In this document: positions 1 to 48,774 of the stretch, piece after piece
How the letters are laid out: each line of letters opens with the position of its first letter
How positions within the stretch are numbered: position 1 is the first letter of the stretch
Assembly: GCA_020054495.1 (NCBI GenBank)
Contig: JAHWGK010000018.1
Span: 1 to 48,774 of the forward strand
Length of the DNA: 48,774 bases
Reading direction: 5' to 3'
From: Thermoplasmata archaeon
GTDB lineage: Archaea > Thermoplasmatota > E2 > DHVEG-1
Translations under genes and position numbers: made by a program
The notes under the pieces: generated by a model
Seen by the model: the letters and a program-made list of their open reading frames with translations, nothing else
The model's database searches: none
Told to the model about the DNA's origin: nothing

Positions 1-422
1 TGATGCTTCGACCACGTGAAGTCGCAATTGACGATGCAGAAGAACCAAGGATTCTTAGTGACCTTCTGAGTGCTCTTGGCGCTGAAGCTGTTGATAACCC
101 ATTCAAAATTGAATGCTGTGGTTCATATCATACAATTGAGGAAAAAGAACTTGTTTCTCGGAGGGCTCATCGTATTACAAAATATGCCCTAGACAGAGGT
201 GCTGATGCGATGGCGCTTTCTTGCCCCTTGTGCCGGTTTAACCTTGACATGCGTGGTAAAGAAGCAGAAAAAATGTTTAAGGGATATAAACAAATACCTA
301 CTTACTATTACACTCAACTCATAGCTGTTGCACTAGGTTTGAATCCTAGTGTTTATGGGTTTGATCAACATGTTGTTGACCCGATGCTTTTGTTAAAGAA
401 GAAGGGGGTCTTTAAAAAATAA
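1..422 (+). CDS. hdrB: Heterodisulfide reductase subunit B, C-terminal part (truncated by window edge)
   Basis: This is the C-terminal CCG domain of an HdrB-type protein. HdrB carries noncubane [4Fe-4S] clusters at which a disulfide-type substrate is reduced. Visible are the LRPRE segment that normally follows the HYGC cysteine, then ECCG and a later CPLC pair, the usual order of the second CCG repeat. The methionine codon at position 3 is internal: it falls where HdrB reads C-[M/H]-L-R-P, so the true start lies before the window. The stop at 420-422 is 20 bases before the hydrogenase small-subunit gene, which suggests the same operon. The first CCG domain cannot be inspected. Confidence 0.9.
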   Translation, partial: MLRPREVAIDDAEEPRILSDLLSALGAEAVDNPFKIECCGSYHTIEEKELVSRRAHRITKYALDRGADAMALSCPLCRFNLDMRGKEAEKMFKGYKQIPTYYYTQLIAVALGLNPSVYGFDQHVVDPMLLLKKKGVFKK

Positions 423-442
423 AAAAAATTGAAGATTAAAAA

Positions 443-1465
443 ATGGTGGTAGTTATGGTTAAGGAAAAAAAGAAATCAGAAGCTGGAAAAAACAAAAAAC
501 TGCAGCTTGCGTTTTATTGGGCAGCTAGTTGTGGTGGTTGTGAAATAGCAGTACTTGACATTGATGAAAAAATATTGGATGTTGTAGCAATTGCTGATAT
601 CCTATTTTGGCCAGTTGCAATGGATTTTAAATACAAAGATGTTGAAGCAATGAAGGATAAGCACATTGACGTCTGCTTTTTCAATGGGTCTATTCGTACA
701 TCTGAGCAGGAGCATATGGCTAAACTTTTGCGTAAGAAATCAAAAGTTCTTGTAGCATTTGGTTCTTGTGCTGTTGCGGGTGGCATACCTGGTCTTGCAA
801 ATATTGCTAACCGTGAAGAAGTTTTCAAAGTCTCGTATTTGGATAATCCATCGACTGATAACCCAAAAAAAGTCGTTCCTAAAACCTCGGTTAAGGTTAA
901 AGAAGGAACACTTACCCTGCCTGAGTTTCATGATACTGTTAAAAGTCTTGATCAAACAGTTGATGTCGATTATTATCTGCCCGGATGTCCCCCAACACCG
1001 GATCAAATTATGACTGCTGTTGGCGCAATTGCTGAAAATAAACTACCGCCAAAAGGATCTGTAATTGGCCCATTAAAATCAGTATGTGATGAATGTAGAT
1101 TTGAAAAATCTGAGAAGAAGATAACAAAGATAAAACGGATCTATGAGCTAGATAAAATCGAGGATAAATGTCTCCTTGAACAAGGTGTTATATGTTTAGG
1201 CCCAGCAACCCGTGGCGGATGCGATGCACGATGCTTAGATGCAAACATGCCATGTACCGGCTGCGGTGGACCAACGCCTAACTCCTTGGATCAAGGCGCT
1301 AAGATGATGTCGGCACTTGCATCTATTCTTGGACTGGAGGGTGAAGAAAAAATGAGTGACGAAGATGTTCAGAAACTGATTGACCAGGTAGTTGACCCAG
1401 TTGGAACGTTTTATAAATATGGTCTTCCAACTGCTCTTATCAATCGAAAGGTGATGAAAAAATGA
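443..1465 (+). CDS. mvhG: F420-non-reducing [NiFe]-hydrogenase small subunit, MvhG-like (group 3c)
   Basis: Small, Fe-S-carrying subunit of an Hdr-linked cytoplasmic [NiFe]-hydrogenase. It passes electrons from the Ni-Fe site to MvhD/HdrA. The N-terminal CGGC motif (C30, C33) binds the proximal cluster. Further cysteines occur in GSCA, LPGCPPTP and a C-terminal C-rich block (CLGPATRGGC, CTGCGG). There is no Tat signal, as expected for a cytoplasmic group 3 enzyme. The 340 residues include a lysine-rich N-terminal extension of about 20 residues. An alternative ATG at 455 cannot be excluded because neither start has a strong ribosome-binding site. The end overlaps the start of mvhA by 4 bases (ATGA). 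Confidence 0.93.
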   Translation: MVVVMVKEKKKSEAGKNKKLQLAFYWAASCGGCEIAVLDIDEKILDVVAIADILFWPVAMDFKYKDVEAMKDKHIDVCFFNGSIRTSEQEHMAKLLRKKSKVLVAFGSCAVAGGIPGLANIANREEVFKVSYLDNPSTDNPKKVVPKTSVKVKEGTLTLPEFHDTVKSLDQTVDVDYYLPGCPPTPDQIMTAVGAIAENKLPPKGSVIGPLKSVCDECRFEKSEKKITKIKRIYELDKIEDKCLLEQGVICLGPATRGGCDARCLDANMPCTGCGGPTPNSLDQGAKMMSALASILGLEGEEKMSDEDVQKLIDQVVDPVGTFYKYGLPTALINRKVMKK

Positions 1466-2922
1466 AAACAATTACAATTGATCCAATAACCCGGCTTGAG
1501 GGACATGGTAAAATAAGTATTTTTCTTGATGCAAAAGGAGATGTTGCAAATGCATATCTGCAGATCCCTGAACTTAGGGGTTTCGAGCGATTTAGTCAAG
1601 GTCGTCGAGCAGAGGACATGCCTCAGATCACTAGTCGTATCTGCGGTGTTTGTCCAGTAGCTCACCATTTTGCTGCTACAAAAGCACTAGATGCTGCTTT
1701 CAATGTCGAACCCACCCCCGCTGCAAAAAAACTAAGGGAATTAATGTACTGTGGATATTTTATTTATGATCATATCCTACACTTCTACTATCTTGGTGGT
1801 CCTGATTTCGTAGTAGGTCCTGATGCACCACCAGCGAAAAGAAATATCCTTGGTGTAATCGAAAAAGCAGGTCTTGAAATTGGTAAAGAAGTCATAAAAC
1901 ACAGAGCATATGGTCAAAAAATAACTGCCATTCTTGGTGGAAAAGCTACTCACCCTGTTTGTGGACTACCTGGTGGAGTATCAAAAGGTCTTAACAAAGA
2001 TGAAGTAAAAGATATAGAAACCATGGGTAAATCCTGTGTGGAGTTTGCAAAATTCTCATTGAAATTATTTGATGATATAGTGTTGAAAAACAAGGATTAT
2101 TTAGATATGATTCTTAGTGATTCATATACTTTGTCGACTTATAATATGGGTCTGGTTGACAAAAACAACAAAGTTAACTTTTACGAGGGAAAAATACGAG
2201 TAACTGATCAAAAAGGAAAGGAACACGTAAAATTCGATGTCAAAGACTACTATAAGATTGTTGCTGAACATGTTGAAGAATGGAGTTACATCAAATTTAC
2301 ATATCTTAAGGACATTGGTTGGAAAGGCTTCAAAGATGGCAAAGAAAGTGGAATTTATCGAGTGGGGCCACTTGGACGTCTGAATGCTGCAGAAGGTATG
2401 GCTACTCCACTTGCAGATAAGGAATACAAGAGATTTTATGAAACACTGGGAGGTAAAGCAGTAAACAGTACACTTGCTTTCCACTGGGCCCGACTTATAG
2501 AACTACTTTATGCTACAGAACGAGCAACGGAGCTAATAAAAGATCCGGAAATCACCTCGACAAAAATCAGAAATCCTGTTGGTGAACCTGGTGAAGGAAT
2601 CGGTGTAGTTGAAGCCGCTCGTGGAACACTAATTCATCATTACAAACTTGATAAAAACGGACTAATAGACAAGGCTAACCTTATTGTTGCAACAACAAAC
2701 AATGCAGGCGCTATCAATATGTCAGTACGGGATGCAGCAAAGGGAGTTATAAAAAAAGGAAAGGTCAACGATGGATTGCTAAACATGGTAGAGATGGCAT
2801 TCCGTGCTTATGATCCCTGTTTTGCCTGTGCAACACACACCTTGCCCGGTGGCATGCCACTTGAAGTAAATATTTATGATAAAAACAAAAAACTATACAA
2901 AACACTTAGACGAAATTTGTAG
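1462..2922 (+). CDS. mvhA: F420-non-reducing [NiFe]-hydrogenase large subunit, MvhA-like (group 3c)
   Basis: Catalytic Ni-Fe subunit that splits or forms H2. Both nickel-binding motifs are intact: RICGVC with C61 and C64 followed by H68, and DPCFACATH near the C-terminus (C453, C456, H459). About 27 residues follow H459, the usual kind of tail removed by a maturation endopeptidase once nickel is inserted; such a protease gene follows directly. The 486-residue length fits Mvh/Vhu large subunits. The gene is translationally coupled to mvhG. With mvhD and the hdr genes downstream, the context supports an MvhAGD-HdrABC-type complex. Confidence 0.95.
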   Translation: MKTITIDPITRLEGHGKISIFLDAKGDVANAYLQIPELRGFERFSQGRRAEDMPQITSRICGVCPVAHHFAATKALDAAFNVEPTPAAKKLRELMYCGYFIYDHILHFYYLGGPDFVVGPDAPPAKRNILGVIEKAGLEIGKEVIKHRAYGQKITAILGGKATHPVCGLPGGVSKGLNKDEVKDIETMGKSCVEFAKFSLKLFDDIVLKNKDYLDMILSDSYTLSTYNMGLVDKNNKVNFYEGKIRVTDQKGKEHVKFDVKDYYKIVAEHVEEWSYIKFTYLKDIGWKGFKDGKESGIYRVGPLGRLNAAEGMATPLADKEYKRFYETLGGKAVNSTLAFHWARLIELLYATERATELIKDPEITSTKIRNPVGEPGEGIGVVEAARGTLIHHYKLDKNGLIDKANLIVATTNNAGAINMSVRDAAKGVIKKGKVNDGLLNMVEMAFRAYDPCFACATHTLPGGMPLEVNIYDKNKKLYKTLRRNL

Positions 2923-2935
2923 AGGAAAACAAAAA

Positions 2936-3397
2936 ATGAGAACCATAGTCCTAGGAGTTGGAAACCCGATTCTATCTGATGATGGAGTTGGAATACACGT
3001 TGCAAACCAACTAAAACAAAAAATCAATGATCCAAACATTGCAATAGATGCAGCACTCACAGGCGGTATGAACCTACTAGATCTAATCCTAGGATATGAC
3101 AAAGCAATAATAATTGACGCAGTGATAGACAATGGTGAAGAGGGAGAGGTGAAAATAATCCCTCTAAGCAATTTCTCTACAATGCATTCATGCAACCCTC
3201 ATGATGTGTCACTAACAGAAGCCATTCAAATGGCTGAAAAACTTGGGGAGACAAGGATTCCCAAAGAAATCATCATCGTAGGGATAATGATGAAAAAACT
3301 GCCATGTGAATTTGGAGAAAAACTTAGTGAAAAAATAGCTACAGCGGTTCCAAAAGCCGTAGAAATGACGCTTAATGAAATAAAAAAAGATAATTGA
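2936..3397 (+). CDS. Hydrogenase maturation endopeptidase (HycI/HoxM family)
   Basis: Nickel-dependent protease that trims the C-terminal tail of a [NiFe]-hydrogenase large subunit, here presumably MvhA. The N-terminal GVGNPILSDDGVG motif is the family signature, with the aspartates and a later SMHSC-like histidine as expected metal ligands. The longest frame opens at 2876 inside mvhA. I chose ATG 2936 because it lies just behind an AGAGGAAA ribosome-binding site and begins exactly at the conserved N-terminus (MRTIVLGVGNP), giving 153 residues. A second copy for the other hydrogenase lies at 16946. Confidence 0.92.
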   Translation: MRTIVLGVGNPILSDDGVGIHVANQLKQKINDPNIAIDAALTGGMNLLDLILGYDKAIIIDAVIDNGEEGEVKIIPLSNFSTMHSCNPHDVSLTEAIQMAEKLGETRIPKEIIIVGIMMKKLPCEFGEKLSEKIATAVPKAVEMTLNEIKKDN

Positions 3398-3424
3398 AAT
3401 ATTCAAGTTGAGGTGAAAGAAAAG

Positions 3425-3844
3425 ATGGCAAAAGAATTTGAACCAAACATTATCGGGTTTTTATGTAACTGGTGTTCTTATGCTGGTGCTGATCTAGCGG
3501 GAACAAGCAGGATAAAATATCCGCCAAATATTAAATCAATACGTGTGATGTGCTCAGGGCGAGTTGACACAGTGTTTGTGCTCGAGGCTTTGAAGAAGGG
3601 TGCTGACGGGGTACTCATCGCTGGATGTCATCCAGGTGACTGCCATTATCAATCTGGGAACTACAAAACAAATAGACGTATCAAACTTTTGAAAAAATTC
3701 TTAGGAGAAATGGGGGTAGAACCAGCTCGTGTAAGATTTGAGTATATCTCTGCTTCTGAGGGGCAAAAATTTGCTCAGGTTGTTACTGAGTTTGTCAACG
3801 AGCTGAAAAAACTAGGGCCAAGCCCGATTAAGGTAGAAGTATGA
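3425..3844 (+). CDS. mvhD: Hydrogenase/Hdr-linking [2Fe-2S] subunit MvhD
   Basis: MvhD connects a hydrogenase (or formate dehydrogenase/F420 oxidoreductase) to HdrA through one [2Fe-2S] cluster. The diagnostic order CNWCSYAGAD, MCSGRVD, GCHPGDCHY is complete, and the 139-residue length is typical. A GTG at 3413 is in frame, but the GAGGTGA at 3410-3416 serves better as the ribosome-binding site for ATG 3425. The gene lies between the hydrogenase protease and a GlcD-like gene and overlaps the latter by 4 bases. A close paralogue is at 42152 in the second Hdr operon. Confidence 0.94.
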   Translation: MAKEFEPNIIGFLCNWCSYAGADLAGTSRIKYPPNIKSIRVMCSGRVDTVFVLEALKKGADGVLIAGCHPGDCHYQSGNYKTNRRIKLLKKFLGEMGVEPARVRFEYISASEGQKFAQVVTEFVNELKKLGPSPIKVEV

Positions 3845-5271
3845 AAATAGATGTTAAAAAACTAAAAGAAATAGTTGGGGAAGATAACGTCCGTGATAAC
3901 ATTGCGGATCTCTATGTGTATTCTTCTGATGCATCGGTACATAGTAGCAAACCAGATGCTATAGTGCGGCCTGGCAATGTAAAAGAAGTCCAAGAACTCC
4001 TGCGTTATGCAAACAAAAACAAAATACCTGTGATACCACGTGGTGCTGGTTCCGGTATGTCCGGACAAACCGTACCATTGAGCGGTGGCATTATTCTTGA
4101 TATGAAACGCATGGATAAAATCATTGAAATCCGACCTGAAGATGTAATCTGCAAAGTAGAACCAGGTGTTATCAACGATGAGCTGAATATGCAACTCAAA
4201 CCATATGGCTTCTTTTTCCCACCAACACCAGCATCAGGAAAAATATGTACAATAGGTGGCATGATTGGTAACAATGCATCAGGTATCAGGTCCGTTAAAT
4301 ATGGCGCCACGCGTGATGCAGTTATTGGTATGAAAGTAGTCCTTGCCAATGGTGACTTTGTAACTCTTGGTTCAAACACAAAAGTTGATTCCTCGGGATA
4401 TCAGCTTGCAAAACTCATGGTTGGATCTGAAGGAACCCTTGGAATTGTAGTTGAGGCAACACTTCTTATTTCACCTCTTCCAAAATTTAGAGCAATGGGA
4501 GTTGCAAATTTTGCCACGTTAGAAGATGCTGGTAAGATGATATCTAATGTAATCGCTGCGGGTATCACTCCATCTATGCTTGAACTAATGGACAAGGTAG
4601 CAATTACAGCAGTAAATAATGCGCAAAACCTTGGTCTACCAGATGTAGATGCAATTGCTGTCTTTGAATGTAATGGAATGGTGAAAGAAGCAGTAGAATA
4701 TGATATGAAACGTATAAAAGAGATATGTAAGAGAAATAATGGAACCGGAATTCGAGTTAGTGATGACCCTGATGAAATGACCCGGATTTATGAAGGTCGT
4801 AAGAAATTATTTCCATCACTCTCAAAGTACAGTGAGGGTCTCTTTACAACGGCCCTTGCCGATGATATGGCAGTTCCAATGTCAAAAATAGCTGACACTG
4901 TGCATGAAATTCATGAGATCGCGAAACGAAATAATGTAGTTATGAGTGCTTATGGTCATTGCGGTGCAGGTTTGATTCATACAAAAATACTTATGGATAC
5001 TAATAAAAAATCTCAATGGCAGGGTGCTAAACGTGCGGTTAAAGAAGTATATGAATACGTACAAAAAGTTGGAGGGACAACTAGCGGTGAACATGGTATT
5101 GGTTTTTCAAAAGGACCATCTTTTAAACAAGAAAAAAAAGACTCACTTGAGATGATGAGAGCAATAAAAAAAGCACTAGATCCAAACAACATCCTAAATC
5201 CACACAAACTAATGGATTCACCCGATGACTGGCTCACAGCAACACACTTAAGATATCAGGTTAAACCATGA
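3841..5271 (+). CDS. glcD: FAD-linked 2-hydroxyacid dehydrogenase (GlcD/D-lactate dehydrogenase-like)
   Basis: PCMH-type flavoprotein, roughly residues 40-215 FAD-binding and 220-465 oxidase C-terminal domain. Motifs seen are GAGSGMSGQTVPLSGG near residue 65, the P-x-P-A-S-G and GNNASG stretches, and a C-terminal GEHGIG that helps hold FAD and substrate. The 476 residues match GlcD and D-lactate dehydrogenases. The likely reaction is oxidation of D-lactate, glycolate or another 2-hydroxyacid, with electrons to the Fe-S partner encoded next. Its place inside an mvh-hdr operon (ATGA overlap with mvhD) suggests that these electrons enter or leave the Hdr complex. The substrate is not determined; a LarA-type racemase gene at 28267 makes lactate attractive. 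Confidence 0.88.
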   Translation: MKIDVKKLKEIVGEDNVRDNIADLYVYSSDASVHSSKPDAIVRPGNVKEVQELLRYANKNKIPVIPRGAGSGMSGQTVPLSGGIILDMKRMDKIIEIRPEDVICKVEPGVINDELNMQLKPYGFFFPPTPASGKICTIGGMIGNNASGIRSVKYGATRDAVIGMKVVLANGDFVTLGSNTKVDSSGYQLAKLMVGSEGTLGIVVEATLLISPLPKFRAMGVANFATLEDAGKMISNVIAAGITPSMLELMDKVAITAVNNAQNLGLPDVDAIAVFECNGMVKEAVEYDMKRIKEICKRNNGTGIRVSDDPDEMTRIYEGRKKLFPSLSKYSEGLFTTALADDMAVPMSKIADTVHEIHEIAKRNNVVMSAYGHCGAGLIHTKILMDTNKKSQWQGAKRAVKEVYEYVQKVGGTTSGEHGIGFSKGPSFKQEKKDSLEMMRAIKKALDPNNILNPHKLMDSPDDWLTATHLRYQVKP

Positions 5272-5275
5272 TAAT

Positions 5276-6400
5276 TTGAAAATTGAAAAAAAAGAACTCA
5301 TATTTGGGGTAGTATATTTGGCAACTAAAAATAAACATTTGAAGAAACATGAAAAAGAAATGAACATGTGCATACGATGTGCCTATTGTTTTGAAGAATG
5401 CCCAGTTATTAAAGAAACACAATGGGACACCGATGGTGCACGTGGAAAAATAATCATGAGTTACGGTCTTTTAGCAGGGGAATTAGAACCCAGTCAGTAT
5501 ATTGCCGATAAACTATTCAGATGTACCTTCTGCAGAGATTGCCTGGATAAGTGTCCATCCAAAGTAGGCATATTAGAAATAATATCATCAGCAAGAGCAG
5601 ACCTGGTCGAAGCAGGCTATGCATCAGATACACATAAACACGTGATAAACAACATCAAAAACACAGGAAATATCTACGGAGACACAGAAGTAATCTCACA
5701 AGAACGAGAAGGAAAAACACCACTCTTCATCGGCTGTCAATACCTAGGACGGCCAAACAAAACCAAAAAATACATAAAAATACTAGAAAAACTTGGAATA
5801 AATCCAGTTATAGAAAACGAAATATGTTGCGGTTATCCGATGGAAGTACTAGGATTCCGGGAAGATTTTGAAAAACACAAAGAAAACTTCCAGAAATCTT
5901 TTCCATATAAAGACGCAATAACTCTTTGTCCAACATGTACAGTTTTCCTGCGTGAAGGTTATGATATTGATGCGAAACACGTACTGCAAGTAATACTTGA
6001 AAAACTTCCAAAAGCAGATCTAGGTACGAAAGTCACGTATCATGATCCTTGTGATTTTTCACGTGGTCTTAAAATAATTGATGAACCTCGAAAGATTTTG
6101 GAAAAACTTGGAGTGGAAATTGTTGAAATGAAAAACAGCAAAGAAAACTCTCGGTGTTGCGGTGGTGGTGGTGGTATCTTGATGACTGATCAAGATCTCT
6201 CAGGTAATATTGCTAGAAAAAGAATAGAAGAGGCGATAGAAACTGGGGTGGACATACTAGTGACATCATGCCCAACATGTGAACAAGTATTAAAAAAAGC
6301 TGCTCAGGAAATATCTGAGACTGAGGGTAAAAGTATTTCTGTTAGAAATATAGAAGATATAATTTGGCAGGGGTTGAAAAAAGGTGCTGAAGATTCTTAA
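5276..6400 (+). CDS. glcF: Fe-S/CCG-domain oxidoreductase partner of the GlcD-like flavoprotein (GlcF/HdrD-like)
   Basis: Electron-transfer subunit with two N-terminal [4Fe-4S] motifs (CIRCAYCFEECP and CTFCRDCLDKCP) and two CCG domains (ICCGYP; RCCGGGGG followed later by CPTC). This is the GlcF, LutA or HdrD layout, and HdrD-like proteins fuse HdrC- and HdrB-type parts in this way. Together with the preceding flavoprotein it forms a two-gene 2-hydroxyacid dehydrogenase. The start is unsure: TTG 5276 gives 374 residues, while TTG 5318 has a GGGGTAG stretch about 8 bases upstream and still keeps all cysteine motifs. Only 4 bases separate it from the flavoprotein gene. Confidence 0.86.
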   Translation: MKIEKKELIFGVVYLATKNKHLKKHEKEMNMCIRCAYCFEECPVIKETQWDTDGARGKIIMSYGLLAGELEPSQYIADKLFRCTFCRDCLDKCPSKVGILEIISSARADLVEAGYASDTHKHVINNIKNTGNIYGDTEVISQEREGKTPLFIGCQYLGRPNKTKKYIKILEKLGINPVIENEICCGYPMEVLGFREDFEKHKENFQKSFPYKDAITLCPTCTVFLREGYDIDAKHVLQVILEKLPKADLGTKVTYHDPCDFSRGLKIIDEPRKILEKLGVEIVEMKNSKENSRCCGGGGGILMTDQDLSGNIARKRIEEAIETGVDILVTSCPTCEQVLKKAAQEISETEGKSISVRNIEDIIWQGLKKGAEDS

Positions 6401-6469
6401 ATTTGAGGTTGAAGCCCCAGGTGTAAAACCTTGGGATGCTATAAAAACTATTTATGGAGGCGGACTTGT

Positions 6470-6958
6470 ATGATTGACTCAAAAGATTTGGATCCAAATT
6501 TTAAATACGAAGTAGCTGCTGAAATAGGCGGTGCAAACATAAACCGATGTTTTGCCTGTGGTACATGTACTGTTGGTTGTCCTGTCAGAGAAATCGATGA
6601 AAAATATAATCCACGAAAAATCATCCGAATGGTGCTTCTTGGTATGAGAGAGCGTGTTCTCAAAAGTGATTTCATATGGCTATGTTCAACGTGTTATACT
6701 TGTTATGATCATTGTCCCCAGGATGTCCAACTTACAAGTATTATGACTGCTTTGAAAAACATAGCTGCTCGCGAGGGATACATTCATCCATCTTTCAAAG
6801 AACAAGCACGATTAGTTAGCAAGTTTGGACGACTATATGAAGTTGAGGATTTTGATAACAAAAAACGTGAGAAATTTGGTCTACCTCCAATAAAAAAGAA
6901 TTTTGATGATATAACAAAGATTACTAAGGATACTCTTCCTAAAGAGGTGCTCCAGTGA
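6470..6958 (+). CDS. hdrC: Heterodisulfide reductase subunit C
   Basis: Small ferredoxin-like subunit with two [4Fe-4S] clusters, relaying electrons between HdrA and HdrB. Both motifs are canonical: CFACGTCTVGCP and CSTCYTCYDHCP. The frame is open from 6431, but GGAGG at 6456-6460 places the start at ATG 6470 (MIDSKDLDPNF), giving 162 residues. The C-terminal part (about 50 residues, with KFGLPPI) resembles the tail of the HdrC at 32760 and may contact HdrB. It overlaps hdrB by 4 bases. Confidence 0.92.
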   Translation: MIDSKDLDPNFKYEVAAEIGGANINRCFACGTCTVGCPVREIDEKYNPRKIIRMVLLGMRERVLKSDFIWLCSTCYTCYDHCPQDVQLTSIMTALKNIAAREGYIHPSFKEQARLVSKFGRLYEVEDFDNKKREKFGLPPIKKNFDDITKITKDTLPKEVLQ

Positions 6959-7836
6959 AATATGCTTTGTTTTTAGGCTGTACTATTCCTATTCGTGGGC
7001 AGAATTATGAGATGAGTGCGCGGGAGGTTGCAAAGAAAATAGATATCGAGTTTGTTGACCTTGTTGATTTTTCATGTTGTGGTTTTCCTGTTAAATCTAC
7101 TAACGCTGAGACGTCTTTGATAATTGCTGCCCGAAATATTGCCATTGCTGCGAAGAAGGGCGAGAAGATTTGTACGCTTTGTAATGCTTGTACGTCGGTT
7201 CTCACTGAGGCTAATAAGGAGCTTTCTGAGAATAAAGAAATTCGTGAAAAGGTGAATAAGGAACTCGGGAAAATTGGTTTGGAGTTTAAACCTGGTGTTG
7301 AGATTAAGCACTTTTCTAGGATTCTTTATGAGGATATTGGTATTGATAAGATTAGTAAAAAAATTGAAAGAGATCTTGGTAAGTTGAATATGTCTATTCA
7401 TTATGGTTGTCATTATCTTCGCCCTAGTGAATTGTATGATTGTTTTGATGATGCGGAAAACCCGTCTACTGTAGAAAACCTTGTAGCGGTTACGGGTGCT
7501 GCAGTTATTGATTACAAAAATAGACTTGAGTGTTGTGGTGGAGCAATTCTTGGTGTTGAAGAAGATATTGCACTATCGATGGCTAAACAGAAACTTGATA
7601 ATATAACAGCGAACAAGGTAGATGCCCTTGTTACGATTTGTCCGTTTTGCTCTATTATGTATGAGGATAACCAGCGGAAGATTGAGTCTAAGTTTAATGT
7701 GGAGTATAATCTCCCAGTTTTGTATTATCCGCAGGTTTTGGGACTGGCTTTAGGTATTGATCAGAAAAAACTTGGTTTTCGTTTGAATAAAATCAAAGCA
7801 AATGCTTTACTTGAGAAAGCAGGGGTGGAAATATGA
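6955..7836 (+). CDS. hdrB: Heterodisulfide reductase subunit B
   Basis: Catalytic disulfide-reducing subunit. Every cysteine of the two CCG repeats is present: FLGC, SCCGFP, CNAC in the first and HYGCHYLRPSE, ECCGG, CPFC in the second, so two noncubane [4Fe-4S] clusters can be expected. The 293 residues match methanogen HdrB. The start is GTG 6955, overlapping the stop of hdrC and preceded by AAAGAGGTG. The gene overlaps the giant hdrA by 4 bases. The true substrate need not be CoM-S-S-CoB, since no methanogenesis genes are seen; HdrB-like subunits in non-methanogens act on unknown disulfides or other acceptors. Confidence 0.94.
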   Translation: MKYALFLGCTIPIRGQNYEMSAREVAKKIDIEFVDLVDFSCCGFPVKSTNAETSLIIAARNIAIAAKKGEKICTLCNACTSVLTEANKELSENKEIREKVNKELGKIGLEFKPGVEIKHFSRILYEDIGIDKISKKIERDLGKLNMSIHYGCHYLRPSELYDCFDDAENPSTVENLVAVTGAAVIDYKNRLECCGGAILGVEEDIALSMAKQKLDNITANKVDALVTICPFCSIMYEDNQRKIESKFNVEYNLPVLYYPQVLGLALGIDQKKLGFRLNKIKANALLEKAGVEI

Positions 7837-10800
7837 GCGATAAAAACTCTAAAACTGGTAAGGTTGGTTCTGTTCTTGTTCTCGGTGGTGGTATAGGTGG
7901 GATGCAAGCTGCTCTTGACTTAGCTGACTCTGGTTTTAAAACTTATCTTTTGGAGGAGAAACCGGCTATCGGCGGTGTGATGGCTCAGCTTGACAAAACG
8001 TTTCCAACAAATGATTGCTCAATGTGTATAATGTCCCCTAAACTAGTTGATGTTGGGAGACACCCAAACATTGAACTTATAACATATTCGGAGTTACAAG
8101 ACATCTCTGGAAATGCAGGTAATTTTAATGCTAAAATTCGTAAAAAAGCAAGCTATGTCGACTCTGATAAATGTACTGGCTGTGGAGAATGTGCAGAAGT
8201 CTGTCCAGTGTTGCTCGAATCTGAGTTTGATGCGGGTCTTGTTGACCGTCATGCTATTTATAAGATGTATCCTCAGGCAATTCCTAATGTTTTTACTATC
8301 GATAAGATTGGGGTTCCCCCATGTATGGATGCATGTCCTGCTCATCTAAATGTCCAGGGATATGTGGCACTTATTAAAGATGGGAAATTCCAAGAAGCTG
8401 CTGATTTAATTCGTGAGAGAAACCCATTTCCAGGTGTTTGTGGGAGAATCTGTACTCATGTTTGTGAGGAGAATTGTAACAGGAAGGATGTTGATGAGGC
8501 TGTTGCTGTTCGAGCTTTGAAAAGATTTGCTATTGATTATGAAAGAATGCATGGTAGAAAAGAAAGGAAAAAGAAAAAAGATGAACTCGAGTCTCGAGGG
8601 CAGGATAGAAAAGTAGCTGTTATTGGTTCGGGCCCCGCTGGTTTAACTGTTGCACATGATCTTGCTAAGATGGGATATAAACCAACGGTTTTTGAAGCGC
8701 TTTCTCAGGCAGGAGGTATGCTACGGATTGGCGTTCCGAAATATCGTTTGCCACCTGATATCCTTGATTATGATATTAAAATAATTGAAGATGAGGGCGT
8801 GGAAATTAGGACTAATACGCCGATAGGCCCTGATCTTACGTTGAATGATCTTCATAACGCTGGATATGAAGCAGTTTTCATCGCAATTGGAACACATAAG
8901 AGTAAGAAACTTGGTGTAGATGGAGAGGATTTGCATGGAGTTGTACATGCAGCGGGATTTCTACATGACCTAGGTGCCGGTAAGAAAATTGATTATCATG
9001 AAAAGATTGTTGCTGTTATTGGTGGTGGAAATGTTGCTATTGATTCTGTTCGTACTGCTCTTCGTCTTGGAGCAAAAACAGCTTTTGTAATTTATCGTAG
9101 GTCCAGGGCGGAGATTCCTGCAAATAGAGAGGAACTTGAGGAATGTGAAAGAGAAGGTATCTCGTTTTATTATCTTGCTGCCCCTACTAAGATTATAGGA
9201 GAAAAAGGCAAGGTTATTGGTCTTGAATGTGTGCGTATGAAACTTGGTGAACCAGATGAGACGGGGAGGAGACGACCCATACCAATCGAAGGATCTACGT
9301 TTAGACTTGATGCCGATGTGGTCATATCTGCTGTTGGTCAAGCACCTATTTTATCACCACTTGCAGAGGTTGAAGTGGAACTAGGATTAAATAAGGAGGG
9401 TATTGTTTCAATTCCCATACAAAACCTTGAACTCGAGGGTGTGTATGGGTTCACTGCTTTTCTTAGAGCACTAAGCATGGGTAAGAAGATTCCAATTGGG
9501 AAAAAAGTACTGGTTATTGGTGGTGGGAATGTTGCTATTGATGTCGCTCGTTCAGCATTACGTATTGGTGCCGAGGAAATCCATCTTGCGTGTGTAGAAT
9601 CAAAAGATGAGATGCCTGCGTTTGATTATGAGATAGAAGAAGCAGAGCAAGAGGGTATCATTATGCATACTCGTCGTATGCCTAAGAGAATCGTTGGTGT
9701 TAGTGGCCGAGCAGTAGGTGTTGAGACTTTAGAATGTACATCAGTTTTTGATGGCAAAGGTAGATTTAACCCACAGGTTAAGCCTAGTACTGAGTCGATT
9801 ATTGAAGCAGATACAATTATTGTTGCAATAGGTCAAGAAGTAGACTATACCTTGTTAAAGGCTGCTGATGGTGTTCTTGTAACCAAGCGTGGTTTACTAC
9901 AGGTTGATAATCTTACTATGCAAACTAACATTCCTTGGATGTTTGCAGCAGGTGATGCAGTTTATGGACCTGGGCTTGTCATCGAAGCAATTGCTCAGGG
10001 TCATGAAGCTGCCATCTCAATTGATCGACATCTAAACGGAGAGGATTTGTATGAGGGGAGACCAAGTAAAGAAAAACTTGTTGCACCAAAACCTGATAAG
10101 AAATTTGAAAAAATCCCTCGTGTAGTAATACCTAAACTTGATGTTGAAAAACGTATTCAGTGTTTTGACGAGGTAGAACTTGATATTACAGAGGAGCAAG
10201 CAATCAAAGAAGCTGAAAGATGTCTTAGTTGTAATTTCTGTTCGATTTGTAAACAATGTATAGAGGCCTGTGAAGCAGATGCAATCGATCATGAGATGAC
10301 TGATGAAACAATTGATATTAATGTTGGCTCTGTTATACTCGCGCCGGGATATGAACTATTTGATGCAACTTTAAAAAGTGAATACGGATATGGAAGATAT
10401 CCAAATGTTTTGAATTCTTTAGAGTTTGAACGTGTTCTTTCTGCTTCGGGTCCATTTAGTGGTCATGTTATCCGTCCATCTGATCAAAAAGAGCCTAAGA
10501 AGATCGCATGGATTCAATGTGTAGGTTCTCGTGATAACGCTTGTGGTAAGAATTATTGCTCATCTGTTTGTTGCACTTATGCTATTAAAGAAGCAGTAAT
10601 TGCAAAAGAGCATGCTCCAAATATTGAGCCTACAATTTTCTACATGGACATGAGAACATACGGTAAAGATTTTGAGAAATATTATAACCGTGCAGAGGAA
10701 GAACAAGGAGTGAGATTCTTACGTTGTCGTATATCTTCAGTTGAAGAGGATCCTAAGACTAAAAACCTGTATATCAAGTATGAGACTGAGGATGGTCATC

Positions 10801-12794
10801 TAAAAGAAGAAATATTTGACATGGTAGTGCTATCCGTTGGTTTTATTTCTAAGGAGAATATGCAGGAACTTGCAAAGAAAATTGGTGTTAAACTCAACGA
10901 GTTTGGTTTCTGTGTAACCCCTGAGTTTGATCCTATTGATACTACACGCCGTGGTGTATTTGTCTGTGGTGCATTTTCAGGTCCAAAGGATATACCTGAA
11001 ACAGTAATGGAGGCCTCTGGTGCTGCTGCAAAGGCTAGTAATATCATTGCTTCCGAAAGAAACACTCTTATCGAAAAGAAAGAGTACCCACCAGAAAGAG
11101 ATGTCTCATGTGAAGAGCCACGTATTGGACTTTTTATTTGTCACTGTGGTATAAACATTGGAGCATATGTCGATGTACCTTCACTTGTTGAATATGCTAA
11201 AACACTTCCAAATGTTGCTTATACAGAAGAAAACCTGTATACTTGTTCTGAGGATACTCAGCGTAAAATCGTTGAAAAAATAAAAGAACATAAACTAAAC
11301 AGAGTAATTGTTGCCTCTTGTACACCAAGAACCCATGAACCCTTGTTTCAGGAAACAATTAGAGAAGCTGGGCTTAACCCACATCTTTTCGAGATGGCCA
11401 ATATCCGTGATCAATGCAGCTGGGTTCATATGAAAGAACCAGAGAAAGCAACAGAGAAAGCAAGACAACTGGTTAAAATGGCTGTTGCAAAAGCAGCACT
11501 CATTGAGCCTTTACAAACAATCGAGCTAGATGTCACTCAGAAAGCGCTAGTAATCGGCGGCGGTCTAGCTGGTATGATCTCTGCTCTTTCAATAGCTGAC
11601 CAAGGTTTCGAAGTCTATCTTGTAGAAAAAGAAAAAGAACTAGGTGGAAACCTTAGAAACATTTACTTCACACTTGAAGATTATGATGTAAAGCCATATA
11701 TGAGATCGATTATTGAAAAGGTAGAGAGGCACCCAAAAATAAAAGTCTATAAAAAAGCACGAGTTGACAAAGTCGATGGGCACATTGGAAACTATACAAC
11801 AACAATTAAAAACGGTACAGCGAAGCTTAAGATTGAACATGGCGTTATCCTTGTTACAACTGGTGCAGAGGAATTTAAACCAAATGAATACCTCTATGGA
11901 AAAGACAATCGTGTGATGACACAATTGGAACTTGAGAAAAAAATAGCAAATGGATCAAGTTTTGTTAAGAAAACAATTGTAATGATACAGTGTGTTGGAT
12001 CACGTGAAGAAGGACGACCATACTGTAGCCGTATTTGCTGCACTGATGCAATTAAAAATGCTTTAAAAATTAAAGAAAAAAATCCTGATGCAGAAATCTA
12101 TGTTCTATACCGTGATATGAGAACCTATGCATTCCATGAAACATATTATGAAAAAGCACGAGACAAAGGAATAATCTTTGTGAGATACAGCAAAGATAAG
12201 AAACCCAAGGTTAAAAAAGGTAAAAACGACCTAGAAATTGAGGTAAAAGATCCAATACTTGGTGAGAAATTATTATTGCATGCTGATCATCTGGTGCTTA
12301 GCCCTGCGATTGTTCCACGAGCTGAAAACGTTGAACTTGCGCAGAAACTAAAAGTACCACTTAATGAGGATAACTTCTTCCTAGAGGCACATGTAAAACT
12401 CAGGCCTGTTGATTTTGCAACCGAAGGAATATTCCTTGCAGGTATGGCACATTCACCTAAATCGATAACTGAAACAATCGCGCAAGCATATGGTGCAGCA
12501 TCCAGGGCACTCATTATTATTTCCAAAGATAAATACTATTCTGATGCACCAATCGCATGCGTTGATGAGGAACTCTGTAGCGGCTGTGGTGTCTGTGAAA
12601 AAATATGTCCATATGGTGCAATTGAGATGATTACGGAAACAGAAGATGGTAAAACAAAAAGACTATCCAAGGTTATCGAAGGGGTCTGTAAAGGATGCGG
12701 TAGCTGTGTATCAGCGTGTCCATCAGGTGCAATTGAACAAAAAGGGTTCAAACGAGAACAAATCATTTCAATGATAGATGCAGTAGCCCCATAA
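7833..12794 (+). CDS. hdrA: Double HdrA with inserted GltD/NfnB-like NAD(P)H module (HdrA-GltD-HdrA fusion)
   Basis: A 1653-residue electron-bifurcating flavoprotein. Order: first HdrA FAD domain without the usual N-terminal domain (GGGIGGMQAA near residue 18); insertion-ferredoxin cluster 1 (C114-C124); a conserved YPQAIPN segment; a GltD-like insert about 161-785 with its own Cys-rich N-terminus (CMDACP, CGRICTHVCEENC), FAD motif GSGPAG near 263 and two NAD(P)-type GGGNVAID motifs (about 398 and 561); the rest of HdrA 1 from CLSCNFC near 795 with CVGSRD...CSSVCC; then a whole second HdrA (CHCGIN near 1102, FAD motif near 1240, CVGSRE...CSRICC, two C-terminal ferredoxin clusters CSGCGVC and CKGCGSC). 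Canonical HdrA is about 650 residues. The gene ends the operon and presumably admits NAD(P)H electrons to the Hdr-Mvh complex. Confidence 0.93.
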   Translation: MSDKNSKTGKVGSVLVLGGGIGGMQAALDLADSGFKTYLLEEKPAIGGVMAQLDKTFPTNDCSMCIMSPKLVDVGRHPNIELITYSELQDISGNAGNFNAKIRKKASYVDSDKCTGCGECAEVCPVLLESEFDAGLVDRHAIYKMYPQAIPNVFTIDKIGVPPCMDACPAHLNVQGYVALIKDGKFQEAADLIRERNPFPGVCGRICTHVCEENCNRKDVDEAVAVRALKRFAIDYERMHGRKERKKKKDELESRGQDRKVAVIGSGPAGLTVAHDLAKMGYKPTVFEALSQAGGMLRIGVPKYRLPPDILDYDIKIIEDEGVEIRTNTPIGPDLTLNDLHNAGYEAVFIAIGTHKSKKLGVDGEDLHGVVHAAGFLHDLGAGKKIDYHEKIVAVIGGGNVAIDSVRTALRLGAKTAFVIYRRSRAEIPANREELEECEREGISFYYLAAPTKIIGEKGKVIGLECVRMKLGEPDETGRRRPIPIEGSTFRLDADVVISAVGQAPILSPLAEVEVELGLNKEGIVSIPIQNLELEGVYGFTAFLRALSMGKKIPIGKKVLVIGGGNVAIDVARSALRIGAEEIHLACVESKDEMPAFDYEIEEAEQEGIIMHTRRMPKRIVGVSGRAVGVETLECTSVFDGKGRFNPQVKPSTESIIEADTIIVAIGQEVDYTLLKAADGVLVTKRGLLQVDNLTMQTNIPWMFAAGDAVYGPGLVIEAIAQGHEAAISIDRHLNGEDLYEGRPSKEKLVAPKPDKKFEKIPRVVIPKLDVEKRIQCFDEVELDITEEQAIKEAERCLSCNFCSICKQCIEACEADAIDHEMTDETIDINVGSVILAPGYELFDATLKSEYGYGRYPNVLNSLEFERVLSASGPFSGHVIRPSDQKEPKKIAWIQCVGSRDNACGKNYCSSVCCTYAIKEAVIAKEHAPNIEPTIFYMDMRTYGKDFEKYYNRAEEEQGVRFLRCRISSVEEDPKTKNLYIKYETEDGHLKEEIFDMVVLSVGFISKENMQELAKKIGVKLNEFGFCVTPEFDPIDTTRRGVFVCGAFSGPKDIPETVMEASGAAAKASNIIASERNTLIEKKEYPPERDVSCEEPRIGLFICHCGINIGAYVDVPSLVEYAKTLPNVAYTEENLYTCSEDTQRKIVEKIKEHKLNRVIVASCTPRTHEPLFQETIREAGLNPHLFEMANIRDQCSWVHMKEPEKATEKARQLVKMAVAKAALIEPLQTIELDVTQKALVIGGGLAGMISALSIADQGFEVYLVEKEKELGGNLRNIYFTLEDYDVKPYMRSIIEKVERHPKIKVYKKARVDKVDGHIGNYTTTIKNGTAKLKIEHGVILVTTGAEEFKPNEYLYGKDNRVMTQLELEKKIANGSSFVKKTIVMIQCVGSREEGRPYCSRICCTDAIKNALKIKEKNPDAEIYVLYRDMRTYAFHETYYEKARDKGIIFVRYSKDKKPKVKKGKNDLEIEVKDPILGEKLLLHADHLVLSPAIVPRAENVELAQKLKVPLNEDNFFLEAHVKLRPVDFATEGIFLAGMAHSPKSITETIAQAYGAASRALIIISKDKYYSDAPIACVDEELCSGCGVCEKICPYGAIEMITETEDGKTKRLSKVIEGVCKGCGSCVSACPSGAIEQKGFKREQIISMIDAVAP

Positions 12795-12830
12795 GATAAA
12801 AATCCTCTGTTCACTTACTTTATCTTTTTT
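12793..12830 (+). terminator. Hairpin plus T-run at the end of the first Hdr operon
   Basis: The arms AAGATAAA (12793-12800) and TTTATCTT (12819-12826) are perfectly complementary. The hairpin begins within the TAA stop codon of the giant hdrA, and the T-run continues to 12830. A T-rich end is the usual archaeal termination signal. The loop of 18 bases is long, so the T-run may matter more than the stem. Confidence 0.6.
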
Positions 12831-12917
12831 CGAGGAAAACTATTATATCTCAATTAGATACTGGTTCGTGAAAATAATTAGATCATCACTACCGGGGACT
12901 CAATTTGGTGATAAATT
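12831..12917 (+). promoter_or_regulatory. Probable promoter of the group 3b hydrogenase operon
   Basis: The gap between the hdrA terminator and the next gene holds a TATA-like ATTATATC at 12842-12849, which would place a transcription start near 12872. GGTGA at 12907-12911, 6 bases before ATG 12918, is the likely ribosome-binding site. No clear operator is visible. Confidence 0.4.
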
Positions 12918-14864
12918 ATGGCTGAAATTGACTGTAAAGTTGTAAAAATAATCGTGAAAAAAGATTTGAATTCTTTTGTGAACAATTTGATCAAAGACAA
13001 AACACGTGAGATTGTAGGTGTTAAAGCAAAGGGTGAAAAATTTGTTTTTGGTCCGCTTGAAAATGCTGATGAGCTTCGCTTAGATTATGATGTCACGATT
13101 CTGCCTCCAAAAAAATATTTTCTTCCCCCGATTGAAACGTTGATGGATTTTAACCTTGAGAAACCGTTTGATGTTCAGGAAAGCGATGTTGAAAAACCTC
13201 GGGTTATTGTAGGTATGCATCCCTATGATATTATTGCATTAGAGCAAACAGATAAATTATATCTTGACTCGCAAAAGGATGATTTTTACAGAAAACGAAG
13301 AGATAACACAATCATCATTGGAACTGATATTCAGAATGTGTCAGAGAGATCATTTGCTGCCAGTATGAAAACAAATGTAACTGAATCTGGTTTTGATCTG
13401 ATGCTGACAAATTTGGAAGGTAAATATGCAGTAACAATTGGTTCTGAAAAGGGAAAACGGTTGCTTGAAAAATATGCGAAAACAACAGCTGCAACAGACT
13501 CAGATATAAAAAAGATCAAGGCGATTCGTAAACATATCGCTTCCCAATATACCAAAAAAGTCGAGATAGATAAAAAAGAGTGGTCATCTGTTCTTGTTGC
13601 AAATTATGATCATCCTATATGGGAGAAAAAATCTGATGAATGTCTAGAATGCAGTTCTTGTACCATGGTTTGTCCCACTTGTTTTTGTTATGATGTAAAG
13701 GACGAGGTTTCTTTAAATCTCAAAGATGGGCAGAGGATTCGTACTTGGGATGGTTGTTTACTGCGTGACTTTACAAAGATTGGTAGTGGAGAGGTATTTC
13801 GTGGCGATGTCAAAGAGAGATATCGACATCGTTTTTTTAGAAAAGGAAATTATCTGCCAGAGCGATATGGTTTTGTTGCCTGTGTGGGATGTGGACGATG
13901 TGGAACTGCTTGTCTTCCAGATATCGCAAATCCTTGTGATGTGATGAATGAGCTTTCTCATTTTGAGAGATCTGATGATACCGGCAGGTTCTTCATTAAA
14001 CAGAAAACAGAAATTCAGGATAAAGGCATCATTCACATTCCCAAGGGTGCTACCCTCAAACGGAAGGAAAAGCTTACTGTAATGGAAATGCTGTTTGAGA
14101 TTGAACTTGATGATAAGAAACCTCTTGGTCACAAACCAGGACAGTTTGTAGAGGTTTCAATTTTTGGTATCGGAGAAGCACCTATTTCTGTTTCGTCTGC
14201 ACCAAGTAAATCTTCTTCTTTTGAAATTGTTGTACGAAAGGTGGGAAATGTCACTTCAAAACTGTTTGCAATGTCTGTTGGTGACAAGCTAGGGATACGA
14301 GGCCCTTTCGGAAATGGTTTTAATGTAAAGGAACTTGAAAAGAAGCATCTCTTGTTTACATCAGGCGGTCTTGGCATTGCTCCAATGAGATCATTGATTA
14401 ATCATGTTTTGGACAAAAATAATCGTAAAAAATTCAAGAATATTACTATTCTCTATGGGTCAAAGTGCCCGGACGAGATACTTTTCATGGACGAAGTTGA
14501 AGAATGGAAAAAGGTTGACGATGTTCGGTGTGAGCTGACGGTTGATCAATGTGTAGATGATGAATGCTGGACTGGCTGTGTTGGGTTGATTACAACCCTT
14601 TTCCCAAAAATTAAGCTAGACAAGTATGATTCAGAGAATACAATTGCAGTTATTATTGGACCGCCGGTCATGTATAAATTTGTAATACAATGTCTGTTAA
14701 CGCTTGGAATACCTGAAGAAAATATTTTTGTTTCTCTTGAACGTCGCATGAAGTGCGGCGTTGGTAAATGTGGTCATTGTCAAATCAATGGAGTCTATGT
14801 TTGTAAAGAGGGGCCAGTATTCAATTACAGCCAAATTAAGCACCTTCCGGAGGCATTTGAATGA
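12918..14864 (+). CDS. hydBG: Group 3b hydrogenase (sulfhydrogenase) beta-gamma fusion subunit, HydB-HydG type
   Basis: In Pyrococcus-type sulfhydrogenases the beta (Fe-S) and gamma (NAD(P)H/FAD) subunits are separate; here they form one 648-residue chain. Residues 1-350 are beta-like with two [4Fe-4S] motifs (C242-C252 and C322-C332). Residues about 380-600 are a ferredoxin-reductase-like FAD and NAD(P) domain (HKPGQFVEVS, GPFGNGF, then GGLGIAPMRS). The C-terminus carries a [2Fe-2S] motif (C613, C618, C621 and a cysteine about 8 residues later), as in HydG and PyrK. It would exchange electrons between NAD(P)H and the hydrogenase core. No sign of a frameshift joins the two halves; the linker reads through smoothly. 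It overlaps the delta gene by 4 bases. Confidence 0.9.
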   Translation: MAEIDCKVVKIIVKKDLNSFVNNLIKDKTREIVGVKAKGEKFVFGPLENADELRLDYDVTILPPKKYFLPPIETLMDFNLEKPFDVQESDVEKPRVIVGMHPYDIIALEQTDKLYLDSQKDDFYRKRRDNTIIIGTDIQNVSERSFAASMKTNVTESGFDLMLTNLEGKYAVTIGSEKGKRLLEKYAKTTAATDSDIKKIKAIRKHIASQYTKKVEIDKKEWSSVLVANYDHPIWEKKSDECLECSSCTMVCPTCFCYDVKDEVSLNLKDGQRIRTWDGCLLRDFTKIGSGEVFRGDVKERYRHRFFRKGNYLPERYGFVACVGCGRCGTACLPDIANPCDVMNELSHFERSDDTGRFFIKQKTEIQDKGIIHIPKGATLKRKEKLTVMEMLFEIELDDKKPLGHKPGQFVEVSIFGIGEAPISVSSAPSKSSSFEIVVRKVGNVTSKLFAMSVGDKLGIRGPFGNGFNVKELEKKHLLFTSGGLGIAPMRSLINHVLDKNNRKKFKNITILYGSKCPDEILFMDEVEEWKKVDDVRCELTVDQCVDDECWTGCVGLITTLFPKIKLDKYDSENTIAVIIGPPVMYKFVIQCLLTLGIPEENIFVSLERRMKCGVGKCGHCQINGVYVCKEGPVFNYSQIKHLPEAFE

Positions 14865-15643
14865 AGCCACGTGTTGCTTTCTTTGATTTTGCAAGCTGCG
14901 AAGGCTGTCAATTGCAAATCGCAAATCTTGAGGGGGAAATCCTTGACCTTATCGAAATAGTCGATGTTGTATCGTTTCGGGAAGTTATGAAAGAGCACTC
15001 TGACGAATATGATATTGCGATTATTGAAGGTTCGATTACGCGACCTATGGATGAAAAGCGATTACGAAAGATTAGACGTCATGCAAAAATACTTGTTGCA
15101 CTAGGAGCCTGTGCAACTATTGGCGGGGTCAATAAAATAAGAAATCATCGGCCCGTTGAACAGGTTAAAAAGGAGGTTTATGGGGATACAGATTTTAAGG
15201 ATAATGAGTTTTTTGACACGTTTCAAACAAAATCAATCAATGAAGTCGTTCCTGTAGATTGCTATATTCACGGGTGTCCAATTAATCGCGATGAGTTTAA
15301 ACAGGTTATAATTGCGTTAGCATTAGGTAAGAAACCAGAGGTGCCTAATTATCCAGTTTGTGTCGAGTGTAAAAAGAATGAAAACGTGTGTTTGTTTGAA
15401 CTTGGGAAGTTCTGCATAGGGCCAATTACTAGAGCAGGATGTAACGCTATTTGCCCAACAAATGGAAGTCCGTGTGACGGATGCCGTGGTATTCTACAGA
15501 AACCACAAATTGAATGTATCATGGATATCCTTGAAAAATATGATTTGACCTATGAAGAGATGAAACGTCGTTGTACAATGTATAATATGTCGATCTTTAA
15601 CCCTAGCGAGGGGATGACTTTTGCAAGGAGGGGGAGCAAATGA
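14861..15643 (+). CDS. hydD: Group 3b [NiFe]-hydrogenase small (delta) subunit
   Basis: Fe-S subunit of the NAD(P)-linked hydrogenase. C13 and C16 (ASCEGC) bind the proximal cluster; LGACATIGG, HGCPINRDEF and a C-terminal cysteine block (CVECKKNENVC, CIGPITRAGC, CDGC) supply the remaining ligands. The 260-residue length is typical of HydD/HyhD. The gene sits between the beta-gamma fusion and the large subunit, overlapping both by 4 bases, which points to strict co-translation. Confidence 0.93.
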   Translation: MKPRVAFFDFASCEGCQLQIANLEGEILDLIEIVDVVSFREVMKEHSDEYDIAIIEGSITRPMDEKRLRKIRRHAKILVALGACATIGGVNKIRNHRPVEQVKKEVYGDTDFKDNEFFDTFQTKSINEVVPVDCYIHGCPINRDEFKQVIIALALGKKPEVPNYPVCVECKKNENVCLFELGKFCIGPITRAGCNAICPTNGSPCDGCRGILQKPQIECIMDILEKYDLTYEEMKRRCTMYNMSIFNPSEGMTFARRGSK

Positions 15644-16944
15644 GTAATAACGTTGCTATTAATGTAGAGCATGTTACTCGTGTTGAAGGGCACGGCAATA
15701 TTGTTCTTAATATAAAAAAAGGTAAAATTGAACAGTTACAGTGGCAGGTTTCTGAGGCTCCTCGGTTTTTTGAAGCTATGCTGAGAGGGCGACATTATGA
15801 CGAGCTTCGCCCCATCACTTCAAGGATTTGTGGAATATGTTCTATTGGGCATTCTCTTGCTTCATTGAAGGCTACTGAAGATGCACTTGACATTAAGATT
15901 TCTGAGCAGACTGAAGTGCTAAGAAGATTAGCTATTAATGCAGAGAATATGCAAAGTCACATTCTTCATGTTGGATATCTTACTGCACCTGATCTGTTTG
16001 GCGTGGGAAGTGTTTTTCCGCTTGTAGGAAGCAAACATCAAGATGCACTACTAAAGATCGTTAAACTTCACCGTTTGTTCAATGAAATGTCTGATTTGGT
16101 GTGTGGTCGCACGACACATCCGATTAGACTTATTGTTGGAGGATTCTCTGCGATACCAACCGAGAAGCAACTGCACAATTTACGACAAAGACTAAAAGAT
16201 GATCTAAAGACTACGAAAGAAGTTGCTAATGTTTTGAATAGCGTTGTTGACAACTTTCCTGATTTTGAGAGAGAGACGGAATATATAGCACTGAGTTCTA
16301 ATGATGAGTATGCCTTTTACGATGGAGACATTACTTCAACGGACACGGGTAAGCATCTAGATTACAAAGATTATCTATCCGTTATGAAAGAGTATGTTGT
16401 ACCACAATCTACTGCTAAATATGCTAAACACGTACGTGAATCGTACATGGTTGGAGCACTGGCCCGGTTCAATCTTAATAGCAAACAGTTGCGTCCAATT
16501 GCAAAGGAAGTTGCCAATCTTTTTGGATTAAAAGCAATAAATTACAATCCCTTTATGAATAATATCGCACAACTGGTAGAGTTTGTTCATAATATTGAGG
16601 ATTCTGTGCTCTTAATTGATAGATTAATAGACAAAGGTATCAAAGATGAAAAACCAGTTAATTTCAAATTAAAAGCAGGGCAAGGTATTGGAATCGTTGA
16701 AGTGCCAAGGGGAATTCTTGTTCATGATTATACTCTCGACGATAAAGGAAGATGCATGAAGGCAAACTGTGTCATTCCTACAAATCAGAACCATGCAAAC
16801 ATCCAAAAGGATATGGAAGAATTTGTCCCTCAAATCATAGATAAACCTGAAAAAGAGATTGAATTAGCTCTAGAAATGCTTGTAAGAGCTTATGATCCGT
16901 GTATCTCATGTAGCACCCATTATCTAGATGTAAAATTTGTATAA
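15640..16944 (+). CDS. hydA: Group 3b [NiFe]-hydrogenase large (alpha) subunit
   Basis: Catalytic subunit of a soluble bidirectional NAD(P)-linked hydrogenase. Nickel ligands are intact: RICGIC (C64, C67) and DPCISCSTH (C421, C424, H427). Only seven residues follow H427, a short cleavable tail as seen in Pyrococcus HydA. The 434 residues fit group 3b. A hydrogenase protease gene starts one base after the stop. Enzymes of this group can also reduce polysulfide in vitro, hence the name sulfhydrogenase; whether this one does is unknown. Confidence 0.94.
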   Translation: MSNNVAINVEHVTRVEGHGNIVLNIKKGKIEQLQWQVSEAPRFFEAMLRGRHYDELRPITSRICGICSIGHSLASLKATEDALDIKISEQTEVLRRLAINAENMQSHILHVGYLTAPDLFGVGSVFPLVGSKHQDALLKIVKLHRLFNEMSDLVCGRTTHPIRLIVGGFSAIPTEKQLHNLRQRLKDDLKTTKEVANVLNSVVDNFPDFERETEYIALSSNDEYAFYDGDITSTDTGKHLDYKDYLSVMKEYVVPQSTAKYAKHVRESYMVGALARFNLNSKQLRPIAKEVANLFGLKAINYNPFMNNIAQLVEFVHNIEDSVLLIDRLIDKGIKDEKPVNFKLKAGQGIGIVEVPRGILVHDYTLDDKGRCMKANCVIPTNQNHANIQKDMEEFVPQIIDKPEKEIELALEMLVRAYDPCISCSTHYLDVKFV

Positions 16945-16945
16945 T

Positions 16946-17428
16946 ATGAAAGAAATTGGTGTTATTGGCATAGGAAATCCCTTGCGACGGGATGACGGTA
17001 TTGGCATAGTTCTTTTGGAAAAACTCATTGGAAGAAAAGATGAGTTGCCCAACAACGTAGAATTTATCGATGGTGGTACCGGTGGAATGAATCTTCTTCA
17101 TTTGTTCGCTCGTTTTGATGTTGTTGTTATTATTGATGCAGTGAATTTCGATGGAAACATTGGTGAATCAAAACTGTTTACAACAGAGGATGTTTATAGT
17201 AAAAAAACTCAAATCAACATTTCAACGCATGAATCAGACATCTTAAAAATCATACATCTTTCAAAAAAGCTTGGGGAGAACCCTGATGAAATTTTTATCT
17301 TTGGTATTCAACCGAAAGACACATCATTTGGACAAGATTTTTCATCTGAGTTACAACAAAAAGTTGAACCGTTGTCGGTAAGTTTACAAAATGAGATAAC
17401 ATCAATCTTTAGTAAAATGAAGAGATAG
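16946..17428 (+). CDS. Hydrogenase maturation endopeptidase for the group 3b enzyme
   Basis: Second HycI/HoxM-family protease in the window, 160 residues. The signature GIGNPLRRDDGIG is at the N-terminus, and THESD and GIQPKD match family blocks. The TTG at 16937 is in frame, but ATG 16946 follows the large-subunit stop by one base and starts at the conserved MKEIGVIGIGNP. Its position directly after hydA argues that it processes that subunit rather than MvhA. Confidence 0.9.
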   Translation: MKEIGVIGIGNPLRRDDGIGIVLLEKLIGRKDELPNNVEFIDGGTGGMNLLHLFARFDVVVIIDAVNFDGNIGESKLFTTEDVYSKKTQINISTHESDILKIIHLSKKLGENPDEIFIFGIQPKDTSFGQDFSSELQQKVEPLSVSLQNEITSIFSKMKR

Positions 17429-17449
17429 AATGTAAGGAGTTAGGTATCT

Positions 17450-17890
17450 ATGAAAGGTGAACCTGTTAAATACACATATAATACACGGCTTGAATGGACT
17501 GGAGAGAAAAAAGGAATTTTGAAGTGTAAAGGCAAACCAGATATTGTGACGGCATGCCCTCCTGAGTTTGGTGGCCATCCTGGCGTTTGGTCGCCTGAAG
17601 ATCTCTTTTTAGCTTCTGTTGAGGTATGTACTATGACCACCCTATTATGGTTTACAAGTAAAGAAGATCTTACTTTGAAATCCTACGAAAGCGCCGCGAT
17701 TGGTAATGTTGAACTAGTTGGTGGCGTGTTTCAATTTAGTTCTATTACCATTAAGGTAAAAATTAACGTTCTTTCTGAAGGAGATCGCTTACGTGTTGAA
17801 AAGATATTGAAAAAGGTAAAACATGCATGTTTGATTACTAACTCTATTGATACCAATGTTTGCATTGAGCCAGAGATAATTGTTGATTAA
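17450..17890 (+). CDS. OsmC/Ohr-family redox protein
   Basis: A 146-residue OsmC-fold protein. Members reduce organic hydroperoxides with a reactive cysteine pair. Both cysteines are visible, in VEVCTMTT (about residue 62) and in KHACLITNS (about residue 125). It begins 21 bases after the hydrogenase protease behind a clear AAGGAG, so it is likely the last gene of the hydrogenase operon. A role in protecting the oxygen-sensitive hydrogenase is an inference from position only. Confidence 0.82.
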   Translation: MKGEPVKYTYNTRLEWTGEKKGILKCKGKPDIVTACPPEFGGHPGVWSPEDLFLASVEVCTMTTLLWFTSKEDLTLKSYESAAIGNVELVGGVFQFSSITIKVKINVLSEGDRLRVEKILKKVKHACLITNSIDTNVCIEPEIIVD

Positions 17891-17969
17891 GAATTAACAC
17901 TAAATTTAATAAACAAACTATCAATAACAAAATAACATTTATTTGATAAGATAATGGAGGCATAATATT

Positions 17970-18404
17970 ATGACGAAAATAGAGGAATATGATCTACCAG
18001 ATGATTTATACTATCATAAAGAACATTCATGGGTGAAGGTTGAGTCAGATGGAAATGTGAGAGTTGGAATGAATGATTTTTATCAAAAGAGCGCAGGTGA
18101 TACTACATACATTGATCTTCCGTTTGAAGGCGATGACGTGGAACAAGGGGAAACTTGTGGAAAGATTCAATCTGCCAAATGGGTGGCTAAATTTGTGTCT
18201 CCAGTGTCTGGTGAAATACTTGAAGTTAACGAAGAACTTGAAGATGATTGTACGTTGATAAATAAAAGTCCGTATGACAAAGGATGGATAATGCTGATAA
18301 AACCATCAAATTTTGACGGAGAATCGAAAAACCTCCTTCATGGCGACAAAGTTGAATCATGGCTTAAGAAAGAAATAGAAGATGCTGAGAAAAAGAAAGC
18401 ATGA
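17970..18404 (+). CDS. gcvH: GcvH-like lipoyl carrier protein (possible LbpA)
   Basis: A 144-residue lipoyl-domain protein of the glycine cleavage H family. The probable lipoylated lysine is K70 in QSAKW, in the beta-turn followed by VSPVSGEI as in GcvH. GGAGG at 17956-17960 supports ATG 17970. No other glycine-cleavage gene (gcvT, gcvP) is in the window, while a lipoate-assembly cluster follows 115 bases downstream. GcvH-like proteins of this kind act either in glycine cleavage or, as LbpA, in sulfur-oxidising sHdr systems; sHdr genes (tusA, dsrE, sHdr-type hdrs) are not seen here, so the client pathway is open. Confidence 0.8.
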   Translation: MTKIEEYDLPDDLYYHKEHSWVKVESDGNVRVGMNDFYQKSAGDTTYIDLPFEGDDVEQGETCGKIQSAKWVAKFVSPVSGEILEVNEELEDDCTLINKSPYDKGWIMLIKPSNFDGESKNLLHGDKVESWLKKEIEDAEKKKA

Positions 18405-18518
18405 ACTCTTTTGATTTCTCGCCACTTTATTTTTTCCTTTTTGAACGTTTTGTTTTATTCTAACAACAACTACCAAACAATTATCTCATAAACATGATCT
18501 GAGTACAAAGGTAAAAAG
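18405..18518 (+). terminator. T-rich intergenic end after the lipoyl carrier gene
   Basis: Several T-runs lie between about 18425 and 18462, including TTTATTTTTTCC and TTTTGTTTTATT, with no gene on either strand. This fits an archaeal T-rich terminator. The A/T-rich stretch 18470-18505 before the ligase gene may hold its promoter, but I see no convincing TATA box. Confidence 0.4.
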
Positions 18519-20081
18519 ATGAATAAATGGCGTTTACTTGATACCGGAAAGCTTACTGCAGCTGAAAATATTGCTCTTGACGAAACATTGCTTGAGGCTA
18601 AAAAAAATAATGGAAATATTCCAAATACTGTTCGTTTCATGCAGTTTTCTCCTCCTGCAGTATTACTTGGTTATCATCAGAGTCTAGCTCAAGAAATCAG
18701 AGCTGATTTTTGTAAAAAAGCAGGTATTGGCATCAACAGAAGAATAACCGGTGGTGGTGCGATATTTTTCGATGAAACACAGCTTGGATGGGAAATTATT
18801 TGCGAGAAACAGCTTTTTAATGTAGGAGTTGCAGATACTGATTTTTTTAAAAGATTAAGCCAACCACTTATTTCTGCTCTAAATAAAATGGGAATTACTG
18901 CTTCTTTTCGCCAGAGAAACGATATTGAAATTAAGGGTAGAAAAATCTCTGGAACTGGCGGTACTGAAGAAGGCGATATCTTTTTGTTCCAAGGAACACT
19001 TCTTGTTGATTTTGATGTAGAAACCATGCTTAAGGCACTTCGCATCCCTATTGCTAAACTAAAGGATAAAGAGATTGACACAGCAAAAGAACGAGTGACG
19101 TGTCTAAAATGGGAGCTTGGCTGTGTACCCGAAATAAATGAATTAAAAAAAATACTTAAAGAAGGTTTTGAAGAAGCGTTTGATATATGTCTTGAGCCAG
19201 AAGGACTTAGTAAAGAAGAAGAAACGCTTTTTTTAGAGAAAAAAAATATGTTTACTTCTCAAAGCTGGATAAACAAAATAAGACTCCCTAAAGATGAACA
19301 ACAAATGCTCTATTCTATCCATAAGGCAGATGGAGGTCTTATCCGAGTTTCGTTAATGATTAATCTGACGCATAATCGCATCCAAAGCATAGTAATTACT
19401 GGTGATTTTTTTGCTTATCCTAAAGGAATTATATTGGATTTAGAGGCAGAATTAAAGGATGTCTCTATTGATGAAAAAATTATTTCTGAGAAGGTCAAAG
19501 CTTTTTTTGAAAAAAAACAACCTCAAATACCTGGTGTTTCAGCATCAGATTTCATAAGCGCTGTTAATAAAGCGTTAGAAAAAATCAATATCGCCCAGTT
19601 TGGAATACCGCTCTTGTTAGCAAACCGTATATTTACAGTCAATGGTTCATTTGCTGAGACGATAAAAAAATCCCCTCGTTATCTTCTTCTTCCGTATTGT
19701 GCAAAATCTTTAGTGTGTGACTTTCGATATAAAAAGAGTTGTACGGAGTGTGGGAACTGTAGTGTTAGCGATGCGTATACGCTTGGTAGAAAAAGCAATA
19801 TGTGGGTTACAACCATTACTAGTTTTGAGGATTTGATGGTGACACTTGAAGAATTCAAATCACAAGGTGTATCTTCTTATGTTGGATGTTGCTGTGAGGC
19901 TTTTTATACGAAACATATTTCTGATTTTGAAAGATCAGGTATTTCTGCAGTTCTTATCGACATTGATGATACAACCTGCTATGAACTAGGAAAAGAGAAA
20001 GAGGCATATTTGGGAAATTTTGAGAGTCAAACAAGTGTTAATATTGATTTACTACAGAAGGTGTTAGATGCTTACATGTGA
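18519..20081 (+). CDS. Lipoate-protein ligase fused to a DUF116-like cysteine-rich domain
   Basis: Residues 1-250 are a lipoate/octanoate-protein ligase catalytic domain: the RRITGGGAIF signature is at 74-83 and a GRKISGTG segment near 140 carries the probable catalytic lysine. Residues 250-345 resemble the Lpl accessory (LplB/C-terminal) domain. Residues about 365-520 look like DUF116, with conserved cysteines in LPYCAKSLVC (near 391), SCTECGNC and GCCCEAF that could bind a metal cluster. Ligases are usually 250-340 residues, so the third domain is extra. The gene overlaps the LipT-like gene by 14 bases and is the first of a four-gene lipoate-assembly operon. It likely loads octanoate or lipoate on the GcvH-like protein. 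Confidence 0.82.
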   Translation: MNKWRLLDTGKLTAAENIALDETLLEAKKNNGNIPNTVRFMQFSPPAVLLGYHQSLAQEIRADFCKKAGIGINRRITGGGAIFFDETQLGWEIICEKQLFNVGVADTDFFKRLSQPLISALNKMGITASFRQRNDIEIKGRKISGTGGTEEGDIFLFQGTLLVDFDVETMLKALRIPIAKLKDKEIDTAKERVTCLKWELGCVPEINELKKILKEGFEEAFDICLEPEGLSKEEETLFLEKKNMFTSQSWINKIRLPKDEQQMLYSIHKADGGLIRVSLMINLTHNRIQSIVITGDFFAYPKGIILDLEAELKDVSIDEKIISEKVKAFFEKKQPQIPGVSASDFISAVNKALEKINIAQFGIPLLLANRIFTVNGSFAETIKKSPRYLLLPYCAKSLVCDFRYKKSCTECGNCSVSDAYTLGRKSNMWVTTITSFEDLMVTLEEFKSQGVSSYVGCCCEAFYTKHISDFERSGISAVLIDIDDTTCYELGKEKEAYLGNFESQTSVNIDLLQKVLDAYM

Positions 20082-21126
20082 TATTTTAGTTGTCGGTGCA
20101 GGACCCGCAGGATCATCAGCAGCTTTAGAGGCTGCAAATAGTGGGGCAAATGTTTTGTTGATTGAAAAAAAGAAAAACATTGGTGTTCCTGTTCAATGCG
20201 CTGAGTATATACCAAAGCTTCTTCTCAACAAAATAAAAATTTCACGAAAAAGCCTTGTTCAAGATGTTTATGGGTTGAAGACCTATCTTTTAAACGATGA
20301 ATGTAGAGAGTCACGTCTGCCAGGTTGTATGCTTGACCGATCTGTTTTTGATAAAGAACTAGCACTATGCGCGGAGGATGCAGGTGCTACCGTTTATATC
20401 AATACGACGTGTATTTCAAATAATAAAGAAAAAACACTACTCAATAAAGATGGCAGAAAAACAGATGTTGTCTCAAAGATAGTTATCGGTTGTGATGGCC
20501 CAAAATCAACAGTAGGTACATGGATAAATAGTGTAAATGAGGAGTTTGTCGTTGGCATGCAATATAGCATCCCATTGGTTGATCCATTGGATTTTACCGA
20601 GGTCTATTTTGATTATGATTTTTTCGGTGGATACGGCTGGCTATTTCCAAAAGACACATATGCAAATGTTGGAGTCGGAATAAAATATGCCTCGAATTTT
20701 AAAACAAACAAGTCGCTTGGTGTTCTTCTAAAACAATTTGTTAAAACACTTGAAAAAGACGGTAAAATCAAAAATAAACCTACTTCAACCACCAGCGGCT
20801 TAATTCCTGTAGGAGGACCGCTACAAACTGTGAAAGAGAACATATTGCTTGTTGGTGATGCAGCAGGACAAACACATCCGATAACAGGCAGCGGAATATC
20901 TCAAGCTGTTATTTGCGGTAAGATCGCAGGTAGAATCTCAGCATCTGCAGTTCGCAAAGAAAAGATAGAATTGTTAGATGAGTATGAGAAAGAATGGAGG
21001 GGCATTTTTGGTGATGAGCTAGAAAGAGCGCGGAAGAAACGGCGATTCCTTGAGGAAAACTGGAATAAACTTGATATGATAATAAAGAAATGCTGGACAA
21101 CATTTCAGGAATATTACTATGACTGA
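20068..21126 (+). CDS. lipT: FAD-dependent geranylgeranyl-reductase-family protein, probable LipT
   Basis: A 352-residue flavoprotein with an N-terminal dinucleotide motif VGAGPAGSSAA (residues 9-19) and the family's C-terminal GDAAGQTHPITGSGI block (about 264-278). By itself it would be called a geranylgeranyl reductase-like oxidoreductase. Its position between a lipoate ligase and two radical-SAM genes, overlapping both neighbours, fits LipT, the flavoprotein found with the LipS1/LipS2 lipoate route. A role in supplying electrons or in redox control of lipoate synthesis is proposed for that family, not proven here. Confidence 0.75.
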   Translation: MLTCDILVVGAGPAGSSAALEAANSGANVLLIEKKKNIGVPVQCAEYIPKLLLNKIKISRKSLVQDVYGLKTYLLNDECRESRLPGCMLDRSVFDKELALCAEDAGATVYINTTCISNNKEKTLLNKDGRKTDVVSKIVIGCDGPKSTVGTWINSVNEEFVVGMQYSIPLVDPLDFTEVYFDYDFFGGYGWLFPKDTYANVGVGIKYASNFKTNKSLGVLLKQFVKTLEKDGKIKNKPTSTTSGLIPVGGPLQTVKENILLVGDAAGQTHPITGSGISQAVICGKIAGRISASAVRKEKIELLDEYEKEWRGIFGDELERARKKRRFLEENWNKLDMIIKKCWTTFQEYYYD

Positions 21127-22057
21127 TTTCGATGAACTTATCATAAAATCAAGAAAGATTTCTTGGCAGAAGTTTGGTAAAAATATTACATTTTATCATC
21201 CTGGTATGTTTAAATATAATGGATGCTGGGGAGAATATCCTGCGATATCTATTACTGGCAGTCACTGTGAGCTTCAATGCGATCACTGTCAGTCAAAAAT
21301 ACTTGAATCAATGATTTCTGCCACAACACCAGATGAACTGATTAGAAAATGCAAAAAAATAGAGGAGATGGGAAATACTGGTTGTCTTATCAGTGGAGGA
21401 AGCAAATTTGATGGAACGATTACATGGAACGATTTTATCCCAGCTATAAAGACTATTAAAAAAACAACAAATCTTTTCCTCTCAATTCATAGTGGCATTA
21501 TTGATGTTCAGGCAGCAAAACAATTAAAAGATGCAGGAATCGATCAGGCTCTCATCGACGTGATCGGTGATGATGAAACAATAGAGAAGATATATCACGC
21601 TAGTTTTGGTATCGAAAAAATTGAAGAATCACTTGATGCGTTGAAAACTGCAGATATTTCAATTATTCCTCATATCGTCGTAGGCCTCCATTATGGACAA
21701 ATACGGGGGGAATACAATGCAATTGAGATGATTAAAAAATATGATCCAGAAGTATTAGTTATTGTATCGCTCATGGCGCTGTCTGGGACATCTATAAAAA
21801 ACAGTATACTACCCACTTCTGAAGAGATCGCACATGTTATTGCTACAGCAAAAATTAGTATGGCTGATGTCCCGATATCTCTCGGATGCGCCCGCAACAG
21901 AGCAGACTACAAAATTGATTGTCTGGCAGTAGACTGCGGGGTAAACAGAATTGCAATACCTTCAGAAGAAGCCATTAAAAAAGCAGAGGAATACAATCTA
22001 ACTATTAAATGGAAAAAAACATGCTGCTCCATACCAATAAATGAAAAAGAGGTGTAA
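21119..22057 (+). CDS. Radical SAM protein, probable lipoyl synthase component (LipS1/LipS2 type)
   Basis: A 312-residue radical-SAM enzyme. The CX3CX2C cluster motif is at C50, C54, C57 (HCELQCDHC). C-terminal cysteines (LGCARNR, DCLAVDCG, KTCCS) could hold an auxiliary cluster as sulfur donor. In the archaeal-type route, two proteins, LipS1 and LipS2, together insert the two sulfurs into octanoyl chains in place of LipA. Synteny with ligase, LipT-like and a second radical-SAM gene supports this. I cannot say which of the pair is LipS1. It overlaps lipT by 8 bases. Confidence 0.77.
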   Translation: MTDFDELIIKSRKISWQKFGKNITFYHPGMFKYNGCWGEYPAISITGSHCELQCDHCQSKILESMISATTPDELIRKCKKIEEMGNTGCLISGGSKFDGTITWNDFIPAIKTIKKTTNLFLSIHSGIIDVQAAKQLKDAGIDQALIDVIGDDETIEKIYHASFGIEKIEESLDALKTADISIIPHIVVGLHYGQIRGEYNAIEMIKKYDPEVLVIVSLMALSGTSIKNSILPTSEEIAHVIATAKISMADVPISLGCARNRADYKIDCLAVDCGVNRIAIPSEEAIKKAEEYNLTIKWKKTCCSIPINEKEV

Positions 22058-22058
22058 A

Positions 22059-23087
22059 ATGAACAAAGAAAGTCCGAAATATTTACGAACCAGCCTTGCT
22101 GCTGCAATGACTCTTGGTTTAAAGAACGGACGTTTTTATCGTAACGCACAGCTACCTTGTATTAACCTGCTTCTCACCTATAATTCAGGTTGTGCAGGAA
22201 ATTGCGGCTATTGTGGTCTTTCAATGAGACGACCAGGAACGTATAAGGATAAAAGTTTTATTAGGGTAGAATGGCCGATATACAAACTCACAGAACTGAT
22301 GAAGAGAATTTCTGAAAGTGATGGCAAAGTAAAAAGAATTTGTGTTTCGATGATAACAAACAAAAGAGCAATAAAAGATACGTCAGAGATTACAAAAACA
22401 CTGAGACAAAATTTGGATATCCCTGTATCACTTCTTATTTCACCTACTATTCTAGATAAAAACGATTTATATGAATTCAGGAAAAATGGTGCGGACATGA
22501 TCGGTATAGCAATTGATTGTGCCACTCCTTGTTTGTTTGAAAAAATTCGAGGGAAAAAAGTTTCCGGTCCACATAAATGGGAACAATACTGGAAATGTTA
22601 TGAAGATGCGCTTGAAATATTTGGCAGACGAAACGTTGGCGCTCATCTCATTGTAGGCCTAGGAGAAACAGAAAAAGAAATGATTGAAACAATACAGAGA
22701 GCCTACACCATGGGAGGAAGCACCCATCTGTTTTCTTTTTTCCCTGAACCGGACTCCTCTCTTTCAAAGCATCCTCAACCACCAATCGGCCAATACCGGC
22801 GGGTTCAGCTTGCCCGATTCCTAATTGATGAGGGCATAAGCAGCTTTGAAGATTTCAGTTTTAACACCAATGGGAAGTTGACAGGCTTTGGCATGACTGA
22901 TGAAGCTCTCTCAAAAATTATTAAGTCAGGAAAACCTTTTATGACAAGTGGTTGCCCTGGACGAGATGGAGAGGTTGCCTGCAACAGGCCATATGCTAAC
23001 TGCCTTCCGGGTCCTGAGATTAGAAATTACCCGTTTTACCCTGAAAAAGAAGATATTGAAAAAATAGATGTGGAGTTGGAAAAATAG
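22059..23087 (+). CDS. Radical SAM protein, second lipoyl synthase component (LipS1/LipS2 type)
   Basis: A 342-residue radical-SAM protein with biotin-synthase flavour: CX3CX2C at C45, C49, C52 (GCAGNCGYC) and a C-terminal cysteine cluster (SGCPGRDGEVAC ... ANCLPG) typical of an auxiliary Fe-S site. The frame opens at 22041, but GAGGTG at 22048-22053 points to ATG 22059, one base after the previous stop. It closes the lipoate-assembly operon, and presumably acts with the preceding radical-SAM protein on the octanoylated carrier. Confidence 0.77.
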   Translation: MNKESPKYLRTSLAAAMTLGLKNGRFYRNAQLPCINLLLTYNSGCAGNCGYCGLSMRRPGTYKDKSFIRVEWPIYKLTELMKRISESDGKVKRICVSMITNKRAIKDTSEITKTLRQNLDIPVSLLISPTILDKNDLYEFRKNGADMIGIAIDCATPCLFEKIRGKKVSGPHKWEQYWKCYEDALEIFGRRNVGAHLIVGLGETEKEMIETIQRAYTMGGSTHLFSFFPEPDSSLSKHPQPPIGQYRRVQLARFLIDEGISSFEDFSFNTNGKLTGFGMTDEALSKIIKSGKPFMTSGCPGRDGEVACNRPYANCLPGPEIRNYPFYPEKEDIEKIDVELEK

Positions 23088-23204
23088 ATTGTTTTATCTC
23101 TTGTTCTGGGACACGCAGTTTGAAAGTGAGAAATAATTTCGGGACTATACAATTGATTTAATAAGTGGAAAAATTTAAATATGTAATTTGTATTATGTGT
23201 TAAA

Positions 23205-23219
23205 TTGTAATTGTTACAA
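23205..23219 (+). promoter_or_regulatory. PerR/Fur-like box in front of the broken fur gene
   Basis: TTGTAATTGTTACAA is an inverted repeat with perfect 6-base arms and a 3-base centre, close in form to 7-1-7 PerR/Fur boxes. A further ATTACAA half-site lies at 23230-23236. It sits about 30 bases before the Fur ATG and downstream of a TATA-like TTTAAATAT (23174-23182), where a bound regulator would block initiation. This arrangement suggests that the fur gene was once autoregulated. Confidence 0.55.
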
Positions 23220-23249
23220 ATTAGAAACCATTACAAATATTGGGGTAAA

Positions 23250-23670
23250 ATGTTTGAAAAATATGTAAAACTGCTAAAAGAAAATTCAATAAAAGTCACG
23301 CCTCAACGACTAGAAATACTAAAGTATCTCGATAAAAATAGAACTCACCCAACTGTTGACGAAATATATTCAGAGTTAAAAGAAACCCCCCCCTGCTCTT
23401 TCTAAAACAACAGTATATAATTCTGTAAATGTGTACTCAGAGGTCATGGTCTTATTCAATCACTTACAATATCTGGCTCTGAGCTACGATATGATTTTAA
23501 ACATGGCATGCATCATCATTTTCTTTGTAAGAAATGTGGAGAGGTTATTGATATCGATGTCGTATGTCCAAATTTAGGAAACATGTTAGAATGTGGGCAT
23601 GAAGTAGAGGAGGTACATGGGTATTTCAAAGGTACATGTAAAAAATGCTTGAAGAAAGAGACTAATGAAA
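23250..23670 (+). pseudogene. fur: Fur/PerR-family metal-dependent regulator, frameshifted
   Basis: The N-terminus (MFEKYVKLLKENSIKVTPQR, then THPTVDEIY) is a Fur-family winged helix. The frame breaks at a run of eight C (23386-23393): with seven, it would continue ALSKTTVYNSVNV. A second, compensating loss of one base near 23433 restores RGHGLIQSLTISG and then HHHFLCKKCGEV and CKKCLKKE, both zinc CxxC motifs. Two opposite single-base shifts with a TAA between them leave no functional protein as written. A consensus error in the C-run could explain the first shift but not both. The open frame runs on to 23747 only by reading the antisense of the fumarase remnant. Confidence 0.8.
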
Positions 23671-23990
23671 ATGGATCCACGGTATTGGGACGCAATGGAA
23701 CATTCTTTTGTAGCTTTTTTTATCCCATTTGTAATCCATTCTTTTAATTTATTTATATATGGAAAATCTATACCAACAATGACAAAAAATGTCTGTATTC
23801 TAGTATCTTGGCACATAGGGCGATTTGACTTTCTTGCCAAATCGATATTTTTAAGGATTGTTTCTATTTGGGTCTTTGCCACTCCATTTTCAATTTCATA
23901 CGCGCGCTTGAAAGCATCTACAACATCTTCCAGCAACTCGGTTTCTGCCTTTTTTACCAATGTAACTATGCCGTCTTCTATGTTTTTTCC
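23664..23990 (-). pseudogene. Fumarate hydratase class I, N-terminal remnant
   Basis: Reading the minus strand gives a fumarase/tartrate-dehydratase alpha N-terminus: LEDVVDAFKRAYE, NGVAKTQIETILKNIDLA, RPMCQDTRIQTFFV and ATKECSI, including the cluster cysteine in CQDT. After KECSI the frame is lost, but skipping to another frame recovers LRPNTVDP, the expected next block, as if one copy of a CCATT repeat had been deleted. The remaining two-thirds of the protein is missing where it meets the fur gene. No ATG with a ribosome-binding site is seen at the 5' end. This is a decayed fragment. Confidence 0.78.
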
Positions 23991-24009
23991 TTCTATGCAG
24001 ACAAGCCTT

Positions 24010-24080
24010 CTTTAGCAAGGGCATAGAGTTTTTATTTTAGTATTTCTCTCACAGATTGTTAAAACTTTCGCTATAATATA
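24010..24080. other. Non-coding stretch between the gene debris and the PEPCK promoter
   Basis: AT-rich, no gene recognised. On the minus strand a short open stretch ending in a stop near 23991 (ALAKEGLSA) might be the tail of another lost gene, too short to name. Confidence 0.3.
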
Positions 24081-24103
24081 TGATATTATCATAGATAATA
24101 TCA
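24081..24103 (+). promoter_or_regulatory. Perfect inverted repeat upstream of the PEPCK gene (operator candidate)
   Basis: The arms TGATATTATC (24081-24090) and GATAATATCA (24094-24103) are exact reverse complements around a 3-base ATA centre. A TATA-like TTTTATATA follows at 24109-24117, so the repeat lies just upstream of the core promoter, a position compatible with an activator site or with repression by blocking TBP/TFB. No other copy of the full repeat was noticed elsewhere in the window. Confidence 0.6.
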
Positions 24104-24155
24104 ATTTATTTTATATAGGGGTGGTATATTACGGGTCTTGCGGGGTTGTAAAGCT

Positions 24156-26069
24156 ATGTCAAAGACGTTTGCCATTGAACCTGATGTAGAAGCGTTACAA
24201 GAAAACATAATACATAATCCTAACGATGATTTTTTTATAAACTTTCTGAAACCATACTACGTGCTTACAAAGGATGGTCAGTACCTTTTTGGATCAACAC
24301 AACCTGGGAGACGGCCAGATAGAGCTTTTTATATGATTCCTAAAAATTATAAACTTGGTAAAAAACAGAAAAAGTTTGATAGAGATATTGGGGAAAAAAT
24401 CTACGAAGTCGCTAAAAAATATCTTCAGGAGGAAAAACCAAAGCTTATTGTGCAGGAGGGAATTCAAGGTGAATCTGGATATGAAGTTGGATTACGCATT
24501 ACTATTAGTGTAAAAAATCCTCATAATGCTTATATTGCTTGGATGGGGAAGCTAATGATTTTCCCACCAAAACAGGATATGAAGATCGACTGTTGGAACT
24601 ATATCATACAAGAAAAACTCCCAGATAGATATGTCAAGGAAATTCAAAGTGTCTGGCCAGAGTACGACCCCAACGTTCCTTTAACACTTTATGACTTTAC
24701 AGAAATGAATAAAAATATTAGGCGAGTGGTCAGTCTTGGTGTTGATTATTTTGGCGGGGCATTTAAAAAACCTAATCTTACGATGGTGTGGAATAAAGCT
24801 GAAGCTGATGGTTTAATTACATATCATGCTGGATGCACATCCGATCGTGTTCTGAAGGGGTTGAGCGGTACAGGGAAAACTACGTTAACTGTTGGTCCCG
24901 AGCTGGAGCAGGATGATGCTTGTCTTGGTATGCCAATCCGTGATAAAAATGGAAAAATTACCAAGGTTCAATTGATAGGTCTTGAAGCTGCAAGTTATGC
25001 CAAATCAGAAGGGTTAAATTCCAATAGCCCTGAATGGGCAGGGTTGATGAAATCTAGAGAGATTAATAAAAATGGAAAACGACCTGTTGTACTAGCGCAA
25101 AACATAGATTGTGAAGGGATGAGATATGAGCATAAAAGCATTGAAGGTCATAAGGTTAAAGTTCCACAAAAAATACCAGGAGAAAAAGTTGGTTCTTTGC
25201 AATGTACAAAATACGAGGAAAGTGGAACTACCAACGGTAGATTTATCTTTTTATTTAGTGAGTTGAACCCAGATTGGGGAAGTGGTCGAGAGAAATGGTT
25301 AAAAACTGAAGCATTAAGTTTTAAAAAATATGATGTTCTTGAGCCTATTTTTAGAGTGGTTTACCCAAAGATGGCCGTTGCTCTTGATAGCGGTTGTGAA
25401 AGTATTATTACTTCGGCTATTGCTGCCCGGAAACCTGGGACAAGAGTTAGATCATATGCTGCTACTGATTTTATGGCACGAGAGCAATCGGAGCAGGCAC
25501 TGTTAAAATTAAAGATGTACAATGATATGGGCTTAGATACCAGTGGAAAACTAGTCTTTTTTATTAACAACGCAGGCTTTGTCGGTGAATATGATTTTGA
25601 TGGGAAACAGATTAAAAAACTTGATATAAAAGGAAAGCTGATAAAAAAGAGAAATAAAGAGACAGGCGAAATACTTTGTAATGAACTTGGTGAGCCTAAA
25701 TACGAGGGGCGTGGTGAAGGAATTAAAGTAGCTGATTCAAAGCGGTTGATATATCTTGTGGAACAAAAGAAGATTAAAAATTGGATAAAACATCCCGTAT
25801 TTGGCTATTTGATACCAGATCCTACTGAACTTGAAGAAAAACATGATATGACAGATTTCGGGAAACGGTTCAATCCATTGAACTACTACACACCAAAACA
25901 ATACCTCGAATTCGTCAAAAGAGACATAAAGGAGCGTACAGAATTTCTTGAAGATTTATTCAAGGGTCAGAAAGGAGAAGAAAAACTGAAAGATATTATT
26001 TACATATGGAAGAACTGTAAAATTCCAACTGAGGAAGAAATTAAAGAGTTTTATGATACATATTATTGA
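24156..26069 (+). CDS. pckA: Divergent ATP-type phosphoenolpyruvate carboxykinase
   Basis: PEPCK interconverts oxaloacetate and phosphoenolpyruvate, a gluconeogenic step. The P-loop GLSGTGKTTL (about residues 236-245) in a YHAGCTSDR context is that of the ATP-dependent family. Against this, the chain is 637 residues (usual about 540), the kinase-2 IGDDEHGW block reads differently (ELEQDDACLG), and the C-terminal TSKVAGTE-type block is not obvious. A GAGYxF-like lid may be replaced by NNAGFVGEYDFDGK. ATG 24156 was preferred to an in-frame TTG at 24138 because GGGG lies about 10 bases upstream. A related kinase with another substrate is possible. Confidence 0.65.
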   Translation: MSKTFAIEPDVEALQENIIHNPNDDFFINFLKPYYVLTKDGQYLFGSTQPGRRPDRAFYMIPKNYKLGKKQKKFDRDIGEKIYEVAKKYLQEEKPKLIVQEGIQGESGYEVGLRITISVKNPHNAYIAWMGKLMIFPPKQDMKIDCWNYIIQEKLPDRYVKEIQSVWPEYDPNVPLTLYDFTEMNKNIRRVVSLGVDYFGGAFKKPNLTMVWNKAEADGLITYHAGCTSDRVLKGLSGTGKTTLTVGPELEQDDACLGMPIRDKNGKITKVQLIGLEAASYAKSEGLNSNSPEWAGLMKSREINKNGKRPVVLAQNIDCEGMRYEHKSIEGHKVKVPQKIPGEKVGSLQCTKYEESGTTNGRFIFLFSELNPDWGSGREKWLKTEALSFKKYDVLEPIFRVVYPKMAVALDSGCESIITSAIAARKPGTRVRSYAATDFMAREQSEQALLKLKMYNDMGLDTSGKLVFFINNAGFVGEYDFDGKQIKKLDIKGKLIKKRNKETGEILCNELGEPKYEGRGEGIKVADSKRLIYLVEQKKIKNWIKHPVFGYLIPDPTELEEKHDMTDFGKRFNPLNYYTPKQYLEFVKRDIKERTEFLEDLFKGQKGEEKLKDIIYIWKNCKIPTEEEIKEFYDTYY

Positions 26070-26365
26070 GTAGAGTTCAAAATTCCCAGTATTTTCATAT
26101 CTATCTTCTGTTTTTTTCTTGGGTATTTGAGTAAGATTGTAATTAAATACATCCAATCCTTGAAGCGTTCCAAGCATTTTTTTTATATTTCAAGTATAAA
26201 GTTGAATCAGTTATTTTTAGATTACGTTATCGATAATAAGTTTCTCCATTTCTTTGAATTTACTCAGATAATTCAAGTGTTTCCTCAGTTATAAATATAA
26301 TATCATTTTAGACTATTATTTCGTAACTATTAATAGAAAAAAATTAACTGAGGTTGTTTATTACA
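26070..26365 (+). promoter_or_regulatory. Intergenic region with promoter for the flavoprotein gene
   Basis: No gene is supported on either strand in these 296 bases. T-runs at 26110-26118 and 26177-26185 could end pckA transcription. TATAAATA at 26290-26297 is a good archaeal TATA box for the downstream gene, with a predicted start near 26320. Confidence 0.45.
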
Positions 26366-27508
26366 ATGAGGATGACTGTTAAAATTTTTGATACAATTAT
26401 CGTTGGAGCTGGAATTTCTGGACTGGCTTGTGCTAAATGTCTCCAGAAAAATGATGAGGATTTTTTACTTATTAGTAAGGATATCGGTGGCCGAATCCTC
26501 ACTTCTGAAGATGGAGCTGTAAATTATGGTGCATTTTTTGTTTGCTCTGATTATCATAATGTCTTACAGCATGTAAAATTACATTCTAGAATTAATTTAA
26601 GTGATTTCTGTTTTCATGATAATGATGATATTTATGTTCTATTTGGACCCAAGCTCTTAGCTTATTCCTTCCAATTTATAAAAGTACTTAAAATACTTTA
26701 CAAGTTCAGAAAAGCATTTAGAAATTTTCGAAAAACATCTGAAACTATTTCACAGAAAAAAGCAATTGAAAACGATCCTTTTTTGCATGAACTATATATG
26801 AAAAATGCAATTAACTTTGTTAAAGAGCATAAAATCCAGGCTGGAACAGATAAATATCTATCAAAAAGCCTTTATTCAACGACATTTTCAACAATTCGAG
26901 AAATGAATGCTTTTAGTTTTTTACAGTTTCTTCTGCCACTCATAACACCTATTTATACCTTCACCTTTGAAAAAGAGAAAATGATTAAACCTTTTCAAGA
27001 AAAAATAATTCTAGATTGCGTTAATGATGTCAAGTTTAAGAGTAACCAGTATAAGATTAAATCTAATGAAAATATATTTTATGCAAAGAATGTTGTTTTG
27101 GCAACAGAAATCAGTTCGTCTAAACATTTTGCAAGTGTCAAAAAAGCAAACAAACCAGTAAGTACTCATATGCTTCATATCAAGGGATCACCAAAAGATA
27201 TAGTTGCACGAAAAAAATACCAATTGTTTTCTTACCCATGTAATGTACAAGCAATTGCTGACTTAGAAGATGGTACATATCTTTTGTATTATAAAAATGA
27301 AATACCTATATTAGATAAATATTTTTCAAAATATCAAACTATCTCTAGTCATTTTTGGGACCCTGCAGGAACTATTAATGGTCATACATTAATAGAAAAT
27401 AATCGAGGTAACAACCTGTATCTTATCGGAGATTTCAACGTAGCGGGTCTAGAAGAATCATACATCACAGGTATTTATAGTGCAAATCAAATCATTCAAA
27501 TGCATTAA
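26366..27508 (+). CDS. FAD-dependent amine-oxidase-fold oxidoreductase
   Basis: A 380-residue protein with the dinucleotide motif IIVGAGISGLACAKCL near the N-terminus, a GGRI segment typical of the flavin amine oxidase, phytoene desaturase and protoporphyrinogen oxidase superfamily, and a C-terminal LIGDFNVAGLEESYITGIYSA block that closes over FAD. The middle (residues 80-200) is poorly conserved and lysine-rich, so the substrate cannot be guessed. ATG 26366 was taken; in-frame TTG 26354 and ATG 26372 are alternatives. It is monocistronic by spacing. Confidence 0.72.
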   Translation: MRMTVKIFDTIIVGAGISGLACAKCLQKNDEDFLLISKDIGGRILTSEDGAVNYGAFFVCSDYHNVLQHVKLHSRINLSDFCFHDNDDIYVLFGPKLLAYSFQFIKVLKILYKFRKAFRNFRKTSETISQKKAIENDPFLHELYMKNAINFVKEHKIQAGTDKYLSKSLYSTTFSTIREMNAFSFLQFLLPLITPIYTFTFEKEKMIKPFQEKIILDCVNDVKFKSNQYKIKSNENIFYAKNVVLATEISSSKHFASVKKANKPVSTHMLHIKGSPKDIVARKKYQLFSYPCNVQAIADLEDGTYLLYYKNEIPILDKYFSKYQTISSHFWDPAGTINGHTLIENNRGNNLYLIGDFNVAGLEESYITGIYSANQIIQMH

Positions 27509-27617
27509 TTATAAAGCAATAATTCATAGAAGTTTCAATATATTCTTTTTAAAAAAAGTGCAAAATTAATAAATGTTTATATGCTAACTATTCTAAATTT
27601 TGGAGGTGAAAAACAAA

Positions 27618-27866
27618 ATGGTTAAGTTTTCAGAAGTAAAAATTTCAATAGCAACAGCAATTGCAGCGGCCTTTGGATTCATTATTGCTTTGATATGGAA
27701 AGAGATAATCATTGGACTCATGGTTCTAGCAGGCATGTGGCAAGAAGGTGGACCTACATCGTGGGGTAATGCAGGAATTGCAATATTCTCAGCTATTGTC
27801 ATAACGTTGTTATGTATCTTTGGAATACTCTATATCTCTAAGTGGGCTGGAATAGTGAAAAAATAA
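27618..27866 (+). CDS. Small two-helix membrane protein, DUF5654 family
   Basis: An 82-residue protein with two hydrophobic segments, about residues 10-38 and 52-76, separated by a short polar WQEGGPTSWG loop, and a lysine C-terminus. The pattern matches the archaeal DUF5654 family, whose function is unknown. GGAGGTGA at 27602-27609 fixes the start at ATG 27618. AT-rich TATA-like sequence lies at 27562-27583. T-runs (27886-27898) follow the gene as a probable terminator. Confidence 0.72.
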   Translation: MVKFSEVKISIATAIAAAFGFIIALIWKEIIIGLMVLAGMWQEGGPTSWGNAGIAIFSAIVITLLCIFGILYISKWAGIVKK

Positions 27867-27885
27867 ACTAATTTCCTTCTCATTT

Positions 27886-27898
27886 TCTTCTTTTTTTT
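27886..27898 (+). terminator. T-run terminator after the DUF5654 gene
   Basis: A pyrimidine-rich stretch ending in eight consecutive T lies about 20 bases after the stop codon and has no stem-loop, the common form of archaeal intrinsic termination. Confidence 0.5.
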
Positions 27899-28057
27899 AT
27901 CCAAAAAGATGAATAACTGTATAAAGTAATTTATAAAAATTTCTTCTCCTTTTAAAGATGGATTTTCTTATAATCATAAGAGAAACTCAATATTCATCAT
28001 TTTTTCAAAAGAATTAAGTACCCTTGTATCCTTTTAATTTAAGAGGTGAATGATAAG

Positions 28058-28261
28058 ATGGGGGTCTATAAGATAATAGATATAGTTGGAACATCAACTA
28101 ATAGTTTTGCAGATGCTGCAAAAAACGCCATTATTGAAGCAAGTAAAACAGTGAAAAAAATTAGGAGAGCAGAAGCTACTAAATTTGATATAAAAGTAGA
28201 AAACGATAAACCTACTTTATTCAGAGCAGAGATGAGAATATCCTTTGAAATTGAGAGGTAA
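28058..28261 (+). CDS. Dodecin (flavin-storage protein)
   Basis: A 67-residue dodecin. These proteins assemble into dodecamers that bind flavins and buffer them. The family pattern is clear: YKIIDIVGTSTNSFADAAKNAI at the N-terminus and FRAEMRISFEIE at the C-terminus. GAGGTGA at 28043-28049 supports ATG 28058 over the in-frame GTG 28046. It faces larA tail to tail with only 5 bases between stops. A flavin buffer suits a genome segment so full of flavoproteins, but co-regulation is not shown. The usual flavin-stacking tryptophan is not obvious. Confidence 0.85.
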   Translation: MGVYKIIDIVGTSTNSFADAAKNAIIEASKTVKKIRRAEATKFDIKVENDKPTLFRAEMRISFEIER

Positions 28262-28266
28262 ACATT

Positions 28267-29514
28267 TTATAACAAGGGAACTGTAAGACTACCAAAAGGC
28301 ATGACTACAATCCTTGGTTTTTTACCTTTAGATTTTATCAGTTCTACCGCATCGTCTACAGCTGTTTGAATATCTGAATAAGGTTTCAATTGTGATTTTT
28401 TAATAGTATTCTCATCAAGATCAGTTACAGCCCACATCTCAGCACGCACTCCAATTTGAGCCATTTTTGCGGCTTTATGATAACCTAGTTTATATTCATC
28501 ACCAAGAATCTCAAGAATCTTTTTTGGAGAATCAGCTTTACAAAGTAATTCTAAAAAAGCATCCTCTCCAACGCCTGTACGACATTTTGATACAAGGATA
28601 ATAACACCATCATCTTCTAATGCAAGCTTACCATTATCAAGAGCCTTTTGAGACTGATAAAGATCAATATCCATAGGATAAGGAGCGGCAGTAATCACAA
28701 TGTTTCCTTTTTGTTTTAAAGGAATACAAAAAACCTGCTTTGAAAAATCAATCGCTGCATCAAATGATTTATGTAAATCACCAGCAGTAACCGCAAAAAG
28801 CTTATGATCACCAGTGAGAACGGTTTGAATTGAAAAAACATTGAGATCCTTTAAAACATTCATTGCATCAGACATATCTTCATGAACAGGGTTACCCTCT
28901 AGAGCAAGAGATCGTGCTTTATCACTCAACGCTAGTTTATGATTCATCTCAATTGTTTTATACGAGGCAACACCCGGAAGAAATGATTTTCTACCACCAG
29001 TGTAGCCTGCAAAATAATGAGGTTCAACACTCCCGATAACAAGAATATTATGATATTCAGAAACTAGTTTGTTAATATACATTTCAGTTCCATTTTTTGA
29101 CTTACCAAGATACGTCATATCCTCATCTTTTCGTGCATCATGAGCATAAACTTTCCTTCTAAAAACTTCATAAGTATCTCCAAAAATAAACCTATACTCC
29201 TCTTCGGTTGGAGGTCGATGAACACCAGTTGCAATAAGGAACTTAACATCAGGATGAGAAGAAAGAACAGGCAAAAGATAACTTAGAATTTTTGAAGTAG
29301 GAGTTGGTCTTGTAGCATCATTAACAATTACAAGCAGCCTATCAGCATTTTCAGCAAACTCATCATAAGACTCAAAGCCAATAGAGTTTTCCAAAGCATT
29401 CTCAATTAATTTATCTTGGTCTTTAATTGATACTTTATTAGGAACCATTACATCACAAGGTTCAGGAATTTGAACTTTGATTTTTTCTTTTCCATAAGGA
29501 ATGTCGACTTGCAT
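28267..29514 (-). CDS. larA: LarA-family nickel-pincer racemase (lactate racemase-like)
   Basis: LarA epimerises 2-hydroxyacids with a nickel-pincer cofactor. Catalytic residues are preserved: NDATRPTP (about 65-72), GVHRP with H99, EPHYFAGYTGGRKS with H166 and K176, matching the two catalytic histidines and the cofactor-binding lysine of Lactobacillus LarA. The 415-residue length is normal. GAGGGAG lies just upstream of ATG 29514 on this strand. LarB, LarC and LarE, needed to build the cofactor, are not in the window. Paralogues act on malate, 2-hydroxyglutarate and other acids, so lactate is a best guess; the GlcD/GlcF-like pair in the first operon would be a natural partner. Confidence 0.88.
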   Translation of the reverse strand: MQVDIPYGKEKIKVQIPEPCDVMVPNKVSIKDQDKLIENALENSIGFESYDEFAENADRLLVIVNDATRPTPTSKILSYLLPVLSSHPDVKFLIATGVHRPPTEEEYRFIFGDTYEVFRRKVYAHDARKDEDMTYLGKSKNGTEMYINKLVSEYHNILVIGSVEPHYFAGYTGGRKSFLPGVASYKTIEMNHKLALSDKARSLALEGNPVHEDMSDAMNVLKDLNVFSIQTVLTGDHKLFAVTAGDLHKSFDAAIDFSKQVFCIPLKQKGNIVITAAPYPMDIDLYQSQKALDNGKLALEDDGVIILVSKCRTGVGEDAFLELLCKADSPKKILEILGDEYKLGYHKAAKMAQIGVRAEMWAVTDLDENTIKKSQLKPYSDIQTAVDDAVELIKSKGKKPRIVVMPFGSLTVPLL

Positions 29515-29603
29515 TTATCTCCCTCAAGATTAATCGATTATCAGCTATTGCAAATAGCCAATCACCTAATATATTTATATGCCTCTCGATATTCTCGAGG
29601 CAG
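29515..29603. promoter_or_regulatory. Divergent larA/glpA-like promoter with two inverted repeats
   Basis: A shared AT-rich TATA region (about 29568-29580) can serve both directions. Two inverted repeats flank it, one near each expected start: GCTATT-GCA-AATAGC at 29544-29558 on the larA side and CTCGA-TATTC-TCGAG at 29585-29599 on the glpA side. The plus-strand ATG at 29604 lies about 25-30 bases from the TATA region, so the glpA-like transcript is probably leaderless or nearly so. Confidence 0.5.
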
Positions 29604-31070
29604 ATGAAAAACTTCCATGTTGCTATTGTTGGAGGAGGCGTTATTGGCTCTGCGATTGCATGGGAGTTATCAAAATATAAATTGGACGTTGTTGTTTTTG
29701 AAAAAGGTAGTGATGTTGCCTCTTGCACAAGTAAAGCAAACAGCGGTGTTATTCATAGTGGGATAAATTCTCCAACTGGCTCACTTAAAGCACGTTATTG
29801 TGTCGAAGGAAATAAAATACTCCAATCTCTTGCAGACAAACTAGGTTTTCAAATTAAATGGATCGGAAAATATGTAATTGCTAAAAATGAAGAAGAAGCA
29901 AAAGAGCTTGAACGACTTAAAAAGTTAGGATTTGATAATAAAGTCCCAGGTTTAGAAATAAAAGATGGTTCAGAAGTTAAAATAAAAGAACCAAATGTTT
30001 CGTGTTACACAGCTCTATGGGTTCCAACAGCTGGGATAATATCGCCATATGAATTCACAATTGCATTTGCTGAAAACGCTGTAGAAAACAATGTTAATTT
30101 TTTACTTGAGACCGAAGTAATAGATCTTAAGAAAATAAAAGATCATTTTTTAATAAAAACAAACAAGGGTGAATATCAATCTCAACTTCTAGTAAATGCT
30201 ACTGGTTTGTACTGTAGAAAAATAGATGCTATGCTCGAGGAGCCAGATTTTCAAGTTTATCCATGTAGGGGAGAGTACCTAGTTTTAGATAAAAACTACA
30301 GCAATTTAATCAACTCTATGATTTACCCAGTTCCACCAAAGGAACTTGGTGTGTTAGGTGTTCATATAACCCCAACAATTGAAGGAAATATATTACTTGG
30401 TCCAAGTGCTGAATTTATTGGTGACCCTGATGACAAAAGAACAACAAAAGATATGATGAAAACATTATTCAATGAATCAAAAGAAATTCTACCTGCATTG
30501 CCTGAAAAAGCAGTTATTAATGCTTTTTCAGGGATTCGTTGTAAACTAGCTTCACCTGGTGAAGGAGGTTGGGCGGATTATAGAATAGAAGAAAGTAAAA
30601 ATACTCATGGGTTGATAAATCTTTTAGGAATAGAATCACCAGGGCTAACTGGTGCTCCAGCGATAGCAAAAGAAATAACAAGGATGATTTCTAAGTTTAT
30701 AGAGCTGAAAAATAAAACTGATTTTAAAATTAGGAAAGTAAAGAAAAAGAGTTTTTCTGAAATGACTGCAAAAGAACAATCAGATTTAATCAATAAAGAT
30801 GAAAGATGGGGTAGAATTGTCTGTAGATGTGAGCATATTACTGAGGCAGAAGTTATCGAAGCACTTACAAATCCTATTGGAGCCCAAACCTTATCTTCTG
30901 TAAAATATCGTTGTAGAGCAGGTATGGGAAGATGCCAAGGTGGTTTTTGTTCTCAGCATATAATAAGAATTATGGAGAAACAATTCAACATTGACGTTAA
31001 TAAAATAAATTTGAAGTCGCCAAGGTCTAACCTCTTTTATGGTAGGACACGGGAGAAGGTAAATGACTAA
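29604..31070 (+). CDS. glpA: Glycerol-3-phosphate dehydrogenase-like flavoprotein with C-terminal Bfd-type [2Fe-2S] domain
   Basis: Residues 1-370 are a DAO-fold FAD oxidoreductase (VGGGVIGSAIAWELS near the N-terminus; SGVIHSGINSPTGSLKA), as in GlpA, L-2-hydroxyglutarate oxidase and related enzymes. Residues about 400-460 carry a BFD-like [2Fe-2S] module: CRCEH near 408 and CRAGMGRCQGGFC near 437-449. This domain order and the two following genes reproduce the three-gene anaerobic glycerol-3-phosphate dehydrogenase set of Thermotoga and Firmicutes. L-2-hydroxyacid oxidation is an alternative, worth noting because larA is divergently encoded. It overlaps the next gene by 8 bases. Confidence 0.82.
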   Translation: MKNFHVAIVGGGVIGSAIAWELSKYKLDVVVFEKGSDVASCTSKANSGVIHSGINSPTGSLKARYCVEGNKILQSLADKLGFQIKWIGKYVIAKNEEEAKELERLKKLGFDNKVPGLEIKDGSEVKIKEPNVSCYTALWVPTAGIISPYEFTIAFAENAVENNVNFLLETEVIDLKKIKDHFLIKTNKGEYQSQLLVNATGLYCRKIDAMLEEPDFQVYPCRGEYLVLDKNYSNLINSMIYPVPPKELGVLGVHITPTIEGNILLGPSAEFIGDPDDKRTTKDMMKTLFNESKEILPALPEKAVINAFSGIRCKLASPGEGGWADYRIEESKNTHGLINLLGIESPGLTGAPAIAKEITRMISKFIELKNKTDFKIRKVKKKSFSEMTAKEQSDLINKDERWGRIVCRCEHITEAEVIEALTNPIGAQTLSSVKYRCRAGMGRCQGGFCSQHIIRIMEKQFNIDVNKINLKSPRSNLFYGRTREKVND

Positions 31071-32304
31071 CTTCAACACAGATGTAGCAGTTATCGGTGG
31101 TGGTCCTGCAGGCCTTGCTGCTGCTATTTCAGCATATGAGAATGGAGCAAAAAATGTCATAGTTTTAGATAGAAACAAATGGCTTGGTGGAATTTTACCT
31201 CAGTGTATTCATGATGGATTTGGAGTTGAAGAAACAGGTTCTTCTATGACTGGTCCTGAGTATGCTGAAATGTATATTAATACTGCTAAAAAACTTAGGA
31301 TAAAGTTCATGAATGAAACAATGGTGTTACAGTTCAATAAAAATCGAAAGATTATTGCTGCTAACAAGAAAGATTTACATCAAATTAATGCAAAATCTAT
31401 TGTTTTAGCTATGGGTTGTAGAGAAAAAACAAGATGGAATATTATGATACCTGGAGATAGGCCTAGTGGAATCTACACAGCAGGGGTTGCACAATCTTTC
31501 ATCAATCTTTATAACATAATGGTTGGGAAAAAAGTAGTAATCCTTGGATCTGGGGATGTAGGACTTATAATGGCACGTCGTTTAAAATTTGAAGGTGCAA
31601 AGGTCCTTGGAGTAGTTGAAATCCTACCTTATGCAAGTGGCCTCCAAAGAAATATTGTTCAATGCCTTGATGACTATGGTATTCCACTCTATTTGAACCA
31701 CACAGTTACTTACATTAAGGGAAGAGAGAGATTAGAAAGTGTAACTATTGCACAAGTCGATGAAAAAATAGATATTATTCCTGAAACAGAAAGAGAGATT
31801 AAATGTGATACATTACTTCTCTCTCTTGGCTTAATTCCTGAAAATGAATTGTCAAGAAATGTTGGAATCGAAATTGATAATGTAACTGGTGGACCAATAG
31901 TTAATCAATATTTTGAAACTTCATTATCTAGTGTTTTTGCATGTGGTAATTGTTTACAAGTTTATGATACAGTAGACGCCCTTGCAATTGATGCAAAAAA
32001 AGCAGGGGAAAATGCTGCAAAAAATACTATTAAACAAAATAAAAAAATCAACATTAAAGCTGGTAAAGGGATTAATTATGTAATACCACAGAGAATTAGT
32101 AAATCTGGAAAAATACGTTTTACTCTTAGAGTTAAAAAACCATGTGTATCTCCAACTCTTCGGGTGATTTCTGGTGATTACGAGCTTTTTAAGAAAAAAC
32201 TAAGATGGGCAAATCCTGCAAATATGGTTGGATTTGATATCGATATTTCTGATGAAACGATTAAAGCCAAGGGTGATTTGGTTGTGTTACTTGATGGCTA
32301 TTGA
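31063..32304 (+). CDS. FAD/NAD-dependent pyridine nucleotide-disulfide oxidoreductase subunit
   Basis: A 413-residue flavoprotein with two dinucleotide motifs: GGGPAGLAAAISA near residue 10 and VILGSGDVGLIMARRL near 160, plus a C-terminal FAD block (FACGNCLQVYDTVDAL). The C-terminal 80 residues are an extra basic domain. In glycerol-3-phosphate dehydrogenase operons this gene lies between the GlpA-like and DUF1667 genes and likely passes electrons to or from NAD(P). No redox-active CxxC disulfide is seen in the FAD domain, so it is not a disulfide reductase in the strict sense. Confidence 0.82.
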   Translation: MTNFNTDVAVIGGGPAGLAAAISAYENGAKNVIVLDRNKWLGGILPQCIHDGFGVEETGSSMTGPEYAEMYINTAKKLRIKFMNETMVLQFNKNRKIIAANKKDLHQINAKSIVLAMGCREKTRWNIMIPGDRPSGIYTAGVAQSFINLYNIMVGKKVVILGSGDVGLIMARRLKFEGAKVLGVVEILPYASGLQRNIVQCLDDYGIPLYLNHTVTYIKGRERLESVTIAQVDEKIDIIPETEREIKCDTLLLSLGLIPENELSRNVGIEIDNVTGGPIVNQYFETSLSSVFACGNCLQVYDTVDALAIDAKKAGENAAKNTIKQNKKINIKAGKGINYVIPQRISKSGKIRFTLRVKKPCVSPTLRVISGDYELFKKKLRWANPANMVGFDIDISDETIKAKGDLVVLLDGY

Positions 32305-32659
32305 AAAAGAAATCACTTGTATTGTTTGCCCTATCGGGTGTAAAATCTTGGTTAGAGTAGTTGAAAATCAGTTTGAGTTACTTGGAGGAAATAAGTGTAA
32401 AAGCGGAATTGATTATGCAAAAAGTGAAGCTCTTGATCCACGGAGAATGCTAACTTCTTCAGTTTTAGTAAATAATGGAGAATGGCCTCTTGTTAGCATA
32501 AAAAGTTCAAAACCTGTCCAAAAATATAAGATTTATTCTGTTTTAAAAGAAATTAAGAAAATTAAAGTGAATGCTCCAGTTAGATCTGGGCAAATAATAA
32601 TTAAAAATATTGCAGGTACTAAGATAGATATTTTAGCAACTAAATCTATAAAAAAGTAA
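32294..32659 (+). CDS. DUF1667 cysteine-rich protein
   Basis: A 121-residue protein with C9, C12 and C16 (CIVCPIGC) and a further cysteine in GGNKCKSG near 38, a likely Fe-S or zinc site. This is the DUF1667 family, the third member of GlpA-like dehydrogenase operons. The open frame begins at 32228 inside the previous gene, but family alignment and translational overlap favour ATG 32294, 11 bases before the previous stop ends. Function is unknown; an electron-transfer role is inferred from neighbours. Confidence 0.8.
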   Translation: MAIEKEITCIVCPIGCKILVRVVENQFELLGGNKCKSGIDYAKSEALDPRRMLTSSVLVNNGEWPLVSIKSSKPVQKYKIYSVLKEIKKIKVNAPVRSGQIIIKNIAGTKIDILATKSIKK

Positions 32660-32759
32660 TATTTTAACACTATTTTTTAGCAGATTTTAAATATAGCTAT
32701 AGGATACAAAACTTGCAAAACTATTAATAGTTAACACGTGTTAATTGGGAGTGACGTCT
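32660..32759 (+). promoter_or_regulatory. Promoter region of the second Hdr operon with two palindromes
   Basis: A T-run at 32674-32679 may end the preceding operon. TTTTAAATATA at about 32685-32695 is the best TATA-like element. Two perfect palindromes lie side by side, CTATTAATAG at 32721-32730 and TTAACACGTGTTAA at 32731-32744, near the predicted transcription start. GGGAG at 32747-32751 is the ribosome-binding site for ATG 32760. Confidence 0.55.
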
Positions 32760-33287
32760 ATGAGTATCACAGATTTGACTTCTATGGGGGAGCCACAGGT
32801 TGAATTAAAGAAGGAAATAAACGATAGATTGAGTAAATTACAAGATGAGGTTTCTGATTATTGTTATCAGTGTGCCAAGTGTACTTCAGGCTGCGAAGCA
32901 CATAAATTACTCGAGCTTGAACCTCATAAAATTGTTGCGCTTCTTAAGCAGGGGCTAATTGATGAAATGGTAAATTCTGATATCATTTGGACATGTATGA
33001 GTTGTTTCAAGTGCCGTGAACGGTGTCCACAAAAAATTGCGCCTGTAGAGATCTTGTTTGCATTGAAGAATCTGGCTGTTGCTGGTGGAAAACAAGTTCC
33101 TGGAAAATATACTAGTGTTTTACAGTCTGTTCTTTCTATTGGGCTTATTCAAGATGCGCAGAGTGTTACAACTAAAGATATGAAGACTAAAACAAGAGAT
33201 GATTTAGGACTTCCACCTCTTTCAAAACCAGATGATCCTGCTAAGTTTCAAGCAGGACTCATGAAAATAGCAGTTGAAAAAGTATAG
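32760..33287 (+). CDS. hdrC: Heterodisulfide reductase subunit C
   Basis: First gene of the second Hdr operon, 175 residues. Two [4Fe-4S] motifs are complete: CYQCAKCTSGCE and CMSCFKCRERCP. The first ends in CE instead of CP, as in many HdrC proteins. The in-frame TTG at 32745 was rejected because GGGAG falls between it and ATG 32760. The C-terminal tail (LGLPPLSKPDDPAKF) resembles that of the HdrC at 6470. It is followed by hdrB after 9 bases. Confidence 0.92.
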   Translation: MSITDLTSMGEPQVELKKEINDRLSKLQDEVSDYCYQCAKCTSGCEAHKLLELEPHKIVALLKQGLIDEMVNSDIIWTCMSCFKCRERCPQKIAPVEILFALKNLAVAGGKQVPGKYTSVLQSVLSIGLIQDAQSVTTKDMKTKTRDDLGLPPLSKPDDPAKFQAGLMKIAVEKV

Positions 33288-33296
33288 GGTTTGCTT

Positions 33297-34166
33297 ATGA
33301 AAAAGAAACTTGCGTTATATACTGGTTGTTTAATGTCTACGGAGCAGTACGGCTATGAGCTTTCCGTTCGAGAAAGTTTACCATTGTTAGATGTTCAACT
33401 GGTCGATATCGCGGGTTTTTCCTGTTGTGGCGAACCTTTGAAAAGTGTGAATCAGTTATTAACACTTTATCTTTCTGCACGTAATCTTGCTATAGCTGAG
33501 AAACATAACCTTGATGTGTTTGCTCCATGTGCTATGTGCCATTTGGCATTGAGTGAATGCAAACAGGTACTTCAGAATAATCCTGATATGAAAACGCGAA
33601 TTAATGAGATGCTGGCAGCTGAGGAGTTAACATTTGAAGGTAATGGTGAAATTGTGCATACAGTTGATTTGTTACATGATCATATTGGTATCGAAGAAAT
33701 TGCTAAACACGTGAAGAAACCACTTAAGGGTTTAAAGTTTGCAACTCATTATGGTTGTCATCTTATACGACCTAGTGAGATCGGTCGTCCTGATGATTCC
33801 GAGCATCCTGTAAAAATAGAGGCAATTATTTCAGTGCTTGGTGCTGAAACAGCAAAATATCCTGAAAAACTTGATTGTTGTGGCGGGATTTTGCAGATTA
33901 ATCTTGATGAATCTGCGTTGACTAAATCAGGTCAGAAGTTAAAGGCGGTTCAGAATCAGGGTTTTGATGGTTTAGTCGATGTGTGTCCATGGTGTCATAA
34001 AATGTTTGATGCAAGACAAGTTAAGGCTGGTGAGACAGTAGCAGCGAAGCTTAATGTTCCAGTGTTTTATTTGACGCAGTTACTTGGTTTGGCATTTGGT
34101 GTTAAGAAAGAGAAACTCGGGTTAGATTTTAATATTAGCCCTGTGGACAAGCTAGAGATTGGTTAG
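33297..34166 (+). CDS. hdrB: Heterodisulfide reductase subunit B
   Basis: Catalytic subunit with two full CCG repeats: YTGC, SCCGEP, CAMC and HYGCHLIRPSE, DCCGG, CPWC. All ligands for two noncubane clusters are present in 289 residues. ATG 33297 is preferred over the in-frame TTG 33291, although neither has a strong ribosome-binding site, so coupling to the upstream hdrC is likely. It is the only hdrB in this operon, which otherwise encodes several HdrA modules and three HdrC modules. Confidence 0.93.
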   Translation: MKKKLALYTGCLMSTEQYGYELSVRESLPLLDVQLVDIAGFSCCGEPLKSVNQLLTLYLSARNLAIAEKHNLDVFAPCAMCHLALSECKQVLQNNPDMKTRINEMLAAEELTFEGNGEIVHTVDLLHDHIGIEEIAKHVKKPLKGLKFATHYGCHLIRPSEIGRPDDSEHPVKIEAIISVLGAETAKYPEKLDCCGGILQINLDESALTKSGQKLKAVQNQGFDGLVDVCPWCHKMFDARQVKAGETVAAKLNVPVFYLTQLLGLAFGVKKEKLGLDFNISPVDKLEIG

Positions 34167-34188
34167 GTGTTTGAAAGGGGATTTGTGT

Positions 34189-36147
34189 ATGCGTCGGATT
34201 GGTGTTTTTGTTTGTCATTGCGGTATTAACATTGCGCAGAACGTGGATGTTGAAGCATTAACCAAGTATGCCAGTAAACTTGATAGTGTGGTAGTGAGTA
34301 AAAGTTACAAGTATATGTGTTCTGATGTGGGTGCTACATTAATTAAAGACTCGATTAAAAAACATGAGCTTGATGGTGTTGTTATCGCTTGTTGTTCTCC
34401 TCGTATGCATGAGCATACCTTTCGTGAGGTTGTCAGCGATGGCGGGGTAAACCAGTATCGTTTGGAGATTGCAAATATCCGTGAGCAGTGTTCATGGGCA
34501 CATAGTGATCGGGAGAAGGCAACTAAGAAAGCAAAGTTTTTGGTACGTAGCGCTGTAGCAAAGGCAAAATTGTTAGAATCATTGGAGACATCAACACTTG
34601 AGGTAAATCATGATGCATTGGTGATCGGTGCTGGTATCGCTGGTATTCAAGCATCATTGGATCTAGCAAATGATGGATTTAAGGTTTATCTAGTGGAACG
34701 TGAGCCAAGCATTGGTGGTAGGATGGCTCAGCTTGATAAAACGTTTCCAACACTTGATTGTTCATCATGTATTCTTACTCCTAAGATGATGGAGGTGGCA
34801 AATCATCCCAATGTTGAACTGTTAACGTATTCAGAGGTAACTGGTATTGAAGGAAGTATTGGAAATTATACAGTGAAAATCAAAAAGAAACCGCGATATG
34901 TTGATGTAGAGAAATGTACTGGTTGCGGTGATTGTGCTACTGCCTGCAGGTTGAAAGATAGAATCAATAGCGAGTTTAATATGAGTAGGGGGAAACGGGG
35001 TGCTGCATATATGCCATTTCCACAGGCAGTACCGTTGAAGTATACAATTGATGCTGAGCATTGTTTGTTTCTTACGCGTGGGAAATGCGGTGACAAACCT
35101 GCTTGCCGTGAGGCATGTGATCAAAAAGCGATTAATTTTGATCAGAAAGAAGAAATCGTTGAATTAAAAGTTGGTGCAATCGTTGTTACAACAGGATATG
35201 ATTTGTTGGATCCCACCAGCATGTATGAGTATGGATATGCAAATTCCCCTGATGTGATTACAACACTTGAGCTTGAGCGATTGATTAGTTCATCAGGACC
35301 TACTCTGGGTGAGATACTACGTCCATCTGACCAGCAGAAACCAAAGAGTATAACATTTATCTTATGTGTTGGTAGTCGTGATGAAACAGAATGTACTTGG
35401 TGTTGCCGTATCGGCTGTATGAGTGCATTGAAACATGTATACCTCCTAAGGGAGAAGCTAGGTGACGACGTTGAAATTAATGTATGCTATACTGATGTTC
35501 GTTCATATGGGAAGGGTTACGAGGAATTTTATCGTACGGTGCGTGGGATGAAAACAAACATGTTCCGTGGTCGTCCTTCTGAAGTACAAAACATGGGGGA
35601 TCATCAGAAAATTGATATTTTTGATACTACAACAAATAAATTATTTGAAATAACTACAGATATGGTTGTGCTTGTTCCAGCACTATTACCCAGAGCAGAC
35701 GCAGGAGATTTCGCTAGGTTGCTTCATTTGACGTTGAGTGGTGACGGGTTCTTCTTAGAGGCACATCCAAAGCTTAGGCCGATGGATACATTTGTAAATG
35801 GAATTTTTATTGCAGGATGCTGTCAAGGGCCAAAGGATATTCAAGACACAGTATCACAGGCGAGTGGTGCAGCATCCCGGGTAGCAACTATTCTTTCTAA
35901 GGAAGAGTTAGAGATTGACCCGTTAATCGCTGCAGTTGATGCGGAAGTATGCACCGGATGCGGTATCTGTGTAGAAGTCTGTCCATATGAAGCACGAGTG
36001 CTCAATGAAAAGACAAAAATCGCTGAAGTGAATGATGCGTTGTGTACAGGATGTGGTGCATGTATTGCTGCCTGTCCAAGTAATGCATCTATTCATAAGA
36101 ATTTTACAAAAAAACAACTGCTCGATATGGTTGATGACATAATATGA
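34189..36147 (+). CDS. hdrA: Heterodisulfide reductase subunit A, single-module
   Basis: A 652-residue HdrA of canonical size: N-terminal domain ([27 protein letters not shown]), FAD domain ([13 protein letters not shown] near 150), insertion ferredoxin (CTGCGDC and [15 protein letters not shown]), and C-terminal ferredoxin with two clusters ([24 protein letters not shown]). An unusual point is the cluster motif after CVGSRD: instead of C-x3-CC it reads C405-C406-R-I-G409-C410, so one of the usual ligands is glycine and a neighbouring cysteine is gained. GAAAGGGGA at 34173-34181 fixes ATG 34189; the frame is open from 34159. Confidence 0.93.
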
Positions 36148-36157
36148 GATAAAAATT

Positions 36158-37039
36158 ATGACTAACGAGAAAAATACTTTAGTAACTGATGCTAAAAAAC
36201 ATGGATCTGTCCTTGTGGTAGGTGGCGGAATTTCAGGTATTCAATCATCGCTTGATCTGGCTGACGCAGGGTTTAAAGTTTATATTTTGGAAGAATCACC
36301 AGCGATTGGTGGCGTGATGGCTCAGCTTGATAAAACATTTCCAACAAATGATTGTTCAATGTGTATTATGTCACCTAAGCTTGTTGATGTAGGTCGCCAT
36401 CCAAATATCGAATTAATTACATATTCTGAACTTAAAGAAGTTGCAGGCAAAGCAGGTAATTTTAAAGTCAAAATACTTAAGAAACCCAGGTATGTAGATG
36501 GAGAAAAGTGTACCGGTTGTGGGATTTGTATAGAAAATTGCCCGGTATTGTTACAACCACAGATTCCTAAAAAACCAAAAGAAGCACCTTCTGTGAGAGA
36601 TCAGGAATATATTGATAAGCTGATTTCCAAATATTCTTATCAGGAAGGACCATTGATTCAAATTATGTTGGAAGCAAATGAGAAATATAGATACCTTCCA
36701 AGGGATGTAATGGAATATCTTTCTTCTAAACTTGATATCTCACTTAGCACAATTTATAGAGTAGCTACTTTTTATAAAGCATTCAGTCTTGAGCCTAGGG
36801 GCAAATATCATATAAAAGTGTGCTTAGGTACTGCCTGTCACGTCAGAGGTGCCAGAAATATTGTTGACAAAGTTAAAGATACAATAGGAGATGCCGATGA
36901 AGGTTTCTTCTCGTTAGAAACCGTTAACTGTCTTGGTGCTTGTGCCCTTGGTCCTATCATGGTGGTGAACGAGAAAGTTTACGGACACATGACTGTTGAT
37001 AAAGTGGATGAAATCATAAAGCCTTTGGAGGATGAATAA
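36158..37039 (+). CDS. N-terminal half of an HdrA FAD domain fused to a NuoE/HydC-like [2Fe-2S] domain
   Basis: Residues 1-133 are the start of an HdrA FAD domain ([39 protein letters not shown]) up to the first insertion-ferredoxin cluster (C118, C121, C124, C128, then PVLLQ). HdrA then stops, and after a proline-lysine linker residues about 145-293 form a complete NuoE/HydC domain: [12 protein letters not shown] helix region and a thioredoxin-like [2Fe-2S] site with C222, C227, C258 and C262. NuoE-type subunits partner NuoF in NADH oxidation. The other half of the HdrA domain continues in the gene at 38905. It is joined to nuoF without a gap. Confidence 0.88.
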
Positions 37040-38908
37040 ATGAAAAGATTGTCAAACTCCAAAGAATTGGAGAAACTGAGAAAGGCTATTCGGGATGGAA
37101 GAGATCCTGATAAACCCATAGTTACTATTTGTGGTGGAACAGGGTGTAAAGCTTCAGGATGTAAACACATAATCGAGGCGTTTAAAAAGGAGATTATAAA
37201 GCAGAACCTTCAGGAAAAAGTAGATATTCGTATCACTGGATGTCAAGGGTTCTGTGAAAAAGGCCCTATCGTTGTCATATATCCAAGTAAGATTTTTTAT
37301 CCAATGGTGAAAGCAGAGGATGTTTCTAGAATTATTTCAGAAACCGTGGTAAAAAATAAGGTCATAAAAGAACTGCTCTATGTTGCCCCTAGCTCAGGTG
37401 AAAGAATAACTTATGAGGATGAGATACCTTTTTATAAAAAACAGACTAGAACAATTTTTGGCAGTAACAATCATATCGATCCAAAAAATGTCGAGGACTA
37501 TATTGCCATAGGTGGATACTCAGCCCTTGCAAAGGTTCTTACCGGTATGAAACCACAAGATGTTATAGATGAGGTAAAAAAATCAAGTCTTAGGGGGCGA
37601 GGTGGCGGTGGTTTTCCCACTGGTCAAAAATGGGAATCCAGCAGTAAAACAAAAGGAAAACGAAAATATGTCCTATGTAATGCTGATGAAGGTGACCCTG
37701 GTGCATATATGGATAGAAGTATCCTTGAGGGAAACTCCCACAGTGTGATCGAAGGTATGATCATCGGTGCTTTTGCAATAGGATCTAATCATGGTTACAT
37801 ATATGTTCGTGCTGAATATCCACTCGCAGTTGAACATTTTTCAGTTGCATTAGATCAAGCTAGAGAACTCGGGTTGCTGGGAAAAAATATACTTGGCTCC
37901 GGTTTTGATTTTGACATCATAGTCTATCAGGGAGGTGGTGCTTTCGTATGTGGTGAATCATCGGCTCTTCTTCAATCTATTGAAGGTAAAGTCGGTGAAC
38001 CAAGAGCAAAGCATATCCATGCAACTGAACGTGGTTTATGGGGGTATCCTACGGTTTTAAACAATGTTGAAACATGGGCGAATATCCCATTGATTATTAA
38101 TAAAGGGGCTAAATGGTATGCTAGTATTGGAACTGAGAAAAGCAAAGGCACTAAGATATTTTCTCTTGTCGGTAAGATAAACAATACGGGTCTAGTAGAG
38201 GTGCCAATGGGTATGTCTATCAGAGAAATCGTGTTTGATATCGGAGGGGGAATCCCTAATAATAAAAAATTTAAAGCAATCCAAACAGGAGGGCCATCTG
38301 GTGGATGCATACCTGAATCCTTGATCGATATGCCTATTGATTTTGATGAACTGACGCATGCGGGTTCCATGATGGGTTCTGGTGGTATGATTGTGATGGA
38401 TGAGGACACATGCATGGTTGATGTTGCCAAATACTTTGTGGAATTCAATCTCGATGAATCCTGTGGTAAATGTTCGTCATGTAGAGAGGGCAACGCTCGG
38501 ATGTTAGAAATATTGGAAGATATCTGTGCAGGGAACGGCAGTGAAAACTCTATACCATTGCTTGAAGAGTTATGTGAATATGTTAAGGAGACTTCACTCT
38601 GTGGTCTTGGAAAAACTGCTCCTAATCCAGTGTTAACGACTTTGAAGTATTTTAAAGACGAGTATATTGCCCATATACAAAATAAAGAATGTCCTGCTAA
38701 AGTGTGTAAGGCACTAATATTTTATGAGATCAACTCGAAGGATTGTATTGGGTGTGGCATATGTGCTAAAAAATGTCCAGTAAATGCTATATCTGGTGAA
38801 AAGAAAAAACCACATGTTATAGATAAAGATATATGCACGAAATGTGGAACATGTATTGCCGTGTGTAAAGTCAATGCTGTACGAGTCAAAACGGGAGGAA
38901 AAAAGTGA
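37040..38908 (+). CDS. nuoF: NuoF/HydB-like NADH-binding flavoprotein with ferredoxin domains
   Basis: A 622-residue diaphorase subunit. The N-terminal thioredoxin-like [2Fe-2S] domain has C31, C36, C41 and CQGFC at 68-72. The FMN/NADH domain carries GRGGGGFPTGQKWE (about 183-196) and CNADEGDPGAYMDR. A [4Fe-4S] motif CGKCSSCREG lies near 474, and two C-terminal ferredoxin clusters follow (CIGCGICAKKCP and CTKCGTCIAVCK). This layout is that of HydB in Thermotoga-type bifurcating hydrogenase rather than plain NuoF. With NuoE before it and a NuoG/HydA-like domain after it, it completes a NADH input/output module. GGAG at 37027-37030 supports the start. Confidence 0.93.
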   Translation: MKRLSNSKELEKLRKAIRDGRDPDKPIVTICGGTGCKASGCKHIIEAFKKEIIKQNLQEKVDIRITGCQGFCEKGPIVVIYPSKIFYPMVKAEDVSRIISETVVKNKVIKELLYVAPSSGERITYEDEIPFYKKQTRTIFGSNNHIDPKNVEDYIAIGGYSALAKVLTGMKPQDVIDEVKKSSLRGRGGGGFPTGQKWESSSKTKGKRKYVLCNADEGDPGAYMDRSILEGNSHSVIEGMIIGAFAIGSNHGYIYVRAEYPLAVEHFSVALDQARELGLLGKNILGSGFDFDIIVYQGGGAFVCGESSALLQSIEGKVGEPRAKHIHATERGLWGYPTVLNNVETWANIPLIINKGAKWYASIGTEKSKGTKIFSLVGKINNTGLVEVPMGMSIREIVFDIGGGIPNNKKFKAIQTGGPSGGCIPESLIDMPIDFDELTHAGSMMGSGGMIVMDEDTCMVDVAKYFVEFNLDESCGKCSSCREGNARMLEILEDICAGNGSENSIPLLEELCEYVKETSLCGLGKTAPNPVLTTLKYFKDEYIAHIQNKECPAKVCKALIFYEINSKDCIGCGICAKKCPVNAISGEKKKPHVIDKDICTKCGTCIAVCKVNAVRVKTGGKK

Positions 38909-41900
38909 AGATGGCTACAATAGAGATCGATGGGACATGCTTTGAGATTGATGAAGGAAAGACGGTTCTTGAAGCTGCGATTGAAAATAACATTGACATA
39001 CCTACATTGTGCCATCACGAAGCTCTGCCTCCATATGGGGCCTGCCGGCTATGTGTAGTTGAAATTGTTTATGATGGCTGGTCCAAACTAGCTACTTCAT
39101 GTACTTTACCTGTAAAAGATGGGTTGAAGGTTCTGACTAAATCTAAAAGGGTGATTAAAAGCCGGAAGATGACCATTGAACTATTATTATCTCGTTGTCC
39201 TACTGATGATCTATTAATTAAACTTGCAGAAGAATATGATGTTAAAAAACTAAGATTTAGTAAAGGGACTGATAAATGCATTTTATGTGGTCTTTGTGTG
39301 AGATTGTGCGAGTGCATGGGGCCAGGTGTAATTAATTTTATAAATCGTGCCTCCGATCGAAAAGTAAAACCACCTTTTGAAGAGCTTTCTGATATATGTC
39401 AGACTTGTGGTGCCTGTGCATTTATTTGTCCTACTGGTGCAATTGATCTTAAGACTATTTCAAAGAATAGGCCAATACCAATTCTTGATGAATTTGATAT
39501 GGGTCTAAGAAAACGATCGGTAATGCATATATCCTATCCTCAAGCAGTTCCAAACTGGCCTGTTATTGATTCTGATCATTGTGTCCATTTACAGAGTGGT
39601 CAATGCGGTATCTGTAAGGATTCTTGTGACGCAGATGCTATAGATTTTGAACAAAAAGAACAAGAATTAGAAATTGATGTGGGCGCGGTTATCTTATCCC
39701 CTGGTTTTGATGAGTATACATTACCAAAAGGAGATAGTTATGGATATAAGGTGTATCCTAATGTGTTGACAAGTATAGAGTTTGAACGAGTGCTTTCTGC
39801 ATCTGGTCCTTATCAAGGACATATTAAACGTGTTTCCGATGGTAAATGCCCTAAGAAGATTGCATGGTTACAATGTGTTGGCTCTCGTGATGAAAGTTGC
39901 GATAGAAAATATTGCTCTTCAGTTTGTTGTATGTATGCAACAAAAGAAGCAGTGATTGCAAAAGAACACAATCCAGATATTGAATCTCATATTTATTTCA
40001 TGGATATGCGTTCATTTGGTAAGGATTTTGATAAATACTTTGCCCGGGCTCAGGATAACTATGGAGTTGTGTATAGACGATGTCGTATACCGCGGGTGGA
40101 ACAGGATCGGAAGACAAAGAATCTCATTATTCGCTATGTTGGTGAGGATGGGAATCTGAAGAAAGAAACGTATGATATGGTTGTGTTATCTGTTGGATTG
40201 CAACCATGTAAAGCGCTAGGGGACCTGAGTAAAATTCTTGATGTTAATCTGAATGAGTATGGTTTTGTTGAAACGGATCCATTTTCACAAGTTACTACCT
40301 CGCATGAAGGTATCTATGCATCAGGGACAGTTACTGAGCCAAAAGATATTCCTGAGAGTGTTACACAGGCATCTGCTGCTGCAGCTGAAGCAGCAAAATA
40401 CATCTTTGAGGCTCGTGGTACAGAGATTACTGAAAAAATATATCCTGAAGAAAAACAAGTAATCACTGAGTTCCCACGGGTTGGTGTATTTGTCTGCCAT
40501 TGTGGTATCAATATTGCTGGCGTTGTTGATGTGAAACAAGTAGTTGAATATGCAAAGACGTTGCCGTATGTTGTACATTCTGATGATAGTATTTTTACCT
40601 GTTCACAGGATTCTCAGGAGAAAATTAAGGAGAAAATACGGGAGTTTGATTTGAATCGTGTGGTAATTGCATCATGTACACCTCGGACGCATGAATCTTT
40701 GTTTCAGGATACCTTGCGTGAGGCAGGTCTTAATCCGCATCTTTTTGAAATGGCAAACATCCGTGATCAGAACTCATGGGTACATAAAAATGATCCTCGA
40801 AGTGCGACGGAGAAAGCGATTGATGCTGTGAAAATGGCAGTGTCAAAAGCATTGGATTTATATCCCGTTCATCATCTGAAAATCCCAGTTGTTCATAGTG
40901 CATTGGTCATAGGCGGTGGTATTTCAGGTATGCAATCTGCATTGTCTATCGCCGACCAGGGATATGATGTGTTTCTTGTTGAACGAGAGTCAGTGCTTGG
41001 TGGTCATCTGAGAGAAATCTATCTTGGCGTTAACGGTGAGCAGCCGCAGGAGCTATTAAAGAAGACCATTGAACAGGTGAAAAAGCATTCGAAAATTCAG
41101 GTGTTTACAAATACTACAGTTAAGGATGTCTCAGGTTATGTTGGTAATTTTAAGACATTGTTGACGTCGAAGGATAAGAGCGTACCTGTGGAAATAGAGC
41201 ATGGTATCATAGTAGTAGCAACTGGCGGATTGCCATATGAACCTGTTGAGTACCAGTATGCAAAGAGTGATGATATTGTTACACAGACCGAGTTTGAAAA
41301 AGACTTGTTTGATGGTAAGTCTTATCTGAAGAAACTTCGTGAGATGGTGATGATACAATGTGTGGGTTCTAGGAATGATGAGCATCCATATTGTAGTCGA
41401 GTATGTTGTTCTCAGGCGTTGAAGAATGCATTACGATTCAAAGAGATTAACCCAGATGCTGCTGTGTATATTTTATATCGAGATATTCGCACATATGGTT
41501 TCCGTGAAGATACTTTATATCAGAAGGCAAGGAAGAAAGGTATTCTGTTTGTGCGATATGATGAAGATGATGAACCAAAGGTTTCCCTTAACAAGGGGAA
41601 AATAACTGTGAAAATCCTGGAACGAGTACTTGGGAGAGAGCTACATCTGCATCCTGATAAATTGGTGTTGAGCACGGGAATTATTCCCCAGGATAATGTG
41701 ACGTTGGCTCAACAATTAAAAGTTCCGCTTAATGAAGATAATTTTTATGCTGAGGCTCATGTTAAGTTGCGTCCTATTGATTTCTCAGCAGATGGTATCT
41801 TCCTGTGTGGTCTTGCGCATTCACCACGTTTTATAGAGGAATCAATATTGCAGGCGAAGGCTACTGCTGCTCGGGCGGCAACAATACTATCTAAGGAATA

Positions 41901-42144
41901 TTTGGAGACAAAGGGAAATATTGCTTATGTGACATCGCGTAACTGTGCAGGATGTAAACTATGCCTTGAAGTTTGTCCATATGATGCAATAACTTTTGAT
42001 GAAGAAAAGAAAATTGTTGTAGTAAATGAAATTTTATGTCAGGGTTGTGGTGCGTGTTCATCGATATGTCCAAGTGGTGTATCGCAGCAGAATACGTTTA
42101 CAAAACGACAGATTCTGTCAATGGTTGATGCTTGTTTGGAGTGA
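38905..42144 (+). CDS. hdrA: NuoG/HydA-like ferredoxin domain fused to a C-terminal HdrA part plus a full HdrA module
   Basis: Residues 1-185 resemble the NuoG/HydA N-terminus: [2Fe-2S] at C36, C47, C50, C66, then two [4Fe-4S] motifs (C125-C135, C165-C175). The His-Cys3 site usual between them is degenerate (LLLSRCPTDD, no histidine). HdrA resumes near 198 with SYPQAVPN, insertion-ferredoxin cluster 2, and CVGSRD...CSSVCC, completing the half begun at 36158. A second HdrA follows (CHCGIN near 530, FAD motif near 668, CVGSRN...CSRVCC, two C-terminal ferredoxin clusters near 1014 and 1046). In this module the conserved IRDQCSWVH reads N623 instead of cysteine. GTG 38905 has ideal spacing from GGGAGG; ATG 38911 is the alternative. 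1079 residues. Confidence 0.9.
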   Translation: MKMATIEIDGTCFEIDEGKTVLEAAIENNIDIPTLCHHEALPPYGACRLCVVEIVYDGWSKLATSCTLPVKDGLKVLTKSKRVIKSRKMTIELLLSRCPTDDLLIKLAEEYDVKKLRFSKGTDKCILCGLCVRLCECMGPGVINFINRASDRKVKPPFEELSDICQTCGACAFICPTGAIDLKTISKNRPIPILDEFDMGLRKRSVMHISYPQAVPNWPVIDSDHCVHLQSGQCGICKDSCDADAIDFEQKEQELEIDVGAVILSPGFDEYTLPKGDSYGYKVYPNVLTSIEFERVLSASGPYQGHIKRVSDGKCPKKIAWLQCVGSRDESCDRKYCSSVCCMYATKEAVIAKEHNPDIESHIYFMDMRSFGKDFDKYFARAQDNYGVVYRRCRIPRVEQDRKTKNLIIRYVGEDGNLKKETYDMVVLSVGLQPCKALGDLSKILDVNLNEYGFVETDPFSQVTTSHEGIYASGTVTEPKDIPESVTQASAAAAEAAKYIFEARGTEITEKIYPEEKQVITEFPRVGVFVCHCGINIAGVVDVKQVVEYAKTLPYVVHSDDSIFTCSQDSQEKIKEKIREFDLNRVVIASCTPRTHESLFQDTLREAGLNPHLFEMANIRDQNSWVHKNDPRSATEKAIDAVKMAVSKALDLYPVHHLKIPVVHSALVIGGGISGMQSALSIADQGYDVFLVERESVLGGHLREIYLGVNGEQPQELLKKTIEQVKKHSKIQVFTNTTVKDVSGYVGNFKTLLTSKDKSVPVEIEHGIIVVATGGLPYEPVEYQYAKSDDIVTQTEFEKDLFDGKSYLKKLREMVMIQCVGSRNDEHPYCSRVCCSQALKNALRFKEINPDAAVYILYRDIRTYGFREDTLYQKARKKGILFVRYDEDDEPKVSLNKGKITVKILERVLGRELHLHPDKLVLSTGIIPQDNVTLAQQLKVPLNEDNFYAEAHVKLRPIDFSADGIFLCGLAHSPRFIEESILQAKATAARAATILSKEYLETKGNIAYVTSRNCAGCKLCLEVCPYDAITFDEEKKIVVVNEILCQGCGACSSICPSGVSQQNTFTKRQILSMVDACLE

Positions 42145-42151
42145 TAAAAAA

Positions 42152-42601
42152 ATGGTAGAAGGAACAAAAGAATCAAAAAAGAGTGAATTTGAACCAAAGA
42201 TTGTAGGTTTTCTCTGCAACTGGTGTAGTTATGCAGGTGCGGATCTTGCAGGTACTAGTCGTATTCAGTATCCGCCAAATGTTAGAATTATCCGCGTAAT
42301 GTGTTCAGGAGCTGTGGATTCTGTGTATATATTACGTGCGTTACTCGAGGGTGCTGATGGTGTGTTTATCGGTGGTTGCCATCCGGGTGACTGTCATTAT
42401 CTTGATGGGAATTATAAGGCTCGACGGCGAATTGTTTTACTTCGTGATATTTTAGATGCATTGGGTTTGGAACAAGAACGAGTATGGATTCGTTGGATTT
42501 CAGCATCTGAAGGACAGCAGTTTGCAGAAACAATGAAGGAGATGACAGAGGCGATAAGAAAACTTGGTCCTAATCCTATTGCTAAACAATGGGATATATG
42601 A
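42152..42601 (+). CDS. mvhD: MvhD-like [2Fe-2S] linking subunit
   Basis: Close paralogue of the MvhD at 3425, with the same CNWCSYAGADLAGTSR, MCSGAVD and GCHPGDCHY motifs; 149 residues. The open frame starts far upstream inside the HdrA gene, but ATG 42152, 8 bases after that gene's stop, begins just before the conserved EFEPKIVGFLCNWC. No hydrogenase genes are in this operon, so its partner is more likely the FrhB/FdhB-like subunit encoded next, handing electrons to one of the HdrA modules. Confidence 0.93.
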   Translation: MVEGTKESKKSEFEPKIVGFLCNWCSYAGADLAGTSRIQYPPNVRIIRVMCSGAVDSVYILRALLEGADGVFIGGCHPGDCHYLDGNYKARRRIVLLRDILDALGLEQERVWIRWISASEGQQFAETMKEMTEAIRKLGPNPIAKQWDI

Positions 42602-42617
42602 GGTATGGTGTTGAGAT

Positions 42618-43736
42618 ATGACTGATAAAGTTTTGAAGGTTAAAAATGGGGATGTTACAGGTTCAGTTAATGAGTTTTTGAAAGAACTGTTGAAATCAGG
42701 GAAGATTCATGCATTGTTAGTTATGCAGGAGGTTCCATCGAAAAAAATATCATTTCCGGTGTTAATTTCTGATCCTGATCAGTTACACACTGATGTTTTT
42801 GCTCCTGTTCTGCCGGTGTCAACAGCATCGATAGTTTCAAAGATGACAAAGTTTCAGGCAGCAAAAAAACCAGTTGGTGTGGTGATGCGGCCATGTCAGA
42901 TTCGTGCATTAGTTGAACTTGTGAAATTGAATCAGGCGGACTTGGAAAATATCATTATTATTGGTGTGGATTGTTTGGGTACGTTTCCGTTGAAGACATA
43001 TACTGATTTTCCTGAGAAAAAAACACCTACGCAGTTTATACTTGATGCATTTAGAAACAAGAGTGAGAACGCTGAGAAATATTTGCGTTCCGCGTGTTTT
43101 GTATGTAAAGATTCTGTTCCAGTTAATGCTGATATTGTTATTGGGCTGTATGGTGTTGATGTTGGTAAAGAGATCCTAGTTGAGGTTTGTACTGATGTTG
43201 GTAAAAAACTGGTTGATGGCATAAAGCTTGACAGCAAGAATGTGAAAGATCGTGAGAGTGCAGTAAAGGCTGTTCGTAAGGATAAGACAAAGAAGCGTGA
43301 TGATTTTGTTAAAAATAATGATTCGTTGAAAGGGATTAAGGCGTTATCTGAGTTTTTTGACAAGTGTGTGAACTGTCATAACTGTATGAACGCATGTCCG
43401 ATTTGTTATTGTAAAGAATGTTTATTTGACTCTTGTGTTTTTGATGCTGAGGCATATAAGTATCTTAGGAAAGCTGAGAGTAAGGGTTTGTTTAAGATGC
43501 CTGATGATTCACTTCTTTTCCATATTACACGTATGAATCATATGATTTTGTCATGTGTAGAATGTGGATTGTGTGAGCAAGCATGCCCAAGTGATATTCC
43601 ACTAATGGATGTGTTTATTCCTGCTGCTGAGAGTGCACAAAAAGAGTTTGATTATTATCCTGGGAAAAATCTTGAGGAGAAAATTCCAATGGTTGTCTAC
43701 CGTGAGGATGAATATGTGGAGGTAGGAGAAAAATAG
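42618..43736 (+). CDS. FrhB/FdhB-like flavin and Fe-S subunit (F420- or formate-linked oxidoreductase beta)
   Basis: A 372-residue member of the coenzyme F420 hydrogenase/dehydrogenase beta family. RPCQIRALVELVKL matches the RPCEIRAFVELVKL block of FrhB/FdhB. Cysteine motifs CVNCHNCMNACPICYC (from about 250) and CVECGLCEQACP (from about 313) bind [4Fe-4S] clusters. In Hdr operons such subunits allow F420H2 or formate dehydrogenase to deliver electrons through MvhD to HdrA. No formate dehydrogenase alpha subunit is nearby, which favours F420 (or another deazaflavin/flavin donor), but this is inference. Confidence 0.85.
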   Translation: MTDKVLKVKNGDVTGSVNEFLKELLKSGKIHALLVMQEVPSKKISFPVLISDPDQLHTDVFAPVLPVSTASIVSKMTKFQAAKKPVGVVMRPCQIRALVELVKLNQADLENIIIIGVDCLGTFPLKTYTDFPEKKTPTQFILDAFRNKSENAEKYLRSACFVCKDSVPVNADIVIGLYGVDVGKEILVEVCTDVGKKLVDGIKLDSKNVKDRESAVKAVRKDKTKKRDDFVKNNDSLKGIKALSEFFDKCVNCHNCMNACPICYCKECLFDSCVFDAEAYKYLRKAESKGLFKMPDDSLLFHITRMNHMILSCVECGLCEQACPSDIPLMDVFIPAAESAQKEFDYYPGKNLEEKIPMVVYREDEYVEVGEK

Positions 43737-43737
43737 T

Positions 43738-44397
43738 ATGGATGTGATTGATTCCCGGAAGGTTGACCCAAATTTCAAATTCCAAATTGCTAAGGAGGAT
43801 GGTGGAGAAGGTATTTTGAAATGTTTTGCATGTGGGTCTTGTACTGCTCGTTGTCCTGAGATGGATGTAAAACTAGAGTGGAATCCACGTGTGGTTATCC
43901 GTAAAGCGCTGTTGGGCCTGAAAGAAGAGGTTTTGTCAAGCGAGTTTATCTGGATATGTAGTGCGCATTATCGGTGTCTTGAGAAATGTCCGCAGGGTGT
44001 GGATATCAAAGGAGTTATGAATGCAGTTCGTAACGCTCGCCTTTTAGAGGAGCAAACTGAAGATGTGACTGGTAAGAAGGCTAAGAAATATCTTGATCTT
44101 GAGTTTAAATACAAGATTGTTCCGGATGATGCAGGTAAGGATTTGTATGAGTGTTTTTCGTGTGGAACGTGTACAGCAGGATGTCCCGAGCGAGAACTTG
44201 ACCCGTTGTATTCACCTCGTAAGGTTATCAAAAATGTGCTTTTGGGGATGAAAGATTCAGTGTTTTCTAATAAGTTTGTTGAGATTTGTTCAACGCATCA
44301 TAGATGTTTTACTCAGTGTCCACAGGGTGTCGAGATTCCAAAGTTGATGAATGCAATAAAAAATATTGCAGAACGAGAAGGATATAGGAGACCGTAG
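43738..44397 (+). CDS. hdrC: Tandem HdrC (two HdrC modules in one chain) with Cys-to-His changes
   Basis: A 219-residue protein built of two HdrC units, residues about 1-105 and 118-219, each starting with a FKFQI/FKYKI segment. The first cluster of each unit is canonical (C29-C39 and C139-C149). The second cluster of each is altered in the same way: C74-x2-H77-x2-C80-x3-C84 and C184-x2-H187-x2-C190-x3-C194, where normal HdrC has cysteine at the histidine position (compare CSTCYTC in the HdrC at 6470). Two lie in one chain, so the change predates or accompanied the duplication. No hdrB is adjacent; it sits between the FrhB-like gene and a double hdrA. Confidence 0.9.
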   Translation: MDVIDSRKVDPNFKFQIAKEDGGEGILKCFACGSCTARCPEMDVKLEWNPRVVIRKALLGLKEEVLSSEFIWICSAHYRCLEKCPQGVDIKGVMNAVRNARLLEEQTEDVTGKKAKKYLDLEFKYKIVPDDAGKDLYECFSCGTCTAGCPERELDPLYSPRKVIKNVLLGMKDSVFSNKFVEICSTHHRCFTQCPQGVEIPKLMNAIKNIAEREGYRRP

Positions 44398-44402
44398 GGG
44401 TT

Positions 44403-47400
44403 ATGGTGAAGAAATCTGAAAAGATTGGGGCAGTTGCTGTTATCGGCGGTGGGATTACTGGTGTTCAGTCGGCACTTGATCTTGCAGATATGGGTTTTAA
44501 GGTTTATCTAGTGGAGAAGTCACCGGCGATTGGCGGGGTGATGGCACAACTTGATAAAACATTTCCAACAAATGATTGCTCAATGTGTATTTTGTCCCCT
44601 AAGCTTGTAGATTGTTCACGTCATGCAAATATCGAGTTGCTTACGAATACTGAGGTGCAGAAGATCGAGGGAAAGCCTGGTAATTTTGTTGTTAAAGCAT
44701 TGAAAAAACCTCGATATGTTGATATTGATAAATGCACGTCATGTGGTTCATGTGAAGAGGTTTGTCCAATTAAGCTGCCAAATTTGTTTGAACAGGGATT
44801 GTCTGATCGGAAAGCGATTTATAGGTTATATCCGCAGGCGATTCCAAATGCGTATGTAATTGATAAAGAAGGCGATGGTAAGCATCGTGGCTGTGTTGAC
44901 TGTATGAAATGTGTGGAGGCATGTACAGTTGGTGCAATTAACCATGATGAGAAACCAAAGAACCTTAAATTGAATGTTGGTGCAGTGATTGTTGCAGCTG
45001 GTTCTCAGCCGTTTAACCCAGTTATTAAGCCTGAGCTCGGATATAAAAAATATAAGAATGTGTTGACAAGTATAGAGTTTGAACGAGTGCTTTCTGCTTC
45101 TGGACCGTTTGAGGGAAAGATTATACGTCCAAGTGATAAGAAGTCACCGAAGAAGATTGCATGGGTTCATTGTGTGGGTTCTCGTGATAAATCTGTAGAA
45201 CACGAGTATTGTTCATCGATGTGCTGTATGTATACAGCAAAAGAAGCAGTGATTGCAAAAGAACATGATGCAGATGTTGAGCCAACTGTGTTTTATATTG
45301 ATATTCGTTCATTCGGTAAGGATTTTGATAAATATATTGATCGAGCGAAGAAGGAACACGGGTTACGATATGTTCGTTCAAGGATTTCTGAAATTTTGGA
45401 GGATACAAAGACAAAGAATCTTATTATTAGATATGAGGATGACTCTGGTGAATTAAAAGAGGAGACATTTAACCTTGTTGTATTATCTATTGGTCTTTGT
45501 ATTGTTGAGGAGCAGCGTAATGAATTAATTGAACGGTTAGGTTTTGAAACAAATGAGTTTGGTTTTGTCTATACAAGTCCTGATGATCCTGTTGTGTTAC
45601 GACCTGGGATTTTTGTCGCTGGTTCTTTTCTAGAGCCACAGGCAATTCCTGAGAGTGTGATGCAGGCTTCTGCTGCTGCGGCAAATGCTGCTGCGTTGCT
45701 AAAGGATGTTCGTGGTACTCTTGTAAAAGAAAAACAGTACCCTGTGGAACGTGATGTTTCTGGTGAGAAGCCACAGATTGGTGTGTTTGTCTGTCATTGT
45801 GGTATTAATATAGGTGGGTATGTTGACGTTCCTGCAGTTGTCAAGTTTGCGGAATCTCTTGATGACGTAGCATATGTTGAGGCGAATTTGTATACATGTT
45901 CTGAGGATACACAAAAGAAAATAGTCGATGCAATCAAGAAACATAATTTGAATAGAATCATTGTAGCGGCATGTACACCACGGACACATGAACCATTGTT
46001 TCAGAAGAGTCTTCGTGAGGCAGGGCTTAATCCATATCTTTTTGAGATGACAAATATCCGTGAGCAGTGTTCATGGGTTCATATGGATAAACCAAAAGAT
46101 GCTACAGAGAAGGCAAAAAAGTTAATTGCAATGACCGTGGCAAAAACCCGTTTTCTACAGCCGATACAAGAAGCAGAAATCCCAGTTACACAAAAGGCAT
46201 TGGTTATAGGTGGCGGGATTGCTGGTATGACCTCTGCTTTGTCATTAGCAGATCAAGGCTATGAAACTGCATTAGTTGAAAAAGAATCGATGCTTGGCGG
46301 CTATTTGAATAAGGTGTATTATACAGTGGAGGGTATTGACATTAGTCAGTTGCTCAGGGAGACGACAGAGAAGGTTCAGAAACATCATCTCATCAAGGTG
46401 TATACAAGTTCATCATTGGAATCTTTGAATGGTTATGTGGGGAGCTATGAGTCTGATATTAAAACATCGAAAGGAATAGTAAAGTTTAGTCATGGCGTGG
46501 TTGTTGTTACAGTTGGCGCTGATGAATATAAGCCAAATTCATATCTTTATGGAAAGAACTCCCAAGCCATGACGCAGTCAGAACTAGAAAAAAAATTGAG
46601 TGAAAGCCAGCCCGAAGATATCCAGGACGGTGAGACTTTTGTGATGATACAATGTGTCGAATCACGAGATGAAAAAAGACCTTATTGTAGTCGAATTTGT
46701 TGTATGCAAGCAGTGAAGAACGCAATTAAGATCAAGGAGTTGAATCCACGGGCTGAAGTTTTTGTGTTGTATCGTGATTTAATGACCTATGGATTTAAGG
46801 AAAAATTTTATAAGGATGCTCGTGAGACGGGTGTGATGTTTCTCCAGTATGATGTGGAGAAGAAACCAGAAGTGATCTTGAATGATCGGTTGCTTGTGAA
46901 AACCTATGAGCCAATGCTTGATAAAAAGTTGGAGATACCCACGGATCATCTAGTGTTGTCAACAGGTCTTGATCCTAATAAATCAAATCAAGATATTGGG
47001 CAGATGCTAAAAGTGCCTGTGAATGATGATGGGTTCTTTTTAGAGGCTCATGTGAAGCTACGGCCAGTTGATTTTTCCACTCGCGGGGTGTTTGTTGCAG
47101 GGAGCTGCCATACGCCAAAGTTTATTGATGAATCTATTTATCAAGCACAAGCAGCAGCTGCACGTGCAGCGACGATTCTTGCACAACCAAAACTTACAGC
47201 AGAACCAAATATCGCAGTGGTTAACGAAGATTTGTGTAGCGGATGTAAGATGTGTATTTCAATCTGTCCTTATAATGCAATTGATTCGGTTGAAGAAACC
47301 ATTAATGGTAAACAGGTGATTCATGCAAAGGTGAACGAAGGGTTATGTCAGGGTTGTGGCGCATGTGTTGGTTCTTGTTCATCTGGTGCGATGCAACAAC

Positions 47401-47450
47401 GTGGGTTTAAGGACAAACAGTTAATTCCAATGGTTGATGAAACAGTCTAA
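44403..47450 (+). CDS. hdrA: Double HdrA (two HdrA modules fused, no insert)
   Basis: A 1015-residue protein. Module 1 lacks the HdrA N-terminal domain and starts with its FAD motif (GGGITGVQSALDL near 16), insertion-ferredoxin clusters CTSCGSCEEVCP (about 111) and CVDCMKCVEAC (about 164), and CVGSRD...CSSMCC. Module 2 starts with VCHCGIN (near 463), FAD motif near 600, CVESRD...CSRICC, and two C-terminal ferredoxin clusters (CSGCKMC near 945; CQGCGACVGSCS near 981, ending CS instead of CP). It is the uninterrupted version of the architecture seen at 7833 and across 36158-42144, which makes it the reference for locating their inserts. Last gene of the operon. Confidence 0.93.
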   Translation: MVKKSEKIGAVAVIGGGITGVQSALDLADMGFKVYLVEKSPAIGGVMAQLDKTFPTNDCSMCILSPKLVDCSRHANIELLTNTEVQKIEGKPGNFVVKALKKPRYVDIDKCTSCGSCEEVCPIKLPNLFEQGLSDRKAIYRLYPQAIPNAYVIDKEGDGKHRGCVDCMKCVEACTVGAINHDEKPKNLKLNVGAVIVAAGSQPFNPVIKPELGYKKYKNVLTSIEFERVLSASGPFEGKIIRPSDKKSPKKIAWVHCVGSRDKSVEHEYCSSMCCMYTAKEAVIAKEHDADVEPTVFYIDIRSFGKDFDKYIDRAKKEHGLRYVRSRISEILEDTKTKNLIIRYEDDSGELKEETFNLVVLSIGLCIVEEQRNELIERLGFETNEFGFVYTSPDDPVVLRPGIFVAGSFLEPQAIPESVMQASAAAANAAALLKDVRGTLVKEKQYPVERDVSGEKPQIGVFVCHCGINIGGYVDVPAVVKFAESLDDVAYVEANLYTCSEDTQKKIVDAIKKHNLNRIIVAACTPRTHEPLFQKSLREAGLNPYLFEMTNIREQCSWVHMDKPKDATEKAKKLIAMTVAKTRFLQPIQEAEIPVTQKALVIGGGIAGMTSALSLADQGYETALVEKESMLGGYLNKVYYTVEGIDISQLLRETTEKVQKHHLIKVYTSSSLESLNGYVGSYESDIKTSKGIVKFSHGVVVVTVGADEYKPNSYLYGKNSQAMTQSELEKKLSESQPEDIQDGETFVMIQCVESRDEKRPYCSRICCMQAVKNAIKIKELNPRAEVFVLYRDLMTYGFKEKFYKDARETGVMFLQYDVEKKPEVILNDRLLVKTYEPMLDKKLEIPTDHLVLSTGLDPNKSNQDIGQMLKVPVNDDGFFLEAHVKLRPVDFSTRGVFVAGSCHTPKFIDESIYQAQAAAARAATILAQPKLTAEPNIAVVNEDLCSGCKMCISICPYNAIDSVEETINGKQVIHAKVNEGLCQGCGACVGSCSSGAMQQRGFKDKQLIPMVDETV

Positions 47451-47476
47451 TTATATCTTATTTATTATAGATATAA
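47451..47476 (+). terminator. AT-rich hairpin right after the second Hdr operon
   Basis: TTATATCT (47451-47458) and AGATATAA (47469-47476) are perfect reverse complements around a 10-base loop, starting on the first base after the stop codon. It parallels the hairpin at the end of the first Hdr operon, but it contains only two G-C pairs and no strong T-run follows, so termination is tentative. Confidence 0.4.
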
Positions 47477-47521
47477 TAAAATTTTATGCTTACTAGTTAT
47501 TCTGGTACAATTGCTTGTTAG

Positions 47522-47797
47522 GTTCCCGTATTGTTTTGGGAAAAAGATTTTGATTTAGGAATCTGTGGACATATCGATTTATTGCAGATCAGGCAGAATA
47601 AGATTTATATTTTAGATTTTAAACTTGGGGCTTGCTGGGAGAATAATAATAAGGTTGTATCTCAGCTATATTTTTATGCATCAGGTTTGAGTTTTAGAAC
47701 TAAGATACCACTAAATTTGTTCAGATGCGCATGGTTTGATGAAAATGTTTATTATGAATTTAATCCAATGAATTTGAATGTTAAAATAGGTAAATAA
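47522..47797 (+). pseudogene. Fragment of a PD-(D/E)XK nuclease-like protein
   Basis: An open stretch of about 90 codons with no ATG; the only start is a TTG at 47531, and a stop lies in frame at 47519. The sequence GICGHIDLLQ...YILDFKLG has the D...DxK spacing of PD-(D/E)XK nucleases, and VSQLYFYASGL fits the helix that follows in Cas4/RecB-like domains. It would be the C-terminal end of a longer protein, with the N-terminal part lost. It has no visible ribosome-binding site. A small intact gene is possible but less likely. Confidence 0.5.
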
Positions 47798-47920
47798 ATA
47801 AAATTATTTTTTCGTTTATCAATATAACCATTATTATAAAATTTTGAAATCTTAAAAACGTTTTTTTAAAAATAATTTATTGAACATTTATTAGAATGAT
47901 TTAGTCAGGATTATTAACCA
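47798..47920. other. AT-rich non-coding stretch
   Basis: Very AT-rich, with T and A runs; I see no gene, RNA or clear regulatory element on either strand. Confidence 0.4.
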
Positions 47921-47923
47921 GTT

Positions 47924-48117
47924 TACCACCCGAATTGTGGATCCACTCTACCACCCGAATTGTGGAAATATTAGAGGTTTTTTAGGCCTATTTTGGACGA
48001 GGCTAGGATCTTTTTTACCAACCGGATTTTGGAAATGAGAAAAATGGGTTTTTTCTTCAGGGAGAAATGATAGATTTTTATTGCGGCTGTTTATGATTTT
48101 GCCAACCGGATTTTGAA
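47924..48117. repeat. Four degenerate copies of an 18-base motif
   Basis: Copies at 47924-47941, 47949-47966, 48016-48033 and 48100-48117 fit TACCAMCCGRATTKTGGA. The first two are identical over 18 bases and set 25 bases apart, part of a 24-base unit with two mismatches; the third and fourth share CCAACCGGATTTTG. All are on the same strand. Irregular spacing (25, 67, 84) rules out a CRISPR array. They could be remains of multi-repeat insertion-sequence ends (IS21-like elements have such ends) or protein-binding sites; no transposase is present in the window. Confidence 0.65.
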
Positions 48118-48169
48118 CAGGGTTAAAAGGGAGTGGGTTTTTATGAGTTTGTTAATGGTAGTAGCGCTC

Positions 48170-48292
48170 TTTTTACACAATATTTTTTGTTTTACAAATT
48201 TTGTTGTAGTTAACAATTGTTATGGATAATTTTAAGTTGAAATATAATATTACAACTTTATAAAATATTTTATATTTAAGGAGGAAGGAGTG
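48170..48292 (+). promoter_or_regulatory. Promoter and leader of the DUF2341 gene
   Basis: TTTATAAAAT at 48258-48267 is a good TATA box about 35 bases before the GTG start. AAGGAGGAAGG at 48279-48289 is the strongest ribosome-binding site in the window, which suggests high expression. Upstream to 48170 the sequence is AT-rich with no gene seen. Confidence 0.5.
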
Positions 48293-48774
48293 TGAGGAAA
48301 AAAACTGTTATGTTAGTTTTATGTATGATGCTGCTGGCTGCTTTAGTTGTGATTTTTTCAAATGAAACAGTAAAAGCAACCGATGGGGGAGAAGATTGGT
48401 GGGATTCCAATTGGCGCTATCGAAAAAAAATAACAATAGACCATAACATGGTAACTGCAGACTTAGAGAACTTTCCGGTTTTGATACATAATATTTCTAC
48501 TGATTTTAAAGAACATGCACAAGATGATGGTGATGATTTCATATTTATATCTGAAGATAATTCAACAAAGTATAATCATGAAATTGAATACTATGATAAC
48601 ACTATAGGGGAACTTATTGCTTGGGTAAATATAACTGAACTATCTAAAACTGCAGATACTATTCTTTATATGTATTATGGAAATCAAGTTTGTAGTAATC
48701 AGGAGAATGCTGTGGGTGTTTGGGATAGTAATTATTTAGCTGTTTGGCATATGGATGGTTCTAACCCTTTTTTT
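48293..48774 (+). CDS. Secreted DUF2341-domain protein, N-terminal part (truncated by window edge)
   Basis: The first about 30 residues form a signal peptide: a basic start (VRKKT), a hydrophobic core rich in L, V and M, and a likely cleavage near KAT. A DUF2341 domain follows with the typical DWWDSNWRYRKKITI opening and YMYYGN and WDSNYLAVWHMDG blocks. Such domains occur in large archaeal and bacterial surface proteins, often ahead of LamG-like and repeat domains, and probably bind carbohydrate or serve as cell-surface modules. GTG 48293 was chosen from the strong ribosome-binding site just upstream; GTG 48291 runs straight into a stop. The C-terminus lies beyond the window. Confidence 0.82.

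Follow-up and report, generated by a model that had tools for sequence, protein, structure and literature searches.

The DNA stretch studied here, called the window below, comprises 48,774 nucleotides of a contig from a Thermoplasmata archaeon (JAHWGK010000018.1). One HdrA of this window is not a continuous polypeptide, as it is made of two chains borne on two NuoEFG subunits, NuoE (P1) and NuoG (P3), with the NuoF gene (P2) lying between them. P1 (36158..37039, + strand, 293 aa) consists, according to profile matches, of an HdrA N-half (aa 13-133; 36194..36556, +) fused to a thioredoxin-like [2Fe-2S] domain of the NuoE/HydC/BfuC type (aa ~151-293; 36608..37036, +). The N-half contains the FAD-binding GxGxxG, Cys69 (equivalent to Cys197 of 5ODC) and a CxxCxxCxxxC, which is the first motif of the inserted ferredoxin. 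P2 (37040..38908, +, 622 aa) is a bifurcating-type NuoF/HydB/BfuB protein in which profile search identified a thioredoxin-like [2Fe-2S] domain, the 51K FMN domain, NADH_4Fe-4S and two Fer4. Coordinates, frame and matches of both genes agreed with an initial annotation made from the sequence alone, which had described an HdrA N-part fused to NuoE from 36158 and a complete NuoF/HydB-like gene next to it (37040-38908). P3 (38905..42144, +, 1079 aa) begins with a HydA-like NuoG/BfuA N-terminus (aa 1-185; 38905..39459, +) having one [2Fe-2S] and two [4Fe-4S] motifs, where no His-Cys cluster motif was seen by eye. It continues with the HdrA C-half (aa 196-515; 39490..40449, +), which carries the second inserted-ferredoxin motif, Glu294, Lys347 and CxnCx3CC, and ends with a second HdrA module (aa 516-1066; 40450..42102, +). 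The latter, also anticipated by the annotation, was recognized by profile and by structure-sequence alignment to HdrA, and includes the N-terminal Fe-S, FAD and C-terminal ferredoxin domains, the inserted ferredoxin being absent. The fusion of NuoG with the missing part of HdrA was likewise borne out; however, this part had been placed from SYPQAVPN onward and the HdrA homology starts about 15 residues earlier, at EFDMGL (aa 196) or slightly before.

The two halves complement each other closely. P1 aa 13-133 corresponds to positions 137-258 of the 777 of the NCBIfam HdrA2 model and P3 from aa 186 to positions 250-561, while on 5ODC_A P1 covers residues ~146-259 and P3 resumes at 254, zero HdrA residues being lost at the joint. 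The best Foldseek matches were HydC/NuoE for P1 and HdrA for P3. No GltD domain was matched in P1-P3, so they do not constitute a type III HdrA; the window has a separate GltD-insert (type III) HdrA at 7833..12794.

Ten genes lie on one strand across 32745-47450, neighbouring genes being separated or overlapping by 16 bases at the most when the MvhD start is taken as 42152. Profile matches identified the HdrB and HdrC partner genes at 32745-34166, namely an HdrC-like gene (32745..33287, +) and an HdrB-like gene with CCG domains (33291..34166, +). They are followed, directly upstream of P1, by an intact HdrA (34159..36147, +), assigned to type I by profile and HdrA tree. Downstream of P3, also by profile matches, there are an MvhD/VhuD-like gene (42152..42601, +, start inferred), a FrhB/FdhB-C domain protein with 4Fe-4S as possible F420 subunit (42618..43736, +), a double HdrC-like protein (43738..44397, +) and an intact fused double (type II) HdrA (44403..47450, +), which provides a natural unsplit comparison. 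Further upstream, the genes at 29604-32659 matched DAO/BFD, Pyr_redox and DUF1667, which we take to resemble a glycerol-3-phosphate-type dehydrogenase. McrA was not found in the window's genome, which is 90% complete; this argues against a methanogenic role with CoM-S-S-CoB as acceptor, and such a role was set aside.

The HdrA marks (FAD motif, E356, K409, Cys197 and the eight inserted-ferredoxin Cys) are provided jointly by P1 and P3, whose Glu294 and Lys347 correspond to E356 and K409. The 141 HdrA-N places collected from the homologous loci include overlapping ones and represent 30 split, 18 insert and 80 intact HdrAs distinct by sequence. GxGxxG, Cys194, the eight Cys and E356 were kept in all 30 split systems, and K409 in the 28 having a letter there. 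The position of Cys197 is Cys in 25 systems and an in-frame stop in five, being TGA in the four codons that were read. Positions E356 and K409 have been tied to FAD bifurcation in HdrA, as described in passages of PMC12054007. Nearly all intact HdrAs keep the same residues, and in consequence this conservation shows that the site is intact but not that it is special. The geometry of the joint is also constant, since in the 19 aligned P3 the last NuoG cluster Cys lies 24-28 residues before the EFDxG glycine and the next HdrA Cys exactly 25 residues after it.

With Cys458, Cys496, His545, Cys551 and Cys556, P2 has all five ligand positions of the Bfu B2 cluster (Cys438, Cys/Thr476, His525, Cys531 and Cys536 in A. 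mobile numbering). Over 33 split NuoF rows, Cys458 and His545 were found in 33/33 and Cys551 and Cys556 each in 32/33; the Cys496 position was Cys in 16, Thr in 12 and other residues in 5. P2 also contains B1, the C-terminal B3/B4 [4Fe-4S] pair and an N-terminal [2Fe-2S] (B5). B1 was present in 33/33 rows and both B3/B4 motifs in the 31 rows reaching them. The B5 Cys were kept in 19 (first), 21 (second), 31 and 33 (last two) of the 33 rows, in part because the B5 domain is a separate gene in locus L110 and perhaps in L112, L114 and L115. Additionally, the ligands of the BfuC [2Fe-2S] (C1), NuoE Cys222, 227, 258 and 262, were invariant in the 24 aligned P1. The sequence marks of both bifurcation sites, HdrA FAD and NuoF core, are kept in split systems.

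A search of archaeal genomes for the same split order had been proposed in the initial annotation, and the order proved to recur in both archaea and bacteria. At least 38 distinct systems presented HdrA-N, NuoE, NuoF, NuoG-N and HdrA-C in this succession, counting L112 and L151, whose HdrA-C part is cut by the locus or contig end. They occur in Thermoplasmatota, Asgard archaea, Altiarchaeales and at least seven bacterial phyla (bacteria according to record titles); all taxon counts are lower bounds, and come from a profile scan of contigs that gave at least 583 stretches, with 80 loci kept. Within the phylum, 16 of 389 genomes carry the full-length P1 fusion (E ≤ 6.8e-95); HdrA-only matches to P1 outside the window's genome reached 1.4e-62 at best. 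One of the carriers, G052, is assembled as a single 1.8 Mb contig. In 6 of the 38 split loci, of the Desulfobacterales type, HdrA-N is a free mini-gene ending shortly after a CxxCxxCxxxCP motif. Of the 38 loci, 23 have an MvhD match behind P3, and several more are cut off before one could be seen. Homologues with the two HdrA pieces in different complexes had been named as evidence that would speak against the proposed enzyme, and none was seen with the pieces in different clusters; in L114 and L115 the remainder of the contig showed no NuoG-HdrA partner. The split around NuoEFG looks like a real and recurring wiring of two energy-coupling machines into one.

Co-variation is stronger between the two HdrA halves than between either half and the NuoF gene that separates them. 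In Mantel tests over 28 systems, the correlation between halves was 0.685 (reached by 0 of 5000 permutations) and those of the halves with NuoF 0.278 and 0.275 (9 and 16 of 5000), the partial correlation between halves being 0.66 (0 of 5000). The HdrA tree, built from the 124 of 134 paired places that remained once duplicates and entries with a short half had been removed, contained 12 changes of split state, at least eight of them forced by starred branches, and the split and GltD-insert states were interleaved in it. A single clade of split HdrAs was rejected (p-AU 0.0002), as were the window's NuoF clade imposed as an HdrA clade (p 0.0001) and the HdrA clade imposed on the NuoF tree (p 1e-48). 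A single origin of the split was rejected on both HdrA and NuoF. The one-clade tests on HdrA used subsets of 97 and 75 rows, and all these p-values are optimistic because the tested groups were named after the trees had been seen. All trees were quick IQ-TREE searches with SH-aLRT only; in that of NuoF, 25 rows lying close to the end of a contig or locus were scored as unsplit, and L093, L114 and L115, whose downstream half is off the contig or was not found, as split. The conflict between the HdrA and NuoF trees, together with the lack of a single split clade, suggests that the NuoEFG cassette met different HdrAs at the same joint.

Bam-Bfu, the class II benzoyl-CoA reductase (BamB-I) system, has an MvhD-like partner, BamF. 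Its complex also combines NuoEFG-like BfuABC and an HdrA module, and two bifurcation sites have been proposed for it, according to passages of PMC9304861. In contrast to the window, these passages do not mention a split HdrA, and the enzyme contains a tungsten benzoyl-CoA reductase, whose BamBC subunits were not found in 32745-47450. In type III HdrA (HdrA9-11), an NAD(P)H-oxidising module, the GltD/NfnB domain, is already described between the two motifs of the same HdrA ferredoxin domain (passages of PMC12054007 and PMC9012536). However, that insert is in frame within a single chain, whereas in the window three genes lie between and HdrA is on two chains, the joint lying ~25-30 residues upstream of where GltD enters the window's own 7833-12794 copy. 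The Type 1 Bfu enzymes (FeFe-, Nfn-, Fdh- and F420-Bfu) likewise carry a redox head on the NuoG-like subunit and keep the BfuBC core, although neither an HdrA head on BfuA nor a head shared with NuoE appears in the corresponding passages of PMC9304861. As the annotation had suggested, HdrA stands in P3 where HydA or another head stands in Bfu enzymes. HdrABC-MvhADG (5ODC) has the same FAD domain with inserted and C-terminal ferredoxins, and HdrB, HdrC and MvhD are also adjacent in the window, but its HdrA is a single chain, free ferredoxin uses the inserted domain and MvhAG is the donor. The type II double HdrAs, HdrA3/4 and MetFV-HdrABC-MvhD share with the split system the complementarity of Cys197 and N-terminal domain between two HdrA modules (described in part of PMC9012536), but are unsplit and have no NuoEFG inside. 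Finally, hdrA, mvhD and nuoEFG form one putative unit in Desulfotignum phosphitoxidans, with no mention of a split or fusion in the corresponding passages of PMC4046663. The claim that no described enzyme has this layout is too strong for the composition, for which Bam-Bfu and GltD-insert HdrA are precedents; of the split itself around NuoEFG, the literature search found no published description.

On the basis of these sequence features, P1-P3 probably form a single redox complex, P1 and P3 complementing each other in trans to give a complete HdrA flavin domain. This domain would be built from the tails of NuoE (P1) and NuoG (P3), and NuoF would dock onto both of them. When modelled singly with AlphaFold, the chains had pLDDT values of 69.5 for P1 (13 sequences) and 64.0 for P3 (11 sequences); the low-pLDDT regions include partner-facing parts, which a shallow alignment explains equally well. 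In the usual topology of 2[4Fe-4S] ferredoxins, a cluster takes three Cys from one motif and one from the other. We infer from it that each inserted-ferredoxin cluster would have three of its Cys ligands on one chain and the fourth on the other; clusters bridging the chains in this way would put the joint inside the low-potential exit of HdrA, which would then no longer serve free ferredoxin. Most likely, NuoEFG is hard-wired to the inserted-ferredoxin port of HdrA. Instead, the NuoG clusters would connect this port with the FMN/B2/[2Fe-2S] core of NuoF-NuoE, the place at which NAD(H) and ferredoxin would react, and electrons could flow to it or from it. The HdrA FAD would also be joined to HdrBC as high-potential partner, with a putative disulfide or thiol. 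A further connection would lead to the second HdrA module and MvhD, from which F420 might be reached through the FrhB-like subunit. Two coupling steps would be in series, either direction being possible. The NuoEFG cassette would act as a plug-in placed repeatedly between the two inserted-ferredoxin motifs, as the GltD insert. More tentatively, and at somewhat less than even odds, the inserted-ferredoxin domain may, in archaea as well as bacteria, be a socket for whole NADH-oxidising machines (GltD domain or NuoEFG cassette), the cassette moving as a unit between HdrA hosts, so that the low-potential arm of one bifurcation site would be the mid-potential input of a site of another family.

Other explanations of the layout were considered. 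An assembly chimera or frameshift artefact at the P1-P3 junctions has a negligible probability; the source genome is fragmented (248 contigs), but the frames of the window are open without stops and the same order was found in many assemblies, one of them a single-contig genome. The homologues and the residue conservation served to reject both assembly error, which the annotation had named as a possible refutation, and gene decay. It is very improbable that NuoEFG fell into hdrA as a neutral operon accident, the N-half being vestigial and P3 acting alone or with an adjacent intact HdrA. Intact HdrAs do adjoin the split one in the window (34159-36147 and 44403-47450), and the split HdrA of G355 is near its upstream intact HdrA gene in the tree. 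Nevertheless, the FAD and cluster residues are retained in both halves of all 30 split HdrAs wherever a letter exists, apart from the five with an in-frame stop at Cys197; in addition, co-variation of the halves exceeds that with the intervening gene, the free HdrA-N mini-gene is retained in six loci and the split state spans archaea and bacteria.

Two further readings concern electron flow. NuoEFG could be a simple non-bifurcating NADH diaphorase feeding an HdrA that alone bifurcates, which we consider rather unlikely. Some NuoF homologues do not bifurcate (passages of PMC9304861 and PMC5861303) and the B5 ligands vary among split NuoF rows, but non-bifurcating homologues lack clusters B2-B5 according to a section of PMC9304861, and all split rows that extend far enough retain the B2 His and the two C-terminal 4Fe-4S motifs. 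A stronger candidate, although still somewhat short of an even chance, is that the complex is as described but bifurcation is confined to the NuoF/NuoE core, the HdrA FAD being a plain conductor to HdrBC. Portions of PMC9304861 describe Type 1 Bfu enzymes with other heads on BfuA and hold that the FAD of the T. sibiricus Nfn-Bfu is not a bifurcation site, so the HdrA FAD may only conduct; the low-potential exit of HdrA would moreover be occupied, as argued for GltD-insert HdrA in part of PMC12054007. Against it, no split HdrA with a letter at E356 or K409 departs from these residues, but nearly all intact ones have them as well and they do not discriminate.

Genes in the neighbourhood of split HdrAs were searched for hints of a third substrate (19 proteins from the surroundings of nine loci besides the window, and one of the window), and no common gene was found among the scanned neighbours. 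G021 has an aldehyde ferredoxin oxidoreductase (AOR) 1.8 kb upstream of the cluster, a homoserine dehydrogenase and an aminotransferase, with no match to the window's DAO/BFD, Pyr_redox and DUF1667 genes in its stretch; a glycerol-3-phosphate-type dehydrogenase was for this reason left out of the model. Carboxylase genes were found in G052, a thiolase and an enoyl-CoA hydratase in G365, a malic enzyme in G060 and signalling genes in L109, L112, L113 and L116, while G083 and L108 gave no useful match. Beyond the Hdr core, gene content varied from one scanned locus to another, so the context does not give a substrate.

A flavin domain divided over two subunits of another enzyme, with clusters that would bridge the chains, is an unusual way of building a redox complex, and its presence in both domains, combined with the conflict between trees, suggests that plug-in evolution took place repeatedly at a single joint. 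The covalent linkage fixes where a NuoEFG-type core meets HdrA; this bears on Bam-type enzymes, in which both modules are known and their electrical order is only proposed. If the inserted-ferredoxin domain is indeed a socket, cutting HdrA by the cassette would yield a tandem enzyme with two bifurcation sites of different families, and the split system makes such tandem bifurcation directly testable.

The window carries ten plus-strand genes (32745-47450), with neighbours neither separated nor overlapping by more than 16 bases when the MvhD start is taken as 42152. In P1 (36158-37039, plus strand, 293 aa) the beginning of an HdrA FAD domain (aa 13-133) is joined to NuoE (aa 152-290), P2 (37040-38908, plus strand) is a NuoF/HydB/BfuB protein, and P3 (38905-42144, plus strand, 1079 aa) starts with a NuoG N-terminus and continues with the rest of this HdrA domain and then a second HdrA module. 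In the window, as in its close relatives, the cluster also includes HdrB, HdrC, an MvhD and an FrhB-like protein. Alignment with the solved HdrA of HdrABC-MvhADG (5ODC_A) revealed that P1 covers residues 146-259 and that P3 restarts at 254; therefore, the halves overlap by a few residues and none is missing. The joint is located between both Cys motifs of the inserted ferredoxin domain. The division of HdrA by a NuoE-NuoF-NuoG module, proposed in the initial annotation, was thus borne out, as the halves tile on 5ODC_A without a gap.

Directly upstream of the cluster (29604-32659) lie DAO/BFD, Pyr_redox and DUF1667 genes, which we take to resemble a glycerol-3-phosphate-type dehydrogenase. They had no match in the stretch of the nearest relative (G021), where an aldehyde ferredoxin oxidoreductase (L027 1272-3104) is found upstream of the split cluster. 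The window also contains two NiFe-hydrogenase-like gene sets (443-7836 and 12918-17428); one adjoins CCG genes with HdrC and HdrB and an FAD-linked oxidase, presumably lactate-dehydrogenase-like, and the other has a HycI protease. McrA was not found in the window's genome.

P2 aligned over aa 28-614 with BfuB of a bifurcating NiFe-hydrogenase (7t2r_B) and retains the ligands of the B2 cluster, the B2 His being present in 33/33 split rows. These ligands are tied to bifurcating members of the Bfu family in the available text of PMC9304861. Not all split rows have the N-terminal [2Fe-2S] of NuoF; one locus (L110) has a thioredoxin-like protein of 127 aa, encoded separately, ahead of NuoF. The NuoG part of P3 has motifs for one [2Fe-2S] and two [4Fe-4S] clusters, all invariant in 19/19; no HxxxCxxC motif was seen in it by eye, as is likewise the case, in the literature text available, for BfuA of clade 45, to which the Bam enzymes belong. 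Genome G000 encodes a NuoF with a GltD-type domain next in frame (C88, L031 4132-7290) and an unfused NuoE-NuoF set with two NuoG-like small subunits in tandem after it (C204, L030 9778-13764).

Using P1 as query, full-length fused matches were obtained in 16 of 389 genomes of the phylum Thermoplasmatota (E ≤ 6.8e-95); the best HdrA-only match outside the window's genome had an E of 1.4e-62. The NuoG-HdrA partner was visible in 15 of the 16, and in the remaining one (G059) the contig stops inside NuoF. At least 7 of 80 genomes of the window's class showed the split, flanks having been examined for part of the NuoF matches. A GTDB contig scan gave at least 80 loci, and among the matches listed split systems came from Fibrobacterota, Spirochaetales/Spirochaetes, Zixibacteria, KSB1, Stahlbacteria, Desulfobacterales/Desulfobacteraceae/Deltaproteobacteria and Sulfotelmatobacter (Acidobacteriota), and, among archaea, from Altiarchaeales and an uncultured archaeon (G060). 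Loci of Cloacimonadota (L114) and Sedimentisphaerales (L115) have both P1 and NuoF, and NuoG-HdrA was not found in their remaining 3.2 and 1.9 kb, respectively. A query-spanning NuoG-HdrA junction was detected in 14/297 genomes of the phylum of the Desulfobacterales locus and in 3/227 of the phylum of a Lokiarchaeota record; all eight examined of these 17 had split systems. The window and 102 loci offered 141 HdrA-N places, of which 31 were split (30 distinct, one genome occurring twice), 20 had a GltD-type insert, 83 were intact and 7 lacked the C part. The search for the same split order in homologues thus yielded at least 38 distinct systems (30 + 8) in archaea and bacteria, with the order NuoE, NuoF, NuoG between the halves in 38/38 of those listed; one (L112) has 2.9 kb of other genes between NuoF and NuoG-HdrA. 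Downstream of P3, 23/38 have an MvhD match, and several of the remaining loci end too early to show one.

The FAD-binding glycines, Cys194, all eight Cys of the inserted ferredoxin and E356 were conserved in 30/30 distinct split HdrAs, the four-Cys cluster of the FAD domain in 29/29 and K409 in 28/28 of those with a letter there. Since these residues are nearly as constant in intact HdrAs, they indicate a whole site rather than a new one. The halves lie 2.9 kb apart on different proteins, and their distance matrices correlated at 0.685 (28 systems), a value reached by 0/5000 permutations, versus 0.278 and 0.275 with NuoF (9/5000 and 16/5000); the partial correlation given NuoF was 0.66. Accordingly, the halves evolve as a unit far more than with the intervening gene. 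The N-half is retained even where unfused, as a free-standing mini-gene that encodes some 125-130 residues and stops a few residues past the first ferredoxin motif (L109, L123, L129, L151, L159 and L187). The Cys197 position is Cys in 25 of the 30 split HdrAs and an in-frame stop in five, all mini-genes (L109, L123, L129, L151 and L159), the codon being TGA in 4/4 determined; such a stop also occurs in intact HdrAs (18 distinct HdrA-N). The stop probably stands for selenocysteine, because HdrA selenoproteins are known (PMC9723677, available text).

In the HdrA core tree (124 rows) the split state required 12 changes, at least eight of them forced by branches with SH-aLRT ≥95. Type I HdrAs (G355, L106; L108, L113), Desulfobacterales HdrAs and several type II lineages were split separately, and split rows were intermixed with GltD-insert rows. 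Split NuoFs were more clustered (5 changes in the NuoF tree), the window grouping with G021, G116 and G355 (99*). Clade tests, with groups picked after the trees were seen, rejected all split HdrAs as one clade (lnL -686, p-AU 0.0002, 97 rows), the window's NuoF group as an HdrA clade (lnL -369, p 0.0001, 75 rows), split members of the window's HdrA clade as a NuoF clade (lnL -245, p 1e-48) and split NuoFs as one clade (lnL -153, p 0.0001). On the simplest reading, a NuoEFG cassette was placed into different HdrAs, each time at this joint, or the HdrA halves surrounding it were exchanged together. In G355 (L091 5192-12572) the nearest tree rows of the split type I HdrA include the intact HdrA gene directly upstream, as would be expected of a local duplicate.

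The suggestion that no described enzyme has this layout did not hold for composition or interruption. As far as the available texts go, Bam-Bfu (PMC9304861) and the nuoEFG-mvhD-hdrA clusters of Desulfotignum phosphitoxidans (PMC4046663) are precedents for the former, and GltD-insert HdrA is one for the latter. Seven bacterial loci (L125, L126, L130, L134, L155, L157 and L167) are further precedents for the composition, with NuoE and NuoF as separate genes after an intact type II HdrA, and NuoG as well where the locus extends far enough. The suggestion stood, however, for the split: a full-text literature search, covering main texts in part, found no description of an HdrA split between NuoE and NuoG, nor was one found in the main-text portions of PMC9304861, PMC9012536, PMC12054007, PMC11237513, PMC9723677, PMC11543930, PMC5736913, PMC4046663, PMC11406978, PMC5861303 and PMC10553843. 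The window itself encodes a 1653-aa HdrA (7833-12794; close relatives in G013 and G018) whose inserted ferredoxin domain is interrupted by a GltD/NfnB-type insert and which also has a second HdrA module; it would be assigned to types II and III at once.

NuoE and NuoG attach at the low-potential exit of HdrA, the inserted ferredoxin domain, and for this reason the low-potential arm would be wired directly to the NuoG clusters. In GltD-insert HdrA the same port has been argued, in the text available, to be closed to ferredoxin and reused for NADH (PMC12054007). P1 has Cys197 and lacks the N-terminal Fe-S domain; the second HdrA module of P3 has this domain, and no Cys197 was seen in it by eye. 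This matches the complementarity described for fused HdrAs in the available text of PMC9012536, so that P1 would also donate a ligand to the N-terminal cluster of P3. Three split clusters (L101, L186 and L189) carry a GltD-type domain in frame after NuoF, which would give the complex one more flavin site.
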